Shown: piece after piece, positions 1 to 64,000 of the stretch
Position numbering within the stretch: position 1 is the stretch's first letter
Layout of the letters: the number at the start of each line of letters is the position of its first letter
From: a virus
DNA: 64,000 nucleotides
IMG/VR virus record: IMGVR_UViG_3300009068_000031
Span: 1-64,000 of that record
Reading direction: 5' to 3' (one strand)
The notes under the pieces: model-generated
What the model saw: the letters and a program-made list of their open reading frames with translations, nothing else
Told to the model about the DNA's origin: nothing
The model's database searches: none
Position numbers and translations under genes: made by a program

Positions 1-1434
1 CACACTCAAATCGTTTTTGAATGTGACTGTGTGTGGCAAGCCCAGTGCTGTGAGATAGTGTGTTAATCTGTTGTTTAAGAATGCCAAATTTTGATCTATG
101 ATCTTCTTTCTTATGAAACTGTCCTTGTTGGTCAACAGTTTTAATAAAAATTCTTGATGGTCTTTGAGTGTTTGCAAACGATTCACTTCACTCCAATCCA
201 ATTCTTGCAGTGCTTCTGTGCTCAGCTCTGTGATTTGATCCACATAAGGATTCTGTTCCAATTCTTTGTTTTTCAATGTGGTCTTGTAGGTTTCCAAATA
301 CTGTCTGTGTTCATAGGCCTCTTTGATGGTGTCGTAAAATGTATCAGGACGCTGTGCTTGTGCGCCCAGCAATTTGACTGCTTCTTCTATCACAGCAATT
401 TCATCCACAATGCTCATGTTGTAATTCACAGCATCACCATACTCTTCTTCCAGTTTCAATTGTATTTCACAAAATTTATCGTTGTGCAATTCCTGACCAC
501 ATGCATAACAAGAAGAGTTGTCATGCAAATTATCCAAATCCTGTCCTACTTTTTTGACTGTTTTGTCTGATTGCAACAGTGTTATTTCCAAACTGCTCTT
601 GTCCTTTTGTAATTGTTTTAGTTCATTGTTGAATTTGGTCCATTCTTCCAACTGTTGATGCGACACCAGTTCTTGTTCAATGTTAACTGCTTCCAACTCT
701 GTGATGGACTTTTTAAGTTTTTCAACGTCTAAATTTTTTTGTGTGTTCCAAATTTTTTCTTTGTTGCTCAATGAATTGATGGTCTCTTTGATCTTCTCAT
801 TGCTCATCTTTAAACCTTCCAAACGAGCATTCTCCATGGCTGTGTCTTCTTTGCTGACTCTGATCTTGTCTTTGAGCAATTCTGCTTTCTCGCTCAGCAG
901 TGTGATGCCCAACAATTGTTCAATGATATCTTTCTGATCACTGGCACTCATGCTTAAAAACGGTTCAGTGTAAGTGTTCAATGCCAATATGTGTTTGAAC
1001 ATGGAATGTGATAATCCCAACATGTGATTGATAGCAGCCTGTGTCATACGACTGTCTCCTTGGCTCTCATCAGTGATCTCTTGTTCACTGTCATTGATAA
1101 AGTATCTCAGTGTATTAGGACGTCTGCCCCTTTCAATACGATATTTTATACCATCTTTCTCAAAAGTTAATGTGACCAACATGTTTTTGTTGTTGGTCTT
1201 GTTGACTAAATTTTCTCTGCGTATTTTTGTGAGTGCTTCTCCAAACAAACCATAACTCAATGCATTGATCAATGTGGTTTTACCGGTGCCGTTTCTGCTG
1301 CCAGCATCATCTCCACCTTGATCCAAATTCTCTCCCAACACCAGTGTGAGTCTTTGATTGTCAAAATCCACTCCTTGGGTTTGATTGCCCACACTCATGA
1401 AATTTTTAACTGTTAGACTCTTAATTTTTATCAT
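1..1434 (-). CDS. 46: Recombination endonuclease subunit gp46 (SbcC/Rad50-like), N-terminal part
   Basis: This is the ATPase subunit of the T4-type gp46/gp47 nuclease, which processes DNA ends for recombination-dependent replication. The frame is open from the ATG at 1434 to the window edge (478 codons), so the C-terminal half is missing. Reading the minus strand gives an N-terminal ABC-ATPase lobe with Walker A GSRNGTGKTT near residues 46-55. A long charged coiled-coil-like stretch follows, and then the motif CYACG, one half of the Rad50-type zinc hook (CxxC). The start codon overlaps the gp47 stop (ATGA), so the two subunits are translationally coupled. The identification rests on family motifs and the adjacent gp47, and is firm. 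Confidence 0.93.
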   Translation of the reverse strand, partial: MIKIKSLTVKNFMSVGNQTQGVDFDNQRLTLVLGENLDQGGDDAGSRNGTGKTTLINALSYGLFGEALTKIRRENLVNKTNNKNMLVTLTFEKDGIKYRIERGRRPNTLRYFINDSEQEITDESQGDSRMTQAAINHMLGLSHSMFKHILALNTYTEPFLSMSASDQKDIIEQLLGITLLSEKAELLKDKIRVSKEDTAMENARLEGLKMSNEKIKETINSLSNKEKIWNTQKNLDVEKLKKSITELEAVNIEQELVSHQQLEEWTKFNNELKQLQKDKSSLEITLLQSDKTVKKVGQDLDNLHDNSSCYACGQELHNDKFCEIQLKLEEEYGDAVNYNMSIVDEIAVIEEAVKLLGAQAQRPDTFYDTIKEAYEHRQYLETYKTTLKNKELEQNPYVDQITELSTEALQELDWSEVNRLQTLKDHQEFLLKLLTNKDSFIRKKIIDQNLAFLNNRLTHYLTALGLPHTVTFKNDLSV

Positions 1435-2438
1435 TGTAGATCTCTGTAAATTTCCAGCAGTGTATTTTTGTTGTAACTGTCTGATTCTATGGCATTGATT
1501 TCTTTGCTGACTATTTCATCCACAGATTCAAAACGAGTAATGTCCAATGTGCTGGTCATTTCATCGTCTTTTTTGCCTGGAATTAATACAATCTCTCTGC
1601 AGTTGTAATCTTTTATAAAAGTTTCTTTGATAAAGCTGGCTTCTTCATAGCTAATGTCTATGTCCAGTGTAACTTGCAAATGCATTTTGGGTTTGATAAT
1701 ATTTTTGGCATCATTCAATAGCTCGCCCAGATTAACTTTTAGATATCTGGGACAATTGAACCAGTTGATATATCTGGGAGTGCCACCATGTTCCATAATC
1801 ATCATGCCTCGTTGATCATCATTCACGTCAGCATAGTTGTGTGGCATGGGATTGCCTATGTAATGTATATTTTTTGCTGTTTGACGTTTGTGAAAATGTC
1901 CTGTGAACACATATTCTTGACTCACAAAGTCTCCAGTCTGTATCAATCCAGTGTCTGGCATCTCTATCATGGCATTCATTAAGAAGTGTGGCAATTCAAA
2001 ATGACCAAACATGTATCTACTTTTGATTTTTTTAATTTGTTTGTATTCATCACCCACCAACCAAGGCACCAAAGTAACATCATCTATGGTGGTGGTCTCT
2101 GTGACCACAGTGATGCCTGGAATAAATCTAGCAAACTCCACTGAATGAATATCTCGTTTGTCTTTGTAATATAAATCGTGATTACCAGGAAAGAAATAAA
2201 ACTTTTCAAATGCTTTGCCCAGTTTTTCCAAACATTTGATAGAAACATCCATGGTCATCAAGTTTAATGAATTTCTATTGTGATGCCAATCGCCACAGAA
2301 TATGCCTGTTTCGCAATTGTTTTGTTTGGCTTGATCAATAAACCAATCCACAAATTCTTCACAGTCTTGATTGTGTATCACACTGTTGCTTTTTAAACCA
2401 AAGTGTATGTCAGTGAACACTGCTGCTTTTTTAAACAT
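1431..2438 (-). CDS. 47: Recombination endonuclease subunit gp47 (SbcD/Mre11-like)
   Basis: This is the nuclease partner of gp46. The 335-residue protein carries the calcineurin-like phosphoesterase metal motifs in order: DIH (D10, H12), GDWHHN (about 48-53), GNHD (84-87) and GHFH in the middle of the protein. These ligands bind two Mn/Mg ions in Mre11 enzymes. The length matches T4 gp47 (about 339 residues). An AAAGGA ribosome site lies just before the ATG, and a sigma70-like promoter (2463-2491) sits in the gap after gp55. The 3' end overlaps the gp46 start by 4 bp. The complex acts on DNA in the host cytoplasm. Confidence 0.95.
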   Translation of the reverse strand: MFKKAAVFTDIHFGLKSNSVIHNQDCEEFVDWFIDQAKQNNCETGIFCGDWHHNRNSLNLMTMDVSIKCLEKLGKAFEKFYFFPGNHDLYYKDKRDIHSVEFARFIPGITVVTETTTIDDVTLVPWLVGDEYKQIKKIKSRYMFGHFELPHFLMNAMIEMPDTGLIQTGDFVSQEYVFTGHFHKRQTAKNIHYIGNPMPHNYADVNDDQRGMMIMEHGGTPRYINWFNCPRYLKVNLGELLNDAKNIIKPKMHLQVTLDIDISYEEASFIKETFIKDYNCREIVLIPGKKDDEMTSTLDITRFESVDEIVSKEINAIESDSYNKNTLLEIYRDLQ

Positions 2439-2462
2439 TCAAATATCTTCCTTTAAATTGAT

Positions 2463-2491
2463 ATTGTAAGGCAAAAACCAAAATAAGTCAA
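2463..2491 (-). promoter_or_regulatory. Sigma70-like promoter for gp47-gp46
   Basis: On the minus strand, TTGACT (2486-2491) and TACAAT (2463-2468) are separated by 17 bp. The gp47 ATG is 25 nt downstream with an AAAGGA ribosome site between. It looks like a host-polymerase (early or middle) promoter that lets the recombination genes be transcribed separately from gp55. Confidence 0.6.
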
Positions 2492-2495
2492 TCTT

Positions 2496-3320
2496 TTAGG
2501 ATTTCTTTTTAAATTCTCTATCAATGGCTTTGTCGTATGACTCTTTGTTCTGTCTGGTAAAACTAGGCATCATATCATTCATTTCCATAATATCATCTCT
2601 GATATTTTGATTTCTTTTTTCAATGTTGATGATTCTCACAAAAGAATTGGTCACTGCTGCTGTGTAGTAAGCAAATGGATTGTTGGACTTTGATTCATCA
2701 AATTGCAATCCAATCTGAGTCAGCTGCAGTATGGCCTGTCCTTGCATCTCGTCATTGTAGGTGTAACCTCTCACATTGCCTCGGGTGGCATAACGTTCAC
2801 ACAGTTTCATCCACATCATGGCCAACTTGGCAGTGGGTTTACCACTTACTTTAGTAAACTTGCCATTGTGCAAGCCACCTTCCCAATGACTTTTGCCCAC
2901 ACATGAAAGATTGTCTTTGCTGTCAAACTTCCAGTGTTGGAAGGCAGGAAAGTTTACTTTAACTTTGGAGTCTGCTGAACTCTTGGGATTTTTTTTGCGT
3001 CCAGGTTCATTGGGTATGTGATCATAGGTCATCACTCTGAACACCAAATCTTCCTTTTGAATTTTTTTATAGTCCACTTCACATTCAGACAGTTTCACTT
3101 TGGGATCCACTGCTTTGCGTCTTTCAAATTCTTCCACTGATAGTCTTTTGGCTCTGACTCTTTTGGCTTCGGCAATGGTTCTCACATTGATCTTTTCCAA
3201 TGAGGATACAATAGCATCATATCTGTGATGTTCATCTTTGAGGTAACTGCAATAGCTGTTCTTGGATTTGTGTATTTCTTCCAACAGATCTTTGTTGTTG
3301 AGGTAGTTGATTTTTTTCAT
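2496..3320 (-). CDS. 55: Late-transcription sigma factor (gp55-like)
   Basis: This is a phage sigma factor that directs host RNA polymerase to T4-type late promoters. The 274-residue protein is longer than T4 gp55 (185). Its recognisable part is C-terminal (about residues 170-260), where the segments NNPFAYYTAAVTNSFVRII and IEKRNQNIRDDIMEMN resemble sigma region 2 as found in gp55 proteins of marine T4-like phages. The basic N-terminal 150 residues are less typical. The start is supported by AAGGA upstream and by a TTGACA-17-TATACT promoter. The many (A/G/T)ATAAATA elements in this window are the expected targets of this protein. T4 late transcription also needs gp33 and gp45, not seen here. 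Confidence 0.85.
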   Translation of the reverse strand: MKKINYLNNKDLLEEIHKSKNSYCSYLKDEHHRYDAIVSSLEKINVRTIAEAKRVRAKRLSVEEFERRKAVDPKVKLSECEVDYKKIQKEDLVFRVMTYDHIPNEPGRKKNPKSSADSKVKVNFPAFQHWKFDSKDNLSCVGKSHWEGGLHNGKFTKVSGKPTAKLAMMWMKLCERYATRGNVRGYTYNDEMQGQAILQLTQIGLQFDESKSNNPFAYYTAAVTNSFVRIINIEKRNQNIRDDIMEMNDMMPSFTRQNKESYDKAIDREFKKKS

Positions 3321-3344
3321 CGAATTCCTTTATAATTAGCCTTC

Positions 3345-3373
3345 AGTATAAACTACCCAGTTAATTTTGTCAA
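3345..3373 (-). promoter_or_regulatory. Sigma70-like promoter for the gp55 gene
   Basis: On the minus strand, TTGACA (3368-3373) and TATACT (3345-3350) flank a 17-bp spacer. This is a near-consensus host-type promoter 25 bp before the gp55 ATG. Its -35 box overlaps the first bases of the plus-strand late promoter at 3371-3380. Confidence 0.7.
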
Positions 3374-3380
3374 TAAATAC
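3371..3380 (+). promoter_or_regulatory. T4-type late promoter for the baseplate operon
   Basis: CAATAAATAC contains AATAAATA, one base off the T4 late consensus TATAAATA. With the T4 geometry the transcript would begin near 3385, leaving a 14-nt leader that carries AAAAGG before the ATG at 3399. It heads the plus-strand structural block. Confidence 0.7.
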
Positions 3381-3398
3381 TTGAGAAAAGGTAACCAT

Positions 3399-4247
3399 AT
3401 GCCAATAGACAGAAACGACAACATAGATCCAGCACTAGCAGTGAACAATTTTTTGGGTGGAGTGGGCAGCACTGCAGCCAACATAGCTGGAAAAGCGGCT
3501 GCTTCAGTGCAGGCTTTCACCAATCCTGCCAATCTTGTGTCAAACATCAGATCTAAATTTTTACCAAAAGATGGCATTGCAGGAACCAAAACACTCACTC
3601 AGGCCACCACAGCCACCAAACCTGGAGAAAAAGATTGGAGAGTAAAATTAAGTTTGCCTTCACACTTTGTGGGAGAAGCCATGGCACCTTTGACAAAAAC
3701 CGGAGGTTTGTGTTTTCCCTACACACCTTCCATCATTGTGAGTCACAACGCATCCTACACGCCTATTAATCCTGTACACACAAATTATACCATGAACGCT
3801 TACAACAACAGTACAGTGGATCAGATCACAATCAATGCTGATTTTTTTGTGCAGAATGCTTTGGAAGCCAGATACTGGGTGGCAGCTGTTCATTATTTGC
3901 GATCAGTGACCAAAATGAAATATGGTGAATCAAGTTCAGATGCTGGATCACCACCACCAGTGGTTTTATTGAATGGCTATGGAGATTTTGTTTTTAAAAA
4001 TATTCCAGTGATTGTGACTCAGTTTCAATTTGATCTACCTCAGGATGTGGATTATATCAGTTGCACTTTGGAAGTGCCTGAGTTGGAAGGTCAAACAGAA
4101 CAATACAACACAGCAGCATGGGCACCCACACAAAGTTTGTTGACAGTGACAGTGCAGCCTCAATATTCAAGATCTACCATTTCACAATTCAACATGGATA
4201 GTTTTATAAATGGAGAATATATCAAAAAATCTGGAGGATTTATCTAA
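3399..4247 (+). CDS. 48: Baseplate tail-tube cap protein (gp48/gp54 family, probably gp48)
   Basis: This is a structural protein at the junction of baseplate and tail tube, from which the tube polymerises. The 282-residue protein has a variable N-terminus and a conserved core (NGYGDFVFKNIPVIVTQF, then PQDVDYI). The C-terminal part (WAPTQSLLTVTVQPQYSR, ending GGFI) resembles gp48 of T4-like marine phages. gp48 and gp54 are related, so the exact name is less certain than the family. The ATG at 3399 is preferred over an upstream TTG at 3381 because AAAAGG lies 8 nt before it and the TTG precedes the predicted transcription start. The stop overlaps the next ATG (TAATG). Confidence 0.72.
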   Translation: MPIDRNDNIDPALAVNNFLGGVGSTAANIAGKAAASVQAFTNPANLVSNIRSKFLPKDGIAGTKTLTQATTATKPGEKDWRVKLSLPSHFVGEAMAPLTKTGGLCFPYTPSIIVSHNASYTPINPVHTNYTMNAYNNSTVDQITINADFFVQNALEARYWVAAVHYLRSVTKMKYGESSSDAGSPPPVVLLNGYGDFVFKNIPVIVTQFQFDLPQDVDYISCTLEVPELEGQTEQYNTAAWAPTQSLLTVTVQPQYSRSTISQFNMDSFINGEYIKKSGGFI

Positions 4248-4549
4248 TGGCCACATACAGCATTATGAGTCCTTGGCACAACACAGAAACTGTCAATGAA
4301 CAATATTTAGGATTGTTAAGCATCAGACCTGTGCCCGAAACCAGCGACGATGTTCTATACACAGTGGAAGTTCAATACACTCACAGACCAGATCTATTGG
4401 CCTATGACTTGTATGGATCCACAAAACTTTGGTGGGTATTCTCACAAAGAAATCCTGAAGCATTGAAAGATCCCATCTATGATTTGGTGGCTGATTTAAA
4501 AATTTATCTACCTCAAGGTCCTAAATTAAGATCACTATTAGGATTATAA
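4247..4549 (+). CDS. 53: Baseplate wedge protein gp53-like
   Basis: A 100-residue protein containing RPDLLAYDLYGSTKLWWVF followed by DPIYDLVADLKIYLP. This pattern is characteristic of the short gp53-type/LysM-like baseplate wedge proteins of marine myoviruses. T4 gp53 is longer (196), so this is a compact version. In T4, gp53 joins wedges around the hub at the inner baseplate. It is coupled to the preceding gene by TAATG, and the next ATG begins 2 nt after its stop. The context between a gp48-type and a hub-type protein supports the call. Confidence 0.75.
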   Translation: MATYSIMSPWHNTETVNEQYLGLLSIRPVPETSDDVLYTVEVQYTHRPDLLAYDLYGSTKLWWVFSQRNPEALKDPIYDLVADLKIYLPQGPKLRSLLGL

Positions 4550-4550
4550 A

Positions 4551-6785
4551 ATGTCCATTATAAAAAATAATGACAACATCTCAGTACAATTCAAAGATGC
4601 TGGCGGTAACACCATTCAAAACTTCAACGGAAGAAAAACATACAAGGAACAAAGAGATGAAGATGGCGGCACTTACTATGTGGCTGCAGAGACCAGTCCC
4701 AATGTTCAAAAAAATGTATTGCACAAATTCAGCAGTTTCAACACAATTTTCACACTGAGTTGTTTGACTGTGGATGAAATCAACAATCCCTACAGTTTAA
4801 GAATCAAAACTCCTGAAAAAGTTATATTGCGAAACGGTGGATCCAGCGCAAGTAAATTTCCCACTCAATATGATAAGCCATTGGATGGCAGCAATTCAGG
4901 CACAGCTGCCAGAGAATTTTTCATCACAGATGTGGATATAAACACAGTGATATCACCCAATCCAAAAACCAAACACACCAATGCTTACAAAATAAATTTT
5001 ACTGTGATAGAACCCTACAGTTTGGGCACATTCATAGAAACTTTAAGAACTGTGGCAGCTTCTTGCGGTCACAAAAATCATACCACTGCTCCTTATTGTT
5101 TGATGATGGAATTCAAAGGGTATGATGAAACAGGCAAAATTTATAATGTGGAAGGATCCAAAAGAATAATACCTATCAAAATTGTTCAAATAGATTTTGA
5201 AGCCAACCAAGCAGGATCCACCTATGCTTGTCAAGCCACTGCATGGAATGAATTTGCTTTGGATGGAGTTATACAGTCCATCAACACAGATATCACACTG
5301 AAAGGCAGCACAGTGCAAGAAATGTTGCAGGTAAGTTTGCAAGATCAACTGAATCAAATCAAAGATAAAAGCAATCAAGACAAAGACCAAAGAAAACACA
5401 AAATAGATGATTACATTATAAATTTTCCCACACCAGAAGCATTGCAAAACAGACAAAACACAATCACACCCAGCAGTGATGCAGCAACAGCAGGCAAAAT
5501 CACACCTAATGAACAACGCAAAGTATTAGTGGGCACCAACACAGATGTTAACAGCACTCCCAAAGGACTGTCTTACAAACAAAACAAAGACTCATTGAAT
5601 GCCATAGGCGGAGTCAAACTTTTAGTCAGTTCTTCACAAGTGGAAAATGTGGCTCAAAATCTTGGATATGACAAAAACAGCAAAGTTATAGACACTGCTC
5701 AAATAGGCAAAGATTTAAACCTTAGAAAATTAAGTTTCAAACAAGGCAGCAATATTGAAAATATTATAACCACAGTGATAACTTTCAGCGAATATGCTGC
5801 TAAATCTTTGAACGACAACAGTGGAACATTTAAAAAATGGTTTAGAATATCTACCAGAACTTTCATAATCAAAGACGACGACATCATGCAAAAGTATGGA
5901 AGAAATCCTTATCTTTTTGTGTATGATGTGATACCTTATGATGTGCATGAATCATCATTTGCCAAACCCAATGTAAAAACAGAAACCAAAGATATAGAAT
6001 CACAGATTGTGAAAGAATATGATTATCTTTACACAGGAAAAAATCTTGATGTATTGGATTTTCAACTGAAATACAATTTTGCTTTTCTTGCAATATTACC
6101 CTCAGATCAAGCCAAATCCAAAAGTAGACCAGATGACAAAGACAGAGATTCCAAAGATGGCAACAATAGTTCGGACAGCACACCAGGAGACACAGCAGAT
6201 TCAAACACCGGATCGGGCACATCTTCCATGGGAGTGGTGCGTAGACAATTCAATCTATATGAAGCTATCAGCGGTTTGTCAGATGAACAAAGATTGGCTT
6301 TGGAATTCAATGAAGCAATCATACACAGCAATGCAGATTTAATCACAGTGAATTTGACCATTCTGGGTGATCCTTATTACATAGCAGACAGCGGTATGGG
6401 CAATTACTATGCATCCATCAAACCCGATGCCAATGGCAAACCATCTAAATTTATAAACAAAGATGGAGCCATGGAAGGCACTTATTCAGGAGTTTATATT
6501 GCTATTAATTTTAGAACGCCCATTGATTATGGCAGCAATGGTGAAACCATGTTTAGAGACACTGCTCAGCAAGCAGAAAGATTCATACCAGTGCCTGCTT
6601 TCAGTGGTATATATAAAGTGAACATGGTCAATAATATTTTTCAAGGTGCTGTGTTCAAACAAGAATTGCAGTGCATAAGATTACAAAATCAAGAAGTTAA
6701 GAAAAAACCAGAAAAAGACAACAAAGCATTGGGACCAGCAACTGATTTTGGAAAAGAATCTGATGGATTTACTCCAGAGTTTTAA
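4551..6785 (+). CDS. Probable baseplate hub protein (gp27-position protein of marine T4-like phages)
   Basis: A 744-residue structural protein. Residues about 165-230 contain PYCLMMEFKGYD, RIIPIKIVQIDFEA and STYACQATAWNE, a pattern I associate with the large hub-type protein of cyanophage and pelagiphage baseplates. T4 gp27 is only 391 residues, so this is not a simple orthologue by length. Residues about 525-560 form a Lys/Asp/Ser-rich linker (KSRPDDKDRDSKDGNNSSD), and a conserved C-terminal domain (FRTPIDYGSNGETMF) follows. The gene lies directly before the gp5-like gene, where the hub partner of the spike is expected. The role as the ring that holds the spike is inferred from position. Confidence 0.55.
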   Translation: MSIIKNNDNISVQFKDAGGNTIQNFNGRKTYKEQRDEDGGTYYVAAETSPNVQKNVLHKFSSFNTIFTLSCLTVDEINNPYSLRIKTPEKVILRNGGSSASKFPTQYDKPLDGSNSGTAAREFFITDVDINTVISPNPKTKHTNAYKINFTVIEPYSLGTFIETLRTVAASCGHKNHTTAPYCLMMEFKGYDETGKIYNVEGSKRIIPIKIVQIDFEANQAGSTYACQATAWNEFALDGVIQSINTDITLKGSTVQEMLQVSLQDQLNQIKDKSNQDKDQRKHKIDDYIINFPTPEALQNRQNTITPSSDAATAGKITPNEQRKVLVGTNTDVNSTPKGLSYKQNKDSLNAIGGVKLLVSSSQVENVAQNLGYDKNSKVIDTAQIGKDLNLRKLSFKQGSNIENIITTVITFSEYAAKSLNDNSGTFKKWFRISTRTFIIKDDDIMQKYGRNPYLFVYDVIPYDVHESSFAKPNVKTETKDIESQIVKEYDYLYTGKNLDVLDFQLKYNFAFLAILPSDQAKSKSRPDDKDRDSKDGNNSSDSTPGDTADSNTGSGTSSMGVVRRQFNLYEAISGLSDEQRLALEFNEAIIHSNADLITVNLTILGDPYYIADSGMGNYYASIKPDANGKPSKFINKDGAMEGTYSGVYIAINFRTPIDYGSNGETMFRDTAQQAERFIPVPAFSGIYKVNMVNNIFQGAVFKQELQCIRLQNQEVKKKPEKDNKALGPATDFGKESDGFTPEF

Positions 6786-6809
6786 AATTTATGAATACAC
6801 AGGAGCATA

Positions 6810-8309
6810 ATGTTTAGAGGTACACAAAAAAGAGATTCAACCAGAGACCAAATGGTCAAAGATCCTGGCCCATATGAAGCCATAGTGACCAGTCATCTGG
6901 ACACCAAATATTCCGGCACGCTGGAAGTGGAACTGCTCAAAGCCAGTGTGAGTGGCAATGATCCTTTTGAAGTGGGACAAAGAGTGAATGTGAAATACTG
7001 CAGTCCTTTCTATGGTATCACTTCCTATGATGGAGTCACAATGAATCGTGGCTATCAAGACAGCCAACAAAGTTATGGTATGTGGTTTGTGCCACCTGAT
7101 GTGGGCGTTAAAGTGTTGGTGATATTTGTAGAAGGCAACATCAACAAGGGCTATTGGTTTGGTTGTGTGCAGGCAGAAAATCAAAATTTTATGCTGCCAG
7201 ATGGTAGAGCTGCAACTTCATTCACTGATGTCAACGATGATCCAACATTACGAGGAAAAAAATTACCTGTGGGAGAATACAATAAAAAATTAATTGACAA
7301 CACTAGAAATTTAACTGACAGTACTAAAAACTTAAAACCCATCAACCAACGATTTGTGGACATACTGAACAGTCAAGGATTATTGGAAGATGAAATCAGA
7401 GGAATAACCACCAGCAGTGCCAGACGAGAAGTGCCCAGCAGTGTGTTTGGTATCAGCACTCCAGGACCTGTGGACAAACAGGGCAATGCCCGAGGCAAAG
7501 GCGGTAGATATTATTCTAGATTGGGCGGCAGCAGTTTTGTGATGGATGACGGTGACGATAAATTTTTGCGCAAAACATCTGCAGCTGAAGGTCCTTCAGA
7601 ATATGTGAGCAGAGAGTTGTTTGAGTTGGAAGGCGATGAAACCATACCTCACAATGAACTGGTGCGTATCAGAACCAGAACAGGTCATCAAATATTGCTG
7701 CACAATTCAGAAGATTTGATCTACATTGGCAACTCAAAAGGCACCACTTGGGTGGAATTAACAGCCAATGGCAAAATAGATGTGTATGCCAAAGACAGCA
7801 TCAGTTTTCACACAGAAACAGATTTTAATTTTAAAGCAGACAGAGATGTGAACATTGAAGCAGGTCGCAATGTGAATATTAAAGCATTAAACAATGTGCA
7901 AATGGAAAGCAATCAAAATTTAAATCTAGTGATAGGTGCTGATGGGTTTATAACCACAGGATCCAATTTAAATGTGAACAGTGCCAACAATTATTTCACG
8001 TCTACCAGTGAAACTCATATTAAAAGTGATGTTCAATACAGTTCAGGATCAAAAGCATATTCAAATTTTCCAACAGGAGGAACAGCCGATGCCACTGCAG
8101 CAGGCAGTGCTTCTATTTTGAATACATTCACTAATCCAGGAGAAAATTCAGAAAACATAATGAAACGTGTGCCACAACATGAACCTTGGCCACAGCATGA
8201 AAACTTAAATCCCAACAATGTTAGTAATGATTTAACAGACAGAGAAAATCCTAACAACATCATCGATTCCTCTTTAACTCAAATAAAGGACACTTTTACA
8301 AAAAATTAA
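6810..8309 (+). CDS. 5: Baseplate central spike protein gp5-like, without lysozyme domain
   Basis: A 499-residue protein. Residues about 14-125 form an OB-fold like the gp5/VgrG N-terminal domain (TKYSGTLEVELL, PPDVGVKVLVIFVEG, GYWFGCV). The C-terminal part has VxVxx-type repeats at about 323-395 (GKIDVYAKDSISFHT, RDVNIEAGRNVNIKA), expected to form the trimeric beta-helix needle. The T4 lysozyme domain that normally sits between these parts is absent; a charged linker replaces it, as in many cyanophage gp5 proteins. AGGAG lies 4 nt before the ATG. The protein should form the membrane-piercing tip of the tail. Confidence 0.85.
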   Translation: MFRGTQKRDSTRDQMVKDPGPYEAIVTSHLDTKYSGTLEVELLKASVSGNDPFEVGQRVNVKYCSPFYGITSYDGVTMNRGYQDSQQSYGMWFVPPDVGVKVLVIFVEGNINKGYWFGCVQAENQNFMLPDGRAATSFTDVNDDPTLRGKKLPVGEYNKKLIDNTRNLTDSTKNLKPINQRFVDILNSQGLLEDEIRGITTSSARREVPSSVFGISTPGPVDKQGNARGKGGRYYSRLGGSSFVMDDGDDKFLRKTSAAEGPSEYVSRELFELEGDETIPHNELVRIRTRTGHQILLHNSEDLIYIGNSKGTTWVELTANGKIDVYAKDSISFHTETDFNFKADRDVNIEAGRNVNIKALNNVQMESNQNLNLVIGADGFITTGSNLNVNSANNYFTSTSETHIKSDVQYSSGSKAYSNFPTGGTADATAAGSASILNTFTNPGENSENIMKRVPQHEPWPQHENLNPNNVSNDLTDRENPNNIIDSSLTQIKDTFTKN

Positions 8310-8311
8310 CG

Positions 8312-8319
8312 AATAAATA
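8312..8319 (+). promoter_or_regulatory. Late-promoter-like element abutting the gp25 start
   Basis: AATAAATA ends 5 nt before the ATG at 8325, and no Shine-Dalgarno sequence is present. With T4 spacing the transcript would begin exactly at the A of the ATG, giving a leaderless message. It could instead be chance in AT-rich DNA. Confidence 0.45.
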
Positions 8320-8324
8320 TTCAT

Positions 8325-8771
8325 ATGAGCACCAAAGAGAAAAAATTATACAAAGACATCACAGTACGAGCCAACAAAACACCCTCGGCACCTGTGGGAC
8401 CTAGAGCCTACAGAGGTGTCAGCACAGTGAATCCTGATGCCAACAGTTTTAATCTGTATGACATAGCACTGATCAAACAGGATTTGTTGAATCATTTTCA
8501 CATCCGTCAGGGAGAAAAATTAGAAAATCCTGAATTTGGTACAATTATATGGGACGCACTGTTTGAACCACTGACAGAAGACATGAAGCAAGCCATCATA
8601 CAAAATGTCACAGAAATTGTCAATTATGACCCTAGAGTGCAGGTCAATTCAGTCACAGTGGACACTTATGAGAGTGGAATTCAAATAGAATGTGATCTTA
8701 CCTATCTTCCCTACAATATTTCTGAAAACATGCGTCTAAAGTTTGATGAAAACAACGGTTTAATCAACTAG
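8325..8771 (+). CDS. 25: Baseplate wedge subunit gp25-like
   Basis: A 148-residue protein, close to T4 gp25 (132). It shows the gp25/IraD-like fold signature: RQGEKLENPEFGTIIWDALF, then DMKQAIIQNVTEIVNYDPRV and a terminal beta-rich part. In contractile injection systems gp25 links the gp6 ring to the sheath initiator and is one of the most conserved wedge parts. The gene lies between gp5-like and gp6-like genes, as expected. No ribosome site precedes the ATG, and a late-promoter-like AATAAATA immediately upstream suggests leaderless expression. Confidence 0.9.
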   Translation: MSTKEKKLYKDITVRANKTPSAPVGPRAYRGVSTVNPDANSFNLYDIALIKQDLLNHFHIRQGEKLENPEFGTIIWDALFEPLTEDMKQAIIQNVTEIVNYDPRVQVNSVTVDTYESGIQIECDLTYLPYNISENMRLKFDENNGLIN

Positions 8772-8797
8772 AATTAACTGAGCATTTAATCAAACAT

Positions 8798-8805
8798 AAT
8801 AAATA
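8798..8805 (+). promoter_or_regulatory. T4-type late promoter for the gp6-like gene
   Basis: AATAAATA in the 54-nt gap after the gp25-like gene. The predicted start near 8811 leaves a 15-nt leader before the ATG at 8826. Only a weak GAG lies at a ribosome-site position. Confidence 0.6.
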
Positions 8806-8825
8806 AGTTTAACCAATGAGAACTT

Positions 8826-11800
8826 ATGTCATCCACAGATAGATTGAACAAATTATTGCTGGCAGAGGACTGGAAAAAAGTCTATCAGAGCTTCAGAAAT
8901 GCCGATTTCAAAAGTTATGATTTTGACAATCTACGCAGATCCATGATCAATTATCTGCGTCAAAACTATCCTGAAGATTTCAATGATTATTTAGAGAGCA
9001 GTGAATATCTTGCTCTGATTGATTTGATTGCTTTCTTGGGACAAAACATTGCATTCAGAATTGACTTGAATGCCAGAGAAAATTTTATAGAATTAGCAGA
9101 ACGCAGAGAATCAGTGTTGCGTCTTGCTAGACTGTTGAGCTACAATGCCAAGCGTAATCAACCAGCCAACGGTTTATTAAAAATTGATGCCATCAGCACT
9201 TCAGAAGAGATCATAGACAGCAACAATATCAACATAGCCAATCAAACCATCATATGGAATGATCCCAGCAATGAAGATTGGTATGAACAATTTATTAAAG
9301 TGTTGAATGCAATTCTACCAGTGACTGGCAAAATAGGAAGACCCAACAAAATAGACACTGTGAATGGAATTCCCACAGAACTTTATCAATTCAATTCAAA
9401 CCTACAAGAAGTACCAGTGTTTTCATTCACAAAAACCATAGATGGCAGAAACACTGCCTTTGAAGTGGTCAGTGTGGATTTGAAAGATGGAGAATTAACA
9501 GAATTATCTCCTTTGCCCACAAACAAATTACAATTTGTTTACAAAGAAGATGGCAGAGGCAATGCCAGCAGCAACACAGGATTTTTCTTTCACTTCAGAC
9601 AAGGCACACTGCAACAAGGAGATTTTTCAGTGGACCTATCCACTCCCAATCAAGTGGTTGGATTGGATGCCACCAACATCAATCAATCAGATGTGTGGCT
9701 GTATCAACTGGACAGCAACAGCAACGAAACAGAATTGTGGACCAAAGTGAGTGCTACCGAAGGCAACAACGTGATCTACAACAGCACTGCAAAATCTATT
9801 AGAAATATCTACAGTGTGATCACTAGAACTGAAGACAGAGTCAATCTGCAATTTGCTGACGGCACTTTTGGAAATTTACCCAAAGGCAAATTTAGAACAT
9901 ATTACAGAACCAGTGACAATAGACAGTTTAAAATTGTTCCAGCAGATTTAATCAACATTGAAATCACAGTGCCTTATGTCAGTGCCACAGGCAAAGACGA
10001 AACACTCACAATCAGTTTGGCACTGCAATACACAGTGGACAACGCAACCAATTCTGAATCAAATAGTTCTATAAAAAACAACGCACCTGCCACTTACTAC
10101 ACGCAGAACAGAATGATCACAGGGGAAGATTACAATGTGGCTCCGTTGTCAGTGAATCAACAAATTATTAAAATTAAATCAGTGAATAGAATCAGCAGTG
10201 GAGTGTCCAGATACTTTGACCTGTTGGATGCTACCGGCAAATACAGCAGCACTAATTTGTACGGCAGTGATGGAATAATTTACAAAGAAAATATTAATAA
10301 TAATTTTACTTTCAGTTATGTGAGTAGAACTGACATTGAAGGAATCATTAACAATTCAATTGAACCTTTGTTGAGCAACAAAAAATTATTTAATTTTTAT
10401 TTGAACAATTTTGCTAAAATTATTACTACAGATGTGGCAACTGAATGGTATCAATCCACCAATGGCAGCAATCTCAGCACTGGATATCTTGCAGACAGTG
10501 ACAGTAACAAATTAGAAGTGGGCACTTTCACAGACAGTGTGTTAAAATATTTAGAAATTGGTGCACAATTAAAATTTACAGCACCCACTGGAAAATACTT
10601 CACAGCCAAAGGCGAATTGCTCACAGGATCCCCTTCACAATTGGGAGACAGCACAGTGCGATGGGCCACAGTGGTGAATGTGATCGACAATGGCACATTG
10701 ATTCAAAATGACAACAGCGGTCCCATAATTCTCAATGATGTAATACCCACTGATGCTGTGTTGGCTCAGATAGTGCCTAAATTTACAAAATTTTTGTCCG
10801 CAGATATCAAATTGGAAATGTTGGATCAAATATTTGCCAACAGTACATTTGGATTGAGATACGATATCGCAGCTAGAGATTGGGTGGTAATCGATGAAAA
10901 CAACCTCAATGTTTATGCTGATTTCAGCATGGGCAAAACAGGTGACATCAGCAATCAACAATTGGATGCCAGCTGGTTATTGCTGTTTACCACAGACACA
11001 GAACTGTACACAGTGACCTACAAAGGTGTGAGATATGTGTTTGAAAGCGACAAAGAGATAAGATTCTATTACGATAGCAGTGATAAAAATTACAACACCA
11101 ACACTGGCAAAATAATCAAAGACAAAATCACAGTGTTGAATATCAACAATGCTCCAGGAGTTTTGACTCCAATGTTGGACAATGTCAACTGGCAAGTGGT
11201 GGAAGAATACAAAGACGCACAAGGATATGTGGACAGTAAAAAAATAGAAATTACTTATTTTGATTCAGATGATGATGGACTGATGGACAATCCAGAATCT
11301 TTTGAAAATTTAGTATCTGCGGGCACTCTAGTGTATCAAAAAAAGATTACATCTAATGGAGTGGAAGATTTTAATTATGTGAATGCTGATAGTGAAAATA
11401 TTCAATCAATCAGCAGTGAAAACAACATTGGATCCTACAGTTCATATGACACAAATACTGTGTTTTACAACACCACCACTGGTGTTTTTAAATTATTGAA
11501 TGTGTCCACAGGAGTTTTGACCACAGTGAGTGATTATAGAGCATACAACGGTCGTGATAGTTTAAAATTTCAGTACGTACACAGCACAGACAGCTCTAAT
11601 AGAATAGATCCCAGCTCCAGCAATATCATTGATATATTTTTGTTGACAAGATCTTATGACACAGAATTCAGATCTTGGTTGTCTAACGATATTGAAAATA
11701 AACCCCTGCCACAGAGTTCTGATTCCATGTATCAAAATTTTGGCAAAGACATCAATCTAATCAAATCCATCAGTGATGAAGTGATCTATCATCCGGTGAA

Positions 11801-12242
11801 ATACAAAATTTTGTTTGGAGACAAAGCAGATGTTAAATTTCAATCAGTGTTCAAAGTGGTCAAAAACACCAATGAGGTGGTGAATGATGATGATGTGAAG
11901 GTAAGAGTGATTCAGGCTGTGAATGAATACTTTGATCTGGAGAATTGGGATTTCGGTGATACATTTTATTTTTCAGAACTCAGCACATACGTGATGACTC
12001 AACTGGCTCCAGATATAGTGACTTTTGTGATAGTTCCGGATCAAGCATCTCAATCCTTTGGCAGTTTGTTTGAAATTAAATCTGAAAGCGATGAAATTTT
12101 TATCAGTGGTGCCACAGTGGATGATGTTGAAATAATTGACGCCATAACTGCTTCAAAATTAAAATCCAGTGGGTCAATTGTCACATCTACTCCAAACATT
12201 AATGTGGGTATCAGCAGTGCTTCTTTCAACGGGAGTTACTAA
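8826..12242 (+). CDS. 6: Baseplate wedge subunit gp6-like
   Basis: A 1,138-residue protein, longer than T4 gp6 (660) but in the range of marine T4-like phages. The N-terminus (SLQ-free; about residues 25-110) has YDFDNLRRSMINYLRQNYPE and LIDLIAFLGQNIAFRIDLNA, typical of gp6. The C-terminal part (about 990-1110) has FKVVKNTNEVVNDDDVKVRV, FGDTFYFSELSTYVMTQLAP and VTFVIVPDQ, the baseplate J-like region. gp6 dimers form the continuous inner ring that ties the six wedges together. The stop overlaps the next gene (TAATG). The middle insertion relative to T4 has no function I can assign. Confidence 0.88.
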   Translation: MSSTDRLNKLLLAEDWKKVYQSFRNADFKSYDFDNLRRSMINYLRQNYPEDFNDYLESSEYLALIDLIAFLGQNIAFRIDLNARENFIELAERRESVLRLARLLSYNAKRNQPANGLLKIDAISTSEEIIDSNNINIANQTIIWNDPSNEDWYEQFIKVLNAILPVTGKIGRPNKIDTVNGIPTELYQFNSNLQEVPVFSFTKTIDGRNTAFEVVSVDLKDGELTELSPLPTNKLQFVYKEDGRGNASSNTGFFFHFRQGTLQQGDFSVDLSTPNQVVGLDATNINQSDVWLYQLDSNSNETELWTKVSATEGNNVIYNSTAKSIRNIYSVITRTEDRVNLQFADGTFGNLPKGKFRTYYRTSDNRQFKIVPADLINIEITVPYVSATGKDETLTISLALQYTVDNATNSESNSSIKNNAPATYYTQNRMITGEDYNVAPLSVNQQIIKIKSVNRISSGVSRYFDLLDATGKYSSTNLYGSDGIIYKENINNNFTFSYVSRTDIEGIINNSIEPLLSNKKLFNFYLNNFAKIITTDVATEWYQSTNGSNLSTGYLADSDSNKLEVGTFTDSVLKYLEIGAQLKFTAPTGKYFTAKGELLTGSPSQLGDSTVRWATVVNVIDNGTLIQNDNSGPIILNDVIPTDAVLAQIVPKFTKFLSADIKLEMLDQIFANSTFGLRYDIAARDWVVIDENNLNVYADFSMGKTGDISNQQLDASWLLLFTTDTELYTVTYKGVRYVFESDKEIRFYYDSSDKNYNTNTGKIIKDKITVLNINNAPGVLTPMLDNVNWQVVEEYKDAQGYVDSKKIEITYFDSDDDGLMDNPESFENLVSAGTLVYQKKITSNGVEDFNYVNADSENIQSISSENNIGSYSSYDTNTVFYNTTTGVFKLLNVSTGVLTTVSDYRAYNGRDSLKFQYVHSTDSSNRIDPSSSNIIDIFLLTRSYDTEFRSWLSNDIENKPLPQSSDSMYQNFGKDINLIKSISDEVIYHPVKYKILFGDKADVKFQSVFKVVKNTNEVVNDDDVKVRVIQAVNEYFDLENWDFGDTFYFSELSTYVMTQLAPDIVTFVIVPDQASQSFGSLFEIKSESDEIFISGATVDDVEIIDAITASKLKSSGSIVTSTPNINVGISSASFNGSY

Positions 12243-15200
12243 TGGCTTACGATAATAATCAAGAAGATTTTCCACTACCCAAAGGCAATCAAAACACATC
12301 AGATAGAAAAACTTCTAATCTACTTCCCAAATATTTTAGAACACCCACAAATACAAAATTTTTACACAGCACGTTGGATCAATTATTAAATCCAGGCACT
12401 GTGGAAAAAATCAGTGCGTTCTATGGCAGAAAAACCGCCAAAGCATTTGAGATTCAAGACAACTATATCAACGAAGTGTCAGATGACAGACAAAACTATC
12501 AATTTGAACCTGTGGTGGTTAGAAGAGACAATTTAAACAATGTGGTGTTTTACAAAGATTATGTGGATTACATCAATCAAATTAAAAGTTTATCAGGCAA
12601 TGTGGACAATCACAGCGTTTTAAACAGTCAAGAATACTACAGTTGGAATCCCAATATTGATTGGGACAAGTTTGTAAATTTTAGAGAATACTACTGGTTA
12701 ACTTCAGGTCCTGAAGTGATCACCATCACAGGCATTCAACAGCAGATTCAAAGCACTTACACTGTGCGATTGGCAGATAATTTGGACAATTATGCTTATG
12801 TGTTATCGCCAGATGGTTTGACACAAAATGCCACCATAAAATTGTTCAAAGGTATCACATATCGATTTGACATTGATACTCCTGGCATGCCATTCACTAT
12901 TAGAACTGCTAGAATTTTACAAGACAGTTATTTGTACAATGAAGGAGTGGATCAACAAAATGTGGAGCAAGGCACAACAATCTTCACAGTGGGAGTGAAT
13001 ACTCCAGACACTTTATATTATGTGTCAGCCAATGATATCAATGCTTATGGACTGATACAAATTGATGAAATAATAGAAAACAGTGAAATAAATGTAGAAA
13101 AAGAAATTATTGGTAAAAAAAGTTTCACATTAACCAACGGATTATCATTGTCCAATGGTATGAAAATAAATTTCAAAGGCAATGTAACTCCAGCCAAATA
13201 TGCTCAAAATGAATGGTATGTGGAAGGAGTGGGCGAATCAATTCAATTGATAAATGAACAAGATTTTGCAGTGCCCAACGATATTGCTGATGAAACTTTA
13301 GAATCATTTGATGATTTGGGATTTGACAAGAACACCTATGATATAGAGGACATCACAGCAGACTCAAAAGATTACATTGTGATCAAAAAAAATTCATTGG
13401 ATAAAAACCCATGGACCAGAGCCAACAAATGGGTGCATAAGTCTGTGTTGCAAGCAGTGGCAGATTACAAAAATATCACACTGGATGTGAATGAAAATTT
13501 AAGAGCAAAAAGACCCATAATAGAATTTGACAATGGTTTAAAACTTTATAAATTTGGCAGTGTGGCCAAACCATATGTGGATGTGGTGGACACATTCACC
13601 AAGGACGTGTTCAGTGACATAGAAGGAGCCACAGGTTACAATGTGGATGGAGTGGATCTAGTGGATGGCATGAGACTATTGGTCACTGCTGATCCAGATA
13701 TCCTAGTAAAAAATAGAATATTCACTGTGAAAATTATTAATTTTGGCGGAGATGGTGATCCCACCAACAAACAAATATCATTGATTGAACCAACAGATTC
13801 AGCACCGCTGGAAAATGAAGTAGTATTGGTGACCAATGGAACCGTCAATCAAGGAAAAATGTTTTATTATGATGGCGCATCTTGGAAAGAAGCTCAAGCA
13901 AAAACTGCAGTGAATCAAACTCCGCTGTTTGATGTGTTTGACGATGAAGGAGACAGTTTTTCCAATTCTGTCAAATATCTCAGCACAAACTTTTTAGGCA
14001 ACAAAGTTTTCAGTTATAGAGTGGGCACAGGAACCAACGACGTTGAACTGGGATTTCCTTTGGCATATAGAAATGTCAACAATGTGGGAGACATTGTGTT
14101 TGATTTCAATCTTCTTTCTGAAACTTTTGATTATCAATCTCAAGACACTCTTGTGACTCAATCCACAGATATTGGATTTTTAAAAAGATACAGTGACAGA
14201 ACCACTTTCAAATATGTGCATGGTTGGACCAAAGCCAAAAATTTCAGCAAACAAATGGTGATTAGGCAGTACATTGCTTCAGAACAAGTCAATGATTTTG
14301 CTGTGGATGTGTACAACAACAGTGGACTATTGAATGATTTGATTCTAAAAGTTTATGTGGATAATAAATTGTTGGATTCCAACGAATATCAAACAGTAAG
14401 TATCAATAACATTTTGTATGTGCAATTGAACAATGATTTGAACAGTGATCAGTCTATAATTTTAAAAACTCACAGTGATGCTGTAAAAAATAATCAAGGA
14501 TACTATGAAATACCAATCAATTTAGAAAGTAATCCTTTGAATGACAATCTTAATGATTTTACATTTGGTGAAGTGGTAAATCATGTGGACAGTATCATAG
14601 AACAATTGAATTCATTTGAAGGTGTAAATCCAGGTTCAAACAATTTGAGAGATTTGGGTAATTTAACTGCTTATGGAACTAAGTTTGTTCAACACAGTGC
14701 TCCAATCAATCTATCTTTGTATCACATCACAGAAAAACAAGTGAATGTGGTTAAATCTGTATCTTTTGCTCAGAAAGAATACGACAAATTCAAAAAAACA
14801 TTTTTACAAGTGGCAGAAAATTCTGGATTCAGTGGCACAGTGCGTGAGCATGTGGATGAAATAATGAAAATTATTAACAAAGACAAAAACAGCAACATGC
14901 CATTCTATTTCAGTGACATGGTTCCTTATGGTGCTGCTAAAAAATTAACATTCAAAGTGTATGACAACAGCAACATTTATTTTGCTCTCAGTCAACAGTT
15001 CAGCATGGCTCAATTGAATACCAAAGCAGTTCAGGTATATTTGAATGGTGAGCAGTTGTATCATAAAATTAATTATGAATTCAACAGTGACAATTTTTGT
15101 GTGATCAACACAGCATTAGCAGTGAACGATTTGGTGGAAATATATGAATATGAAAGCACCAACGGCAACTATGTGCCATCCACACCAACCAAATTGGGAT

Positions 15201-18200
15201 TGTATCCAAGATACAAACCACAAATATACACAGATCACACATTGATCAATCCAGTGGATGTTGTTCAAGGGCACGATGGCAGCATCATTGTGGCATATGG
15301 TGATTACAGAGATGAACTATTGTTGGAACTTGAAAAAAGAATTTATAACAATATAAAAATTGAATACAACAAAGACATAAGAAACATTTTTGACTTTGTT
15401 CCAGGAGAATTTAGAAACACAGGATATAAAACTTCCAACATTGATCAGTCTATGTCTGCTGATTTCATCAAATGGAACAGTATGGTGGGCACTTTGGATT
15501 ATACTAATAATTTTTTCTATGATGGATCAAACAGTTTTACGTTCAATCATTCACACATGCTGTCGTTTGCTGGCACTCCATTGTTGGGATTTTGGAGAGC
15601 CATATACAAACAAGCCTATGACACAGATAGACCACACAGTCATCCTTGGGAGATGTTGGGCTTCAGCGAACAGCCCACTTGGTGGAACACAGTGTATGGT
15701 CCAGCACCTTACACCAGTGACAACTTGATTCTTTGGGAAGATCTTCAGGCTGGTGTGATCAGAGAACCAGGCAAAAAAGTTGTTTACGATCCAAGATTTG
15801 TGAGAACGGATTTGTTGAATCATTTGCCCGTGAACGAGGACGGTGAACTGTTGAGTCCAATCAACAGCAACTACGCTAAAAATTTAATATTAACTCTATC
15901 ATCCAAACAGTTTAAATTTGGTGATCAAGCTCCAGTGGAAAACGCTTGGAGACGCAGTTCCAATTATCCATTTGCTCTGTTAAAGTCCATGCTGTTGAAC
16001 AGACCAGCTCACACCATGGGTGTAAATTTTGACGCTTCTAGAATTGTAAAAAATATCACGGATGAAATAATATATACCACCACTAAAAAAAGAATCACTC
16101 TGAAAGATTTAGTATTTCCCAACAGTAGAACAGATGAAAATTATGTGTTAACTTCTGGCTTGGTGAATTATATTTCAAATTACATCAAAACAGATGTATT
16201 GACCAAATATGCTGATTATCAAAACACTTTGACTGAATTAACTCAACAGTTGGGATTCAAAGTGAAAGGATTCACAGAAAAAGAAAAATTTAAATTGTTA
16301 TTGGACAGCAGATCACCACTGAATCAAAGCAATGTGTTTGTGCCTGAAGAAAATTATGATATTCATTTGAATTCCAGTTCACCTATTGATGTATTGGTGT
16401 ACAGTGCTGTAATTGTGGAAAAACTTCCAGAAGGTTTTTCAGTCAAGGGATATGATCTAACACTGCCAGAATTTAAATATTTTGCTCCCATTAAAAAACA
16501 AAATGATTCTGTGAAAAAAGTGGGTGGAGTGAGCAAATCTTATGTGAGTTGGATCTCCAACAAAGTCTACGGTGCTGGTCAGATTGTTCAGTATCAAAAT
16601 CAATTTTATCAAGCTGAAAGAGATCATCTGAGTGGCAGCAAATTTGATTCTTCTAAATTTGTCAAACTAAGTTCATTGCCCATTGAAGGTGGCATCACTG
16701 CTGTGTTCAGTAGAAACTTTGAAAAAGAAACAAGTGTATTAAATTATGGCACAGTGCTGCCCACTCAACAGCATGTGGTAGACTTTTTATTGGGCTACAG
16801 CAAATATTTAGAATCCAAAGGATTTGTGTTTGATAATTTTAATCAGAAAATCAATGCTGTGGAAAATTGGAATCTCAGTGCTCAAGAGTTCATGTTCTGG
16901 ACCACACAAAACTGGAAATCCGGAGCAGTGTTGTCATTGAGTCCAGCAGCCAATAAAATCCAATTAAAAACATCTTTTTCGGTGGCTGACAATGTGTTTG
17001 ATAATTTTTATGACTATGCAGTGCTCAAAGCAGATGGTATTAAAATTTCCAAAGAAAAATTAAGCGTGGTGCGACAAAACAACGACTTTACTTTGAGTGT
17101 GAAAAACACCAGTGACGGAATTTATTTTGTTAAAATACCTTTGATTCAAAAAGAACATGTGGTATTGATTGACAATGTTACAGTATTCAATGATGTGATC
17201 TATGATTTTGCAGCAGGGTATAGACAGGACAGAATCAAAGTGATAGGATATGTGGTGGGCAATTGGAATGGTTCCTTGAATGTGCCAGGATTCATGTATG
17301 ATGAAGTGAAAATAAGTGAATGGCAGCCATTCACAGATTACAGCATGAGTGATGTGGTCAAATACAAACAATTCTATTACAGTGCCAATCTAAACGTCAC
17401 AGGATCCAGCACATTTGATTTTGATCAGTGGACCAAACTGTCTGAAAAACCAGTCAGCACATTGAAACCCAACTTTGAATACAAAACCAATCAGTTTGGT
17501 GACTTTTATGATTTGGACACAGATAATTTTGATGTGGAGCAACAAAAACTTGCTCAACATTTGATAGGATATCAAAAGAGAGAATATCTACAAAATATCA
17601 TCAATGATGATGTGGCACAGTACAAATTTTATCAAGGGTTTTTACAGGACAAAGGCACCAAGAATGCTTTGGAAAAATTGTTTAATTCACTGGCCAGTGC
17701 CAACAAAGACAGCATTGAGTTCTATGAAGAATGGGCCATTAGAACAGGACAATATGGTGCGGCGACAGGCTTTGATGAAGTGGAATATGTGTTGGATGAA
17801 AAACAATTCAAATTGAATCCACAACCAATTTCATTGACCAACGATCTAAATCCCATAGATCCTGACTTTGTTTATAGAATCAAATCAGATGAAACTTATT
17901 TGAAATCAGAAAATTACAATCATAATCCTTTTCCTGAAAAGAATAATCTTGAAAAATACATCAAAACAGCAGGATTTGTGGATCCCAATGATGTGGATTT
18001 TATTTTAAAAAATTATGATGACATACTATCCATTGACACTGCCAAACTTAAATTTGATCAATATGTGTGGATTGGATTTTTCAAACAAAGTTGGCAGGTT
18101 TACAAACATATCAAAACAGATTATAAAGTTTTATCAGTGACTGAAGCCAACAATTTGGTCACTGTGGTAACAGATTTGTACAGCAATGTGTCTGTGGATG

Positions 18201-21200
18201 ACATAATATCTGTGAGCATACCGCAACAGAATTCCAAACAATTGTTCAAAGTAAAAACTGTGTCACTGGATCAAATAGTATGTCATAAAAACGGCAACAC
18301 AGTGTTGACCGTGAATGATGGATCTTCTCATGGATATTTGGGCACCTTTGTCAGTAACAAACTTTCAAATTTAGAATCTATCAACGCCAAGGCCCAAGAC
18401 TCGGGTGGATTCAAAAACAATGATCTGTTTTGGGTGGAAGATGACAACAATGCTGAATGGGTCACTTTAAAAAATAATAAAGTTTGGCAAAATCATCAGC
18501 AGATTGTCAACTTTAACACAGATTCTATGGCATCATATGGCACAGCCATGAGCGTGGATGGCAGCAACAATGTGATGGCAGTGTCTGATCTAAATCTAGG
18601 AATTTACATTTATAAAAGAGGATCAGATTCTGGACAGTTCACTCTGAGACAAGTGATCGATGTGCCACAAAACATTTGGACTGGCAATGCTGATTTTGGT
18701 GCAAGTTTAGACATCAGTGCTGACGGGAAATATATTGTGGTGGGAGCGCCCAAGGCTTCTCAAGTTAGAAGTTATTACAAAGGCAATTATTCAACAATCA
18801 CTGCATACGATGTGGGTGATATTGTAAAACACAAAGAACAATTGTGGAAAGTGGTAAACCCAGTGTTGGGTCAAGATCCTTCAGTGGATTTCACCACATT
18901 TGACGCTGCAAGTTTTTGGAGTGAAGTTGAATTTGATGCGGGCATAAATGCTTATCCCACAATCAAACAGATGATCACAGGCAACTATTCCGTAGCAGGA
19001 GTAAGCACTGATCATCTATTGATCCGAGCTGGCTCACAACAATACAGAGGCAGTGCAGTGGGCGACACTTTGGTGTTGTATTGGAATAATTTGACCACTG
19101 AATATCCCACTGGCAACACACCATTCAATGGCACAGCCACAGGCATTGACAAAACTTTTATTGATGGTGCTCATACCATTCAAGAGAAAGTGGATGAAAT
19201 TATCAACATAGATTTGACTCTTCTGACTCCAACAGTTGGAGACACACTCAGCACTGAAGATGCAGATGGAGAAGTTGTTTATGTATTCAGTCAAGGCACA
19301 CAGTCTATCATATATCTCAGCAATGTGAATGGAAATTTTGCTGATTCAGATCAGATCAAATTAGGCGTGTTTCCTGTGGGAGATTATACCAGAGTGATTG
19401 CAGAAGATTATGATCTCACATTGGCAGGATGGTGGTTGATCAACATACCTTCTCCTGGCACAGTTTCAGCTCAAGCTGACTCAAAAAAATCATTGGTGAT
19501 ACGAGACATTATCAAAGCGGGCGATCCTCGCACAGCTTTCTTGTATTTCAACAGTTTAGACACACAACAATCACAATCAGTATTGCCAACTATTATCACA
19601 CCTGCCAGTCAGTTAAGCATACTGACCTATGACAAGCAATTCACTATTTCAGGTTACAGTGCATTCACAGGCAGCATTGACGACAGCAGATATTTGATCA
19701 GAGCACCCAAAGCAATGAGTGATGTGCTGCCTACGGCTACCTATGATGAAGTGGGAGTTTGGTTCAACACCATACAGACAGGAGTTCCTCTATCAGTGAC
19801 AGAACCCACTGCTTTGGATCTACCTTTTGAGGATCTCAATGGTGTGAAAGAAATAATTGATGTATGGAATGGTTTTTTAAGAGTGTTGGCACAACCAGAT
19901 GGTTTGGGAACATTCTATGTGCCCACAGTGGGTGACACTGTGCAGGATGATGCCACAGGCAGTCAAGCAGAAGTTACCTATGTTAAAGTGGTGGGCTTTA
20001 ATGTATTACAGATTTATATCAAAAATAAAACTGGATCGTTCAGTGTGGGCACTGACTTTGGTCCGTCAGTCAATTTGACATTGATCGGCACGCCAAATAG
20101 AACTGTGGGAGTGATTCAACGCAGTGAATTGGAAGATGCAGTGGTGGGCTCATTGTTTGTGTTTGATCAAGGATCTGCTCTAGTTCCTACCAGCAACAGC
20201 GCATATCATTTTATAAATGGTTTGGAATATTATTTGTATCAAGATATCACACAGGATGGAGTGAGCAGAGCAGCCAGTGTGCCTTCCAGAATTAATAGAG
20301 ATTATGAACAAGTGTTCAATATTCCAGCTGGTCTTGGATATACTTCGGCATTGACCAATCAAGGATTATTCTTGATTTATGAAAGATTGACCAATGGCAA
20401 TTATGTATTGACCAGTTCTTACCTTGTGCCTAACATGAACAACGGTACAAACTTGGGTTTAAAAACTGTTTTAAGACAACACAATGCTGTGACCACGCTG
20501 TATGTGAGTTCAGCAGCCACTGCCACAGACACTGGTAAAATTTATTTTGTTAAAAAATCCAGCACACAAAACTGGAATTTGAGTGTGGATCCCAATTACA
20601 CAGGACTGTTTGATATCAGTTCAGTCTATCGTACCAATGATTTGATAGCTTATAATAATATCATATACAAGAGTTTGACCAATCAAGGACCATCCAGCTT
20701 TGTGTCTACTTTTTGGCAACCACAGACTGAAGGCATAGATTATCAAGGATATGTGCCTCATGATCCCAATGATGATTCTACTCCCACATTGGAAGGGGAT
20801 TCCACAATCAACATCAGTCAATTGCAAAATTTTGGATACACATTTGATGTGAACGATTCAGGTTCAGTGTTGGCAGTGTCCGTGATAGATTTTATAGACA
20901 GCAGTTCACCCACACAAAATAAGGTAGTGATATATAGATTGGTGAATGGCAGATATCAATATTCACAAACATTGATTTCACCAGACAGTGGAGAAGACAA
21001 CACAGATTTTGCCAATGCTGTGGCAGTCAGCAATGACGGCATGTTCATAGCAGTGGGCAGTCCGCAAGCAGATCAAACAGCCACTGATGGCGGAGTGGTG
21101 TATGTATTCAAACAAACCAATGGAGTATATGTCAATACTCAAACACTCACCAGTCCTCAACCTCAAACCACAGAAAAATTTGGAACTAATTTAGATTTTG

Positions 21201-24200
21201 ATGGTGACACATTGGCAATTTCCAGTCTCAATGGTGACATGGAGATTAATTTTTCTTTGGACACCAACAACACATATTTTGATGCTGGTGCCACCACATT
21301 CAATAATAAATTATTGGACACTGGGTCTATATATGTGTATGAAAACTTCAATAATGTATTTGTGTTTGCTGATGAATTCAGCGTGAATGATCAAGATCTT
21401 GTTAATTTTGGAAAAAATATAAAAATTAACAACAATCATGTGTATGCTTCTTTATCCAACTATCTAAATGATCACAGTTCTCCTTACACTGAAGGATTAA
21501 TTTTTGATTTTAGAAAACCAAATCTAACTCAAACATGGAATGCTCATAAAACTCCTGTGATGTCTGTTGATGTTGACAAGATAAAAGAAATTTTTCTATA
21601 CAATACAAAGAACAATAAGTTATTGCAAAAATTAGATTATATAGATCCTATTCAAGGCAAAATTGCTGGCATAGCTGAACAAGAGTTATATTACAAAACT
21701 TACTATGATCCTGCAGTGTACACCGTGGGTATCAGCGGATTGAGCATTGATGCTCAAAACAGTTGGCACAAAGAACAAGTGGGTAGATTGTGGTGGGATT
21801 TAAGCACTGTAAAATTTTATGATGCCAATCAAGGCAATATTATTTTTACAACCAATTATTGGAATAAAATATTTCCAGGTTCTTCCATAGATGTGTATGA
21901 ATGGGTGGAATCCAAATACTTGCCCACAGAATGGAATAATTTATCCGATACCAAACAAGGAATTGTTTTGGGAATCAGCGGCACAACCAAATATAACAAT
22001 TCAGTGTATGTGTCCAAACAAGTTTATGATTTTATTTCCAATAGTTTTAGCAATAGATATTACTATTGGGTTAAAAATAAAAAAACATTACCCAACATTG
22101 ACAGCAGAAAATTAAGTGCTTATGAAGTGTTTCAATTGATAGAAGATCCTAAAAAACAAGGCTATAAGTTTGTGTCGCTGTTGTCTAAAAATCAATTTGC
22201 TGTGAACAACATTGATAATTTTTTGGAAAACAAAGACACAGCAATAAACTTTAAAATTTGGACCATTAAAAATCAAGACATCAACATTCACAATGAATTT
22301 CAATTGATCAGTGAAGGAATTCCATACAGCAAACCCAAAAAAGAAATTGAAGCTGTTTGGTTCAACAGTTTGATTGGTTATGATGAACAATTCAGATCAG
22401 TGCCAGATGAAAATTTAAGTTTCAAATACAAATATGGCACATTGAGAAAACCTAGACAAGGATGGTTTGTCAATCGTATTGAAGCACTCAAACAAGTGAT
22501 TGAAAGAGCAAATGCTGTTTGTAAAACAAATTTAATCACAGACACACGTGACATCAGCAGACTGAATGAATTTGAGGAATCTCCCAGCACCATAACAAGA
22601 TTGTATGATTTAACCAAAGACACATTGGCTGACTTATCATTCGTGGGCACAGCTAACATTGAACAAGCAGTATTGATTCCTGTGATACAAAACAATAAAA
22701 TTGTTGATGTGTCTATAGTGAATCCTGGCAGAGGTTACAGAGTAGTTCCAACATATAAAATTATTGATTCACCAGGAACAGGATCAGGTGCTGAATTAGA
22801 GTTTGAAATCAACATATCAGGACAGATCACATCAGTCACAGTGAACAAACAAGGCAGCAACTACAGTGCCAACACAAGAATTGAAGTGAGAAAATTCAGT
22901 GTGTTGATACAATCAGATTCTGAAATTGGTAATAAATGGTCCATTCATCAATGGGACTCTGATTTGTTGGAATGGCAAAGAATTTTATCTCAAAAATACA
23001 ATGTTAATCAGCATTGGAGTTATGATGATTGGTACAGTGTGGGTTACAGTAAATTTACTGAAGTTAATCACACAGTGTCAGACAGCTATAAACTTTTATT
23101 AATCAATGATGAATTGGGAGATATTGTTAAAATTGAAAACGTAGGCACTGGTGGTTGGGTATTATTAGAAAAAATTGACAATCAAAATGATGTGGACTAC
23201 ACAATTAATTACAAAACCATAGGTAGACAGAATGGAACTGTGCAATTTTCTAATTCTTTATATAATTTTTCTCAATCCACTGTGGGATTCAACAGTACCA
23301 GTTATGATGTCACAGTTTATGACAATCAACCCATCACAGAAACAAGAATTATTTTAGAAACTTTAAGAGACAACATTTTTGTGGATGAATTGGAAGTGGA
23401 ATACAATAAATTATTCTTCTCCAGTTTGAGATATGTGTTTTCTGAACAATCTTTTGTGGATTGGGCATTCAAAACTAGTTTTGTCAAAGCTCAACACAAT
23501 GTGGGGGAACTTAATCAGCGTGTGGTTTATAAAAATGATAATTTATCCAATTATCAAGATTACATCAATGAAGTAAAACCTTACAAAACCAAAGTGAGAG
23601 AATACATCAGTGCTTATGAATCCATTGATAATTCCAGAGTGAATGTCACTGATTTTGATCTACCAGCCACTTATGATCCAGTATCTAAAAAAATTGTGGT
23701 GAGTTATGCCAAAGTTATCAATGATCAAATTGCAAATTCAAATATCACCAGCATTTATCCCAACAAACACTGGTTGGATAATGTGGGATTCAAAGTCACA
23801 ACAATTAAAATATCCAATGTGGGCAGTGGATATTTGGGAACTCCTACGATTACCATCACAGGTGGTGGAGGCACAGGAGCCACAGCCAAAGCATTCGTGA
23901 GCAATGGCAGATTAACACACATTCAGATAGTGGATTCAGGATCTGGTTATCTATCAGCACCCACAGTGAACATATCTGGCTCATTGTCCACCACAGGTGT
24001 GGCAGGTCAAGCAGTGGCCATATTGGGAGATTCATTGATCAAATCCACACACATCAGAGTTAAATTTGATAGAACCACTGGCACTTTATTGATCAGCAAT
24101 CTAACAAGAACAGAAACTTTTGTAGGCACAGGCAATCAATTGACATACTCTTTGAAATGGCCCATCAATCTCAAATCCAGCAAAGTCAAAGTGATAGTGA

Positions 24201-26929
24201 ATCAAAGACCTGCGTTGTTCAGCGAATATGTGTACAGTAACGAAGAAGACAACACAAAATCATACTTGAGAACTCAAGGCAGAGTAACTTTTGAACAACC
24301 ACCAGCATTGGGCAGTGCTATTCAAATTCAATATGAGATAGATGCCAATGTGTTGCAAACTCAAGACAGAGTGAATCATCTATATGAACCTATCACAGGC
24401 ATGTTGGGCAACGATTTGTCTCAACTGATAGAAGGCATAGACTACGGTGGAGTGGAAGTACGCAGCTTGTCATTTGGCGGTGGCACAGGATGGGATTCAG
24501 AACCATATTTTACCACCACTTGGGATACCTATGACACCACTTATGAAGATGAAGTGTTTAGATTGGACGGCAGTACCAACACATTTAATTTGAGTCAAGC
24601 GTTGTCTGCAGGAGCAATCTACAACATCTACAAGAACGGTGTGAGAATAGATGATCCCAACTACGGCACTGCTCAACCAGTAACCAATCCCAACGCATTG
24701 ATGAAAACCATTCAAGGTGATGGATCAACCACAGTGATTCAAATAAATGAACAATTGATACCCACAGTGGCCAATGATGTGATAGTGATACGCAAAAGCA
24801 CCAGTGATGGCAGCTTCTTGCCAGACCCAGATGCCTATGACACACTGCTGCAGGGTGGTGATCTGGCCTACAACACAGCAACAGGAATTTTATCACAAGA
24901 TATCATTGTGGATGGTGATGGATTTGTGACTCCTACCACCAGCAAAGGTCCAGAAGAATTGGTGCCAGGACAGGTATTGGACACTGTGGACATACAGGTG
25001 TATGATAGATCAGGAGAAACCGGCAGCAGAATCAACAGTTACAATTATTTAGGTGATAGCAGCACGTCTGTGTTTGCCATAGACTCATTGCCACAAAGTC
25101 AAGAAGGTGTGTTTGTGAAAGTGAACAATCAGATATTGGACAATTCAGCTTTCACCACAAACTTTGCCAACAAAACAGTAGTATTGAACAGTGTGCCAGC
25201 CAACAATGCTCAAATCAATATTATCACTATGAGCATGAATGGTGAAAAAATTGTGGACACAGATGTATTCACAGGAGATGGCAGCACATTTATATTTGTG
25301 ACCAGAGCAAAATTCAATATCAATCAATCTTCTTTTGTGAAGGTAAATGGACAAACAGCAACTTATGTGTTGGAAGAAACTGACAGTGGTTATCAATACA
25401 CCAACAAAACACTGATAAGATTTGCAGTGCCTCCAGCAGTGGGCAGTGTGATCACTTATGTGATTTACAGCAGCGTCAGCAAAACATTCAGTGAAGTAAC
25501 CTATGATGAATTCACTGGTGACGGTTCGACCATTGTGTATGATTTGAGTCAAACTCCTTTCAACCAAGAACCTTTGACACACAATGTGATAGTGAAAGTG
25601 GGCAACAATATTTTAAATGCTGGTTACAATGAAAGATTCAATGTCACAGCAGTGAGAGAATATGCTCTCAAAAGTTGGCAACAACCTTTTGGTTCAGTAC
25701 TGAGAACTGATGTAAGAGCATTTTTGAATGGTGTAGAATTAAACTCTGTGGAATATCGTTGGGAAAGTGCCAACAGCAGTGTGGTGTTGGAAGCTGGCAT
25801 AGGCACTGTGGGAGACATTTTAAAAGTGTATGTGATCAGTGACGGTGATTATGTGATAGGAGGATCTGGTGGATACACTTTGACTTTGGACACAGCACCC
25901 ACATTGGGACAAACTATTAAAGTTTGGCAGTTTACCAATCATGATGTGTTGCAGATAGAAAGAACAAATTATGATATCATTGCCAGAGACACCTTGGTGG
26001 TGGATTCCAACAATTACTTTGAATATCAAAATCTAACCAACGGTATTGTGAGATTGAGACAATCAGCTGTGGATGCACAGTATGTTTGGGTGGCCATCAA
26101 TGGCACAGTATTATCTCCCAGCGTGGATTACAAAGTGTTCAATGATCAGCAAACATTAAAGATAAAATCTACCATTCAGGCCAATGATGTGATAGATATT
26201 ATACATTTTACCGCACCTAAATATGTGTCCAAATTTGGTTTCAGACAGTTCAAGGACATGCTGAACAGAACACATTACAAACGTTTGGGCAATGACAACA
26301 AATATTATCTTACTCAAACATTGCATTGGTACAGTCAAGAAATATTATTAAGCGATACAGTGGGATTAACAGAACCAAATGTGAGTTTGGGTAGACCAGG
26401 AGTGTTGTTTATTGATGGAGAAAGAATAGAATACTTCTTGTTGTTTGCAGACAGAGTGGGTCAACTGCGCAGAGGCACACTGGGCACAGGTGTCAAAGAC
26501 AATTATGAATCGGGCACTGAAGTGTTTGATCAATCAGCATTCCAAACAGTGCCTTACAAAGATGAAACCATTACCGAAATATTCACCAGTGATGGATCCA
26601 CTGAAAACATCACTTTAAGTTGGATACCTCAGTCAGTGAATGAGTTTGAAGTGTTTGTGGCAGGCCGTAGATTGAGAAAAAACAGCATCCGTAGCTACAA
26701 TGCCACTTTGGGCATGGACAGTCCTGAAGCAGATGTGATCTTACCAGCTGAATTCAGTGTGTCAGGCACATCCACTATCTGCACTTTATTGGTGGCACCA
26801 CCAGTAAATACCAAGATTATTGTGGTGCGTAGGATAGGTAAATTATGGAACAACAGCACTCCTTTGAGTCAAACGGAGAATGACATAGCAAGATTCTTGC
26901 GTGCAAAAGAAGTGAGTTTGCCGCAATAA
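12242..26929 (+). CDS. Giant multidomain baseplate/tail structural protein (4,895 residues)
   Basis: One uninterrupted reading frame of 14.7 kb. The N-terminus (about residues 24-160: LLPKYFRTPTNTKFLHSTLD, QEYYSWNPNIDWDKFVNFRE) matches a family of very large structural proteins that follow gp6 in marine T4-like phages, at the gp7 position. Four W/Y...Y..GD.V......Y segments near residues 1437, 1694, 2181 and 2793 resemble short chitin-binding (CBM5/12-type) modules. FG-GAP/beta-propeller-like blades (FGASLDISADGKYIVVGAP; FANAVAVSNDGMFIAVGSP) occur around 2093-2175 and 2860-3075. Three GxGYxxxP repeats lie near 3493, 3858 and 3897. Several (T/S/L)DGST motifs lie at about 4104-4780. The modules suggest wedge attachment at the N-terminus and an extended glycan-binding exterior, which is inference. 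A late promoter overlaps its stop codon. Confidence 0.75.
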   Translation: MAYDNNQEDFPLPKGNQNTSDRKTSNLLPKYFRTPTNTKFLHSTLDQLLNPGTVEKISAFYGRKTAKAFEIQDNYINEVSDDRQNYQFEPVVVRRDNLNNVVFYKDYVDYINQIKSLSGNVDNHSVLNSQEYYSWNPNIDWDKFVNFREYYWLTSGPEVITITGIQQQIQSTYTVRLADNLDNYAYVLSPDGLTQNATIKLFKGITYRFDIDTPGMPFTIRTARILQDSYLYNEGVDQQNVEQGTTIFTVGVNTPDTLYYVSANDINAYGLIQIDEIIENSEINVEKEIIGKKSFTLTNGLSLSNGMKINFKGNVTPAKYAQNEWYVEGVGESIQLINEQDFAVPNDIADETLESFDDLGFDKNTYDIEDITADSKDYIVIKKNSLDKNPWTRANKWVHKSVLQAVADYKNITLDVNENLRAKRPIIEFDNGLKLYKFGSVAKPYVDVVDTFTKDVFSDIEGATGYNVDGVDLVDGMRLLVTADPDILVKNRIFTVKIINFGGDGDPTNKQISLIEPTDSAPLENEVVLVTNGTVNQGKMFYYDGASWKEAQAKTAVNQTPLFDVFDDEGDSFSNSVKYLSTNFLGNKVFSYRVGTGTNDVELGFPLAYRNVNNVGDIVFDFNLLSETFDYQSQDTLVTQSTDIGFLKRYSDRTTFKYVHGWTKAKNFSKQMVIRQYIASEQVNDFAVDVYNNSGLLNDLILKVYVDNKLLDSNEYQTVSINNILYVQLNNDLNSDQSIILKTHSDAVKNNQGYYEIPINLESNPLNDNLNDFTFGEVVNHVDSIIEQLNSFEGVNPGSNNLRDLGNLTAYGTKFVQHSAPINLSLYHITEKQVNVVKSVSFAQKEYDKFKKTFLQVAENSGFSGTVREHVDEIMKIINKDKNSNMPFYFSDMVPYGAAKKLTFKVYDNSNIYFALSQQFSMAQLNTKAVQVYLNGEQLYHKINYEFNSDNFCVINTALAVNDLVEIYEYESTNGNYVPSTPTKLGLYPRYKPQIYTDHTLINPVDVVQGHDGSIIVAYGDYRDELLLELEKRIYNNIKIEYNKDIRNIFDFVPGEFRNTGYKTSNIDQSMSADFIKWNSMVGTLDYTNNFFYDGSNSFTFNHSHMLSFAGTPLLGFWRAIYKQAYDTDRPHSHPWEMLGFSEQPTWWNTVYGPAPYTSDNLILWEDLQAGVIREPGKKVVYDPRFVRTDLLNHLPVNEDGELLSPINSNYAKNLILTLSSKQFKFGDQAPVENAWRRSSNYPFALLKSMLLNRPAHTMGVNFDASRIVKNITDEIIYTTTKKRITLKDLVFPNSRTDENYVLTSGLVNYISNYIKTDVLTKYADYQNTLTELTQQLGFKVKGFTEKEKFKLLLDSRSPLNQSNVFVPEENYDIHLNSSSPIDVLVYSAVIVEKLPEGFSVKGYDLTLPEFKYFAPIKKQNDSVKKVGGVSKSYVSWISNKVYGAGQIVQYQNQFYQAERDHLSGSKFDSSKFVKLSSLPIEGGITAVFSRNFEKETSVLNYGTVLPTQQHVVDFLLGYSKYLESKGFVFDNFNQKINAVENWNLSAQEFMFWTTQNWKSGAVLSLSPAANKIQLKTSFSVADNVFDNFYDYAVLKADGIKISKEKLSVVRQNNDFTLSVKNTSDGIYFVKIPLIQKEHVVLIDNVTVFNDVIYDFAAGYRQDRIKVIGYVVGNWNGSLNVPGFMYDEVKISEWQPFTDYSMSDVVKYKQFYYSANLNVTGSSTFDFDQWTKLSEKPVSTLKPNFEYKTNQFGDFYDLDTDNFDVEQQKLAQHLIGYQKREYLQNIINDDVAQYKFYQGFLQDKGTKNALEKLFNSLASANKDSIEFYEEWAIRTGQYGAATGFDEVEYVLDEKQFKLNPQPISLTNDLNPIDPDFVYRIKSDETYLKSENYNHNPFPEKNNLEKYIKTAGFVDPNDVDFILKNYDDILSIDTAKLKFDQYVWIGFFKQSWQVYKHIKTDYKVLSVTEANNLVTVVTDLYSNVSVDDIISVSIPQQNSKQLFKVKTVSLDQIVCHKNGNTVLTVNDGSSHGYLGTFVSNKLSNLESINAKAQDSGGFKNNDLFWVEDDNNAEWVTLKNNKVWQNHQQIVNFNTDSMASYGTAMSVDGSNNVMAVSDLNLGIYIYKRGSDSGQFTLRQVIDVPQNIWTGNADFGASLDISADGKYIVVGAPKASQVRSYYKGNYSTITAYDVGDIVKHKEQLWKVVNPVLGQDPSVDFTTFDAASFWSEVEFDAGINAYPTIKQMITGNYSVAGVSTDHLLIRAGSQQYRGSAVGDTLVLYWNNLTTEYPTGNTPFNGTATGIDKTFIDGAHTIQEKVDEIINIDLTLLTPTVGDTLSTEDADGEVVYVFSQGTQSIIYLSNVNGNFADSDQIKLGVFPVGDYTRVIAEDYDLTLAGWWLINIPSPGTVSAQADSKKSLVIRDIIKAGDPRTAFLYFNSLDTQQSQSVLPTIITPASQLSILTYDKQFTISGYSAFTGSIDDSRYLIRAPKAMSDVLPTATYDEVGVWFNTIQTGVPLSVTEPTALDLPFEDLNGVKEIIDVWNGFLRVLAQPDGLGTFYVPTVGDTVQDDATGSQAEVTYVKVVGFNVLQIYIKNKTGSFSVGTDFGPSVNLTLIGTPNRTVGVIQRSELEDAVVGSLFVFDQGSALVPTSNSAYHFINGLEYYLYQDITQDGVSRAASVPSRINRDYEQVFNIPAGLGYTSALTNQGLFLIYERLTNGNYVLTSSYLVPNMNNGTNLGLKTVLRQHNAVTTLYVSSAATATDTGKIYFVKKSSTQNWNLSVDPNYTGLFDISSVYRTNDLIAYNNIIYKSLTNQGPSSFVSTFWQPQTEGIDYQGYVPHDPNDDSTPTLEGDSTINISQLQNFGYTFDVNDSGSVLAVSVIDFIDSSSPTQNKVVIYRLVNGRYQYSQTLISPDSGEDNTDFANAVAVSNDGMFIAVGSPQADQTATDGGVVYVFKQTNGVYVNTQTLTSPQPQTTEKFGTNLDFDGDTLAISSLNGDMEINFSLDTNNTYFDAGATTFNNKLLDTGSIYVYENFNNVFVFADEFSVNDQDLVNFGKNIKINNNHVYASLSNYLNDHSSPYTEGLIFDFRKPNLTQTWNAHKTPVMSVDVDKIKEIFLYNTKNNKLLQKLDYIDPIQGKIAGIAEQELYYKTYYDPAVYTVGISGLSIDAQNSWHKEQVGRLWWDLSTVKFYDANQGNIIFTTNYWNKIFPGSSIDVYEWVESKYLPTEWNNLSDTKQGIVLGISGTTKYNNSVYVSKQVYDFISNSFSNRYYYWVKNKKTLPNIDSRKLSAYEVFQLIEDPKKQGYKFVSLLSKNQFAVNNIDNFLENKDTAINFKIWTIKNQDINIHNEFQLISEGIPYSKPKKEIEAVWFNSLIGYDEQFRSVPDENLSFKYKYGTLRKPRQGWFVNRIEALKQVIERANAVCKTNLITDTRDISRLNEFEESPSTITRLYDLTKDTLADLSFVGTANIEQAVLIPVIQNNKIVDVSIVNPGRGYRVVPTYKIIDSPGTGSGAELEFEINISGQITSVTVNKQGSNYSANTRIEVRKFSVLIQSDSEIGNKWSIHQWDSDLLEWQRILSQKYNVNQHWSYDDWYSVGYSKFTEVNHTVSDSYKLLLINDELGDIVKIENVGTGGWVLLEKIDNQNDVDYTINYKTIGRQNGTVQFSNSLYNFSQSTVGFNSTSYDVTVYDNQPITETRIILETLRDNIFVDELEVEYNKLFFSSLRYVFSEQSFVDWAFKTSFVKAQHNVGELNQRVVYKNDNLSNYQDYINEVKPYKTKVREYISAYESIDNSRVNVTDFDLPATYDPVSKKIVVSYAKVINDQIANSNITSIYPNKHWLDNVGFKVTTIKISNVGSGYLGTPTITITGGGGTGATAKAFVSNGRLTHIQIVDSGSGYLSAPTVNISGSLSTTGVAGQAVAILGDSLIKSTHIRVKFDRTTGTLLISNLTRTETFVGTGNQLTYSLKWPINLKSSKVKVIVNQRPALFSEYVYSNEEDNTKSYLRTQGRVTFEQPPALGSAIQIQYEIDANVLQTQDRVNHLYEPITGMLGNDLSQLIEGIDYGGVEVRSLSFGGGTGWDSEPYFTTTWDTYDTTYEDEVFRLDGSTNTFNLSQALSAGAIYNIYKNGVRIDDPNYGTAQPVTNPNALMKTIQGDGSTTVIQINEQLIPTVANDVIVIRKSTSDGSFLPDPDAYDTLLQGGDLAYNTATGILSQDIIVDGDGFVTPTTSKGPEELVPGQVLDTVDIQVYDRSGETGSRINSYNYLGDSSTSVFAIDSLPQSQEGVFVKVNNQILDNSAFTTNFANKTVVLNSVPANNAQINIITMSMNGEKIVDTDVFTGDGSTFIFVTRAKFNINQSSFVKVNGQTATYVLEETDSGYQYTNKTLIRFAVPPAVGSVITYVIYSSVSKTFSEVTYDEFTGDGSTIVYDLSQTPFNQEPLTHNVIVKVGNNILNAGYNERFNVTAVREYALKSWQQPFGSVLRTDVRAFLNGVELNSVEYRWESANSSVVLEAGIGTVGDILKVYVISDGDYVIGGSGGYTLTLDTAPTLGQTIKVWQFTNHDVLQIERTNYDIIARDTLVVDSNNYFEYQNLTNGIVRLRQSAVDAQYVWVAINGTVLSPSVDYKVFNDQQTLKIKSTIQANDVIDIIHFTAPKYVSKFGFRQFKDMLNRTHYKRLGNDNKYYLTQTLHWYSQEILLSDTVGLTEPNVSLGRPGVLFIDGERIEYFLLFADRVGQLRRGTLGTGVKDNYESGTEVFDQSAFQTVPYKDETITEIFTSDGSTENITLSWIPQSVNEFEVFVAGRRLRKNSIRSYNATLGMDSPEADVILPAEFSVSGTSTICTLLVAPPVNTKIIVVRRIGKLWNNSTPLSQTENDIARFLRAKEVSLPQ

Positions 26930-26933
26930 ATAC
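26924..26933 (+). promoter_or_regulatory. T4-type late promoter overlapping the giant gene's stop codon
   Basis: CAATAAATAC contains AATAAATA and includes the TAA stop of the giant gene (26927-26929). The predicted start near 26938 gives a 14-nt leader carrying AAAAGGA before the ATG at 26952. This is the same layout as the promoter at 3371-3380. Confidence 0.7.
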
Positions 26934-26951
26934 AATGTACAAAAGGATATT

Positions 26952-27557
26952 ATGATAGATAAATTCAAAGAATACAACGGCACATTGATACAAGGACATA
27001 TCAAAATACACGACCCAAAAACAGGTGAAATATTGGTGAACAAACGCAATGCTATTCACTATGAAAACATGAGCATAGCAATGGCAGAAAGTTTGGCCAA
27101 TGAAGGTCAGGGATTTATCAATTCCATGGTGTTTGGTACCGGAGGTACCTATATTGATCCCACAGGTATCGTGACCTATCTAACTCCCAACAGCACAGGA
27201 ACCAACGCTGCATTGTACAATCAAACATTCAGCAAAGTGGTGGATGATCGTTCAGTGAGCAACACTGATCCAGTGAGAAATAAAATTGAAACACGTCACG
27301 TGAATGGAACCAACTACACAGATATTTTAGTCACATGTTTATTGGACTATGGTGAGCCCAGCGGTCAAGATGCAGTGGATGCAGCCACAGGCACAGAAAG
27401 TTTATATGTGTTTGATGAATTAGGATTAAGAAGTTATTCCAGTTCAGGCACAGGAAGATTATTAACACATGTAATTTTTCATCCTGTACAAAAAAGTTTA
27501 AACAGATTAATACAAATAGATTACACAGTTAGAATACAAAGCCTTTCAGGAGTTTAA
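26952..27557 (+). CDS. Virion structural protein of the tail/fibre block, function unassigned
   Basis: A 201-residue protein. It opens with KFKEYNGTLIQGHIKIHDPK and contains a conserved-looking centre (FINSMVFGTGGTYIDPTG) and an acidic stretch ending in SLYVFDELGLRSY. I associate this pattern with a small structural protein found next to fibre genes in marine T4-like phages, but cannot name a T4 equivalent; it is shorter than gp8 (334). AAAAGGA precedes the ATG, and it has its own late promoter. It may connect the preceding giant protein to the fibres that follow; that is inferred from position only. Confidence 0.6.
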   Translation: MIDKFKEYNGTLIQGHIKIHDPKTGEILVNKRNAIHYENMSIAMAESLANEGQGFINSMVFGTGGTYIDPTGIVTYLTPNSTGTNAALYNQTFSKVVDDRSVSNTDPVRNKIETRHVNGTNYTDILVTCLLDYGEPSGQDAVDAATGTESLYVFDELGLRSYSSSGTGRLLTHVIFHPVQKSLNRLIQIDYTVRIQSLSGV

Positions 27558-27564
27558 TAGATAG

Positions 27565-29583
27565 ATGGCATACACAGTAAATTTTACAGATGTGGTAGGC
27601 AAAGGCAGTCTCACAGTGGATGACGGCACAGTCAATCAACAAACCAGTCTTCCTCTACCAGGACGTAACACCACATCATATGGAACCATCATAGCAGAAA
27701 ATTTTTTACATTTATTAGAAAATTTTGCCAACAACTCAGCTCCAGTAAATCCTGTGGAAGGACAACTGTGGTATGATACCACAGTGGGAGTGGATCAATT
27801 AAAAGTTTATGACGGAACTAATTTTGTTGCTGCAGGAGGATTAAAAAAAGCACCCACTCAACCTTTGGCAGGACAAAGTGTGGTAGGTGATCTTTGGGTG
27901 GACACAGACAATCAGCAATTGTATCTATTCACAGGATCTGGTTGGGTGTTGGTAGGACCAGAATTCAGTCAAGGACTCAGCACAGGAACAAAACCTTACA
28001 CCATCACAGGCACAGACAATTTAGAATACACAGTGGTATTGATTGAAGTGGAAGCCAAGCCAGTGGCAATAATTTCCACAAAAAGTTTCACACCCAAAGC
28101 CTCTATCACAGGATTCAGCAGCATACTGCCAGGATTCAATCTCAGTTCGGCTGACATTGAAGGATCAGGAGTGGGAAAATTTTATGGCACATCACAAAAA
28201 GCAGAATCTTTGATAGCAGCCAACAGTGAAGTGGTAGCAGGATCGAATTTTTTAAGAAAAGACAAAGCCAACATTGCTGATTTTTCATTGAAAATTAACA
28301 ACAATGCAGGTTTGGATGTGGGTAACACTGCCATATTCAATCTGGGAGTGGAAAGTCAAGCAGCAGTATTCAGTCATAGAACTTCAGGAGCCAACATTGA
28401 TTTTAGAGTGAATGATGCTGGCACAACCAAAACAGTATTGAGATTGGATTCCAACACCAACGTGGGTATCAATAATTTAGCACCCAGTGAAGCATTGGAT
28501 GTCACAGGCAATATCAAAGCCAGTGGCGAATTGTATGTGGATGCCGTGACAGACAGTGTCAGCGTGGGCACAGGAGCGTTGATTGTAAAAGGTGGAGTGG
28601 GCATTGCCAAACAATTGCGTGTGGGTGATACTGCAACTTTTGAAGATGATATCACAGTGAGAAATATTATAACAGTGAACAATAATACCTATGACATAGG
28701 CACTGTGACAAACAGATTTTTAAACGTTTATGCCAATTCATTTGTGGGCAACCTAGTAGGTAACGTGAGCGGTACAGTGAGTGGAGCAGCTGGAACCAGT
28801 AATAAACTTACCAGTCAGACCACTTTTCAAATGTCAGGAGATGTGAGTGCTCCAAGTTTTACTTTTGATGGACAAACTGGAGGCACAGTAAAAACTTTTG
28901 CTACCAGCATCAGTAATGGATTTATAGCCAGCAAAACTGCCACAGGCACCAGTCAAAACAGCGATGAATTTATTTTAAACAGAGTCAGTGGTACCACAGG
29001 CGTTTTTAAAATCAGTAGAGACAATCTATTTGATGCCATTGCTAAAATACCCACAGGTATGATCACACCGTTTGGTGGATCCTCAGCACCCACACATTGG
29101 TTGTTGTGTGATGGCACAGAATATGTGATAGGCACTTATCCAGAATTATACGCAGTGATAGGTTCGTCGTTTGGCGTAGCTACAGCAGGATATTTTCGAA
29201 CTCCAGATTTACGAGGCCGTATGCCTCTGGGCAAAGACAACATGGGCGGAACCAGTGCCAACAGAGTCACTGCCACAGCAGCAGACAGTGTGGGCGGATT
29301 TGGTGGTGATGAAAGCAAAGTGATTCCAGTGACCAACTTGCCTGATCACGAACACGATTTACAAGGAGCAGCAGGTGCTCAATACTATGCTGTTAGAGAT
29401 GTGCCGGGCATAGGCGCAGGAGAAACCACAGCAATCACGTATGACGCTCCCACAGGATCAGGTCAAGGATCTGCACTGCCCAGCAGCGGAGGTGTTTTGT
29501 CAGGATCTTTGGGCAATGCTCAGGATGTTATGAACCCATTCACCACAGTGAACTATATTATCTACACAGGACAGAGCAACTAA
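27565..29583 (+). CDS. Tail fibre with N-terminal anchor domain and C-terminal phage tail collar domain
   Basis: A 672-residue fibre. The N-terminal 130 residues (NFLHLLENFANNSAPVNPVE, GQLWYDTT, LWVDTDNQQLYLFTG) recur in the next two genes and probably anchor the fibre. The middle is a repetitive beta-rich shaft. Near residue 495 a phage tail collar domain begins (MITPFGGSSAPTHWLLCDG, then YFRTPDLRGRMPLGKDNMGG). The end (TTVNYIIYTGQS) is typical of short tail fibres. Collar-domain proteins form the receptor-binding tips of many tails. The stop overlaps the next ATG (TAATG). Confidence 0.83.
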   Translation: MAYTVNFTDVVGKGSLTVDDGTVNQQTSLPLPGRNTTSYGTIIAENFLHLLENFANNSAPVNPVEGQLWYDTTVGVDQLKVYDGTNFVAAGGLKKAPTQPLAGQSVVGDLWVDTDNQQLYLFTGSGWVLVGPEFSQGLSTGTKPYTITGTDNLEYTVVLIEVEAKPVAIISTKSFTPKASITGFSSILPGFNLSSADIEGSGVGKFYGTSQKAESLIAANSEVVAGSNFLRKDKANIADFSLKINNNAGLDVGNTAIFNLGVESQAAVFSHRTSGANIDFRVNDAGTTKTVLRLDSNTNVGINNLAPSEALDVTGNIKASGELYVDAVTDSVSVGTGALIVKGGVGIAKQLRVGDTATFEDDITVRNIITVNNNTYDIGTVTNRFLNVYANSFVGNLVGNVSGTVSGAAGTSNKLTSQTTFQMSGDVSAPSFTFDGQTGGTVKTFATSISNGFIASKTATGTSQNSDEFILNRVSGTTGVFKISRDNLFDAIAKIPTGMITPFGGSSAPTHWLLCDGTEYVIGTYPELYAVIGSSFGVATAGYFRTPDLRGRMPLGKDNMGGTSANRVTATAADSVGGFGGDESKVIPVTNLPDHEHDLQGAAGAQYYAVRDVPGIGAGETTAITYDAPTGSGQGSALPSSGGVLSGSLGNAQDVMNPFTTVNYIIYTGQSN

Positions 29584-31811
29584 TGAGTTATAAAATTAAC
29601 AAAACAGATGGCACTTTATTGGTGGATTTGATTGACGGTACAATCAACACAGAATCGTCGGACATCACACTGATAGGAAGAAACTACAAAGGATTTGGAG
29701 AACTGATCAACGAAAACTTTGTGAAGATGCTGGAAAATTTTGCCAGTTCTTCTGCTCCTGCAAATCCTTTGCGTGGACAGTTGTGGTATGACACATCAGA
29801 AAATAGATTGAAAGTCTACAATGGCACAGAATTCAGCACCAATGGTATCATAGTGAGTTCCACACAGCCCAATCTAGCTGCTGGAGATATATGGATAGAC
29901 AGTTTGAACAACCAGATGAAATTTTTTGATGGTTCAGACTTGGTTTTAGTTGGTCCTATCTTCACAGAAAGCCAAGGTGTGAGTGGATTTGTTACAGAAT
30001 CTAAATTGGACACACAAAATCAAACCAGAACCATACTGAAATTTTTTGTGGGCAACACATTGATAGGAGTATGGAGTGCGGTAGAATTTACTCCAGTAAT
30101 CAGTCAATTGATTTCAGAATTGGTGTCAGGCAGTAATCCCACAGGAATAATTTATCAAGGATTTAATTTAACCAACACAGCATACAAATACAGAGGCATT
30201 GCTCTCAAAGCAGAATCATTGATAGATGGTCTGGGCAATACCATAATGGCTGATTCATTGCTGAGATCTGATGCCAATGACATCACCACTGGCACTTTAA
30301 AAATTCAAAACAACGGCGGACTCACCATAGGATTGAACGACAATCTAACTTTGAAATATGGCAGTGTGAGTTTGCCCAATGCTAGCATTATTAAAAATAA
30401 TGTGAGTGAATCAGACATATCAATCAATGTGTCAAATCCAGCAGAGGTATCAGCTGTGTACATAGATGCCACCACATACACCACATCTTTGACCACCAGC
30501 ACTGGCAGAGTGGGAATATTCAATACCACACCCACAAGAACTTTGGACATTGCAGGTGATGTGAGAATTCAAGGCAATTTAAACATTGAAGGCACAGGCA
30601 CGTCAGCCATTGTGGAAGATCTTAGAGTGGAAGATAAAACCATTGAACTGGCCACTATCACTGGAACACCTTTGGGCAATGACTCATATGTGTCAGGTGG
30701 GGGTATTGTATTAAAATCATCAGTGACTGATAAAACACTATTATGGCAATCAGGTACCACTGCTTGGAGCAGTTCAGAACACGTAAATTTAGCCACAGGC
30801 AAAGAATACAAAATAAATGGCGTCACAGTGCTGTCAGCCACTGCATTGGGATCAACCATTGCCAGTGCTCCAGGATTGACATCGCTGGGTACTTTAACAG
30901 GACCTTTGAATGTGGACAATTTAAGATTGCAAGGTATCACTCTGAGCAGCCAAAGTGGACAAAATTTACAATTACAAGCAGCCACAAATATAATTTCTAT
31001 TCAAGGTTCTGCTAGAATCACTGGATTAGGAACACCTACAGCTGCCACAGATGCAGTGAGAAAAGATTATGTGGATGGTTACTTGCCTATCAGTCTAGTG
31101 GCAGACATCACAGGATTTTCCGTATTGTCAGGTGGAGTGAATGGCAGTATTATAAGATTATTATCAGACTTGTATCCACCTGCAGGATATGCTGGAGCAG
31201 GATTGGGCATACCAGCCAGTGCTGCAGGCAGAATAGCCAGAGTACACACAGTGGAATTTGGATCTTTAACAGTGAATATTCCAGGAGCCAACATTGAATC
31301 AGCTCTGGATGAATCTTTCACAGCAGTGGATCAAACATTGAGTGCTGCTCCCAACACAGTGCAGACCATTCAAACATATCTCAGTGGTGCTGCTCTGTTG
31401 GATCCAGGCCATATACGTATCACCACACCATCAGGACATTTTTATGAAGTGGGCAACACAGTGACCATCACTGGAAGTTCAGGCACAGGAGTATTTGCTC
31501 CCACAGGATTTGATGGCACTTACACTGTGGCCAAAGTGATTGAAAACGCCATTCCCAGCACACAATTTGACATCAACATTTCAGCCACTATTCCTACTAT
31601 TGATGCAGTATCAGGTGCATTGTACACATCCAGCAGTGCTGCAGTGACCAGAACACCAGCAGTAGGTAATTCCAACAAAACTGTGCTGCAAGATGTGGCT
31701 TTTGGCCCTGTTACAGGAGCAGTTAGCACCACTGTTAGCAGAGCATTAAAACAATTCATAGTTTCAGGTGGAGCTTGGACTTTCCACAGCAATTTAACAT
31801 CAACCGTTTAA
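29583..31811 (+). CDS. Tail fibre paralogue with shared N-terminal anchor domain
   Basis: A 742-residue fibre. The N-terminus (FVKMLENFASSSAPANPLRG, QLWYDTSENRLKVYNGTEF, GDIWIDSLNNQMKFFDGS) is clearly homologous to the fibres before and after it. A repetitive shaft follows, with segments such as RVGIFNTTPTRTLDIAGDVR (about 308-327) typical of beta-helical fibre shafts. The C-terminal part is unlike the collar domain of its upstream neighbour and is rich in Ser, Thr and Ala. It probably trimerises and carries a different tip. Its stop (31809-31811) lies directly before a late promoter. Confidence 0.75.
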   Translation: MSYKINKTDGTLLVDLIDGTINTESSDITLIGRNYKGFGELINENFVKMLENFASSSAPANPLRGQLWYDTSENRLKVYNGTEFSTNGIIVSSTQPNLAAGDIWIDSLNNQMKFFDGSDLVLVGPIFTESQGVSGFVTESKLDTQNQTRTILKFFVGNTLIGVWSAVEFTPVISQLISELVSGSNPTGIIYQGFNLTNTAYKYRGIALKAESLIDGLGNTIMADSLLRSDANDITTGTLKIQNNGGLTIGLNDNLTLKYGSVSLPNASIIKNNVSESDISINVSNPAEVSAVYIDATTYTTSLTTSTGRVGIFNTTPTRTLDIAGDVRIQGNLNIEGTGTSAIVEDLRVEDKTIELATITGTPLGNDSYVSGGGIVLKSSVTDKTLLWQSGTTAWSSSEHVNLATGKEYKINGVTVLSATALGSTIASAPGLTSLGTLTGPLNVDNLRLQGITLSSQSGQNLQLQAATNIISIQGSARITGLGTPTAATDAVRKDYVDGYLPISLVADITGFSVLSGGVNGSIIRLLSDLYPPAGYAGAGLGIPASAAGRIARVHTVEFGSLTVNIPGANIESALDESFTAVDQTLSAAPNTVQTIQTYLSGAALLDPGHIRITTPSGHFYEVGNTVTITGSSGTGVFAPTGFDGTYTVAKVIENAIPSTQFDINISATIPTIDAVSGALYTSSSAAVTRTPAVGNSNKTVLQDVAFGPVTGAVSTTVSRALKQFIVSGGAWTFHSNLTSTV

Positions 31812-31819
31812 GATAAATA
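31812..31819 (+). promoter_or_regulatory. T4-type late promoter for the third fibre gene
   Basis: GATAAATA follows the stop of the preceding fibre. The predicted start near 31825 leaves a 16-nt leader containing AAGAGGA (31827-31833) before the ATG at 31841. Confidence 0.65.
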
Positions 31820-31840
31820 AACTTGTAAGAGGAAAAAAAT

Positions 31841-33277
31841 ATGCCATATCAAATAGACAGATACGCAGGAACCACACTAGCCACAGTGGAAGACGGCACA
31901 GTAGACCAGACCACAAATTTAAAATTAGTGGGTAAAAACTATGCTGGCTACGGAGAAATTCAAAACGAAAACTTTGTGCATTTGCTGGAAAACTTTGCCA
32001 GTGCCAATGCTCCTTCTAGACCTTTAAGCGGGCAGATATGGTTCGATTCAGCTGCCAACAAATTAAAATTTTATGACGGTGTAAAATTCAGAACCACTGG
32101 AGGTGCAGAGATAGGCACCACTCAACCTGCTGGTTTGACCACAGGTGATTTTTGGTGGGACACTGGCAATGATCAATTGTACGCCTACAACGGCACAGGA
32201 TTTGTATTGGTTGGACCACAAGGTGTGGGCAACACAGTAACTCAATTACGCAGCAAAATAGTCAAAGACAGTTTCAACGTGAATCAGACCATCATTGAAG
32301 CAGTGGTGGATGATGAAGTAATTTTTATTGTGAGCAATGAAGAATTTACCATAGGCACAGTGGATCCATTAAATTTAATCACAGGATTTGATAGAGTAAA
32401 AAAAGGTATCACCATGGTGAACACACTGAATGCCACTGGTGGTGTGACATCATCCGATCATAGATTCTGGGGCACGGCTGCCAACTCATTAAAGCTAGGT
32501 GGAATTCCTGCTGCCAACTTTTTACAAGTGGGTGGTAATACCAATTTTGATGACACTGGATTCACAGTGGGCGCAGGCAATGATTTAAGAGTGAGCATAA
32601 TCAACGGCAATGAAGGAAGAATAATCAATGAAGTGGGTTCTGTTATTAAAATGGGAGCCAGCAATACTCACACAGTGAGCGTGACGGCTACAGGTTTTGA
32701 ACCTAGAATAGACAGTACCTATGACATAGGAACCAATGCCAACAGATTTGCCAACATTTATGCGGATAACATTTATGGCATAGCAGAAACTTCCAACAAT
32801 GTAAGATCAGGTGTGACCAATTATCCAGGCAGCACAACTGCAATGACCAATTCAGTAGCACTGAGAGATGCCAGCGGCAATTTAGCAGCAAACATTTTCA
32901 ATGGTGTGGCCACATCAGCAAGATATGCGGATTTGGCAGAAAAATATTTGGCAGATGCTGAATATCCCGTAGGCACAGTGATGGCTATCGGCGGCGCAAA
33001 AGAAATCACAGCAGCCACCATAAATTCCATTGTGGCAGGTGTGGTCAGCGGTGCTCCAGCATTTTTAATGAACGCAGAATTACAGAGCGGCACAGCAGTG
33101 GCTATCAAAGGCAGAGTGCCTGTTTTGGTCAAAGGTGCAGTGGTCAAAGGCGACAAAATTGGTACCAGCAGCACAGCAGGTATTGGTGCTGTGGTCACAG
33201 AAGGTGATTATTTTGCTGTGGCTTTGGAAGCAGACGCAAGAACAACCAACACTTTGGTTGAGTGTTTCATAAAATAA
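31841..33277 (+). CDS. Third tail fibre paralogue
   Basis: A 478-residue protein with the same N-terminal anchor as its two upstream neighbours (FVHLLENFASANAPSRPLSG, QIWFDSAANKLKFYDGVKF, GDFWWDTGNDQLYAYNGTG). The shaft includes RIDSTYDIGTNANRFANIYA at about 289-308, a motif also seen in the fibre at 59650-60798. The C-terminal 115 residues (DLAEKYLADAEYPVGTVMAI and following) are compact and resemble the peptidase_G2/endosialidase-chaperone-like ends of some fibres. I did not find catalytic residues, so autoprocessing is only a possibility. AAGAGGA supports the start. Confidence 0.75.
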   Translation: MPYQIDRYAGTTLATVEDGTVDQTTNLKLVGKNYAGYGEIQNENFVHLLENFASANAPSRPLSGQIWFDSAANKLKFYDGVKFRTTGGAEIGTTQPAGLTTGDFWWDTGNDQLYAYNGTGFVLVGPQGVGNTVTQLRSKIVKDSFNVNQTIIEAVVDDEVIFIVSNEEFTIGTVDPLNLITGFDRVKKGITMVNTLNATGGVTSSDHRFWGTAANSLKLGGIPAANFLQVGGNTNFDDTGFTVGAGNDLRVSIINGNEGRIINEVGSVIKMGASNTHTVSVTATGFEPRIDSTYDIGTNANRFANIYADNIYGIAETSNNVRSGVTNYPGSTTAMTNSVALRDASGNLAANIFNGVATSARYADLAEKYLADAEYPVGTVMAIGGAKEITAATINSIVAGVVSGAPAFLMNAELQSGTAVAIKGRVPVLVKGAVVKGDKIGTSSTAGIGAVVTEGDYFAVALEADARTTNTLVECFIK

Positions 33278-33321
33278 TATCCATTATGCAATCTAAAATA
33301 ATCCTGGGACAACATTACCCA

Positions 33322-33330
33322 ACTAAATAC
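33322..33330 (+). promoter_or_regulatory. Late-promoter-like element close to the 33338 start
   Basis: ACTAAATAC matches the last six bases of TATAAATA within ACTAAATA. With T4 spacing, transcription would begin about 3 nt before the ATG at 33338. No Shine-Dalgarno sequence is present, as at 8312-8319. Confidence 0.4.
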
Positions 33331-33337
33331 TTTTAAT

Positions 33338-34237
33338 ATGGCAATAGGCGATCCAATTACAGCAGCAAGATACAATGTGATTCAATCCACAGTGTCCAAT
33401 GTACTGAGCACAGGATCAGGTGATTCAGGCTATGGGCAAACATTGCAGAGTTCGCAAGTGGCACAAAATCAATTGATTGAAGATGATCACATGAACACTT
33501 TGAGATTGGACATTCGCAAAGCCTATCTGCATCAGAACAATTCATATCCCACACTCACAACAGTGAGCACTGCAGACACAGTGACTGATAACACACTAAA
33601 CAATTCATATGCAACTTTTGAAACATTGGCCACCAACATCAACACCAATAGAAACACCATCAGCGCCAGCAGATTGACCACAGGCAACACAGCTTCCAGT
33701 TATGTGCGAACCGCCTCTTGGAATGCCACTCGCGTGGGCAATTTCACAGTGACATTTGCCACTGCCACTGCTGCCAGACATTTTTTCAACACAGGTGGAG
33801 CTGTGCAGATTGACATGAACATTTCTGTCAGCGTCACATCCAAAGTGAACGATTGGAATTCCTTATTTGGCACTAACATGGGCACACTGACTTTTGCCAA
33901 TGTTGCTTCCAGCAGATCAGGATCAGGCGGCACACTGTCTTCATCTGTGGCCTACACCACACTGACCACCACATTCCAAACTGTGTATACCACCAGTGCT
34001 GCAGGCACATACAGTTCCAACAATTTTAATATTCAAGTGCGATTCACTGACGTTTCCAATCTAGCAATAGAATTCCAGATCACCCTAAATGATGCTGCTG
34101 CAGGCAACATAGACGAAGATGTAGATGGCAATCTCAACATCAATGTGAACAGACGCATAGCCAACGGAGCATTGAGCGATCCTATCACCATCGCAGAACC
34201 TACTTTTGGTGCCATGAGCGGCACTGTGACTGCCTAA
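33338..34237 (+). CDS. Virion structural protein, probable fibre-associated
   Basis: A 299-residue protein rich in Thr, Ser and Asn. It contains AARHFFNTGGAVQIDMNISV (about 144-163), an FNTGG signature that I associate with structural proteins of marine myoviruses. The N-terminal 75 residues look helical (ITAARYNVIQSTVSNVL, DHMNTLRLDIRKAYLHQNNS). The remainder is beta-rich, with segments such as NFNIQVRFTDVSNLAIEFQI. It is the last gene of the late structural block, so it may be a fibre tip, chaperone or decorating protein. No T4 name can be given. Confidence 0.6.
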   Translation: MAIGDPITAARYNVIQSTVSNVLSTGSGDSGYGQTLQSSQVAQNQLIEDDHMNTLRLDIRKAYLHQNNSYPTLTTVSTADTVTDNTLNNSYATFETLATNINTNRNTISASRLTTGNTASSYVRTASWNATRVGNFTVTFATATAARHFFNTGGAVQIDMNISVSVTSKVNDWNSLFGTNMGTLTFANVASSRSGSGGTLSSSVAYTTLTTTFQTVYTTSAAGTYSSNNFNIQVRFTDVSNLAIEFQITLNDAAAGNIDEDVDGNLNINVNRRIANGALSDPITIAEPTFGAMSGTVTA

Positions 34238-34338
34238 ACCATTTCACCAATCACCAAAATCTAATCAATCTAAATATCAACAGCAGTTGACTTTTGGCTG
34301 AAAATCTTATATAATTTTAACTAGGAGAATCATAAATT
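34238..34338. other. Intergenic boundary between the structural module and the accessory island
   Basis: A 101-bp gap, the largest noncoding gap in the window. It holds a weak late-promoter-like TCTAAATA (34269-34276), the sigma70-like promoter at 34287-34315, and an AGGAG ribosome site (34323-34327). No convincing terminator hairpin was seen. Confidence 0.6.
34287..34315 (+). promoter_or_regulatory. Sigma70-like promoter at the head of the accessory island
   Basis: TTGACT (34287-34292) and TATAAT (34310-34315) are separated by exactly 17 bp. AGGAG (34323-34327) and the ATG at 34339 follow. It is as strong as the promoters of gp55 and gp47, and suggests that the island is read by host polymerase before or independently of the late programme. 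Confidence 0.7.
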
Positions 34339-34671
34339 ATGCTAAACATGGAAGATAGAATCAGCACAGCCAATCAAATGGAAAATTTTAATAATCAGCT
34401 GCAGTTATTAAAAGACAAATTTGTTGACAGCAATATTTTGTTTTATCAAGGACATCAGTTCACAATCCAAGGTGATTTGTTGAGTTTGTGCAAGTCATAC
34501 ATAGACCTACACAGAACCAAAGATGTGGTGTTGTTGGATGATTATCAAACACCAGTGTTGATAAGTGATCTAACAGAATTCAATGACAATGCTTGGCACA
34601 CATATCAAACCAATCTCAATCAATATCACACAGAATATCAAACACTGATAAAAAACAAAGGAAACATTTAA
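34339..34671 (+). CDS. Small protein of unknown function at the start of the island
   Basis: A 110-residue, largely helical-looking protein with no signal peptide or membrane segment. It contains QMENFNNQLQLLKDKFVDSN and ISDLTEFNDNAWHTYQTNLN. I do not recognise a family. It is the first gene behind the sigma70-like promoter, with AGGAG 11 nt before the ATG, and it ends 3 nt before the first glycosyltransferase-like gene. Position and size would fit a fibre-assembly chaperone for the preceding adhesion block or a small partner for the island enzymes; neither can be supported from sequence. Confidence 0.7.
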   Translation: MLNMEDRISTANQMENFNNQLQLLKDKFVDSNILFYQGHQFTIQGDLLSLCKSYIDLHRTKDVVLLDDYQTPVLISDLTEFNDNAWHTYQTNLNQYHTEYQTLIKNKGNI

Positions 34672-34674
34672 GCC

Positions 34675-35526
34675 ATGAAATCTCAAGGCATTGTGATGTT
34701 TGCTCACAATAATGAAACAGTTGATTATGTGAAGCAGGCTATTTTTGCTGCTGTGCAGATCAAAAAACATCTGCGTCTGCCAGTGACCCTGATCACTTCC
34801 AATCAAGCACATCTAAATAACAAATATAAAAAGCAATCCACGGTGTTTGATCAAGTGATAGATATCAGTGAGCATCAAACTCTTCAGACTCGAGATTTTT
34901 ACAATGGCATGGAACACAAGATCAAAGATGTATGGAAAAATCATTTAAGATCCACTGCTTATGAACTCACTCCATATGACGAAACTATTGTGATGGACAC
35001 TGATTACATAGTGGGCAATGATAATTTACTCCGATGTTTTCACAGCAAAGAAGATTTTTTAATACATCAAAAGTCCATTTACATCAATTATTTTAATCAA
35101 CCTGAATGGAAAATCAAATACATCAGTGAAACCGGCATGGAGATGTATTGGGCCACAGTGTTTTATTTTAAAAAAACTCCCAGAGTCAAACAGTTGTTTG
35201 ATCTGATTGCACATATTAAAAATCATTGGGACTTTTACAGATTCACATGGCAGATACATGAACCAAATTTTAGAAATGATTTTGCTTTCAGCATGGCCAT
35301 ACACATGTTGAATGGATATTGCAAAGGTGCATGGCCACAACGCTTGCCAGATTCGTTGTATTATATCACTGACAGAGACAAAGCAGACAATTTTGATCAG
35401 AACTGCTGGACTGTTTCATTGTACAACACACAAGGATACACAAAAACTTTGGCCAAACATATTAATCTGCACGTGATGAACAAATTCAGTTTGGACCACA
35501 TTATTGATGAGGAGTTTTCCAAATGA
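34675..35526 (+). CDS. Glycosyltransferase-like protein, GT-A fold (DTD motif)
   Basis: A 283-residue protein. The N-terminal Rossmann-like half has GIVMFAHNNETVDYVKQAIF, then LPVTLITSN. The metal/nucleotide-sugar motif DTD (D108, D110) follows in YDETIVMDTDYIVGN. The overall pattern is that of a family common in marine T4-like phages and distantly like GT8 enzymes. The downstream gene is a paralogue with the same architecture. It should transfer a sugar from a nucleotide donor in the cytoplasm; the acceptor is unknown. The stop overlaps the next start (ATGA). Confidence 0.72.
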   Translation: MKSQGIVMFAHNNETVDYVKQAIFAAVQIKKHLRLPVTLITSNQAHLNNKYKKQSTVFDQVIDISEHQTLQTRDFYNGMEHKIKDVWKNHLRSTAYELTPYDETIVMDTDYIVGNDNLLRCFHSKEDFLIHQKSIYINYFNQPEWKIKYISETGMEMYWATVFYFKKTPRVKQLFDLIAHIKNHWDFYRFTWQIHEPNFRNDFAFSMAIHMLNGYCKGAWPQRLPDSLYYITDRDKADNFDQNCWTVSLYNTQGYTKTLAKHINLHVMNKFSLDHIIDEEFSK

Positions 35527-36371
35527 TAGATCAAGGGTTCTGTGTGTTTGCACAGCAAAATGAACAAGTGGACTATGTGAGACAGGCACAGGCATTGGCC
35601 ATGAGTATCAAAACGCACATGCCTCACAGCAAAGTGTGTTTGATCACAAATGTTAACGTCACAAAAACTGTGTCCTCAGTGTTTGATCATGTGGTGGATA
35701 TTCCTGGCATGGATGAAGCAGTGGACCAAGATTGGAAAATACAGAACAGATATAAAATTTACACAGCCACTCCCTTCAAACATTCAATAATATTGGATGC
35801 AGATATGTTGGTGTTGAGTGATATCAGTCATTGGTGGAAGTTTTTAAAAAATTATAAAATGTATTTCACCAGTGCAGTTAAAAATTATAGAGATGAATTC
35901 AGTCACAGTGATCACTATCGCAAAACTTTCACAAGCAATAGTCTGCCCAACCTTTATTGTGGTGTGCATTACTATCAAAGATGCAAAGAAAATGATCAGT
36001 TTGTAGAACTTTTGCGAGATATAGTAAGAAATTACGCAGTATTCTATAACAGATTCACTCCCAAACACACTCAAAAATGGTGCAGTATGGATGTGAGTGT
36101 GGCACTGGCCAGTAAATTATTAGGCATCACTGAAAAAATTACCAGCCGAACACCTTACGTCACGTTCACTCATATGAAACCTCATCTACAAGACTGGAAA
36201 ACAGTGCCGGATCACTGGATGAAAAAAGTAAATGTGTATCATGACATGGAAGGTCATATAAAAATTGATAATTTTCGTCAACGAGGAGTGTTGCATTATG
36301 TGGAAAATGAATTCTTAACTGATGAACTGTTTGCAATCATTAAAAAAAAATATTATGAATCAACCCAATAA
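35523..36371 (+). CDS. Glycosyltransferase-like protein, GT-A fold (DAD motif)
   Basis: A 282-residue paralogue of the preceding protein. FCVFAQQNEQVDYVRQAQAL matches the first blade, KHSIILDADMLVLSDISHWW contains the DxD motif (D92, D94), and YRKTFTSNSLPNLYCGVHYY resembles an acceptor-side loop. The family recurs in cyanophages and pelagiphages. GAGGAG lies 8-13 nt before the ATG, inside the upstream gene. The two copies probably have different donors or acceptors, because the region after the DxD motif differs. Virion or host-surface glycans are likely substrates, by inference. Confidence 0.75.
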   Translation: MIDQGFCVFAQQNEQVDYVRQAQALAMSIKTHMPHSKVCLITNVNVTKTVSSVFDHVVDIPGMDEAVDQDWKIQNRYKIYTATPFKHSIILDADMLVLSDISHWWKFLKNYKMYFTSAVKNYRDEFSHSDHYRKTFTSNSLPNLYCGVHYYQRCKENDQFVELLRDIVRNYAVFYNRFTPKHTQKWCSMDVSVALASKLLGITEKITSRTPYVTFTHMKPHLQDWKTVPDHWMKKVNVYHDMEGHIKIDNFRQRGVLHYVENEFLTDELFAIIKKKYYESTQ

Positions 36372-36933
36372 CCATATGTACGTAACATTTGACCCAGAAT
36401 CAGGAAAAATCTTAGGTTGTTCAGGCAGCCAAAACAACAACAGTCTGGCCATAGACACTGCTTTGGGTGAAAAATTTATTATAGGTATGGAGTCTATACA
36501 CAAGTACAAAGTGATATATCTCAATGGTCAATATCAAATTCAAAAAGATGGAGTATTAAACTCAGTGGAAAATGTGATTCATTCTAAAAAAACTGAAATA
36601 ATCAATCACAACGTTTATAAAATTCCCAATAAAATTAAAAATCACAGTGGCATACAAATAAAATTACATTTGAATCAAAACAAAGTTGAATTCACAGCAG
36701 ACAAAACATTTAAAAAAACTTTAGAAACCATAGTTTCCAAAGAAAATCATCGTAACCACAAGTTTTATTGTTGCAAATCCAACGATGCCACACAACTGAT
36801 TAAAATATTAGATTTGAATCTTTATGAACTGCTCACTCAAGACAGTGTGCAGATAGATGTGAATGCCGAGACAAACATGGACATTTACTGTAGAAAAACT
36901 TTTGATTATTCTATTGAAAGGATTTATGCATAA
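36355..36933 (+). CDS. Unknown protein, possibly a beta-rich binding or substrate protein
   Basis: A 192-residue protein from the ATG at 36355 (NQPNNHMYVTFDPESGKIL); another ATG lies at 36376. No ribosome site separates the candidates, so the start is uncertain. The frame is also open upstream to 36322, deeper inside the preceding gene. The sequence is rich in Lys, Asn and Ile. It has an N-terminal part reminiscent of short beta-hairpin repeats (YLNGQYQIQKDG) and a C-terminal beta-rich part (DSVQIDVNAETNMDIYC). There is no known domain, signal or membrane segment. Its end overlaps the next glycosyltransferase-like gene. Two other orphan proteins of about 180-190 residues occur in the island (50781, 54645). 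Confidence 0.6.
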   Translation: MNQPNNHMYVTFDPESGKILGCSGSQNNNSLAIDTALGEKFIIGMESIHKYKVIYLNGQYQIQKDGVLNSVENVIHSKKTEIINHNVYKIPNKIKNHSGIQIKLHLNQNKVEFTADKTFKKTLETIVSKENHRNHKFYCCKSNDATQLIKILDLNLYELLTQDSVQIDVNAETNMDIYCRKTFDYSIERIYA

Positions 36934-37834
36934 GATTGCTATCAAAGATTGCGATGTGGTATTTTTGAGCTTTGATGAGCCCAATGCTGATAAAAATTAT
37001 GCAGATTTAAAAAGAAAAATACCTTGGGCCAAAAGAGTTCACGGCGTGGAAGGATCAGATGCTGCACACAAAGCCTGTGCTGCTGTGTCTGACACAGAAT
37101 ATTTTTTAACTGTGGACGGAGACACACAACTAGATCCTAAATTTCTCAATATTCAACTGGATCTAAACAGCATGGGCATGGATCACACATATATTTTCAG
37201 CTGGTGTGGACATACCAACGTGAATGGATTAAAGTATGGCAATGGCAGTTTAAAATTATGGACCAAAACTTTTGTGAATGAGATGAAAACACATGAAAAT
37301 TTTTCTGGTAAGGATAATAATGAGATAGAATTTTGTTATTTTGATAAACTGTTTCAATTCAATGAAAACTATTCCACCAGTTACATCAACAGCACACCCA
37401 AACAAGCATGGAGAGCTGGATTTAGAGAAGGTGTTAAGATGAGTTTGTATAAAAATTTTAAAATACAGTCGTTGGATCAACTATGGTGGCAGAATTATCA
37501 CAGATTATTAATCTGGATGACTGTGGGTCAGGATGTGGAACATGGCATTTGGGCCATTGCAGGAGCCAGAGAAGGTTGTTATCGAACACTTTGCACCCAA
37601 TGGGATTTCAAACAAGTGAGAGATTTTAAAGTTTTAGAACAATTATGGATCAGCACCAGCAACAATAACAGTATGAATGCACAAGATGCCAAACAAAAAT
37701 GTATCTCTTTGGGTAAAACTATTAAAGAACGATTCCAAATGGAGTTTCCTACGGAACCATACGATGCAGAAAGCAGTGAATTTTTCAAAAAGGTGTATAT
37801 CAATTCACCCAGAACCATAAGAAAGACTGTATGA
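36926..37834 (+). CDS. Glycosyltransferase-like protein with DGD motif
   Basis: A 302-residue protein. VVFLSFDEPNADKNYADLKR and AKRVHGVEGSDAAHKACAAV define a second glycosyltransferase-like family common in marine phages. YFLTVDGDTQLDP contains the DxD-type motif (D64, D66). The ATG at 36926 is chosen because GAAAGGA ends 4-5 nt upstream; the longer frame from 36863 would overlap the previous gene by 71 bp. The next gene is a clear paralogue. The C-terminal 130 residues (FREGVKMSLYKNF, RLLIWMTVGQDVEHGIWAIA) are conserved between the two. Confidence 0.7.
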   Translation: MHKIAIKDCDVVFLSFDEPNADKNYADLKRKIPWAKRVHGVEGSDAAHKACAAVSDTEYFLTVDGDTQLDPKFLNIQLDLNSMGMDHTYIFSWCGHTNVNGLKYGNGSLKLWTKTFVNEMKTHENFSGKDNNEIEFCYFDKLFQFNENYSTSYINSTPKQAWRAGFREGVKMSLYKNFKIQSLDQLWWQNYHRLLIWMTVGQDVEHGIWAIAGAREGCYRTLCTQWDFKQVRDFKVLEQLWISTSNNNSMNAQDAKQKCISLGKTIKERFQMEFPTEPYDAESSEFFKKVYINSPRTIRKTV

Positions 37835-38538
37835 TGCACGATATATTTTTTATCAGTTACAATGAACCCAATGCAGATCAAAATTATGCTCTGTTGAAAC
37901 AAAGATTTCCATTGGCGCAAAGAGTTCACGGAGTAAAAGGCATTCAACAGGCACATATCAAAGCTGCCACACAGAGTTTGACTAAAATGTTTTGGGTGGT
38001 GGATGGTGATGCAGTGATTGAACACAACTTTATGTTTGATTATGAAGTGCCTGATAAAGATATGGATGCTGTGCATGTGTGGAGAAGTCGAAATCCTATC
38101 AATGAACTGGAATATGGTTATGGCGGAGTGAAATTATTGCCCAAAAGACTCACTATGAACATGGATCCCAACAGAATAGACATGACCACTAGTATATCTA
38201 ATAGATTTAGAGCCATGCATGAAGTATCCAACACCACTGTGTTCAATACAGATCCATTCAACACATGGAAAAGTGCTTTTAGAGAGTGTGTCAAGCTCAG
38301 CAGCAAAGTAATCGATCGTCAAGAAGACAAGGAAACTGAAAAAAGATTATTGATTTGGTGCACAGTGGGAGATGATAAACCATACGGAGAGTATGCCGTT
38401 GCTGGAGCACTGGCAGGCAGAGTGTATGGCTCAGACAACCGAGATAATTCAGACACTTTGAGATTGATCAACAACTTTGAATGGTTGCGATTGGTGTTTG
38501 TGGGACAATTTCCACACATGGAGAAAGAAATATTATGA
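37831..38538 (+). CDS. Glycosyltransferase-like protein with DGD motif, shorter paralogue
   Basis: A 235-residue paralogue of the preceding protein. DIFFISYNEPNADQNYALLK, AQRVHGVKGIQQAHIKAA and MFWVVDGDAVIEHNF (D58, D60) align with its neighbour, as does KRLLIWCTVGDDKPYGEYAV. It lacks about 65 residues relative to that copy, mainly in the middle and C-terminal parts. The start overlaps the previous stop (ATGATG at 37831; an ATG at 37834 is also possible). The stop overlaps the first radical SAM gene. Sugar transfer is inferred from the DxD-type motif and family. Confidence 0.7.
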   Translation: MMHDIFFISYNEPNADQNYALLKQRFPLAQRVHGVKGIQQAHIKAATQSLTKMFWVVDGDAVIEHNFMFDYEVPDKDMDAVHVWRSRNPINELEYGYGGVKLLPKRLTMNMDPNRIDMTTSISNRFRAMHEVSNTTVFNTDPFNTWKSAFRECVKLSSKVIDRQEDKETEKRLLIWCTVGDDKPYGEYAVAGALAGRVYGSDNRDNSDTLRLINNFEWLRLVFVGQFPHMEKEIL

Positions 38539-39536
38539 TAGATTCCAACATTCCATTTGATAAAATTATAAACTTTGGTCAACGTACCATGCTGGACAGC
38601 AAATTATTTTCTGTGAGTTGGATCTTGGCTCGTTTTTGCAACTATGATTGTTCTTACTGCTGGCCTTATGCCAAAAGCAAACAGAAAGATCACAGACCAC
38701 TGTCAGTTTACACACAAGTGGTGGATGAAATCAAACGTCAGGCTAGACTGAATGGATTCACTGACTATCATTTCAGTTTTTCAGGTGGAGAACCCACTGC
38801 CTACAAAGATTTTTTACAATTGATACAGCATTACAGTGCTGATACTGCTCCAGAATATCAGAGTATTCACATGACCACCAACCTAAGTCCTTCGGAAAAA
38901 TGGTGGGAAAGATGGTTGGAAGCCACAAAAACATTGAACCGCAGAAGTATCACTGCCAGCTTTCATGCTGAATTCGCTGATGAACAAAAATTTGGAGATA
39001 AAATATTGCTGTTGATGAAGCACAATGTGTTTGTCACAATCAATCAAGTGATGGTGCCCGAAAGATTCACAGAATACTATGATAGATGTGCAAGACTCCA
39101 CTCCAGAGGTATCAATGTCACACTGAAACCACAGAGTGATCCCACAGCAAGTTTTATTATTGAAGGTTATACTCGAGATCAACTGAATACTTTACAAACA
39201 GGCTTCCCTCAACGCATTCAAGAAGGTGAAAATTACAAAGACTTGTTTCAAATTGAGATGCAAGATGTTCAAGGCAATAAGTATTATATGGATCAAGCAG
39301 AACGATTCAATGCTTTTGGGTTCAATAAATTCAAAGGATGGCACTGTAATGCTGGATATCAAAGTTGTATCATTAGAGAACCAAACGGAGAAGTCAAAAG
39401 AAGTTACAGTTGTCATGATGAACCACTGGGCAATATAGAACAAGGATTTAAATTGTTTGATAAACCAAGAGTTTGTGTGACTCCCACTTGTGTGAGTTCA
39501 GCAGATTCAAAAATACCCAAGGCCAAACATGTATAG
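38535..39536 (+). CDS. Radical SAM protein with C-terminal CxxxxCxS signature
   Basis: A 333-residue radical SAM enzyme. The cluster motif CNYDCSYC (C35, C39, C42) follows the first strand, and FSGGEPTAYKDF gives the SAM-binding GGE motif. The C-terminal part has GWHCNAGYQSCIIREPNGEV, then YSCHDEPLGNI, then CVTPTCVSSAD, where three related island proteins have a CxxxxCxC ending. These extra cysteines could bind an auxiliary Fe-S cluster as in SPASM proteins. The ATG at 38535 (GGAGAAAG upstream) is preferred over 38481, which lies inside the preceding gene. The substrate is unknown. Confidence 0.85.
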   Translation: MIDSNIPFDKIINFGQRTMLDSKLFSVSWILARFCNYDCSYCWPYAKSKQKDHRPLSVYTQVVDEIKRQARLNGFTDYHFSFSGGEPTAYKDFLQLIQHYSADTAPEYQSIHMTTNLSPSEKWWERWLEATKTLNRRSITASFHAEFADEQKFGDKILLLMKHNVFVTINQVMVPERFTEYYDRCARLHSRGINVTLKPQSDPTASFIIEGYTRDQLNTLQTGFPQRIQEGENYKDLFQIEMQDVQGNKYYMDQAERFNAFGFNKFKGWHCNAGYQSCIIREPNGEVKRSYSCHDEPLGNIEQGFKLFDKPRVCVTPTCVSSADSKIPKAKHV

Positions 39537-40518
39537 ATATCAAGATATAAGAGATATTCATTTGGAAATCACCAGCAAGTGTCAAGCCAAGTGCCCCATG
39601 TGTCCTAGAAGAATCAGTGGAGGACCAATAAATCCATTTATTAAATTGGACGAAATAACTTTGGGCGTATTCAAACAATGGTTTGAACCAGATTTCATAA
39701 AACAATTGGAAAGTTTATTCATGTGTGGTAATTTGGGAGATCCCATCATATCCAAAGACACATTGGAAATATATCAATACTTGCGTGAACTAAATCCCAA
39801 CATTAGATTGGCCATGCACACCAACGGCAGTGCTAGAGATACCGAATGGTGGAAAAGATTGGCTCAATTGAAAGTAAAAGTGACATTTGGTATTGATGGT
39901 TTGGCAGATACCCATCATCTTTATAGAATCAGTACAGATTTCAATAAAATAATTGAAAATGCTCAAGCATTTATCTCAACAGGTGGAGTGGCCAAATGGC
40001 ACATGTTGGTGTTTGCTCACAATGAACATCAAATTGAACAGTGTAGAACAATGTCCAAAGACATGGGCTTTGTGGATTTCTCAATCAAACACACTTCTAG
40101 ATTCAAACAGGATTATTTACAAGTGATTGATGACATGGGTAGACCCACACACAGAATCAAACCCACTCAAACCAGTTTGGATATGATTCCGTTGTCTGAA
40201 GCCGCACAAAAACAAGTCAAACCACACATTGCTTGTAAAGCACAAAAATACAAACAGTTGTATGTGAGTGCTTGTGGTAATGTGTCGCCTTGTTGTTGGT
40301 TGGATATGGAATGGATACCACCCATGCAAGAATCTAGAGTGGATTATATGGAAAAAATTTCTAAATTTCCCAACTTACATCGCGAAACATTGAAAGAAAT
40401 ATTTGATAATGGATTTTTTTCAAAAATAGAAACACAATGGAGCACAGTGGGATTGAAAGAATGCACCAAGCAGTGTGGTTCATTTGATAAACTAGGAGCA
40501 CAATTTGTTGAAAATTAA
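39529..40518 (+). CDS. Radical SAM/SPASM-like protein
   Basis: A 329-residue protein. The N-terminal motif CQAKCPMC (C18, C22, C25) starts almost at once after the first strand (IHLEITSKC). The GGE motif is replaced by MCGNLGDPII, a form known from SPASM-type radical SAM proteins. A C-terminal cysteine-rich part (ACKAQKYKQLYVSACG, then NVSPCCWLD, and CTKQCGSF near the end) is expected to hold auxiliary Fe-S clusters. SPASM proteins often modify peptides, though not always. AAGG lies 7 nt before the ATG. The 3' end contains the start and ribosome site of the next gene. Confidence 0.85.
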   Translation: MYRYQDIRDIHLEITSKCQAKCPMCPRRISGGPINPFIKLDEITLGVFKQWFEPDFIKQLESLFMCGNLGDPIISKDTLEIYQYLRELNPNIRLAMHTNGSARDTEWWKRLAQLKVKVTFGIDGLADTHHLYRISTDFNKIIENAQAFISTGGVAKWHMLVFAHNEHQIEQCRTMSKDMGFVDFSIKHTSRFKQDYLQVIDDMGRPTHRIKPTQTSLDMIPLSEAAQKQVKPHIACKAQKYKQLYVSACGNVSPCCWLDMEWIPPMQESRVDYMEKISKFPNLHRETLKEIFDNGFFSKIETQWSTVGLKECTKQCGSFDKLGAQFVEN

Positions 40519-41119
40519 TATACAAGACGTTTTATTTTGGATGGATGCTATCAGACAATCTGATGACAGATATCGCACATTGGAAAGTTTCTGGAAAGGT
40601 CAAATCAACAGCAAAGTATGGTTGATTGAACAATTAAAAAAATTACCCAGAGCACACAGCATGGATATTTTGATTTGTGGTGGGTGGTATGGAGTGATGG
40701 CCACACTTTTGTTCAACAGTGATCTGTATGTGAACCAAATAACCAGCATGGATATAGACAGCAAGTGTGAAAACACAGCCAACACCATGAACAAACAGTA
40801 TGAAATGTCTGGCAAATTCCATGCTATTACTCAAGACATGCTCACTTATAAAGATTACAGTCGTTATGACATGATTATTAACACAGTGTGTGAACATTTA
40901 ACGCCAGAACAATACAATGAATGGTTGAAATTAATACCTGAGGACAAAATTATTGTGTGCCAAAGCAATGATTTTGTGATTCCTGAACATGTGAACCCTG
41001 TGAAAGATTTGAATCAGTTTGTGAGCAATAGTAAACTGTATCCTATTGTGGAGCCCAGCGAATTACAAACAGAAAAATACAAAAGATTTATGATTGTAGG
41101 AAAGAAAAATGAAAAATAA
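40505..41119 (+). CDS. Probable SAM-dependent methyltransferase, TTG start
   Basis: A 204-residue protein with a class I methyltransferase pattern. MDILICGGWYGVMATLLF fits motif I, ITSMDIDSKC the acidic strand-2 motif, and YDMIINTVCEHLTPEQYNEW motif IV. The start is not ATG: AGGAG (40494-40498) lies 6 nt before TTG at 40505 (a second TTG is at 40508), and the first ATG is only at 40541. Start and ribosome site lie inside the upstream radical SAM gene, so the two are coupled. The acceptor is unknown; a product of the neighbouring radical SAM enzymes is a natural guess. Confidence 0.65.
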   Translation: MLKINIQDVLFWMDAIRQSDDRYRTLESFWKGQINSKVWLIEQLKKLPRAHSMDILICGGWYGVMATLLFNSDLYVNQITSMDIDSKCENTANTMNKQYEMSGKFHAITQDMLTYKDYSRYDMIINTVCEHLTPEQYNEWLKLIPEDKIIVCQSNDFVIPEHVNPVKDLNQFVSNSKLYPIVEPSELQTEKYKRFMIVGKKNEK

Positions 41120-42377
41120 AAGTTGTACATTTTGTATGCATCCATTCACAGGATTGGCCACCAGAGAAGATGGTGCTATAAAGGTGTGTTGCAGAAGTTT
41201 ACCCATCAGTAATATACAAAATGAAACCATGGAACAGGCATGGAACAATGAAAAGATGAAAGAAGTGCGACGTCAGGTGTTGAATGATGAGCGACCTGAT
41301 GTGTGTGCGCCTTGTTTTGATCTAGAAGATCAAGGAGTGCAGAGTTTGAGACAAAGACACATCAGTGATAATATTCCTGAATCTAGAATCAATCTATATC
41401 CCACGGCTTTGGACAGTTTAAAAGAAGATTATACCATGCCTTTTGAATTGCCCACTATGGAAATCAAAATTAATAACTTGTGCAACTTGAAATGTCGTAT
41501 GTGTAATCCATTGGACAGCACACAATGGAAAGACTGGAACAGTATTGTGGATCATTACAAGAAAGAAAACAATTACTTGGTCAAAGCAGTGGAAGATCTG
41601 GGTTTGACACAGGCTCCGCATGTGGATCTGTTTGAAGATAAACCACATTTTTGGGACAATTTAAAAAAACTTATTCCTCATTTTAAACGTGTGGAATTTG
41701 CTGGTGGCGAACCTCTAATGGATCCCACACATTATAAAATATTGGACCTATTGAGTGAGAATGGATCCAACATTGAGATCAAATATGCCACCAATGGCAC
41801 AGTGTTGGGCATCAAAGGTGGTAGGACTATACAGGAATACTGGCCCAAATTTAAAAGTGTGGCAGTGAATGTGAGTATTGATGGAATCTTTGACACTTAT
41901 GAATATATCCGAGGCAATGGCAAGTTCATGGATGTGGTCAACAACATAAAAATAATAAAACAAATACCCACAGTGAGTAGAATAGTGGGAGCATTCACAG
42001 TGCAAGCCAACAATATCATGCAAATAGACCGTGTGATTGATTACTTTTTAAATGATTTGGGCATTGTGTTTTACAGTCACAGAGTAAACTATCCCCGAGC
42101 ATTGAGTGCTCAAGTGTTGCCAGCAAAATTAAAAAATCAAGTGATAGACAAACTGGAAGCAATGAAACCTCGAATTAAAGATTATGCATTGGTCCAACAG
42201 CATCCAATATTGGAAAAAATTACTCTACAACAAATACAGGACAACATTAATTTTTTAAAAGCCAAAGATCTTAATCAATACTGGATGGATTGTGTGGATT
42301 TTAATCGCCGATTAGACATCACAAGAAATCAAGGACCTTTTGAAAAAATAAATCCGGAGTTTGCTGATTATGTTTAA
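41109..42377 (+). CDS. Radical SAM protein with N-terminal cysteine-rich (SPASM/twitch-like) domain
   Basis: A 422-residue protein. An N-terminal cysteine module (C6, C9, C27, C28, then CAPC at 66-69) precedes the radical SAM core, whose cluster motif is CNLKCRMC (C125, C129, C132); FAGGEPLMDP is the GGE motif. The order is inverted relative to classical SPASM enzymes, where the extra cluster is C-terminal. The minus-strand protein at 44858-46276 has the same architecture. The substrate cannot be told. AGGAAAG lies before the ATG. The last 8 bp overlap the next gene. Confidence 0.85.
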   Translation: MKNKSCTFCMHPFTGLATREDGAIKVCCRSLPISNIQNETMEQAWNNEKMKEVRRQVLNDERPDVCAPCFDLEDQGVQSLRQRHISDNIPESRINLYPTALDSLKEDYTMPFELPTMEIKINNLCNLKCRMCNPLDSTQWKDWNSIVDHYKKENNYLVKAVEDLGLTQAPHVDLFEDKPHFWDNLKKLIPHFKRVEFAGGEPLMDPTHYKILDLLSENGSNIEIKYATNGTVLGIKGGRTIQEYWPKFKSVAVNVSIDGIFDTYEYIRGNGKFMDVVNNIKIIKQIPTVSRIVGAFTVQANNIMQIDRVIDYFLNDLGIVFYSHRVNYPRALSAQVLPAKLKNQVIDKLEAMKPRIKDYALVQQHPILEKITLQQIQDNINFLKAKDLNQYWMDCVDFNRRLDITRNQGPFEKINPEFADYV

Positions 42378-43272
42378 AGTGGAACACTTGTATCCTCATA
42401 TCAGAAACAGTGTCAAAGTGGAATGGAATCTTGGCAAACGATGCAATTTGGATTGCAGCTATTGTCCAGCAGAAATACATGACAATCACAGTGAACACAC
42501 TGATATAGAAATACTGAAACGCACTGTGGACACATTGAGCGTTATACCCAATGTGAGAATCAGTTTGACTGGCGGTGAACCTTGTGTGCATCCACACATA
42601 GAACAGTTGTTACAACATGCCAAAAATAAAATTGGTTGGATCAATGTCACCACCAATGGTACCAGAACTGTGGAATTTTACCAAAATATTTTGGAAAACT
42701 ATATCAATCATATTGTGTTCAGTGTGCATTTGGAATCTGATTGGCTGAAGGTGATAAACACAATTATCAAGGTTTACGCACAGTCTGCCAACAAAAATGT
42801 TCTAGTGCATATGATGATGCTGCCAGGACGTTTAAAAGACGTTAAAGACGCTTGTGAGGCTCTTTTAGATGCGGGCATACGCTATGCTCTGAGACCCATA
42901 CGCTGGACCAAAACACACGATGATTTTGAAGACATGATTCATTACAGTGCGGAAGAGAAAGAATTTTTGGCAGTAAACAATCATACCCCACCAAAAAATA
43001 CTCTCATAGACAACACAGTGGAATGCAATGTGAATGATTTACTGATCAACAAAACCAATCAATTTCTAGGATGGAGTTGTATGGCTGGTGTGGAAAGTCT
43101 TATGATCAATTGGGATGGTGCAGTTCACCGAGCCACTTGTAGAGTGGGTGGCAGTTTGGGCAACATCTATCAAGGCACTTTTGCAAAACCCACAACACCT
43201 ATTGATTGTACTCGCAAATGGTGCACTTGTGCTGCAGACATAAACATAACCAAGTTGAACAATGTTGATTGA
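42370..43272 (+). CDS. Radical SAM protein with C-terminal CxxxxCxC signature
   Basis: A 300-residue protein. The motif CNLDCSYC (C25, C29, C32) and SLTGGEPCVHP define the radical SAM core. Near the C-terminus GWSCMAGVESLMINWDGAV is followed by TCRVGGSLGNI and then CTRKWCTCAAD, the layout shared with the proteins at 38535, 43262 and 47081. Those cysteines probably hold an auxiliary cluster. The ATG at 42370 is chosen because GGAG precedes it; an in-frame TTG at 42361 is less likely. The gene overlaps both neighbours, within a run of five consecutive island genes with radical SAM or methyltransferase motifs. Confidence 0.86.
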   Translation: MFKVEHLYPHIRNSVKVEWNLGKRCNLDCSYCPAEIHDNHSEHTDIEILKRTVDTLSVIPNVRISLTGGEPCVHPHIEQLLQHAKNKIGWINVTTNGTRTVEFYQNILENYINHIVFSVHLESDWLKVINTIIKVYAQSANKNVLVHMMMLPGRLKDVKDACEALLDAGIRYALRPIRWTKTHDDFEDMIHYSAEEKEFLAVNNHTPPKNTLIDNTVECNVNDLLINKTNQFLGWSCMAGVESLMINWDGAVHRATCRVGGSLGNIYQGTFAKPTTPIDCTRKWCTCAADINITKLNNVD

Positions 43273-44242
43273 AAAAATAGATTATAAATTTAAAGAATTT
43301 AACCGTGTGCTGCAGATTGAATGGACATTGGGCAATACTTGCAATTACAATTGTTCATACTGTCTGCCCATACTGCACAACAATAGCTTTCCTTGGATAA
43401 ACCTAGATGAAAGCAAAACATTCATAGACAAACTTCACAATCATTACAGCAACCTAGGTATCACAGATTACATTTGGAAATTTGGTGGGGGTGAACCTAC
43501 ACTATACAAGGATTTTGCCGAGCTGTGTGCCTACATAAATTCCAAACCTAATAATTATATCATACCCATTACCAATGGCAGTAGAAAATTACACTGGTGG
43601 CAGGAGCATGCTAAAAACTTTTTTGCTGTGCATTTCAGCATACACCCAGAATTTGTGGATCCCAATCACATTGTAGCAGTGTGTGATAATCTGATAGAAC
43701 AAAAAATCGACAGCATCTGTCATGTGATGATGAAGCCCAACGATTGGAATAGATGTTTGGAAATAGTAGAAGTGTTAAAAAACAGTCAGCACAAACAATG
43801 GGGCATACAAGCCAAACCTTTGCATCACACTTGGGAATCAGACACTGCAGAAGAAAGAGATTTATATCCTTACACTGCAGAACAAAAACAAATTTTTCAA
43901 ACTCCTATTAGAGCACAAAACAGAATCAGTCCAAGAGTGGATTCCAAATTGAACAGAGACATGTACATGGTCACTGAGGAAGGCATCAAAGATTTTGATC
44001 CTTATTGGGCAGTTACTCATGACATTGTGGACTGGAGTGGGTTCAAATGTGACGCAGGCATCAATAGAATATACATAAATTATGACAAACGCATGTATTT
44101 GGGAGCAGGCTGTAGAGTCGAATTAAATAATTTTGTTGGAAAAAAATACAATGAAGAATTTAAATTTCCCACAAAATCAATCATTTGTAATCAAAGGAGA
44201 TGTGTATGTATCGCGGACGTACAGGTGCCCAAAAGCAGATAG
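43262..44242 (+). CDS. Radical SAM protein with C-terminal CxxxxCxC signature
   Basis: A 326-residue protein with CNYNCSYC (C27, C31, C34) and FGGGEPTLYKDF. The C-terminal signature is the same as in its neighbour: GFKCDAGINRIYINYDKR, then GCRVELNNF, then CNQRRCVCIADVQV. TNGSRKLHWWQEH is close to the matching strand of the protein at 47081 (TNGSRTLRWWEEY), so these two look like recent paralogues on opposite strands. No clear ribosome site precedes the ATG, which overlaps the previous gene's end and may depend on coupling. The substrate is unknown. Confidence 0.86.
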   Translation: MLIEKIDYKFKEFNRVLQIEWTLGNTCNYNCSYCLPILHNNSFPWINLDESKTFIDKLHNHYSNLGITDYIWKFGGGEPTLYKDFAELCAYINSKPNNYIIPITNGSRKLHWWQEHAKNFFAVHFSIHPEFVDPNHIVAVCDNLIEQKIDSICHVMMKPNDWNRCLEIVEVLKNSQHKQWGIQAKPLHHTWESDTAEERDLYPYTAEQKQIFQTPIRAQNRISPRVDSKLNRDMYMVTEEGIKDFDPYWAVTHDIVDWSGFKCDAGINRIYINYDKRMYLGAGCRVELNNFVGKKYNEEFKFPTKSIICNQRRCVCIADVQVPKSR

Positions 44243-44892
44243 GATTTTTTGGAGATAGTTTTTGTTCCTATGCTGAAAAACAAAATTGGATGGGACAATT
44301 AGCAGATCATTTGGACAGCAAAGTTGTTCACAATGGAGTGGGAGGTTCCAGCTATTGGACTACAGTGATAGATTACACAAAAAACTTTGATCAATACAAA
44401 AATTTAGATTACACAGTGTTCTGCTGGACCGAACCTTACAGAATATATCATCACAAAGGAGATTTTACAGGTCCTAAAGCATACAAAAAAGACGATCCTA
44501 GATCTAAAGCAGCACAGATGTACATAGAACATTTGCGTGATTGGAACAAAGAAAGAATGGAATTCACAGCCACAGCATATTGGTTGGATCATGAATATCT
44601 CAGTAAAGTATCTGGAAAAATCATACATCTTTGGAGTTTTGGAGACATACGTATACATGATTGGCCCAAAGCAGAATTAAAAGACATTAAATTTTTACAT
44701 GATTGGAAACATGGAATAGAAATGCGTACACCTTTGTTTTATATCAGTTGTAGAACAGATTCTTTTAGACATAAATTTGAAAATCATTGGTTGAATGATA
44801 TATTTCATTTCACAGTGAATCACATGGGACCGGAAGGTGATGCTGCTGTGTTTAAGGCTATAAAAGATGTGCTAACTCAGGAAAAACTTTAG
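44206..44892 (+). CDS. SGNH/GDSL-type hydrolase-like protein
   Basis: A 228-residue protein. IGFFGDSFCSYAEKQNWMG carries the GDS block I motif with its candidate nucleophile serine. HNGVGGSSYWTTV supplies a block II glycine, and VFCWTEPYRIY fits the third block less well. A C-terminal HMGPEGDAAVFKAI could provide the catalytic His; the classical DxxH is not exact. Such enzymes remove or transfer acyl groups on sugars or lipids, which would suit a glycan-modifying island. The ATG at 44206 lies 6 nt after AAAGGAG; the ATG at 44200 is too close to it. The last 35 bp overlap the convergent gene. Confidence 0.62.
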   Translation: MYRGRTGAQKQIGFFGDSFCSYAEKQNWMGQLADHLDSKVVHNGVGGSSYWTTVIDYTKNFDQYKNLDYTVFCWTEPYRIYHHKGDFTGPKAYKKDDPRSKAAQMYIEHLRDWNKERMEFTATAYWLDHEYLSKVSGKIIHLWSFGDIRIHDWPKAELKDIKFLHDWKHGIEMRTPLFYISCRTDSFRHKFENHWLNDIFHFTVNHMGPEGDAAVFKAIKDVLTQEKL

Positions 44893-46276
44893 CAGCACTC
44901 AATCCTCTGATAGCATCCAATTTGTTCACATATTCTTTAAAGCCTGGCAACAATCTAGAATTATCTTTGGCTTCCATGTGCATCAATACTGCTTCCCAAC
45001 GTCTCCATCCATAAGGATTGGTTTTCCAAAAATCATCGTCCTGTCTATAATTGTGCTTCAGCCAATCTTTAAAGTCCATAAACAGTTCTCTTATTTGTTG
45101 TTTGTCTTCTTTGGGCAATATTTGTATGCTTAAAAAAGTTGGTATGTATAATAAATGCATGTTGACCAATCCTCCACCCATTTGTACCCCACCAGGCACT
45201 GTGCCCACATTTAATTTTTTAAATCCGCTCTGTATTTTCCATTTCATAAAATCAGGTAAGTGTTTGATATTAAAAATTTGTATGGCAGTGGCTAAACTCA
45301 CTTGTATGTTGTCAGGAGTATTGTCCAACATGTGTAAATTCTTTTCCACTGTGGCCCATTGTGTGGGAAAACGTATGTATTCATCACGCTGATGTGTGGC
45401 ATCCATGCTCACAGCAAATTTAACTTTTTTAAATTTACTCCATAACTGGATTAAATCTTCATCCACTAATATACCATTGGAATTATAACGCAACAATATA
45501 CGATCTTGATAACCCTGTCTTATGATTTCCTCTATAAAAGTTTTGTGTTCTTTGATCATTAGTGGTTCACCACCAGCAAAATACACCTGTTTGAGATTGG
45601 GTATTTGACGATACATCTCCTGCCAAAAAGTATCTTTTTCATGCCAGAAGTTGTTGAATTCTTTTCGATCCCATTGTATTTGATCTTTGACTTCTTTGTT
45701 TTGTAATTGTGGCATCAGTTGTTGCCAATCATTCACCCATTTGCTGCTGTCATGTGGAGAACACATCACACATTTGATATTGCAAGTGTGTCCCAAACGC
45801 AGATCCAAATACAATAATTTTTCAGGCACTGTGCCATCTTCTTGGGTTTGACGTATCAGTTCAGGCACATCCACACCATCTCGATGCCACGTGCCAGTTT
45901 CCCATATTCTTTTGCTCACCACACCCACACGTTCTTCATCAAAACACTTGCGACAACTGGCAGGTATCTGACCTTTCAGCATGGTGGTACGCACACTTTT
46001 CATATAATCATTGTTCCAAGCACTCATAGGAGTATCCACTCCAAAGTTGGCAGGTGTGCCATCTTCTTTTTTAATAATACCCACTGTGTGATCTGATCCA
46101 GCACCACTGGCATTGGCTGAACAACACAGCCTCATGTCACCATTGGGTCTGGTGGCAAAATGTATCCAAGGCAATATACAATAGGTGGGTGTGCCTGTGA
46201 CAGATTCTATTTCTCTCTGCCATTTGCCCAGTTGTGAATCTTCAGGATTCATCCAATATTCGTTATGGTCTGACAC
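44858..46276 (-). CDS. Radical SAM protein with N-terminal cysteine-rich (SPASM/twitch-like) domain
   Basis: A 472-residue paralogue of the protein at 41109-42377. The N-terminal module has C33, C51, C52 and CRKC (108-111). The radical SAM motif CNIKCVMC (C165, C169, C172) follows, with FAGGEPLMIKEH as the GGE motif. The C-terminal 150 residues carry no obvious further cluster ligands and end in a helical region (LLPGFKEYVNKLDAIRGL). It is the last gene of the minus-strand trio 48124-44858, and its 3' end overlaps the plus-strand SGNH gene. Its start overlaps the PP-loop gene by 14 bp, implying coupled expression. Confidence 0.85.
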   Translation of the reverse strand: MSDHNEYWMNPEDSQLGKWQREIESVTGTPTYCILPWIHFATRPNGDMRLCCSANASGAGSDHTVGIIKKEDGTPANFGVDTPMSAWNNDYMKSVRTTMLKGQIPASCRKCFDEERVGVVSKRIWETGTWHRDGVDVPELIRQTQEDGTVPEKLLYLDLRLGHTCNIKCVMCSPHDSSKWVNDWQQLMPQLQNKEVKDQIQWDRKEFNNFWHEKDTFWQEMYRQIPNLKQVYFAGGEPLMIKEHKTFIEEIIRQGYQDRILLRYNSNGILVDEDLIQLWSKFKKVKFAVSMDATHQRDEYIRFPTQWATVEKNLHMLDNTPDNIQVSLATAIQIFNIKHLPDFMKWKIQSGFKKLNVGTVPGGVQMGGGLVNMHLLYIPTFLSIQILPKEDKQQIRELFMDFKDWLKHNYRQDDDFWKTNPYGWRRWEAVLMHMEAKDNSRLLPGFKEYVNKLDAIRGLSAAKVFPELAHLL

Positions 46277-47084
46277 TGTCTACTCCCCATTGTCGCTCTT
46301 GACACCAAAAACATTCTCCACACACGGGCACGGGCTGGCCTGGCACATAAGTCCTGTAGTCCAAGTCTCCAAAGATTTTAGGTGATGTGTCGCGGTCACC
46401 TTCACAACTGCGAGTGAGATCAAATAGGTCCATTATGCCTAATTTTTTATATTGGGCAACTATCCAATCTTTCTGCACATAAGTGAAAGGGTGACAAGCA
46501 TAGCCGCCCATGTGTGCTTTGATTAATCTGTCCAGCACTGTGTCAGACAATGTGTCGAGCAACACATCTCTGTCAGTGAGACGATGATCAAATTCTTTAT
46601 CGGGATTCTTGGTCACTCCACAGTACCAAGCATCTAATTTTTTTGTGTGAGCCACATATTCAGCATGTGCTCTCAGTTCTATTTGATTGCCACTCTTTAA
46701 TCTACCATATTCATCCACAATGCTGGGTCCTTTGGATCCCCATTCCAGTTCAGGAGCAATAAAATTTTCGTGTCTTTTGAATTTTATGCTTTTAAATTCA
46801 TCAGTCAACCAGTTATAAACTTCCATACTGTTGTGACGCTGCCAAGGTCTGGTTTTCCAACATCTAACATTGGTAATAATATGCACAGTGATATTCAACT
46901 GATTTTTGTCAATCAAATCACACAGCAGATATGCCATTAGAGCACTGTCAGCACCACCACTCACACTGACGCCAATGTTTTTCCACTGGCTGGCCAAAGG
47001 AAAATACACATCATCAACTAGATGCAATATGTTTTTGAACACACTGGTTTCGTAAATTGTTTTTAATTGCTCTGTGTTACTCAT
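46263..47084 (-). CDS. QueC-like PP-loop (N-type ATP pyrophosphatase) enzyme
   Basis: A 273-residue protein. The PP-loop SGGADS (42-47) in IGVSVSGGADSALMAYLL binds ATP, which is split to AMP and pyrophosphate to activate a carboxylate or carbonyl. Four C-terminal cysteines (C227 in LTRSCEGD, C255, C258 and C261 in CGECFWCQERQWG) match the zinc site of QueC, the 7-cyano-7-deazaguanine synthase. No QueE- or QueD-like gene is evident nearby, so it may use another substrate; the strict QueC assignment is uncertain. It is flanked and overlapped by two radical SAM genes on the same strand, which suggests a three-enzyme pathway. Confidence 0.7.
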   Translation of the reverse strand: MSNTEQLKTIYETSVFKNILHLVDDVYFPLASQWKNIGVSVSGGADSALMAYLLCDLIDKNQLNITVHIITNVRCWKTRPWQRHNSMEVYNWLTDEFKSIKFKRHENFIAPELEWGSKGPSIVDEYGRLKSGNQIELRAHAEYVAHTKKLDAWYCGVTKNPDKEFDHRLTDRDVLLDTLSDTVLDRLIKAHMGGYACHPFTYVQKDWIVAQYKKLGIMDLFDLTRSCEGDRDTSPKIFGDLDYRTYVPGQPVPVCGECFWCQERQWGVDSVRP

Positions 47085-48124
47085 AAAGTTTTTTTATTGC
47101 AGTTGATTTCGGGTTGACAAGTACAGCGTTTTCTTTCACAAATTGTGGGCACAATATCAGGGTAAAAGTTATCAGTAAAATCATGGTTAAATAGATTGAA
47201 TGAACGATTCAAATTATAAAGACGATTACCACAAGAGCCTTTGATTAATCCATGCTTGTCGATCTGTATGGTGTCCACACCCACATTGCACTGCCATCCT
47301 TCAAAATTGTTCATACTGTTCAATGAAAGATAATTTTGTAATACTCTTTTCTTTTTCTTATTGTTAAAATGTAATGTGGGAGTGGAATTAAATTTTTCAA
47401 ACCTTCTTTTTTTCCAGTTGAACAGTTGAAAAAATGATGGATTTCTTTTGTTGCAGTCACTGAGATATTTCTTTTGTTCTTCATTGTAATTCACTGTGCT
47501 GTGATAAATCTCCAACACATTTATGGCCCATTTTTTTCGGCTGGATTTTAACTGCTCCACTATGGCCACACATTTATCCCAAGCATGTGGATCCATCAGC
47601 ACGTTGGCATCCACGCTGACTCCTTTTTTGTACAACAGATCTGCCACAGCAACAATATGTGGCACGTCCACTCTTTCATGATGACAGCTCAGCATCACAA
47701 TGTCATTGTAATGACCATATTCTTCCCACCATCTCAGTGTGCGTGATCCATTGGTGCTCATGCTAATCAAACAGTTGAATTGTTCTTTAAAATATTTGGT
47801 AAATTCTCCAAAATCTTTCCATATGGTGGGTTCACCTCCTATGAGGTGCAGATAGAAATCTTTTTTGCCAATATTTTTTTTGTAGTGTTCAATGAGATGG
47901 GAAAGATTCTTTTTGATCAATTCAAGATCAGGCCAACCATGTGTGCCTTCATTGGATCCTGGAAAACAATACCAGCACTTGTAGTTGCATCTGTTGCTGA
48001 GGAATAATTCTATCCTAAAACTATCTTTTTTTTGGTTGCTCTGTATCCTGATTAACTGTTCAGATGATTGGCCAGCATTGACTGACGATTCATCACTGAA
48101 ATTTGACTGCTCGAAATTGGACAT
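47081..48124 (-). CDS. Radical SAM protein with C-terminal CxxxxCxC signature
   Basis: A 347-residue protein with CNYKCWYC (C46, C50, C53 from the chosen start), LIGGEPTIWKDF, and the C-terminal pattern GWQCNVGVDTIQIDKHG, then CGNR, then CERKRCTCQPEI. It belongs with 38535, 42370 and 43262. The frame is open to 48163, but a late-promoter-like GATAAATA lies at 48139-48146. The predicted transcript start is therefore near 48133, so I choose the ATG at 48124 (MSNFEQ). No ribosome site is visible. The stop overlaps the PP-loop gene by 4 bp. Confidence 0.82.
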   Translation of the reverse strand: MSNFEQSNFSDESSVNAGQSSEQLIRIQSNQKKDSFRIELFLSNRCNYKCWYCFPGSNEGTHGWPDLELIKKNLSHLIEHYKKNIGKKDFYLHLIGGEPTIWKDFGEFTKYFKEQFNCLISMSTNGSRTLRWWEEYGHYNDIVMLSCHHERVDVPHIVAVADLLYKKGVSVDANVLMDPHAWDKCVAIVEQLKSSRKKWAINVLEIYHSTVNYNEEQKKYLSDCNKRNPSFFQLFNWKKRRFEKFNSTPTLHFNNKKKKRVLQNYLSLNSMNNFEGWQCNVGVDTIQIDKHGLIKGSCGNRLYNLNRSFNLFNHDFTDNFYPDIVPTICERKRCTCQPEINCNKKTL

Positions 48125-48137
48125 AGTATGGACAGAG

Positions 48138-48146
48138 TATTTATCG
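48138..48146 (-). promoter_or_regulatory. Late-promoter-like element for the 48124-44858 operon
   Basis: On the minus strand GATAAATAC, one base off the TATAAATA consensus in its first eight positions. The predicted transcript start is near 48133, 9 nt before the ATG at 48124. It lies inside the longest open frame of the radical SAM gene and so argues against the upstream start at 48163. Confidence 0.5.
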
Positions 48147-48186
48147 TAATTAACTGCCCACATAATTTTTCACGATAAGTACAGCT

Positions 48187-48870
48187 ATGCTTGACCAAAT
48201 TAATATCACATGTTCAGCCAAAGAAATTTTTAACAGTTTACCAATTTTGGATTTACCAAAAACTCAATTGAATAAACCTACTGGAGATTTTTTCTATGAT
48301 GCTTGGCAGTTGAAAGATGAATTCAAAAAGCCCGCCATTGTGGATCTGTTTGCTCAACTGGGATCTGTGGGTGAAGCAAGAATAATTGTATTAGAGCCAG
48401 GTGAAAGTTATTGTGCTCATGCTGACATAGATGACCGATACCATTTGACACTGCAAGGTGAACACAGTTATCTGTATGATTTAAAAAATTTAAAAATGTA
48501 CCCCACTGAAGTGGACAACACAGTGTATCTTATGGATGCTGGTCGCATACATTCTGCTGCTAATTTGGGATATAAATCACGCATTCAACTTGTGGTAAGA
48601 AAATTATTAAACAAAGTAGAACTAAAAGATCCGTGTTCGGTCAAAATTATAGTTAATGATCCTCCATACAATCTAAGATATTTGTTTGATCATAGTTTTT
48701 CCATAGTTTTAAATAGATTAAACAAACAAGGATGTATGAATAAATTTAAAAAAATTTCTGAAACTGAAATAAGTTTTAAAATAGAACGCACTCATCTACC
48801 ACAAGTGAACAAACTGGTAGACACTTGTGGATTTAACATAAAGGTTATGTATGATGAAATATTGGAATAA
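48187..48870 (+). CDS. Probable Fe(II)/2-oxoglutarate-dependent oxygenase
   Basis: A 227-residue protein with a jelly-roll oxygenase pattern. ESYCAHADIDDRYHLTLQGE supplies HxD (H78, D80), and VYLMDAGRIHSAANLGYKSR supplies the distal His (H122) and a candidate 2-oxoglutarate-binding Arg (R132). The layout is close to aspartyl/asparaginyl beta-hydroxylase-like enzymes. The C-terminal 75 residues (KIIVNDPPYNLRYLFDHSF and on) form a separate unassigned domain. The gene opens a plus-strand block, divergent from the radical SAM operon. A GATAAGTA element (48174-48181) directly before the ATG would give a leaderless message. Its end overlaps the kinase-like gene. Confidence 0.65.
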   Translation: MLDQINITCSAKEIFNSLPILDLPKTQLNKPTGDFFYDAWQLKDEFKKPAIVDLFAQLGSVGEARIIVLEPGESYCAHADIDDRYHLTLQGEHSYLYDLKNLKMYPTEVDNTVYLMDAGRIHSAANLGYKSRIQLVVRKLLNKVELKDPCSVKIIVNDPPYNLRYLFDHSFSIVLNRLNKQGCMNKFKKISETEISFKIERTHLPQVNKLVDTCGFNIKVMYDEILE

Positions 48871-49486
48871 TTTTTACAAACATGAACTGGGCACATTAGC
48901 CATTGCCAACATGGTGTATGAACCATTGATTAGTCCTGACAAAGATATATTTAAAATGAATTTTAACAGCAATCAATATTTTGTTAATTCCAATATGACA
49001 GATGACTTTAGACAAAATTGGTTTGCTAGAGAAACCAATTATATAGAAAAATTAAAAAATAAACCATATGCTCCTGAAATCTTAAACATTGATCACAGAA
49101 ATAGAACCATTGAATTCAAATGGTATGATCGTAGTCTAAGCAAACTTATACACACAGGCGAAATATCCGCAGTGCCCAACTGGCAACAACAAGTCAAAGA
49201 CATTTTGTCAGACTTATTGTCAATGAACATACACAAATCCAATCTGTATCCACACACATTTTATTTGGATGATAAAAACAAAGTTCGCATAATGGATCTT
49301 TACGGTTGTACCTGTGACGAAGATAGATATGTGTCCAAGGAATTGTTAAAATCCATATTATTTGATCCCACTCATCCTAGATTTGCTCAAAGTCTTGTGG
49401 GTGAATTGTATGACACTTTTAAATTGTATGAATTAACTGTGGAAATGAATTATGGCAATTGGCCAGGAGATTTTTTAAATGCTTGA
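48851..49486 (+). CDS. Kinase-fold protein (aminoglycoside/protein kinase-like)
   Basis: A 211-residue protein with a reduced kinase pattern. RETNYIEKLKN offers an alpha-C glutamate (E61), NIHKSNLYPHTFYLDDKN resembles a catalytic loop (H128, N131), and VRIMDLYGCTC reads as a DFG-like DLYG (D149). A glycine-rich loop is not obvious. It could phosphorylate a small molecule, sugar or protein, or bind a substrate without catalysis. A second kinase-like protein is encoded at 57803-58492. AAGG lies 6 nt before the ATG at 48851, within the end of the oxygenase gene. It is followed by two more oxygenase genes. Confidence 0.55.
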   Translation: MMKYWNNFYKHELGTLAIANMVYEPLISPDKDIFKMNFNSNQYFVNSNMTDDFRQNWFARETNYIEKLKNKPYAPEILNIDHRNRTIEFKWYDRSLSKLIHTGEISAVPNWQQQVKDILSDLLSMNIHKSNLYPHTFYLDDKNKVRIMDLYGCTCDEDRYVSKELLKSILFDPTHPRFAQSLVGELYDTFKLYELTVEMNYGNWPGDFLNA

Positions 49487-50027
49487 ATATGTGGGTAACT
49501 GCAAAGATCTGATTGATTGGCACAGTGTTATAAAAAGCATTGAAGATCAACAGAGTGCTTATATAGGACCAAGACATGATGTGGGGCATCACGTGCCAGG
49601 AGTGGAAGAAGTGGCCAAACCATTGCGTGAAGCTGGCTATAAAATGAAACACGAAGGCGGCAATGCCAGTTGGGACATGTACCTACCAGGCACAAATTTT
49701 GATAAAAAGATAGCGGAAAAGTTTTGTGAATGGGTGGGAATGAGCAGCTATATCAATGCTTGGATCAGTAGAGTAAAACCTGGAGATGTAGCACCTTGGC
49801 ATTGGGATATCACCGACGATGAAAAAACTTTAGAACACAAAAAAGAAATAGTTCGATTTCATTGCCACATAAGTCCACCAGCACCAGGACATGTTTTAAT
49901 TGTGGAAGATCATTGTTTGTACAATCAAGAAACAGGAGCCACTTGGAAATGGCCCAAACGCACTTCATGGCATGCAGGATCCAATGCAGGATTAGTGCCC
50001 AAATATATTTTTAACATATGGGGATAA
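49479..50027 (+). CDS. Probable Fe(II)/2-oxoglutarate-dependent oxygenase (Asp/Asn hydroxylase-like)
   Basis: A 182-residue protein. PGDVAPWHWDITDDEK gives HxD (H108, D110), and WPKRTSWHAGSNAG gives the distal His (H165). The usual Arg about ten residues later is absent (YIFNIWG follows); R126 in IVRFHCH may take part instead. The compact size and pattern suit aspartyl/asparaginyl beta-hydroxylase-like enzymes, which hydroxylate protein side chains or amino acids. AGGAG lies 11-15 nt before the ATG. It overlaps the kinase-like gene by 8 bp and ends 1 nt before the next oxygenase. Confidence 0.68.
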   Translation: MLEYVGNCKDLIDWHSVIKSIEDQQSAYIGPRHDVGHHVPGVEEVAKPLREAGYKMKHEGGNASWDMYLPGTNFDKKIAEKFCEWVGMSSYINAWISRVKPGDVAPWHWDITDDEKTLEHKKEIVRFHCHISPPAPGHVLIVEDHCLYNQETGATWKWPKRTSWHAGSNAGLVPKYIFNIWG

Positions 50028-50028
50028 T

Positions 50029-50784
50029 ATGAAAGGTGTTTACGGCAAACCATACATCTGTATGGATCCTTATGTGAATATACAACAATTAAAAGACATC
50101 ACAAAAGATATTCACTATGGCATAGGCAAAGCTCACGCACATATTAGATTGAACTACGGCATAGAAAATCATGAAGAATATGTGGATGATATTAAAGGAG
50201 CCTATAATTATTGGCGTGATAAAGAAACAGATCCTAAATTAAAACAGTACGGTGCAGAGTTGGAAAAAACCGACATGGTGGGTTTTCATTACTGGTTAAT
50301 GTATCAGTATCCTGTGTACGAAGCACTGAATTATCTTGTGATAAGAGAATTTGATAGATGTATTAACGCTCCATATCTACCTTATGATGCAAATAAAAAA
50401 CCAATGTATGACTGTAGATGGACAGAAGAATCCAAGTATTTTCCATCACTGGTGGATTGGGCTAAAAAACTGCCATTTGAACCATTGGGACCAATCATAC
50501 TATTGTTGAAAAATTCTGGATTAAAAACTGTCAAACACAGAGATTGCTTTTTACAGATGGAACCCTATGAACAAGAAGAGCATTTTATATGGTTTGATCC
50601 CATGAATGTTAGATCTTTGTATGTGGAAAACGGAGACGAAAAAATACACATGAATCCCGGCAGCTCATTCTATTGGAACAATCATGATTGGCATGGCGGA
50701 GTGGAAAATACCAACAAAGTGAGTTGGTCTATGAGAATAGAAGGTATCTTTAATAAAGAATTAATGGCTCAATTAAAACAATGA
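50029..50784 (+). CDS. Probable Fe(II)/2-oxoglutarate-dependent oxygenase
   Basis: A 251-residue protein. KTVKHRDCFLQM gives HxD (H170, D172), WNNHDWHGGVENTN the distal His (H222), and SMRIEGIF the Arg (R236). The N-terminus GVYGKPYICMDPYVNIQQL matches that of the minus-strand protein at 56409-57215 (GIGGRPYIDLTPHLDIEGF), so the two are paralogues with a shared extra N-terminal domain of about 150 residues. The hydroxylation target is unknown. GGGGAT precedes the ATG. The stop overlaps the start of the next gene (ATGA). Confidence 0.68.
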   Translation: MKGVYGKPYICMDPYVNIQQLKDITKDIHYGIGKAHAHIRLNYGIENHEEYVDDIKGAYNYWRDKETDPKLKQYGAELEKTDMVGFHYWLMYQYPVYEALNYLVIREFDRCINAPYLPYDANKKPMYDCRWTEESKYFPSLVDWAKKLPFEPLGPIILLLKNSGLKTVKHRDCFLQMEPYEQEEHFIWFDPMNVRSLYVENGDEKIHMNPGSSFYWNNHDWHGGVENTNKVSWSMRIEGIFNKELMAQLKQ

Positions 50785-51362
50785 AAAAAAAATTACAGTT
50801 TGATTATTTTCCAGTGATGCGTTCTTCTTATGTAGCCAATGAACTGGTTGCTGAAGGTAAGTTACAGGATCAATTGATACTGCAATGGAACAACTCTGTA
50901 TTGTTTGATACCATAGAATTAAGCAAGGAAACTGCTGAAAAAAAAAGCATAAGCAGAAGCGCTGAAATTGTTTTACAAAAAAACAATAACACATTGGTAC
51001 TACAAAATAAACAAAGTTGGCATGATGACAAACAAATAGAACTCACAGCTCAAATTGAGTTGATTTATAAAGATGTAGACTGGTGGTCATGTAAATTTAC
51101 CTATAACTTATCACTGTGTGATGCACAATCATTGCAATCTTTCAATGACAAATTTGGTATCAGTCAAGAATACTTCCATTTTAAACTGAATGGCGAAACA
51201 CTGATACACAATCAAAACGTGCAAGCAGGCACCACCTTGAGTGCAGAAAAAGAATTTTTTTGGCAAGGAGTCAATCCTATCATGTTTGAAATTGAAGAAT
51301 ACGGACATGGCAGCAGCATGGACAGTAGATTTATACAGATAGTGAGGTTCACAGTATTATGA
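50781..51362 (+). CDS. Unknown beta-rich protein
   Basis: A 193-residue protein with no family I recognise, no signal peptide and no membrane segment. Alternating hydrophobic stretches (DQLILQWNNSVLFDTIEL, IELTAQIELIYKDV, WWSCKFTYNLSL, FIQIVRFTVL) suggest a beta-sandwich. It ends in a hydrophobic strand, as does the orphan protein at 54645-55181 (ITYDQLQFEIL). It is translationally coupled to the oxygenase before it (ATGA) and to the SDR gene after it. Such a protein, placed among hydroxylases and radical SAM enzymes, could be a binding partner or a modified substrate; this is conjecture. Confidence 0.6.
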   Translation: MKKKLQFDYFPVMRSSYVANELVAEGKLQDQLILQWNNSVLFDTIELSKETAEKKSISRSAEIVLQKNNNTLVLQNKQSWHDDKQIELTAQIELIYKDVDWWSCKFTYNLSLCDAQSLQSFNDKFGISQEYFHFKLNGETLIHNQNVQAGTTLSAEKEFFWQGVNPIMFEIEEYGHGSSMDSRFIQIVRFTVL

Positions 51363-51913
51363 AAATATTAATGACCGGACATACTTCTCCCATAGGATCT
51401 GTGTTGTTTGAACATCTCAAACATCATCATGAAGTTGTGGGCATATCTAGAAACACTGGATACAATTTGAACAAATTGGAAGATATTCAACGAGTGGTTG
51501 ATCAAAGTGCGAGTTATGACCATTTTGTCAATCTAGCACACGTGGGTGATGCACAGATTCAACTGTTGATGATGGTTCATAAAAAATGGAGTGAAACAAA
51601 TAAAACAGGCAAAATAGTAACTTTTGGTACATTGGGTACTGAGTTATCAGAAGATATTTTAAAACAAGTGGGCGCTGATTTAAATTATATTAAACAAAAA
51701 ACTCATTTGGAAAATGTGCATAGGTTTTTAAGTGTTAAAACACCATTTGGTGCTCAACCTCAAAGTGTGCTGATACGAATTTTAAATTATGGTGAAAAAA
51801 CCGGAGTTAGACAGAGTGAACCCTTCTGTGATACTCAAGATATCATTCGTATTTTTAATACTGTATTGAATGAGCCTTTGTACGTCAGCACTATTGATGT
51901 AAGAAAAATTTAA
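51359..51913 (+). CDS. SDR-family NAD(P)-dependent oxidoreductase/epimerase-like protein
   Basis: A 184-residue protein with a Rossmann start (MKILMTGHTSPIGSVLF; nucleotide-binding G7 and G13), a strand ending EVVGISRN, and a candidate catalytic pair Y110 and K114 in DLNYIKQKTHLE. It is short for an extended SDR (usually about 300 residues), so the substrate-binding end is reduced. SDR proteins commonly reduce or epimerise nucleotide sugars, which suits the glycosyltransferases of the island. GAGG lies before the ATG. The stop overlaps the convergent amidinotransferase stop by 4 bp. Confidence 0.68.
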   Translation: MKILMTGHTSPIGSVLFEHLKHHHEVVGISRNTGYNLNKLEDIQRVVDQSASYDHFVNLAHVGDAQIQLLMMVHKKWSETNKTGKIVTFGTLGTELSEDILKQVGADLNYIKQKTHLENVHRFLSVKTPFGAQPQSVLIRILNYGEKTGVRQSEPFCDTQDIIRIFNTVLNEPLYVSTIDVRKI

Positions 51914-52983
51914 TTTATTATCTTTCTTTTTGAACCTTTTCTTTTAACATCTAGTGTGCAGCAATGAGTTCCACCTTCCCAATATACTTCGTGACGTTGT
52001 GGCACCACATGACAATTGATGTTGAAAGTCTTTAAATATTGAAATAGTTCAGGTAAATGTTTGCCAAACAATATGTTTTTTGAATCTAAAATTAATACGT
52101 TTAAATCAAAACAAACTTCTTGTGTGTATCCTCGCCAATTAGCCAGATATTGCTCCAACCAAGCATTGGAATATCTGCCATCTGTGGCAGTGTAGTCTTT
52201 GATATAGTTGTCTATCACAACTTTGCCAACGTAGTTTTTAACATCTATTAATTTTTTATTTCTTAATGCCAAAGGCACCCATTCTATGCCAGCATGTATT
52301 ACTGTGTCATCGTCTATTAATAAAAATCCATGATCAATATGTCCGTAGTTTTTAAACACAGTATCACCAGTGTTTTCAATCAGTGTATAATCCTTACAAT
52401 TACGTTTGAACCATTCCAAACCAAAGCTAGAACCAGGACCTCTACTGTTATACAGCAAAGAATCTCCTGCTTTGAATATGGCAGCTGTGTGCCATAGCAA
52501 TTGATCTGATAATTTTTCTTGATAGATAGAGTTAGATATGTACCAATTTTCATCTATCTGAGTGTTGATTAGTTTGGGCAGAGGCTGTGAAATCCAATTG
52601 TATCCTTCTTTGAATAATTCATTAAAAATTTTCACATAACTCAACGAATCAAAATATCTATCTGTGTAGCTGGTGTAAGTTTGTATAATTTGTCTATCCA
52701 AAATCAGATATTGATCTCTAGGTACCATGGGGCACATGGGAAAATTCACTTTAAAATTAGGCATCTCTATAGATTTTGTGTATTTTAGTACTTCTGGTCT
52801 ATGCACTTTGATGTTAGAGTTTTTTATAAAATCTGCAAGATTGTTAAGGTCTTGTTTGGTTTCTTCCAGTATTCTGTTGAAACTTGATATGCTTTCTTTG
52901 GGTAAAAAATGATCCATATCTCCAGGAGCATAACAATCTCCCACAATTACTTCTTGTAATGGATCAAATTCTGTGTGTATCAT
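51910..52983 (-). CDS. Amidinotransferase (glycine/inosamine amidinotransferase family)
   Basis: A 357-residue protein of the arginine:amine amidinotransferase family. The N-terminus EFDPLQEVIVGDCYAPGD is typical. MCPMVPRDQYLIL supplies the conserved Asp region, KNYGHIDHGFLLIDDDT the catalytic His and Asp region, and WEGGTHCCTLDVKRKG the catalytic Cys (probably C341, directly after H340). Such enzymes move the amidino group of arginine to an amine, yielding guanidino compounds such as guanidinoacetate or guanidino-inositols. It overlaps the oxygenase gene upstream by 4 bp in the minus-strand operon 57215-51910, which also holds a class III aminotransferase that could make the amine acceptor. 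That link is inference. Confidence 0.88.
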   Translation of the reverse strand: MIHTEFDPLQEVIVGDCYAPGDMDHFLPKESISSFNRILEETKQDLNNLADFIKNSNIKVHRPEVLKYTKSIEMPNFKVNFPMCPMVPRDQYLILDRQIIQTYTSYTDRYFDSLSYVKIFNELFKEGYNWISQPLPKLINTQIDENWYISNSIYQEKLSDQLLWHTAAIFKAGDSLLYNSRGPGSSFGLEWFKRNCKDYTLIENTGDTVFKNYGHIDHGFLLIDDDTVIHAGIEWVPLALRNKKLIDVKNYVGKVVIDNYIKDYTATDGRYSNAWLEQYLANWRGYTQEVCFDLNVLILDSKNILFGKHLPELFQYLKTFNINCHVVPQRHEVYWEGGTHCCTLDVKRKGSKRKIIN

Positions 52984-53534
52984 ATTAAGTATTTGTGATT
53001 AATAAACATCTGTAAAGAATATCGAATCACTTCTTGGTTGGTTATTGCTGTAACTGCGTGATCAAGATCTTTGGAATTAATTATAACTCTATTACCTATG
53101 GGTTCAACAAACTTGCCCTGTGTATCATTTTTATTTTCTTTGTAAACAAATAATCCTCCGTCATTTGTTTGCCAAACATCATTTAAGAAAATTGTTATGC
53201 CTATGTAATCCAATTCATCTTTTTCAGCATACAATCCATCCAAATGCCATCTAGCATTGTAGGGAGCTCTATTGACATGATAGCGTAGCATACTGTCGTT
53301 ATCATCCATCACTTCAGCAGACAACAACTTATTTGCCACTAAATTTTTTAATACAATAATTTTAGCAGGACCATTTAAAAAATAATAATTGCTATTTTCT
53401 AATCCTACATGATCTTTTTCTGTGCTCAGGTCGGATTTTTTAATAGCACTGATTTCGTTAGCTATTTCGTTTTGAATGGCTTTTTTTAGTTCTGATAGCG
53501 TTGCAGAGTCAAAAAAATTATCAATTATTTTCAT
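52980..53534 (-). CDS. Fe(II)/2-oxoglutarate-dependent oxygenase (prolyl hydroxylase-like)
   Basis: A 184-residue protein with the clearest oxygenase pattern in the island. YNARWHLDGLYAEKDELDYI holds HxD (H97, D99), VWQTNDGGLFVYKEN the central strands, KDLDHAVTAI the distal His (H159), and RYSLQMF the Arg (R171). It belongs to the 2OG-FeII_Oxy/prolyl 4-hydroxylase-type superfamily. It lies between aminotransferase and amidinotransferase genes, overlapping both, so it may hydroxylate the same small molecule. A protein substrate cannot be excluded. Confidence 0.82.
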   Translation of the reverse strand: MKIIDNFFDSATLSELKKAIQNEIANEISAIKKSDLSTEKDHVGLENSNYYFLNGPAKIIVLKNLVANKLLSAEVMDDNDSMLRYHVNRAPYNARWHLDGLYAEKDELDYIGITIFLNDVWQTNDGGLFVYKENKNDTQGKFVEPIGNRVIINSKDLDHAVTAITNQEVIRYSLQMFINHKYLI

Positions 53535-54636
53535 ATGATTCTAAATTTTGTTTAAGCACAGTAAAATATTCTTCAGTAGCATTCAAAGGCACAATATATA
53601 AATTTTTATAATTGCCTTTGCGTATCATATAGAGGCAACCAAAACGATTCAGTATTTCAAAACCTGTGCTTTGAATAGTTTTAACAGCAGTGTTTTGAAT
53701 TGTTTGATGGTTGTTCAATACCTGTTCTTTTTCCAGTATGTCCATATATTTTAAAGCACTGTTGATGCCTGACAGAGAAAAATTATAGGTGTATCCATGA
53801 TCCCAATCAAAGTTTGTGGGCAGTGTTTGATGTATTTTTTCATTGTACATGGTAATGCTCAAAGGAAAATATCCACCTGTGATGGCTTTGCCCATGGTGC
53901 AGATATCAGGTTGTATGGGCAAGTGTTTCCACCCAAAATAATTACCTGTTTTGCCTCCCCCTATAAAAATATCATCCATAATGATCAACACATCAAATGT
54001 TTGTTGAACATGTTTTAATTTTTGCCAAAACTCATTTGAGTTTGGAGTCATGTCCCCACCGTATGAACATGGTTCTACTATCACACTCATCACTTTGGTC
54101 CAATCCACTTGATCTATTTCAAAATCTCTGGCAAGTCTTGTTGCACCATGATACCTATCCATGTTGTACATGGGATTGATCATCAGTAGATCTCCAAGAT
54201 TATTGTTAAGGAAAGTGCTGCCGTGATAACTGCCCTCAAAACTTATCACTTGTTTTTTGTTATTGTTTTTCTTCACATGATGATAGGCAGAAGATAACTT
54301 TATTGCTCCTTCGTTGGCATCACTGCCTGACAATGCGAAGAAGCTTCTATATCCGCCACTCATCTTAAACAATTTATTGCTGAGTTCATAACTTGCATGG
54401 TTTAATTTTAAATCTTCAGCATGCACAATAGATTCTGCTATTTCTGGTTTGATATTTTTCATAGCATCACACACATATTGAATGATATCTGTTCTATCGA
54501 ATCCCAAAGTAAAGCAACTATAATGCAACAAAGGATCAACCTTTTTAACGCCATTCATAACAGTACCAAATTGCCAATGTTTGTCTGCTGGATGTGTGGG
54601 CTGCTGTCTGCCAGGTATAAGTCCTTTGAGAGTCAT
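53521..54636 (-). CDS. PLP-dependent class III aminotransferase
   Basis: A 371-residue protein. FALSGSDANEGAIKLSSA (about 100-117) and ISFEGSYHGSTF bind the cofactor phosphate region. VLIIMDDIFIGGGKTGNYFG holds the PLP-contacting Asp (D221), and DICTMGKAITGGYFPLS the Schiff-base Lys (K250). This is the pattern of ornithine, acetylornithine, DAPA and glutamate-1-semialdehyde-type aminotransferases. The substrate cannot be told from sequence. It may produce an amine for the neighbouring amidinotransferase. The start is separated by only 8 nt from the upstream orphan gene, and the end overlaps the oxygenase gene by 14 bp. Confidence 0.9.
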   Translation of the reverse strand: MTLKGLIPGRQQPTHPADKHWQFGTVMNGVKKVDPLLHYSCFTLGFDRTDIIQYVCDAMKNIKPEIAESIVHAEDLKLNHASYELSNKLFKMSGGYRSFFALSGSDANEGAIKLSSAYHHVKKNNNKKQVISFEGSYHGSTFLNNNLGDLLMINPMYNMDRYHGATRLARDFEIDQVDWTKVMSVIVEPCSYGGDMTPNSNEFWQKLKHVQQTFDVLIIMDDIFIGGGKTGNYFGWKHLPIQPDICTMGKAITGGYFPLSITMYNEKIHQTLPTNFDWDHGYTYNFSLSGINSALKYMDILEKEQVLNNHQTIQNTAVKTIQSTGFEILNRFGCLYMIRKGNYKNLYIVPLNATEEYFTVLKQNLESYENN

Positions 54637-54644
54637 AGCAATAA

Positions 54645-55181
54645 TTATAGTATTTCAAATTGTAATTGATCGTATGTGATGGCTGAAGTGTTATCAAAAA
54701 CTTTTTTGGTTTCCACGCTGAAACAACAGTATCCGTTGGCATCTATGAGATCCTTAAAATTTATGTTTTGATGTTGTCCTTGATGATATTCCTTGCCCAC
54801 TGAGTGAGTGTATTGATTACACTTCACTGTGATACGATAGTCATCTGACACATGTTCACTGCCTTGCACACTGTTGAGTCTGATCAACTGCACATGACTT
54901 TGATACAGATAATTTATTGGTTTAAGACTCCATATAATTTTGGCCTGCTCTTCCACTGAGTGAAATTTAATATCATAATTGAATTCAAAAACGTTGATAT
55001 TATCGAACACAATGGATTTTTCTAATATTATAGGAAGATTCTCCTCTGCATCATCAATGTTGGCAAATATTTTTTGTGCGTTGTGATACACATTCAACTT
55101 GTTGATATAATTGTCATGTTGACGAGACATGTATTTTTTATTAAATTCTTTGGGGCAGGTAATACGCACTGTTCTATTCAT
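54645..55181 (-). CDS. Unknown beta-rich protein
   Basis: A 178-residue protein from the ATG at 55181 (MNRTVRITCPKEF). The frame is open to 55217, but that start lies deeper in the upstream gene. I recognise no domain. Alternating hydrophobic strands (INVFEFNYDIKFHSVEE, QSHVQLIRLNSV, DDYRITVKCNQYTH, ITYDQLQFEIL) suggest a beta-sandwich like the orphan protein at 50781-51362. It sits between two hydroxylase genes and the aminotransferase in one operon. The start codon overlaps the end of the preceding oxygenase within the sequence CATGAATA. Confidence 0.6.
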   Translation of the reverse strand: MNRTVRITCPKEFNKKYMSRQHDNYINKLNVYHNAQKIFANIDDAEENLPIILEKSIVFDNINVFEFNYDIKFHSVEEQAKIIWSLKPINYLYQSHVQLIRLNSVQGSEHVSDDYRITVKCNQYTHSVGKEYHQGQHQNINFKDLIDANGYCCFSVETKKVFDNTSAITYDQLQFEIL

Positions 55182-55791
55182 GAATATAATCTTTGAATAT
55201 TTGCACAGCTTCTTCAAATTGTAGATGTGTGTTATCTAATTTTAACAGAGTAAAACACAGTGTCCAACGATCTTCAGTCATGTTGGGATTGAATGTGCTG
55301 TGCAGTTGTCCTATGTTCATCAAACTGGGTCTATTGATCACTTGCTCATGCACCAAATCACAATCTTCTTCACGTGCTGAGTAAGCATCTGTGACCACTA
55401 TATCGGGCACCACACCCGCAATTAATATATGACTATTGTCTGGTTTGACCGGTTTTAAATATTCAGGTTGTTTCACATGCCACCATCTGGTCACACTGTT
55501 GTCTGGTCCCCAGGTAAAATTAATTTTTACAGCATTGCTTATGGTAGAGGTATCATTGTGCAGAGGTATCTTTCCACCATTTGTGGGAGTATAAAATCCT
55601 TCAATAAGATTGGATACTTTTAAATCGAAGGACTCGATCCATTTGATCACACTTTGGTCAATTGATTCTGGCAAAACATATATCATATTAGGATGATCAT
55701 AACTTTTATTAAAACATCTTGGTTTTAAATATTCAAATGGTAATTTTAAGTATCTGTGATAATAATTTTGATCAGACATAGTTTTATTCAT
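55174..55791 (-). CDS. Probable Fe(II)/2-oxoglutarate-dependent oxygenase, tandem copy
   Basis: A 205-residue protein. GKIPLHNDTSTISNAVKINF holds HxD (H78, D80), and NIGQLHSTFNPNMTEDRWTL the distal His (H164) and Arg (R175). WGPDNSVTRWWHV is shared with the next upstream gene (WGPDNSFTRWWEP), as is the ending KDYIHE/KDIIHE, so the two are tandem duplicates. Two starts are possible (55791 and the M5 codon at 55779). The family resembles aspartyl/asparaginyl hydroxylases of marine phages. The target is unknown. Confidence 0.7.
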   Translation of the reverse strand: MNKTMSDQNYYHRYLKLPFEYLKPRCFNKSYDHPNMIYVLPESIDQSVIKWIESFDLKVSNLIEGFYTPTNGGKIPLHNDTSTISNAVKINFTWGPDNSVTRWWHVKQPEYLKPVKPDNSHILIAGVVPDIVVTDAYSAREEDCDLVHEQVINRPSLMNIGQLHSTFNPNMTEDRWTLCFTLLKLDNTHLQFEEAVQIFKDYIHE

Positions 55792-56407
55792 GTATTATGT
55801 CTTTAAAAATTTCTAATGCTTCAAAAAATTGTAATCTTTTATTATTTTTCATTAATGTAAGAGTAAGACCCCATCGATCTTCACTGCCATTATTAAATGT
55901 ACTATGCAATCTGCCTGCGTTAATTATGCTTGGTTTAGATAAAACTTTTTCATACAATAAATTACAATCTTTTTCTTCATAACACAGTGCTCTGTCCGCA
56001 TCATCAAATTCATAAACATACGTGTCAGGATTGAAAATTTCAGCATGCGGGCCTCCTTGATCTGGTCGCATCTTTGAAGAAACTGCATCAATTTTAGGCT
56101 CCCACCATCTAGTGAAACTGTTGTCTGGCCCCCAAATAAAAAGTAATTTGGTCATGTCCGACAATGTATCTGTATCGCTGTGTATGCCAATAGATCCATT
56201 ATTAGGTGCAGTGTAAGTTCCTTCAAAAAATTGAGATGTGGAAATATTAAAACTATCCAACCATTCAAGGATTCTTTTATCAACATGCTGTTTAGCTATT
56301 TCAAAAGTCATACCACCACTTGACCAGTTAGGCACTTTTAATGTATCAAAAATTTTTGGTCTATCTATGGTAAAAGGTAGATTTATAAAACGATGAAAGT
56401 TATTCAT
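55784..56407 (-). CDS. Probable Fe(II)/2-oxoglutarate-dependent oxygenase, tandem copy
   Basis: A 207-residue paralogue of the following gene. GSIGIHSDTDTLSDMTKLLF gives HxD (H76, D78), and NAGRLHSTFNNGSEDRWGLT the distal His (H168) and Arg (R178). The N-terminal FHRFINLPFTIDRPKIF also matches its duplicate (YHRYLKLPFEYLKPRCF). It starts 1 nt after the stop of the 56409 gene and overlaps the duplicate by 8 bp. The centre (residues 103-145) differs between the copies and may set substrate choice. Confidence 0.7.
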   Translation of the reverse strand: MNNFHRFINLPFTIDRPKIFDTLKVPNWSSGGMTFEIAKQHVDKRILEWLDSFNISTSQFFEGTYTAPNNGSIGIHSDTDTLSDMTKLLFIWGPDNSFTRWWEPKIDAVSSKMRPDQGGPHAEIFNPDTYVYEFDDADRALCYEEKDCNLLYEKVLSKPSIINAGRLHSTFNNGSEDRWGLTLTLMKNNKRLQFFEALEIFKDIIHE

Positions 56408-56408
56408 A

Positions 56409-57215
56409 TTAATAATTTTTTAAATGATCGATGCCTAATTTTTTTCTAAATGCATCGGTGAACACACAGTCAATTCTCAATCCATACTCTTGTTCACGAT
56501 TAATTTCTCCACCATGCCAGTCTTGATCGTTCCAGAAAGCTGCATTGGCATTGATGTAGGTTTTGTTTTTTGTTTCAGGATCCCAAATATAAAATCCTCT
56601 TTTGGTGTTATAACGTATGTGTATGAACTCATTGCGATGATCACTGTATCCTTGTTGATCACCCAGTTTGCCATCTAGATCTCTGTGTTCAAATGGTTGT
56701 CCATCATGTTCACAGTGAAAAAATATCACTCTGCCTATTTGACTGATAATGTTTTGATCCACAAGATTTTTAACCCATGTGACCAATCCAGGAAAATGTT
56801 TGCTTTCCTCTGTGAGATGTCTTTCAGAATTTCTATTATCCCAATCGCCTTCATTCCATAAAAAATAATAGATGTATGGATCTTTGGCACCCAACACTGC
56901 TTTGAGGTAGCGTGTGAATTGATTTCTTGTGCGGTAATCTTTGATATTGGCATACAAATCATCACCGTTTTTTCTAATAGGATGATCTATGGGCAGTGCA
57001 AGATATTCTTTCACAGCCTGATAAATTGGTTTCCAATTCAATTGATAACTCATGTCTTGTAGATTAAATCCTGGCGACATCCATGTGCCTTCTTTGGCAT
57101 ATTCTCTAGCCAAAGCAAATCCTCGGCAAATTTCAGGATGTAATTTCCTAAAACCTTCTATATCCAAATGTGGAGTTAAATCAATATATGGTCGGCCACC
57201 AATTCCTCTTATCAT
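56409..57215 (-). CDS. Probable Fe(II)/2-oxoglutarate-dependent oxygenase
   Basis: A 268-residue paralogue of the plus-strand protein at 50029-50784. The shared N-terminus is GIGGRPYIDLTPHLDIEGF. QPFEHRDLDGKL supplies HxD (H177, D179), NDQDWHGGEINREQ the distal His (H234), and GLRIDCVF the Arg (R247). Both also share EESKxFPxLVxW. It is the first gene of the minus-strand operon ending with the amidinotransferase. A late-promoter-like ACTAAATA lies so close that its predicted start falls on the ATG; no ribosome site is present. Confidence 0.7.
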   Translation of the reverse strand: MIRGIGGRPYIDLTPHLDIEGFRKLHPEICRGFALAREYAKEGTWMSPGFNLQDMSYQLNWKPIYQAVKEYLALPIDHPIRKNGDDLYANIKDYRTRNQFTRYLKAVLGAKDPYIYYFLWNEGDWDNRNSERHLTEESKHFPGLVTWVKNLVDQNIISQIGRVIFFHCEHDGQPFEHRDLDGKLGDQQGYSDHRNEFIHIRYNTKRGFYIWDPETKNKTYINANAAFWNDQDWHGGEINREQEYGLRIDCVFTDAFRKKLGIDHLKNY

Positions 57216-57220
57216 CCAAA

Positions 57221-57228
57221 TATTTAGT
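57221..57228 (-). promoter_or_regulatory. Late-promoter-like element abutting the 57215 start
   Basis: On the minus strand ACTAAATA, matching the last six bases of TATAAATA. The T4 spacing would put the transcript start on the A of the ATG at 57215. No Shine-Dalgarno sequence is present. It forms a divergent pair with 57229-57236. Confidence 0.42.
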
Positions 57229-57236
57229 GTTAAATA
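57229..57236 (+). promoter_or_regulatory. Late-promoter-like element for the 57255 gene
   Basis: GTTAAATA, the same variant as on the minus strand at 62090-62097. The predicted start near 57242 gives a leader of about 13 nt before the ATG at 57255, with only a weak GAGAG as ribosome site. Confidence 0.45.
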
Positions 57237-57254
57237 TTGAGAGCAAAATAATTT

Positions 57255-57809
57255 ATGACTTATAAATTGGTACCATATTCTGAATCGATTGATTTAACAG
57301 AATTTTATCTTCAAGCAGAATCCAAAGGATTCAAAAACAACAGTAATAAAAAAATGTTGGTGGACAGCATCTCCACAGAAAAAAAATGGAAAATTTGGTT
57401 GCTTAAATACAACAATAAAATAGTGGGGTCTACTGGCGCTCATTCTTTTCCTGAAATGGGTGAAAATAGTTTTAGAATATTGTGTAGAACTTGTGTGTTC
57501 ACAGATCAATTGCCTATCTCAAGATTAAGAACCAAAACAGGCATACTCACGCATCAAAGCGTCACTCCACAATTTTTTATTCCCACTTGTATTGAATGGG
57601 CTGGATCACAAAATAATCTTTATGTGACCACCAATGAAAATAGTGAAGGCACTCAACGTCTAGTGCATAATATTTGGGCACCCATGTTGGCAGAATCTAA
57701 ATGTTTGAAAAAAATCAATCAAATAAAATACAGAGGCACAAATCAAACTGTGTGGCAATTAAATGTTCAAGAATTTTACAAACAATTGGAAAGATATCCT
57801 AGATGGTAA
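57255..57809 (+). CDS. GNAT acetyltransferase-like protein
   Basis: A 184-residue protein. KWKIWLLKYNNKIVGSTGAH is like GNAT strands 2-4, and ENSFRILCRTCVFTDQLP resembles the strand leading to the acetyl-CoA loop. However, the R/QxxGxG/A motif itself is not clear, so the assignment is weak. It ends with helical and strand segments ending QLERYPRW. If it is an acyltransferase it could acylate an amine or sugar made by the island. The end overlaps the kinase-like gene by 7 bp, and both belong to the short plus-strand block with the last radical SAM gene. Confidence 0.42.
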   Translation: MTYKLVPYSESIDLTEFYLQAESKGFKNNSNKKMLVDSISTEKKWKIWLLKYNNKIVGSTGAHSFPEMGENSFRILCRTCVFTDQLPISRLRTKTGILTHQSVTPQFFIPTCIEWAGSQNNLYVTTNENSEGTQRLVHNIWAPMLAESKCLKKINQIKYRGTNQTVWQLNVQEFYKQLERYPRW

Positions 57810-58492
57810 CTGACTACGTATACTATTACAATAATGTGCCAGGCAAAGGATTGTGCAGGAACAATCTTGTGTACACCAGTCTTATCAATCAAAATAAAAC
57901 AGAATTTGTGCAATGGTTTCACAACGACACAGAGTATCACAGAGATCAAAACGAAGTGATGGATCCCATCCTAATGGAACAAAAATGGCAGAGAGAAGTG
58001 GATATGCTGCTGATGATGCATCACAATTTTCCAGAACACATTCCTGACATATTGGAACTGGACTATGACAATAAAAAAATTATCTTTGGCGTTGATGGCG
58101 TGGATTTTTGGGAACAGAGTCACACAGTGGGCATGGATGCAGTGCTGCCCAATTGGCGTGAACAGATGTTGGAGATTCTGCAAGCACACAAAACATTAGG
58201 ATTATACAAATACAGTTTACACCCCAGCAGTTATTTTGTGGTGGAAGGCAAATTAAAAAGTGTTAACTATTTCTTTTGTTATCACAAAAGCGAACCACTT
58301 ATCACTGTGCAGGATCATTTCAGTCACATATCCCAAGACAGGAGAACAGTTTTACTGCCCAAAATGCATGAACTAAATATTGACATGCACACTCCCACAG
58401 ACTTTGCCAGCTTGCAGATATTGTGTTTGGAAAGTTTTAGAAACAATTACCCTAAAGATTTTATAGATGCTGCCATAGCACTGTACAAATAA
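57803..58492 (+). CDS. Kinase-fold-like protein with degenerate active site
   Basis: A 229-residue protein like the one at 48851-49486. QREVDMLLMMHHNFPEHIPD offers the alpha-C glutamate, and KYSLHPSSYFVVEGKLKSVN resembles the catalytic and metal-binding segments. The DFG-like Asp seems replaced (VNYFF), suggesting a pseudokinase or a substrate-binding role. It also matches its partner in the stretch before the loop (VLPNWREQMLEILQ against VPNWQQQVKDILSD). It is followed 2 nt later by the radical SAM gene. The function is unknown. Confidence 0.48.
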   Translation: MVTDYVYYYNNVPGKGLCRNNLVYTSLINQNKTEFVQWFHNDTEYHRDQNEVMDPILMEQKWQREVDMLLMMHHNFPEHIPDILELDYDNKKIIFGVDGVDFWEQSHTVGMDAVLPNWREQMLEILQAHKTLGLYKYSLHPSSYFVVEGKLKSVNYFFCYHKSEPLITVQDHFSHISQDRRTVLLPKMHELNIDMHTPTDFASLQILCLESFRNNYPKDFIDAAIALYK

Positions 58493-58494
58493 TC

Positions 58495-59643
58495 ATGGAA
58501 GATATAAAAACTACTAGCTTGTGTGATATCTGTTATAGACACTGTGAAGCAGTGAGAGAAACAAGAGATTCTGGAGTGTATCTAACCAAGACTTGTGCTG
58601 AGCATGGCACACAAAACATTAGAATAGAAAGAGACGTAGAATTTTATAAGCAATTACACTATGATGTTTCAGGATACACCATTCCTCATGGGATCATGGT
58701 AGAAGTCACTGACCGATGTAATTTAAATTGTCCGCACTGTTATCATAAACCTGACAATAAACAAGCTGATAGACCCATTGAACAAATATTGGATCAGATT
58801 GAACATAGATTTCATGCAGAATCTGGTGCTGTGATATTGGCTGGTGCTGAACCCACTGTGCGCAAAGACTTGCCAGAATTAATTAGACAAATCAAAGCAT
58901 TATTGAAAAGATTAAACAGACCTGAAGACGTGTGCATATTGACCAATGGAGTAAAGTTGTCTGACAGAGCATGGGTGAAAGAAATCGCTGCTGCTGGAGC
59001 CACCATGGTGATGATTGGTTTGAATCATCATTCCTATCAAGGAGCAACTGTGCATCAAAAACAACTGCAAGGCATAGACAATTGTATTGCTGAAGGAATT
59101 TTTGTGTACTATGTGGGATATACATTGGAAAGTTTGGATCATATGGAACATGTTCTGGAAGAAATACAATCTTTAGGACATAAGAGTTGGCAATACAGAA
59201 TAAGAGCCGGATCAGACATAGGTAGATCTCCTGATGAACCTAGATTTTATCTCAGTGATCATGTCAAATTGATCAAACAAATTTGTGATCGCAAAGGGTG
59301 GACTTGGGAAAAACAACCTGCTGATGATAATCTTTATCATTACATGGTGAATATCAATGGCATAACTCATAGAATTATACAATGGAGTGATGTTAAAACC
59401 ATTGACTTGGAACAATTGAAGTGTGGACCTTGGTGTGATTTCGTGCCAGGCAAACCAGTCACTAATTTTTTACATCAAATTATGTTGCGTGATGCTGCTG
59501 TGAATAAAAAAATGATACTGTATGATACTGTGCCAGCATGTTATGGTATTCAATCAAAAAATATAGATTACAAACCTTCTCAATGGACCAATCGCAGTTG
59601 GGCTGACTGTAAAATTAAACAATCCAAAACAATTCAAAAATAA
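58495..59643 (+). CDS. Radical SAM protein of the COG1964/Tes-like type
   Basis: A 382-residue protein. The N-terminal metal-binding module (C10, C13, C17 in LCDICYRHCEA; C34 in TKTCAEHG) precedes the radical SAM motif CNLNCPHC (C75, C79, C82) and the AGAEPT form of the GGE motif. This domain order is that of the COG1964 group, which includes the archaeal tetraether lipid synthase Tes and MJ0619-type methyltransferases. It differs from the other seven radical SAM proteins of the island. C-terminal cysteines (CGPWCDFVPG, ACYGIQ) may hold another cluster. The substrate is unknown. It ends 6 bp before a convergent fibre gene. Confidence 0.8.
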   Translation: MEDIKTTSLCDICYRHCEAVRETRDSGVYLTKTCAEHGTQNIRIERDVEFYKQLHYDVSGYTIPHGIMVEVTDRCNLNCPHCYHKPDNKQADRPIEQILDQIEHRFHAESGAVILAGAEPTVRKDLPELIRQIKALLKRLNRPEDVCILTNGVKLSDRAWVKEIAAAGATMVMIGLNHHSYQGATVHQKQLQGIDNCIAEGIFVYYVGYTLESLDHMEHVLEEIQSLGHKSWQYRIRAGSDIGRSPDEPRFYLSDHVKLIKQICDRKGWTWEKQPADDNLYHYMVNINGITHRIIQWSDVKTIDLEQLKCGPWCDFVPGKPVTNFLHQIMLRDAAVNKKMILYDTVPACYGIQSKNIDYKPSQWTNRSWADCKIKQSKTIQK

Positions 59644-59649
59644 AATTAA

Positions 59650-60798
59650 TTAGTGTAGGTTGACCCAGGCTGCACCATCGTACACCTGTACTTTGTTGGT
59701 AGCTGCTGGTGAGGTACCACTCACCATGAATATTAATTGTCCTTTCAATGCTGTGCCATAAGCAGTTCTTGCTGTGTCATTGGCAGCGACGGCCAATCTC
59801 ACAGGACCTGCAAATTTTGCAGCACCATTCACATCCAGTGTGGCAGTGGGAGAGGTCATATTCACACCCAATTGTCCATCTGCATCAAAAACTAATCCTC
59901 GTAAGGTTGCTCCACCATCTGCAGATGTTCCAAAACTAATTTTTCCTGGTACTGCGTTTGGTCCTACAGGATTGCTGGTGTCAGGATCAATGTCAAAAGA
60001 TATAGCGCTGGAAAATCTGTAATCAGTGCCATCATAGCCATTGGCCACTATAGTGAACAATGGATCACCTTGTTGTACTGAAGTAGGAATACTTAAAGAG
60101 CCTCTGGATACTTGAATTTCAAAACTGTCACCAACAATACCATTTGTTAATGAATTAATTTCAATAGATTTGTTAGTAAGCACAGGCGATTTAATTCTTA
60201 ACCCTACTCCTAATGCTGAAGTGTTGGTGCCTAATTGTATGTTGTCTAATCCGTTCAACAGAGTCACCACGTTGTCTGTGATTACCACATCACCGTTGCT
60301 GACCACATTGGTAGCAGGGTTGGTGCTCAATAATAATGTGCCTGCTGTGCTGTACACATCTGCTTTGATTCTTTTTTGTATGGCATCCAACATTGCTGTG
60401 GAGTCATCTGCAAACACTGAACCGTTGAGATCTCCTGTGACATCACCTGACACATTGCCTATTAAATTTCCTGTGACATTGCCTGTGACATTACCACTTA
60501 AATTTCCTGTGACATTGCCTGTAAGAGCACCTGTGAATGCACCATACACATTGTCAAACCAACCTTCGGCCCATCTGTTGCCTGTGGCACCAATGTCTCT
60601 TGTGCTGTCCACATCTGGAGTAACATCTGATGCAATGCCTGAAAACGCCACAGTGCCTGTGTCCACAGCCACACCACCCAAAGTTGTACCATCACCTGTG
60701 AACAGTTTTTTGGTGTCTGTAGTGTAGATTAATTCTCCTTCTGCTGGAGTTATCAGTAATCTTTGTGCGTTTGTGCCACGTCTTATTTTGAATGCCAT
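59650..60798 (-). CDS. Tail fibre-like protein with RRGT (Mtd-type) N-terminal domain
   Basis: A 382-residue protein. FKIRRGTNAQRLLITPAEGE and TDTKKLFTGDGTTLGG form the N-terminal domain seen in Mtd and many fibre proteins. A GNVTGNL-type repeat follows at about 88-130, then a beta-helical shaft (SFDIDPDTSNPVGPNAVPG; QLGVNMTSPTATLDVNGAAK). The C-terminus QVYDGAAWVNLH is a typical fibre end. It has its own exact-consensus late promoter and TAGGAG before the ATG. It lies on the opposite strand from the main fibre block, beyond the accessory island. Confidence 0.8.
   Translation of the reverse strand: MAFKIRRGTNAQRLLITPAEGELIYTTDTKKLFTGDGTTLGGVAVDTGTVAFSGIASDVTPDVDSTRDIGATGNRWAEGWFDNVYGAFTGALTGNVTGNLSGNVTGNVTGNLIGNVSGDVTGDLNGSVFADDSTAMLDAIQKRIKADVYSTAGTLLLSTNPATNVVSNGDVVITDNVVTLLNGLDNIQLGTNTSALGVGLRIKSPVLTNKSIEINSLTNGIVGDSFEIQVSRGSLSIPTSVQQGDPLFTIVANGYDGTDYRFSSAISFDIDPDTSNPVGPNAVPGKISFGTSADGGATLRGLVFDADGQLGVNMTSPTATLDVNGAAKFAGPVRLAVAANDTARTAYGTALKGQLIFMVSGTSPAATNKVQVYDGAAWVNLH
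60419..60540 (-). repeat. Short tandem repeats coding for GNVTGNL-type units
   Basis: Repeated 12-bp-scale units related to CCTGTGACATTG encode successive G-x-V-T-G-x-L/N peptides within the fibre protein. Such arrays can change length by slippage or recombination and would alter shaft length. Confidence 0.7.
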
Positions 60799-60830
60799 AT
60801 TGTGCGTTGCTCCTAATGTCTTATTACTGT

Positions 60831-60840
60831 GTATTTATAC
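60831..60840 (-). promoter_or_regulatory. T4-type late promoter, exact consensus
   Basis: The minus strand reads GTATAAATAC, with the full TATAAATA at 60832-60839. The predicted start near 60826 leaves a 28-nt leader with TAGGAG before the ATG at 60798. Confidence 0.8.
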
Positions 60841-60870
60841 TGAATTAACAGTATTCATCACTTAAAAGTT

Positions 60871-61185
60871 TTATTTTTTAAAGAACTTTTTGGTGTGTTT
60901 TTCAATGTCCTTTTTGACCTTTTCAGTATCCAGCCTAAAATCCACATTCTTGATGCTGTTGGTGTAGTTTTTGAACAGTTCATTCAGTGTTTGTTCCAGC
61001 CTACTGTTGGTCATTTTTTTATGACTGTTTTTGACTTTGATTTCCCATTTTTTGCCATCATTAAATGTTACTTTTATGGCCAATAGGTACTCAATAGGTA
61101 TGGCATTCACTGTGACATCATTGAACACTTCTGGCCAATGATCCACAACATTTTTGGGCAGTGATTTTTTGCCAAAAATGACCAT
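60871..61185 (-). CDS. Unknown phage protein
   Basis: A 104-residue basic protein (EYLLAIKVTFNDGKKWEIKV, TEKVKKDIEKHTKKFFKK at the end). I do not know a function; the pattern looks like small proteins conserved beside structural genes in marine T4-like phages. The N-terminus may be beta-rich and the C-terminus helical with many lysines. It begins 6 nt after the stop of the 61192 gene and precedes the fibre gene's promoter. Confidence 0.65.
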   Translation of the reverse strand: MVIFGKKSLPKNVVDHWPEVFNDVTVNAIPIEYLLAIKVTFNDGKKWEIKVKNSHKKMTNSRLEQTLNELFKNYTNSIKNVDFRLDTEKVKKDIEKHTKKFFKK

Positions 61186-61191
61186 AATTGA

Positions 61192-61770
61192 TTATTCTGC
61201 TGACTTAGTTTTTAACTCGTCTGCTTGTTTTCTCAATCGTGCTGCTTCTTTGTACAATCTGTCTGCATCACTTCTTAATTTTGCAGCCAATTGTTCATCG
61301 GTCAACACAGACTCGTTTTTCACAGATTCCACAATGGGATTCACTATGTTTCTGGCCTGTGTGTTTGCTGGTGTATCGTTGCTGGCAGTGATGGCCAGTT
61401 CAGCAATTTTTAAACCTTTTTGTTGTGCTATGGCAGCATTCAATGCATCCAAACTGATAGTGGTGAATTGATTGGGAGTCATTTCTATTTGATTGCTCTT
61501 GACTTTTTTCATCAATTTTTTCACATGGAATCTAGCCAGCATGATGGAACCATCACCCAACGGGGCACGGGCCATAGCTTCTGCTAGTTCATATGAAGTT
61601 TGACTGGCAGCACTGTGAATTAAATCCATCAGTCTTGCATGTTCATCTGCATCCAAACCGCTGGTGGGTACCACCAATGCATGTTCTGGATCACTGGGCA
61701 ATACTCTGTAGACCACTCCCACCACTTCTTTGGTGTCTTTGAATCTACCCAAATGTTTCACTTCAGACAT
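61192..61770 (-). CDS. Unknown phage protein with C-terminal coiled-coil segment
   Basis: A 192-residue protein. The N-terminal half is compact (GRFKDTKEVVGVVYRVLPSD, IMLARFHVKKLMKKVKSNQI). The last 45 residues (EQLAAKLRSDADRLYKEAAR and on) are a strongly charged helical stretch with heptad character. I associate it with a conserved marine T4-like phage protein of unknown role. Its ATG overlaps the stop of the upstream gene by 1 bp. Possibly a virion or assembly protein; unproven. Confidence 0.68.
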   Translation of the reverse strand: MSEVKHLGRFKDTKEVVGVVYRVLPSDPEHALVVPTSGLDADEHARLMDLIHSAASQTSYELAEAMARAPLGDGSIMLARFHVKKLMKKVKSNQIEMTPNQFTTISLDALNAAIAQQKGLKIAELAITASNDTPANTQARNIVNPIVESVKNESVLTDEQLAAKLRSDADRLYKEAARLRKQADELKTKSAE

Positions 61771-62060
61771 TATTTTTTATCTCCCACAGGTGCTGCTGTT
61801 GCTGCTGGAGCAGATTTAGCTGCTGCCGCTTGTTGAGCTTGAATGGCATTCAAAAAAGATTCAAGTTTGTTGTAGGTTGTTCCTACGGCTTGCATCTCAT
61901 TGGCTTTGAAAGCACCTCTCTGTGATGCCACGTCAATGATAGCTTTGATAGTGTTTAAATCCTGCACAGTTAAATCTCCTGATTTTAAATCAGCTTCTGG
62001 TGCTGCAGCTTTTGGTGCAGCAGTGCTGGCTGTGGCAGTTTTTTTAGTTTCTTCGTTCAT
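61770..62060 (-). CDS. Unknown small phage protein with Ala-rich ends
   Basis: A 96-residue protein from the ATG at 62060, chosen because AAGGAG lies 5-10 nt upstream; the open frame to 62117 has no such site. A short conserved core (DLNTIKAIIDVASQRGAFKA, EMQAVGTTYNKLESFLNAI) lies between Ala/Pro/Lys-rich tails. I associate the core with a small protein found widely in marine T4-like phages, function unknown. It is followed directly by the 61192 gene. Confidence 0.7.
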   Translation of the reverse strand: MNEETKKTATASTAAPKAAAPEADLKSGDLTVQDLNTIKAIIDVASQRGAFKANEMQAVGTTYNKLESFLNAIQAQQAAAAKSAPAATAAPVGDKK

Positions 62061-62089
62061 GTATGTTCTCCTTGTTGTATATACGAAAT

Positions 62090-62097
62090 TATTTAAC
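62090..62097 (-). promoter_or_regulatory. Late-promoter-like element for the 62060 gene
   Basis: On the minus strand GTTAAATA. The predicted start near 62084 gives a leader of about 23 nt with AAGGAG before the ATG at 62060. The element overlaps the end of the 62093-62377 gene. Confidence 0.45.
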
Positions 62098-62377
62098 TTC
62101 GATTCACATAAGGACAACTCAAAGTGAATATGGTGAGTTCTTTGGCTTCTTCAAAACCAATTTTTATCACATACTCCACTTTGTGTTCATGAGAGCTTTT
62201 GATTGTTTTTTCCAAAAAATATCTACTTTTTAAATTGATTCTAATCCAATTATTGATCTTGTCTTCCATGCCATAATCGAATTTGATTTCCAAATATGTG
62301 AAATGCGGCAGTGGTTTTTGAACTTTTCTAATACCAAAAAAGTTTAAAGGATTGGGTTCTCCAGTTTTCTGCAACAT
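62093..62377 (-). CDS. Unknown small phage protein
   Basis: A 94-residue protein (KTGEPNPLNFFGIRKVQKPL, FTYLEIKFDYGMEDKINNWI). The mixture of strands and one helix suggests a small alpha/beta fold. No function is known to me, and there is no signal or membrane segment. Its ATG overlaps the stop of the vWA protein gene, so the two are probably co-translated. It may act with that protein. Confidence 0.68.
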   Translation of the reverse strand: MLQKTGEPNPLNFFGIRKVQKPLPHFTYLEIKFDYGMEDKINNWIRINLKSRYFLEKTIKSSHEHKVEYVIKIGFEEAKELTIFTLSCPYVNRS

Positions 62378-63615
62378 TAGTCTTCGTATTTGGTAGTGAT
62401 ACCAAACGGTGATTCAATTCTTTCGTTGTGATTGTTGTGTATCACAAACACGGTGTCACAGTAGTGAGGATCTCCCCAGCTGTCAAATGTGTATCCGTCT
62501 GTGAACATGATGAATTTTTTTGGTTGAATGTCATTCTTTTTCATGTACTCCCAGTTGCACATGAAATCTGTGCCACCACCACCGGTGATTTCATACTGGC
62601 TAATGTCACCATCTGTGGGACCATAGTCTTGTTCATTGTACACTTCTGTGTCAAAAGTCCACACTTTAATTCTATAATCTTTGTATTGATCCATGATGGA
62701 TTTGATTTCGCCTAAGAATATACTCAATTTTTTTTCATCAATGGATCCACTGGCATCAATGGCCACAGCCAAATCAATGGTCTGTTCAAACTGTGAACCT
62801 GGCAATACCACGCCTGTGTGCCAACCTTTGCGACTGGGTCTCATAAAACTGTAATCACTTTTGATGGTACTCTGTATCTGAGTCTGTAATATTTCTCTCC
62901 AATTCATTTTAGGATTGGTCATATTTTTTATGATTCTTTCCACTTCTTTGGGAAGATTACCAGCGCCTGTGGCTTGTGCTGATTGCAGTATGGAATCTTT
63001 GATCTCATCTCTAATTTTTCTCAATTCTTCTTTGCTGTATGCTGGTCTTTTTTGTTGGTCACCTTCTTTGCCGTCTTTTTTATCTTTACCGCCGCCGTTT
63101 TCGTCCTTGTCCCAATCCAAATGTTCATCCAACAATTGACCTAATTTTTGCAATTGTTTTTCATCATATTTTTTATAAATTTCATCATACACTCTTTCAG
63201 AACTCCAACCTTCATATTTGAAGTCTTGAAATATGGGAATGTCTTTGGGTTTTTCACCAATGTTGTCTCGCACCAATGTGTTGTTCACAATGTAATCACA
63301 AGCCACATTGTATATCTGTCTATCTCTCTGTTCATTTCTGCCAATGTGATCAAACACACAATGAAGTATTTCATGTGCTATCACAAATTCGATTTCTCTA
63401 GCAGAAAGTTTGCTAAAGAATTTTGTATTATAATAAAGATTTCTTCCATCAGTGGCTGCTGTGGGACACCATTCATCACATTCTTGAATGCCCAATCTAG
63501 TGGCCATGTTGCCAAAGAAAGGATGTCTCAACAACAATCCTACTCTTGCCACAATAATTTTATCCAATACTTCTTCTTGTAATTTGTTTAATTTTTCTTG
63601 TTTTTTAGTAGTCAT
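62377..63615 (-). CDS. vWA-like metallopeptidase-type protein (DUF2201-like)
   Basis: A 412-residue protein. The N-terminal part carries FVIAHEILHCVFDHIGR with HExxH (H81, E82, H85), a zinc-protease-like site. A charged linker rich in Lys, Asp and Gly follows (residues about 178-205). The C-terminal half is von Willebrand A-like (LAVAIDASGSIDEKKLSIF, a DxSxS MIDAS motif; ITGGGGTDFMCNW; KFIMFTDGY). Proteins of this two-part type are common in marine T4-like phages; whether they cleave a substrate is unknown. The ATG at 63615 (MTTKKQEK) is chosen over the open frame to 63642 because a hairpin and a late-promoter-like TACAAATA lie upstream. Confidence 0.82.
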   Translation of the reverse strand: MTTKKQEKLNKLQEEVLDKIIVARVGLLLRHPFFGNMATRLGIQECDEWCPTAATDGRNLYYNTKFFSKLSAREIEFVIAHEILHCVFDHIGRNEQRDRQIYNVACDYIVNNTLVRDNIGEKPKDIPIFQDFKYEGWSSERVYDEIYKKYDEKQLQKLGQLLDEHLDWDKDENGGGKDKKDGKEGDQQKRPAYSKEELRKIRDEIKDSILQSAQATGAGNLPKEVERIIKNMTNPKMNWREILQTQIQSTIKSDYSFMRPSRKGWHTGVVLPGSQFEQTIDLAVAIDASGSIDEKKLSIFLGEIKSIMDQYKDYRIKVWTFDTEVYNEQDYGPTDGDISQYEITGGGGTDFMCNWEYMKKNDIQPKKFIMFTDGYTFDSWGDPHYCDTVFVIHNNHNERIESPFGITTKYED

Positions 63616-63624
63616 AAGAATCTT

Positions 63625-63632
63625 TATTTGTA
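63625..63632 (-). promoter_or_regulatory. Late-promoter-like element close to the 63615 start
   Basis: On the minus strand TACAAATA, one base off TATAAATA. The predicted start would be about 4 nt before the ATG at 63615, which has no Shine-Dalgarno sequence. Confidence 0.4.
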
Positions 63633-63658
63633 CACAGGGCACTCGAAAATGCCCTGTG
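63633..63658. other. 9-bp inverted repeat between two minus-strand genes
   Basis: CACAGGGCA and TGCCCTGTG flank an 8-nt loop. On the minus strand it follows the stop at 63670 by 12 nt, but no T-run follows, so a classical terminator is doubtful. It may be an RNA stabiliser, a weak terminator or a protein site in front of the vWA gene. Confidence 0.5.
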
Positions 63659-63669
63659 AATGGTCACAG

Positions 63670-63948
63670 TTAAGCAACCTTTTGTGCGGCAATAACATAC
63701 TTGCCGTACTTTTCATGAAACTCATCGAAACATTTGATACTGTCTGGATCAATCGGTAATTGATATTGCGTAAGAGCAAGTTTAATGCCCATCACAACAA
63801 TTTCAGTATCGAAATTATCCATAGAAAATCTAAGAAATTTATTGACTTTATCATTAAACTTCTTGTCTTTCTTATCACATGCGTCTTTCAGTTCGTAGCA
63901 AAGGGAGACTGTTAAGGAATACATGGCACTGATTTCTTTAGTCTTCAT
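63670..63948 (-). CDS. Unknown small protein
   Basis: A 92-residue protein (KTKEISAMYSLTVSLCYELK, FDTEIVVMGIKLALTQYQLP). It is mostly helical and charged, with no recognised domain. AAGGTAG lies 6 nt before the ATG at 63948; an upstream TTG at 63969 is rejected. A CTGACA-AAA-TGTCAG hairpin sits just upstream of the ribosome site. It is followed by the 9-bp inverted repeat, so it looks like a separately controlled gene. Confidence 0.62.
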   Translation of the reverse strand: MKTKEISAMYSLTVSLCYELKDACDKKDKKFNDKVNKFLRFSMDNFDTEIVVMGIKLALTQYQLPIDPDSIKCFDEFHEKYGKYVIAAQKVA

Positions 63949-63962
63949 TTTTTCTACCTTCC

Positions 63963-63977
63963 CTGACAAAATGTCAG
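63963..63977. other. Short hairpin directly upstream of the 63948 ribosome site
   Basis: CTGACA and TGTCAG pair across a 3-nt loop, ending 2-3 nt from AAGGTAG on the minus strand. It could be a translational operator or an RNA stabiliser. It is short enough to be chance. Confidence 0.35.
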
Positions 63978-64000
63978 ACGGATTTGGTAGGTCCTTAGCC

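Follow-up and report, generated by a model that had tools for sequence, protein, structure and literature searches.

The nearest described counterparts of the giant protein analysed here belong to PHROG 10938, a jumbo-myophage family that includes the proteins of RaK2, 121Q, GAP32, PA5oct, and Atu_ph07. Its members (3,300-5,200 residues) are annotated as "hypothetical" in many jumbo-phage genomes, while the PHROGs category of the family is "head and packaging". In virions of the E. coli phage phAPEC6, 17 unique peptides were detected from gp245, which adjoins the wedge protein gp244 and has a listed mass of 381.88 kDa, a value taken here as the predicted mass that proves no single uncleaved chain (PMC7247149); gp245 was assigned as a homologue by size and position. 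The homologue from Pectobacterium phage CBB, CBB_236, was found in virions with 21 peptides (PMC5259590). Since peptides of both relatives were recovered from virions, the PHROG 10938 family is a virion component.

Two groups of cultured phages can be compared with the giant directly. The RaK2-like proteins (PBECO4 gp538, RaK2 gp070, GAP32 gp230, CBB_236, and phAPEC6 gp245) are approximately 3,330-3,340 aa long and are homologous to the giant over its scaffold, with the same position after gp6, but they possess neither the propeller and its insert nor the CBM5/12-like modules described below. The proteins of PA5oct/Paride, Atu_ph07, Phosso, and SCTP-2 (3,807-4,555 aa) are also homologous, but they lack module 2 and differ in the middle region. 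A more distant point of reference is T4, in which gp6 is followed by the single-copy gp7 (1,032 aa) in the baseplate operon, the two genes overlapping. T4 gp7 is not known to contain a propeller or CBM-like modules. It is the fibre-attaching wedge protein in T4, A511, and pyocins (PMC10811340), and a published comparison concluded that VrlC seems to take its place ("substituted") in cyano- and pelagimyophages (PMC7029224).

The giant gene lies in a T4-type baseplate operon

The analysed window is a 64,000-nucleotide stretch of a viral record of 77.6 kb, which is presumably a fragment. The giant gene occupies positions 12242-26929 on the plus strand, which also carries the baseplate genes and the first fibre gene listed below. 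The frame was predicted originally to run uninterrupted through 4,895 residues, and the 4,895 codons indeed contain no internal stop. The genome search assigned the giant a 6,060-aa open frame (G000:C1:12284-22549), while the stop-to-stop frame in the window is 4,908 aa.

Upstream of the giant, genes were identified for a gp53-like baseplate wedge protein (4247-4549; PHROG 7145/232), a gp5-like baseplate hub/tail lysozyme (6810-8309; PHROG 13211), the gp25 wedge protein (8325-8771; PHROG 261/43), and the gp6 wedge protein (8826-12242; PHROG 10646 with 1028 bits, and PHROG 219). The last one overlaps the start codon of the giant, whose ATG shares the sequence TAATG with the gp6 stop, and the arrangement resembles the overlapping gp6 and gp7 genes of T4. 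The giant is followed by the gene of a 201-aa protein (26952-27557; PHROG 11259), and a gene of about 200 aa near the giant is also present in several jumbo phages. The first fibre gene, encoding a tail collar domain, is located at 27565-29583 (PF07484, 65 bits; PHROG 9116). Thus, the order in the window is gp53-X-gp5-gp25-gp6-giant-fibres. The fetched jumbo genomes showed, whole or in part, the series late sigma factor, gp53, gp5-type lysozyme, gp25, gp6, giant, and then fibre or tail genes. PBECO4, Paride, XbC2, and GAP32 have the baseplate genes of the window in identical order as far as the giant, while gp25-gp6-giant or gp6-giant was found in Phosso, Atu_ph07, RaK2, and Vibrio phage 2.275. 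The exception was Salicola phage SCTP-2 (L085), where the gp6 homologue is approximately 92 kb away from the giant; consequently, the adjacency of gp6 and the giant is not universal. In this phage the giant is preceded by a 3,096-aa gene to which no function is assigned.

The giant matched the PHROG 10938 profile ("virion structural protein") with 1059.7 bits, and tblastn detected homologues in 57 phage records, almost all of which are jumbo myophages. The nine jumbo genomes searched, one of them labelled partial, contained exactly one PHROG 10938 giant each. In IMG/VR, more than 500 stretches with relatives were found, and an IMG/VR search using the Phosso segment returned no relatives. The closed IMG/VR relatives are 4,572-5,011 aa long apart from a single short frame (L035), which stops 6 bases before the contig end. 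Because of this narrow range, the length of the giant is not an accident of assembly. One relative is carried by a 335-kb contig, which fits a jumbo phage. This contig (L210) and another of 153 kb (L209), also with a relative of the giant, were binned in a Red Sea Neomarinimicrobiota MAG; they are apparently jumbo phage contigs within a bacterial bin, and such a bin does not prove the host.

The modular domains and the extreme length might suggest that the giant is a polyprotein cut into several ordinary baseplate proteins. We regard this as highly improbable: almost all closed relatives fetched carry a single frame (the short L035 being truncated at a contig end), each of the nine jumbo genomes searched has one homologue, and no evidence for cleavage sites was found.

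Relation of the giant to gp7

The gene position and the lack of any other detectable gp7 in the jumbo relatives searched provide good support for the giant occupying the place of gp7 in the baseplate wedge. The T4 gp7 profile (phrog_964) matched T4 and the gp7 giant of cyanophage S-SSM7, the latter via 31 residues, but it had no match in the nine jumbo genomes (one labelled partial). PF09684 was also tried as a gp7 detector and was uninformative, as it misses T4 too.

The sequence relationship to T4 gp7 is less clear. HMM and profile-profile alignments between T4 gp7 and the giant revealed no significant similarity, which counts against the assignment. T4 gp7 and the cyanophage gp7 giants have a 31-residue motif in common (48% identity, probability 92%), and the same link was obtained independently via PHROG 2885 and with the T4 gp7 profile (E 1.4e-8). 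In the giant, a conserved helical segment at residues 1739-1960 (17456-18121) bears a KG[TS] motif, present in 18 of the 18 aligned giants, and forms a candidate gp7-type core. This motif and the KG motif common to T4 and cyanophage gp7 fall in register, but at E values of only 0.03-0.3; in a sliding-window control of 80 segments, the KG spot was matched by two segments in T4 gp7 and by four in the profile of cyanophage gp7. The alignment is therefore suggestive only and could be due to chance. Wedge proteins of the gp7/BW3 kind form a (gp6)2-gp7 heterotrimer through a helical bundle; the segment was helical in the structural model, mostly with pLDDT below 50, which likewise weakens its use as a core.

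The cyanophage and pelagimyophage gp7/VrlC giants (e.g., S-SSM7, 3,007 aa) also present a giant in the gp7 slot. They share the GxGY repeat with the giant of the window (profile match E 7e-7 over 78 columns), but are otherwise unalignable to it and have a different N-terminus; the repeat match is weak evidence for kinship of the whole proteins. In S-SSM7 (L091:13861-24270), the gp7 annotation is carried by two very large genes with one gene between them. T4 gp7 was absent from the Foldseek and VIA matches of the model of residues 968-1990, a result that does not exclude gp7 kinship, and PDB sequence searches with profiles of the N-terminal scaffold, the second scaffold block, and the C-terminus gave nothing credible.

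Considering these data, the giant is probably an expanded gp7-position (BW3-type) wedge subunit of a T4-related jumbo-myophage baseplate, in which the modules dock and the propeller projects. It would be expanded nearly fivefold over T4 gp7, and a wedge subunit is a better reading than a separate appendage. The points that weigh against it, beyond the sequence data above, are the distant gp6 homologue of SCTP-2 and the nearly equal fit of the modules to a non-viral enzyme (see below). A gp7-slot wedge subunit would also give the PHROG 10938 family a functional frame.

Conserved scaffold and repeat regions

The N-terminal scaffold comprises residues 1-1433 (12242-16540) and is conserved into cultured jumbo phages: its identity is 25-31% with the proteins of Phosso, Paride, and PBECO4, and it reaches about 50% or above with those of environmental relatives; no Pfam family matched it. 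For a second conserved scaffold block at residues 3095-3480 (21524-22681), the identity was at least 46% in the comparison with environmental relatives and 24-33% in that with cultured jumbo phages. In the alignment of 18 giants, residues 1-1960 and 3095-3950 were conserved as scaffold, while the block between about 1970 and 3090 was variable and is missing in the RaK2-like phages. The scaffold may build the six wedges together with gp6, gp25, and gp53, and it would supply the attachment site for fibres.

The GxGYxxxP and DGST motifs, noticed already in the original prediction, proved to be internal repeats. The former lie at residues 3486-3549 and 3851-3911 within the region 22697-23974 (internal repeat E 1e-5), and the latter belong to C-terminal beta repeats at residues 3957-4471 (24110-25654; internal repeats with E down to 1e-8). 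Both termini had been expected to be conserved. This was true for the N-terminal part, which is recognizable in cultured jumbo phages, while the C-terminus is well conserved in the closer environmental relatives only.

Four CBM5/12-like modules

Four aromatic segments of the giant had been proposed to resemble CBM5/12 modules, and profile searches, supplemented by structure comparison for the first two, confirmed this. Module 1 (residues 1434-1478; 16541-16675) lies in a beta domain, module 2 comprises residues 1693-1735 (17318-17446), and modules 3 (residues 2179-2221; 18776-18904) and 4 (residues 2786-2829; 20597-20728) stand at the start and the end of the propeller insert, respectively. 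Pfam CBM_5_12 matched the whole giant with 35 bits (cut-off 26.2); taken separately, module 1 passed the cut-off with 27.2 bits, modules 3 (20.3) and 4 (16.7) remained below it, and module 2 was missed. Despite these scores, a local profile built from orthologues brought modules 2-4 into alignment with module 1 and gave 46-56 bits for modules 1-3 (55.8 for module 2 and 46.3 for module 3) and 38.5 bits for module 4. At least four modules are present in all of the 56 IMG/VR relatives with a length of 3,100 aa or more, and in these proteins the spacing of modules 1 and 2 always stays within 255-263 residues; the set of four is consequently not a product of chance. Module 1 is missing in the RaK2-like giants, which have none of the four, and is present in those of Paride, Atu_ph07, and Phosso. 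Module 2 is a clean 50-residue insertion (1689-1738), and all eight aligned proteins from cultured jumbo phages lack it.

The model of residues 968-1990 had a pLDDT of 67 overall and mostly 75-86 in modules 1 and 2. Module 1 superimposed on the deacetylase and Milano tailspike modules with Z 7.2-7.4 and rmsd 1.2-1.5 over 45 residues, and module 2 on the phage 7-7-1 tail fibre with Z 6.8 and rmsd 1.3 over 46 residues. The best structural matches of this model, that is, the Milano tailspike (7.4), the chitin deacetylases (7.2), and the 7-7-1 fibre (6.8), are to be read as ties, and Z values below 8 are meaningful here only because the sequence profiles agree. According to the model, modules 1 and 2 are of the small twisted beta CBM5/12 fold. 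Foldseek and VIA searches of the PDB with the same model found essentially CBM modules alone, and the BFVD matches were uncharacterised phage homologues.

Searching the PDB with the four-module profile placed the 7-7-1 tail fibre first (5.7e-13), followed by the Vibrio chitin deacetylase DA1 (1.4e-10), the Milano tailspike (2.9e-10), and chitinase A1 (1.3e-6). The deacetylase and the Milano anchor thus match the modules about equally well. The modules of the Milano gp124 tailspike, the 7-7-1 fibre, and CBA120 TSP1 D2 have the same small fold as those of the giant, and the first two also show the terminal G..F....W pattern; in such trimeric spikes or fibres the modules are located close to the N-terminus, while those of the giant are inside a wedge protein. 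The gp6 and gp7 equivalents of Milano have the tailspike modules wedged between them, and a PPGPFDPANW segment of the anchor contacts the gp7 equivalent (PMC10811340). The chitin-binding fold of CBA120 TSP1 D2 is in the virion-binding part, and according to its authors such head-binding domains had so far not been reported to bind polysaccharides (PMC3966878). The position equivalent to W687 of chitinase A1 is occupied by F in 73% of approximately 270 modules, and W is outside the four commonest residues there. W687 is the exposed tryptophan with which chitinase A1 binds chitin.

The 7-7-1 and Milano matches, the CBA120 fold, and the F at the W687 position therefore favour docking, by analogy, as a likelier job of the modules than glycan binding, which is nevertheless possible. 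On the wedge subunit model, the CBM5/12-like modules would be mainly small docking domains that grip fibres or neighbouring chains, similarly to the Milano tailspike anchor. The original prediction went the other way, supposing that the giant reaches out from the baseplate and that its four modules bind a surface or particle polysaccharide ahead of the fibres. The modules do match the chitin-binding domains of chitinase A1 and the Vibrio chitin deacetylases both in sequence and in fold, their number is retained in all long environmental relatives, and CBMs in other phage adhesion devices are thought to bind host glycans (PMC8540738). However, the top solved match is a phage tail-fibre module, the W687 position mostly carries F, RaK2-like phages infect without any modules, and modules 1 and 2 are embedded in the conserved scaffold of a protein in the gp7 slot. 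Such a baseplate adhesin is consequently unlikely, and binding of glycan before the fibres is unsupported, while a structural baseplate protein with modules of CBM5/12 fold and a propeller is very probably correct. A CBM5/12 match in a tail protein may be a sign of a docking module, not of a sugar binder.

The gp6 homologue of Vibrio phage 2.275 (L086:7623-11486) bears three CBM5/12-like modules, compared with no more than one weak match in the giant of this phage. From this distribution, the modules appear to move between wedge proteins.

A predicted seven-bladed propeller interrupted by an insert

The FG-GAP-like blades of the original prediction were recovered by FG-GAP_2 with 36-38 bits (cut-off 23), and internal repeats paired residues 2092-2174 with 2857-2945. 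The AlphaFold2 model of residues 2060-3105, built from 36 sequences (pLDDT 84.8, pTM 0.66), joined both blade stretches into one closed ring of seven blades. The predicted beta-propeller thus consists of a first part at 18434-18769 and the remaining blades at residues 2855-3093 (20804-21520; FG-GAP_2, 38.1 bits). Its structural matches, including a designed seven-bladed protein, reached Z 26-27 over 280-306 residues, and Foldseek aligned it to integrin headpieces at probability 1.0. The propeller is split by an insert of approximately 680 residues with a CBM5/12-like module at either end. The inner part of this insert (residues 2222-2785; 18905-20596) is mostly beta according to the secondary structure, varies in length, and matched no Pfam family. 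In a set of 58 proteins, modules 3 and 4 lay between 143 and 868 residues apart; two relatives, L074 and L075, have lost most of the insert (residues 2220-2685 in L074) and kept both modules.

Compared with the same distant relatives, the propeller and insert showed about 30% identity versus about 50% for the scaffold, and no other part of the giant varies as much as the propeller block. The dN/dS of the propeller and insert was 0.15-0.27 versus 0.09-0.15 for the N-terminal scaffold, about 1.6 to 1.8 times the scaffold value; in several pairs, the synonymous sites approached saturation. These values point to relaxed constraint or mild diversification rather than to positive selection.

As part of the wedge subunit, the propeller with its inserted domain would project from the wedge rim and may be the likeliest part to touch the host or a fibre. 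Given that variability is highest in the propeller with modules 3 and 4, host contact by this part alone is possible. A division of labour, in which modules 1 and 2 dock neighbours while the propeller, the insert, and modules 3 and 4 form an exposed receptor-contact device evolving with the host, is compatible with the wedge subunit reading and extends it with respect to the propeller. The lower identity and higher dN/dS of this region, the variable module 3-4 spacing, the lack of the propeller in RaK2-like phages, and the suggested receptor roles of the baseplate propellers of phi11 and PhiKZ gp131 (PMC4901313) are in line with it, but the dN/dS values demonstrate relaxed or milder constraint only. 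We consider it a real possibility, though one falling somewhat short of probable.

A further idea arises from the integrin alpha headpiece, which is likewise a seven-bladed FG-GAP propeller broken by an inserted domain. The likeness is one of architecture only: the insert of the giant is mostly beta and flanked by CBM-like modules, and no sequence kinship between it and the integrin inserted domain was found. It is rather improbable that the propeller acts as an integrin-like sensor, in which the insert, gripped by a CBM5/12-like module at either end, binds a host surface ligand and relays a conformational signal via the propeller and the wedge to trigger sheath contraction; if it did, a receptor sensor would reside inside the baseplate wedge itself.

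The giant is a widespread baseplate protein, ordinary in kind and unusual in build; the surprise lies in how large this protein of the gp7 slot is, in the break in its propeller, and in the four modules forming a fixed set. The homologues grade naturally from proteins of about 3,330 aa that have neither propeller nor modules up to proteins of about 5,000 aa that have the two, so that the roles of the add-ons can be compared across existing phages.

It is worth mentioning that at least seven radical SAM proteins, two of them with SPASM domains, are encoded in a cluster downstream of the fibre genes (38481-48163), and radical SAM genes likewise follow the giant and fibre genes in Sinorhizobium phage Phosso. 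These proteins might modify fibre or other virion peptides.

Follow-up and report, generated by a model that had tools for sequence, protein, structure and literature searches.

In the streptidine pathway, where the inosamine-phosphate amidinotransferase StrB1 works with aminotransferases of another class than class III, transamination is followed by amidino transfer. Among phages, a module of radical-SAM and amidinotransferase genes was noted in 2010 in Campylobacter phages CP220 and CPt10 (Timms 2010, PMC2853527). For a cluster with 2OG and cupin-type oxygenases in the jumbo cyanophage S-SSM6a, a sugar or amino-acid metabolite was proposed, and phage clusters combining 2OG oxygenases, a halogenase and a carbamoyltransferase have likewise been proposed to be metabolite makers (Iyer 2021, PMC7824862). 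Our literature search for phage clusters with enzymes of the kinds described below found none beyond CP220/CPt10 and S-SSM6a (PMC2853527, PMC7824862).

Here we describe an operon encoding a class-III PLP aminotransferase (AT), an amidinotransferase-fold protein, four proteins with oxygenase motifs and a conserved protein, U4, found in a 64-kb window (the whole stretch of DNA that was analysed) taken from a marine virus record of 77.6 kb. We read it as a phage guanidinylation cassette, in which a guanidino group from host arginine would be placed onto an amine made by the AT and the oxygenases would decorate the compound; we give this reading a probability of about one half. The proposed sequence of transamination and then amidino transfer is that of the streptidine pathway, although the aminotransferase class differs and the viral amidinotransferase lies outside the StrB1 clade. 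As in the window, the amidinotransferase of CP220/CPt10 (29% identical to the window enzyme) is encoded on an exchangeable metabolic island, whereas the CP220 enzyme keeps an Asp at the position of residue 165 of the window enzyme and is placed elsewhere in the tree, and no AT homologue was found in its surroundings. The halogenase and carbamoyltransferase genes of the clusters described with S-SSM6a also occur near cassettes related to that of the window. However, the S-SSM6a cluster as described is without the aminotransferase-amidinotransferase pair, and neither word appears in the main text of that paper (PMC7824862).

Operon layout and enzyme families

Seven ORFs are packed as one unit on the minus strand, from 57215 to 51910, and the first-pass annotation was right to describe them as contiguous or overlapping, with spacings between successive genes of 1, -8, -8, 8, -14 and -4 bases. 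Read along that strand they are OX7 (56409..57215, 268 aa), OX6 (55784..56407, 207 aa), OX5 (55174..55791, 205 aa), U4 (54645..55181, 178 aa), the AT (53521..54636, 371 aa), OX2 (52980..53534, 184 aa) and the amidinotransferase (51910..52983, 357 aa). All seven start with ATG; for U4, alignment indicates that the conserved ATG at 55181 is the most likely start, as against an upstream TTG at 55217. In comparisons with relatives, dN/dS was about 0.06-0.31 in each gene tested (the amidinotransferase, AT, OX2, U4, OX5 and OX7), and these genes are under purifying selection. Because dN/dS is well below 1 and the cassette gene order is preserved in divergent contigs, the ORFs are not due to chance. 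Promoter-like sites were about as frequent as expected from shuffled sequence, and the operon has no T4-late-type TATAAATA beside it.

On the plus strand, an SDR/epimerase-like gene (51359..51913; Pfam Epimerase, 9.5e-5) converges on the operon, and a gene of this type also adjoins the cassette in close relatives. A divergent OX7 paralogue with the same motif columns lies on the facing (plus) strand at 50029..50784 (22% identity, E=2e-9). One radical-SAM gene near the window cassette has a SPASM-like stretch. The virus record is probably a fragment of a jumbo phage, since the window's gp47-like nuclease has its nearest relatives in PA5oct-type giant Pseudomonas phages (about 49-50% identity).

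The AT is assigned to the class-III aminotransferases by its match to Pfam Aminotran_3 (PF00202, E=5e-43) and by Lys250, the PLP lysine, which is invariant in 41/41 relatives. At 371 aa it compares with 455-479 aa in the nearest solved chains, and its alignments to these chains, as printed, end near residue 314. Daptide RiPP pathways involve a class-III aminotransferase, and the AT gave a match below the cut-off to that family.

Four of the operon genes have the HxD...H facial triad and the 2OG-binding Arg. OX2 matches Pfam 2OG-FeII_Oxy_3 (PF13640, 1.5e-7) and its H97, D99, H159 and R171 are invariant in 14 sequences, which together identify it, by profile and motif, as an Fe(II)/2OG oxygenase. 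OX5 and OX6 are paralogues (40% identical), with HxD...H...R invariant in 18 sequences (H78, D80, H164 and R175 in OX5), and in OX7, probably of cupin type, the residues H177, D179, H234 and R247 are invariant in 19 sequences. Because searches with OX5, OX6 and OX7 gave no significant Pfam or profile match, it is on the motif that we name these three probable Fe(II)/2OG oxygenases. Up to four tandem copies of OX5-type genes are found in close relatives, which suggests a diversification of hydroxylation. U4 is conserved and predicted to be all-beta (AlphaFold pLDDT 89.8), and fold searches with it returned weak beta-sandwich matches and no clear fold.

Family and active site of the amidinotransferase

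Searches of Pfam, PHROGs and NCBIfam gave no name for the product of the 51910 gene, which was supplied by searches of the PDB. There, phmmer matched HsvA (3.5e-22) and also SxtG, StrB1 and AGAT. A profile of 25 sequences matched amidinotransferases only (7e-59 to 7e-45), including HsvA (7e-59), StrB1 (1e-48), AGAT (6e-47) and SxtG (3e-46), with no match to ADI, DDAH or agmatine deiminase. The AlphaFold model (pLDDT 88.9, pTM 0.90) was matched by Foldseek to HsvA (1.7e-24) and then to SxtG, AGAT and StrB1 (to 1.6e-21), with DDAH next (3e-10) and arginine deiminase at about 1e-8, such that amidinotransferases are ahead of DDAH and the deiminases by about 11 orders of magnitude. Because profile and Foldseek searches both put amidinotransferases first, the predicted protein is, by fold and family, a transferase-type pentein. 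The first-pass annotation had named a grouping with arginine deiminase-like hydrolases as evidence against its reading; we rejected this grouping, there being no profile match and a fold match far weaker than those to transferases. PF02274 was matched by 3/25 members of the family, at best with 2.5e-4, and a PF02274 search of the window's virus record gave no match.

A phylogeny against known amidinotransferases, as the first-pass annotation had recommended, placed the window enzyme with none of AGAT, StrB1 and HsvA and instead in a clade of 19 members, all viral (SH-aLRT 100); the tree was built quickly and contains several long branches, so that its finer placements are unsure. StrB1 grouped with AGAT and HsvA, and the window enzyme lies outside the StrB1 clade.

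Among solved structures the closest, both by sequence and by fold, is that of the polyamine amidinotransferase HsvA, and this favours a polyamine-type role, in which the viral enzyme would amidinate an aliphatic diamine as HsvA does, yielding agmatine-like cations that aid translation or DNA packaging, while the AT would have amino acids or diamines as substrates and the ornithine would be recycled by phage ornithine decarboxylases of the SpeD type. Published work has shown that SpeD homologues of phages can decarboxylate ornithine or arginine (PMC9992855), and we found SpeD-family genes within 3 kb in 8/41 clusters and in 11/26 records searched. However, the window's virus record and most cassettes lack SpeD, which marine phages commonly carry in any case. 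Given also that the tree does not place the viral family with HsvA, and that four oxygenases and U4 would be left unexplained, we consider this combination of roles unlikely.

The viral enzyme has in common with AGAT, StrB1, SxtG and HsvA the pentein fold, the GG.HC.T motif and the main catalytic positions: in the alignment to 1jdw, AGAT Asp170, His303, Asp305 and Cys407 correspond to Asp90, His215, Asp217 and Cys341, all retained. The pair H340-C341 is present in 123/124 viral homologues, the remaining one having a gap. The enzyme differs from these in AGAT Asp254, the partner of the catalytic His303 in the AGAT structure; it aligns to His165, and the fifth catalytic residue of the family is not kept. 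The earlier statement that catalytic residues are intact thus stands for Lys250 of the AT, for H340-C341 and for the HxD...H...R of the four oxygenases, but not for this position. His occupies it in 124/124 full-length viral homologues (stricter score) and in 74/78 viral sequences of a broad set, as compared with Asp in 21/23 cellular relatives, and the two cellular exceptions, L109 (Asn) and L110 (Lys), group with viral sequences.

Since Asp254 is replaced by His in every full-length viral homologue, the chemistry may differ. The protein could then be a hydrolase that deiminates arginine or a guanidino compound, or could serve in binding, and no transfer would take place. We regard this as quite unlikely, as the Cys, the His, both guanidinium-binding Asp residues and the GG.HC.T motif are retained, the gene is under strong purifying selection (dN/dS about 0.06-0.14) and linked to an amine-making AT, and fold and profile are on the transferase side. 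We favour the guanidinylation reading, and we infer that the enzyme carries out transfer and not hydrolysis, despite His165.

Distribution and gene neighbourhoods

The AT-amidinotransferase pair is recurrent in many uncultured aquatic phages and is not rare. Within the close amidinotransferase family, 28/33 distinct loci with enough flank have an AT within 3 kb and five have none; viewed from the AT, an amidinotransferase lies within 3 kb in 44/56 loci. When ATs were clustered at 80% identity, 19 of the 25 judgeable clusters had an amidinotransferase within 3 kb, 5 did not and 1 was mixed, and the co-occurrence of the 53521/51910 pair that the first-pass annotation wished to see examined in other phages is thereby confirmed. 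In a 236-kb contig (L183), the AT and amidinotransferase genes stand alone, adjacent and overlapping, with no oxygenases beside them. The AT is absent throughout the distant (rSAM-island) amidinotransferase clade, and some ATs adjoin an oxygenase or SDR gene but no amidinotransferase.

At least 591 viral stretches contain the broad amidinotransferase family motif, and relatives in Campylobacter phages were already noted in 2010 (PMC2853527); the earlier view of the trait as unusual for a phage, in the sense of rare, is not tenable. In 50,697 annotated phage records there was no close relative of the AT or the amidinotransferase, the best amidinotransferase being that of CP220 (29% identity) and the AT matches being general class-III enzymes at 30% identity or less. 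Family-specific motifs found no relative in 84,980 cellular genomes, and looser motifs found 24 distant relatives (22-38% identity over long matches), in scans that rest on short conserved peptides and do not prove absence. That these scans gave only distant cellular relatives of the viral enzyme is a further difference from the L-arginine amidinotransferases.

The flanks of the cassette vary among contigs and include radical-SAM, glycosyltransferase-like, replication, carbamoyltransferase and halogenase genes. On the 236-kb contig, one amidinotransferase paralogue lies beside carbamoyltransferase and DegT sugar aminotransferase genes, another, which aligns without its cysteine region, beside epimerase and glycosyltransferase genes, and a further one beside a UDP-sugar dehydrogenase gene with SpeD. 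The homologue in cyanophage S-SCSM2R adjoins genes annotated KdsA and KdsB as well as 2OG oxygenases. Because paralogues and the cyanophage homologue adjoin sugar genes, sugar-derived substrates are favoured, with the qualification that such genes surround the paralogues and are not consistent around the AT-linked cassette itself. Neither SpeD nor the halogenase among the neighbouring genes decides between substrates.

Within the window, the cassette sits between tail-fibre-like gene blocks and beside several radical-SAM genes, including the SPASM-like one. This setting would suit a modification of proteins or peptides, in which the AT, amidinotransferase and oxygenases would act, RiPP-like, on a side chain of a tail-fibre or other protein, as would the daptide aminotransferase and the match of one oxygenase of a related locus to an Asp/Asn hydroxylase. 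In more than 20 other contigs, however, the cassette adjoins replication genes and not tail genes, and we judge such a role decidedly unlikely. Highly improbable is a guanidino side chain built on a modified pyrimidine: thymidine hypermodification in phages is known to involve PLP and radical-SAM enzymes, and many contigs have the cassette close to replication genes, but a thymidylate-synthase-family gene (base hydroxymethylases included) is absent from the window's record, a fragment, and from 33/36 records, the 236-kb one among them and all of them fragments, while the 3/36 records that have one all belong to the distant rSAM-island type. As the substrate, DNA bases fit less well than a sugar or small metabolite.

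A candidate guanidinylation pathway

What the analysis shows is the enzyme families, the conserved linkage, the selection on the genes and the fold. In the pathway that we propose, the class-III AT would equip a carbonyl-containing intermediate with a primary amine, and the amidinotransferase would transfer the amidino group of host arginine to this amine with release of ornithine. The Fe(II)/2OG oxygenases would hydroxylate the scaffold, either before or after amidino transfer. The product would most likely be a small hydroxylated metabolite or sugar, used to decorate a glycan of the cell surface or virion or serving as a free compound. We infer that the AT and the amidinotransferase share a substrate, as we do the order of the steps and the kind of product; a hydroxylated guanidino compound, possibly a sugar, was already suggested in the first-pass annotation and may still be what the operon makes. 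A more far-reaching version, which we hold as tentative and somewhat doubtful, is that of a virus-only pathway in uncultured jumbo phages, in which a His-His-Cys amidinotransferase subfamily with its own AT would give a hydroxylated guanidino compound unknown from cells.

Many uncultured phages have the enzyme pair, and it is therefore probable that guanidino groups are attached to some molecule by phages. As far as the searches made here show, the conserved AT-amidinotransferase unit, its spread and its His-for-Asp signature are new. Elsewhere in the records and papers searched, guanidino chemistry in phages consists of isolated annotations, while here two enzymes form a conserved unit, with an active-site change specific to viruses, that occurs in many uncultured phages and in no annotated phage record searched. 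The cassette may thus provide an entry to a class of metabolites, or of surface decorations, made by phages.

Amidinotransferase homologues and their neighbors

Four amidinotransferase homologues were found in a single phage contig, the 236-kb contig of L183 (the locus with a bare aminotransferase-amidinotransferase pair; parts L189, L190, L191, and L192), each within a separate island. They differ at the position equivalent to AGAT Asp254: the homologue with Ser there shares its island with a carbamoyltransferase and a DegT aminotransferase, the one with His with the class-III aminotransferase, the one whose site is degenerate with an epimerase and a glycosyltransferase, and the one with Asp with the decarboxylase-family gene SpeD and a UDP-sugar dehydrogenase. 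Near the amidinotransferase at L017, L051, L058, L060, L061, and L064 there is a gene for a conserved small protein that bears a CPFA motif and has a weak DUF6875 match in two members; of 41 clusters, 19 have this gene no more than 3 kb from the amidinotransferase.

Aminotransferase and oxygenase loci

At the related viral loci L169, L174, and L182, a related aminotransferase has a small oxygenase-like gene on one side and a gp47-like nuclease gene on the other, with no amidinotransferase beside it. The OX5-type probable oxygenase gene occurs as four tandem copies in L015, L016, and L004-L006.

Other regions of the window

One 4895-aa ORF (12242-26929) lies amid likely structural genes. Several radical-SAM-like genes, many paralogous to one another, occupy 38481-48163 and 58495-59643, next to a gene at 46263-47084 that resembles a PP-loop ATPase. 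Related contigs repeatedly contain islands of a similar kind.
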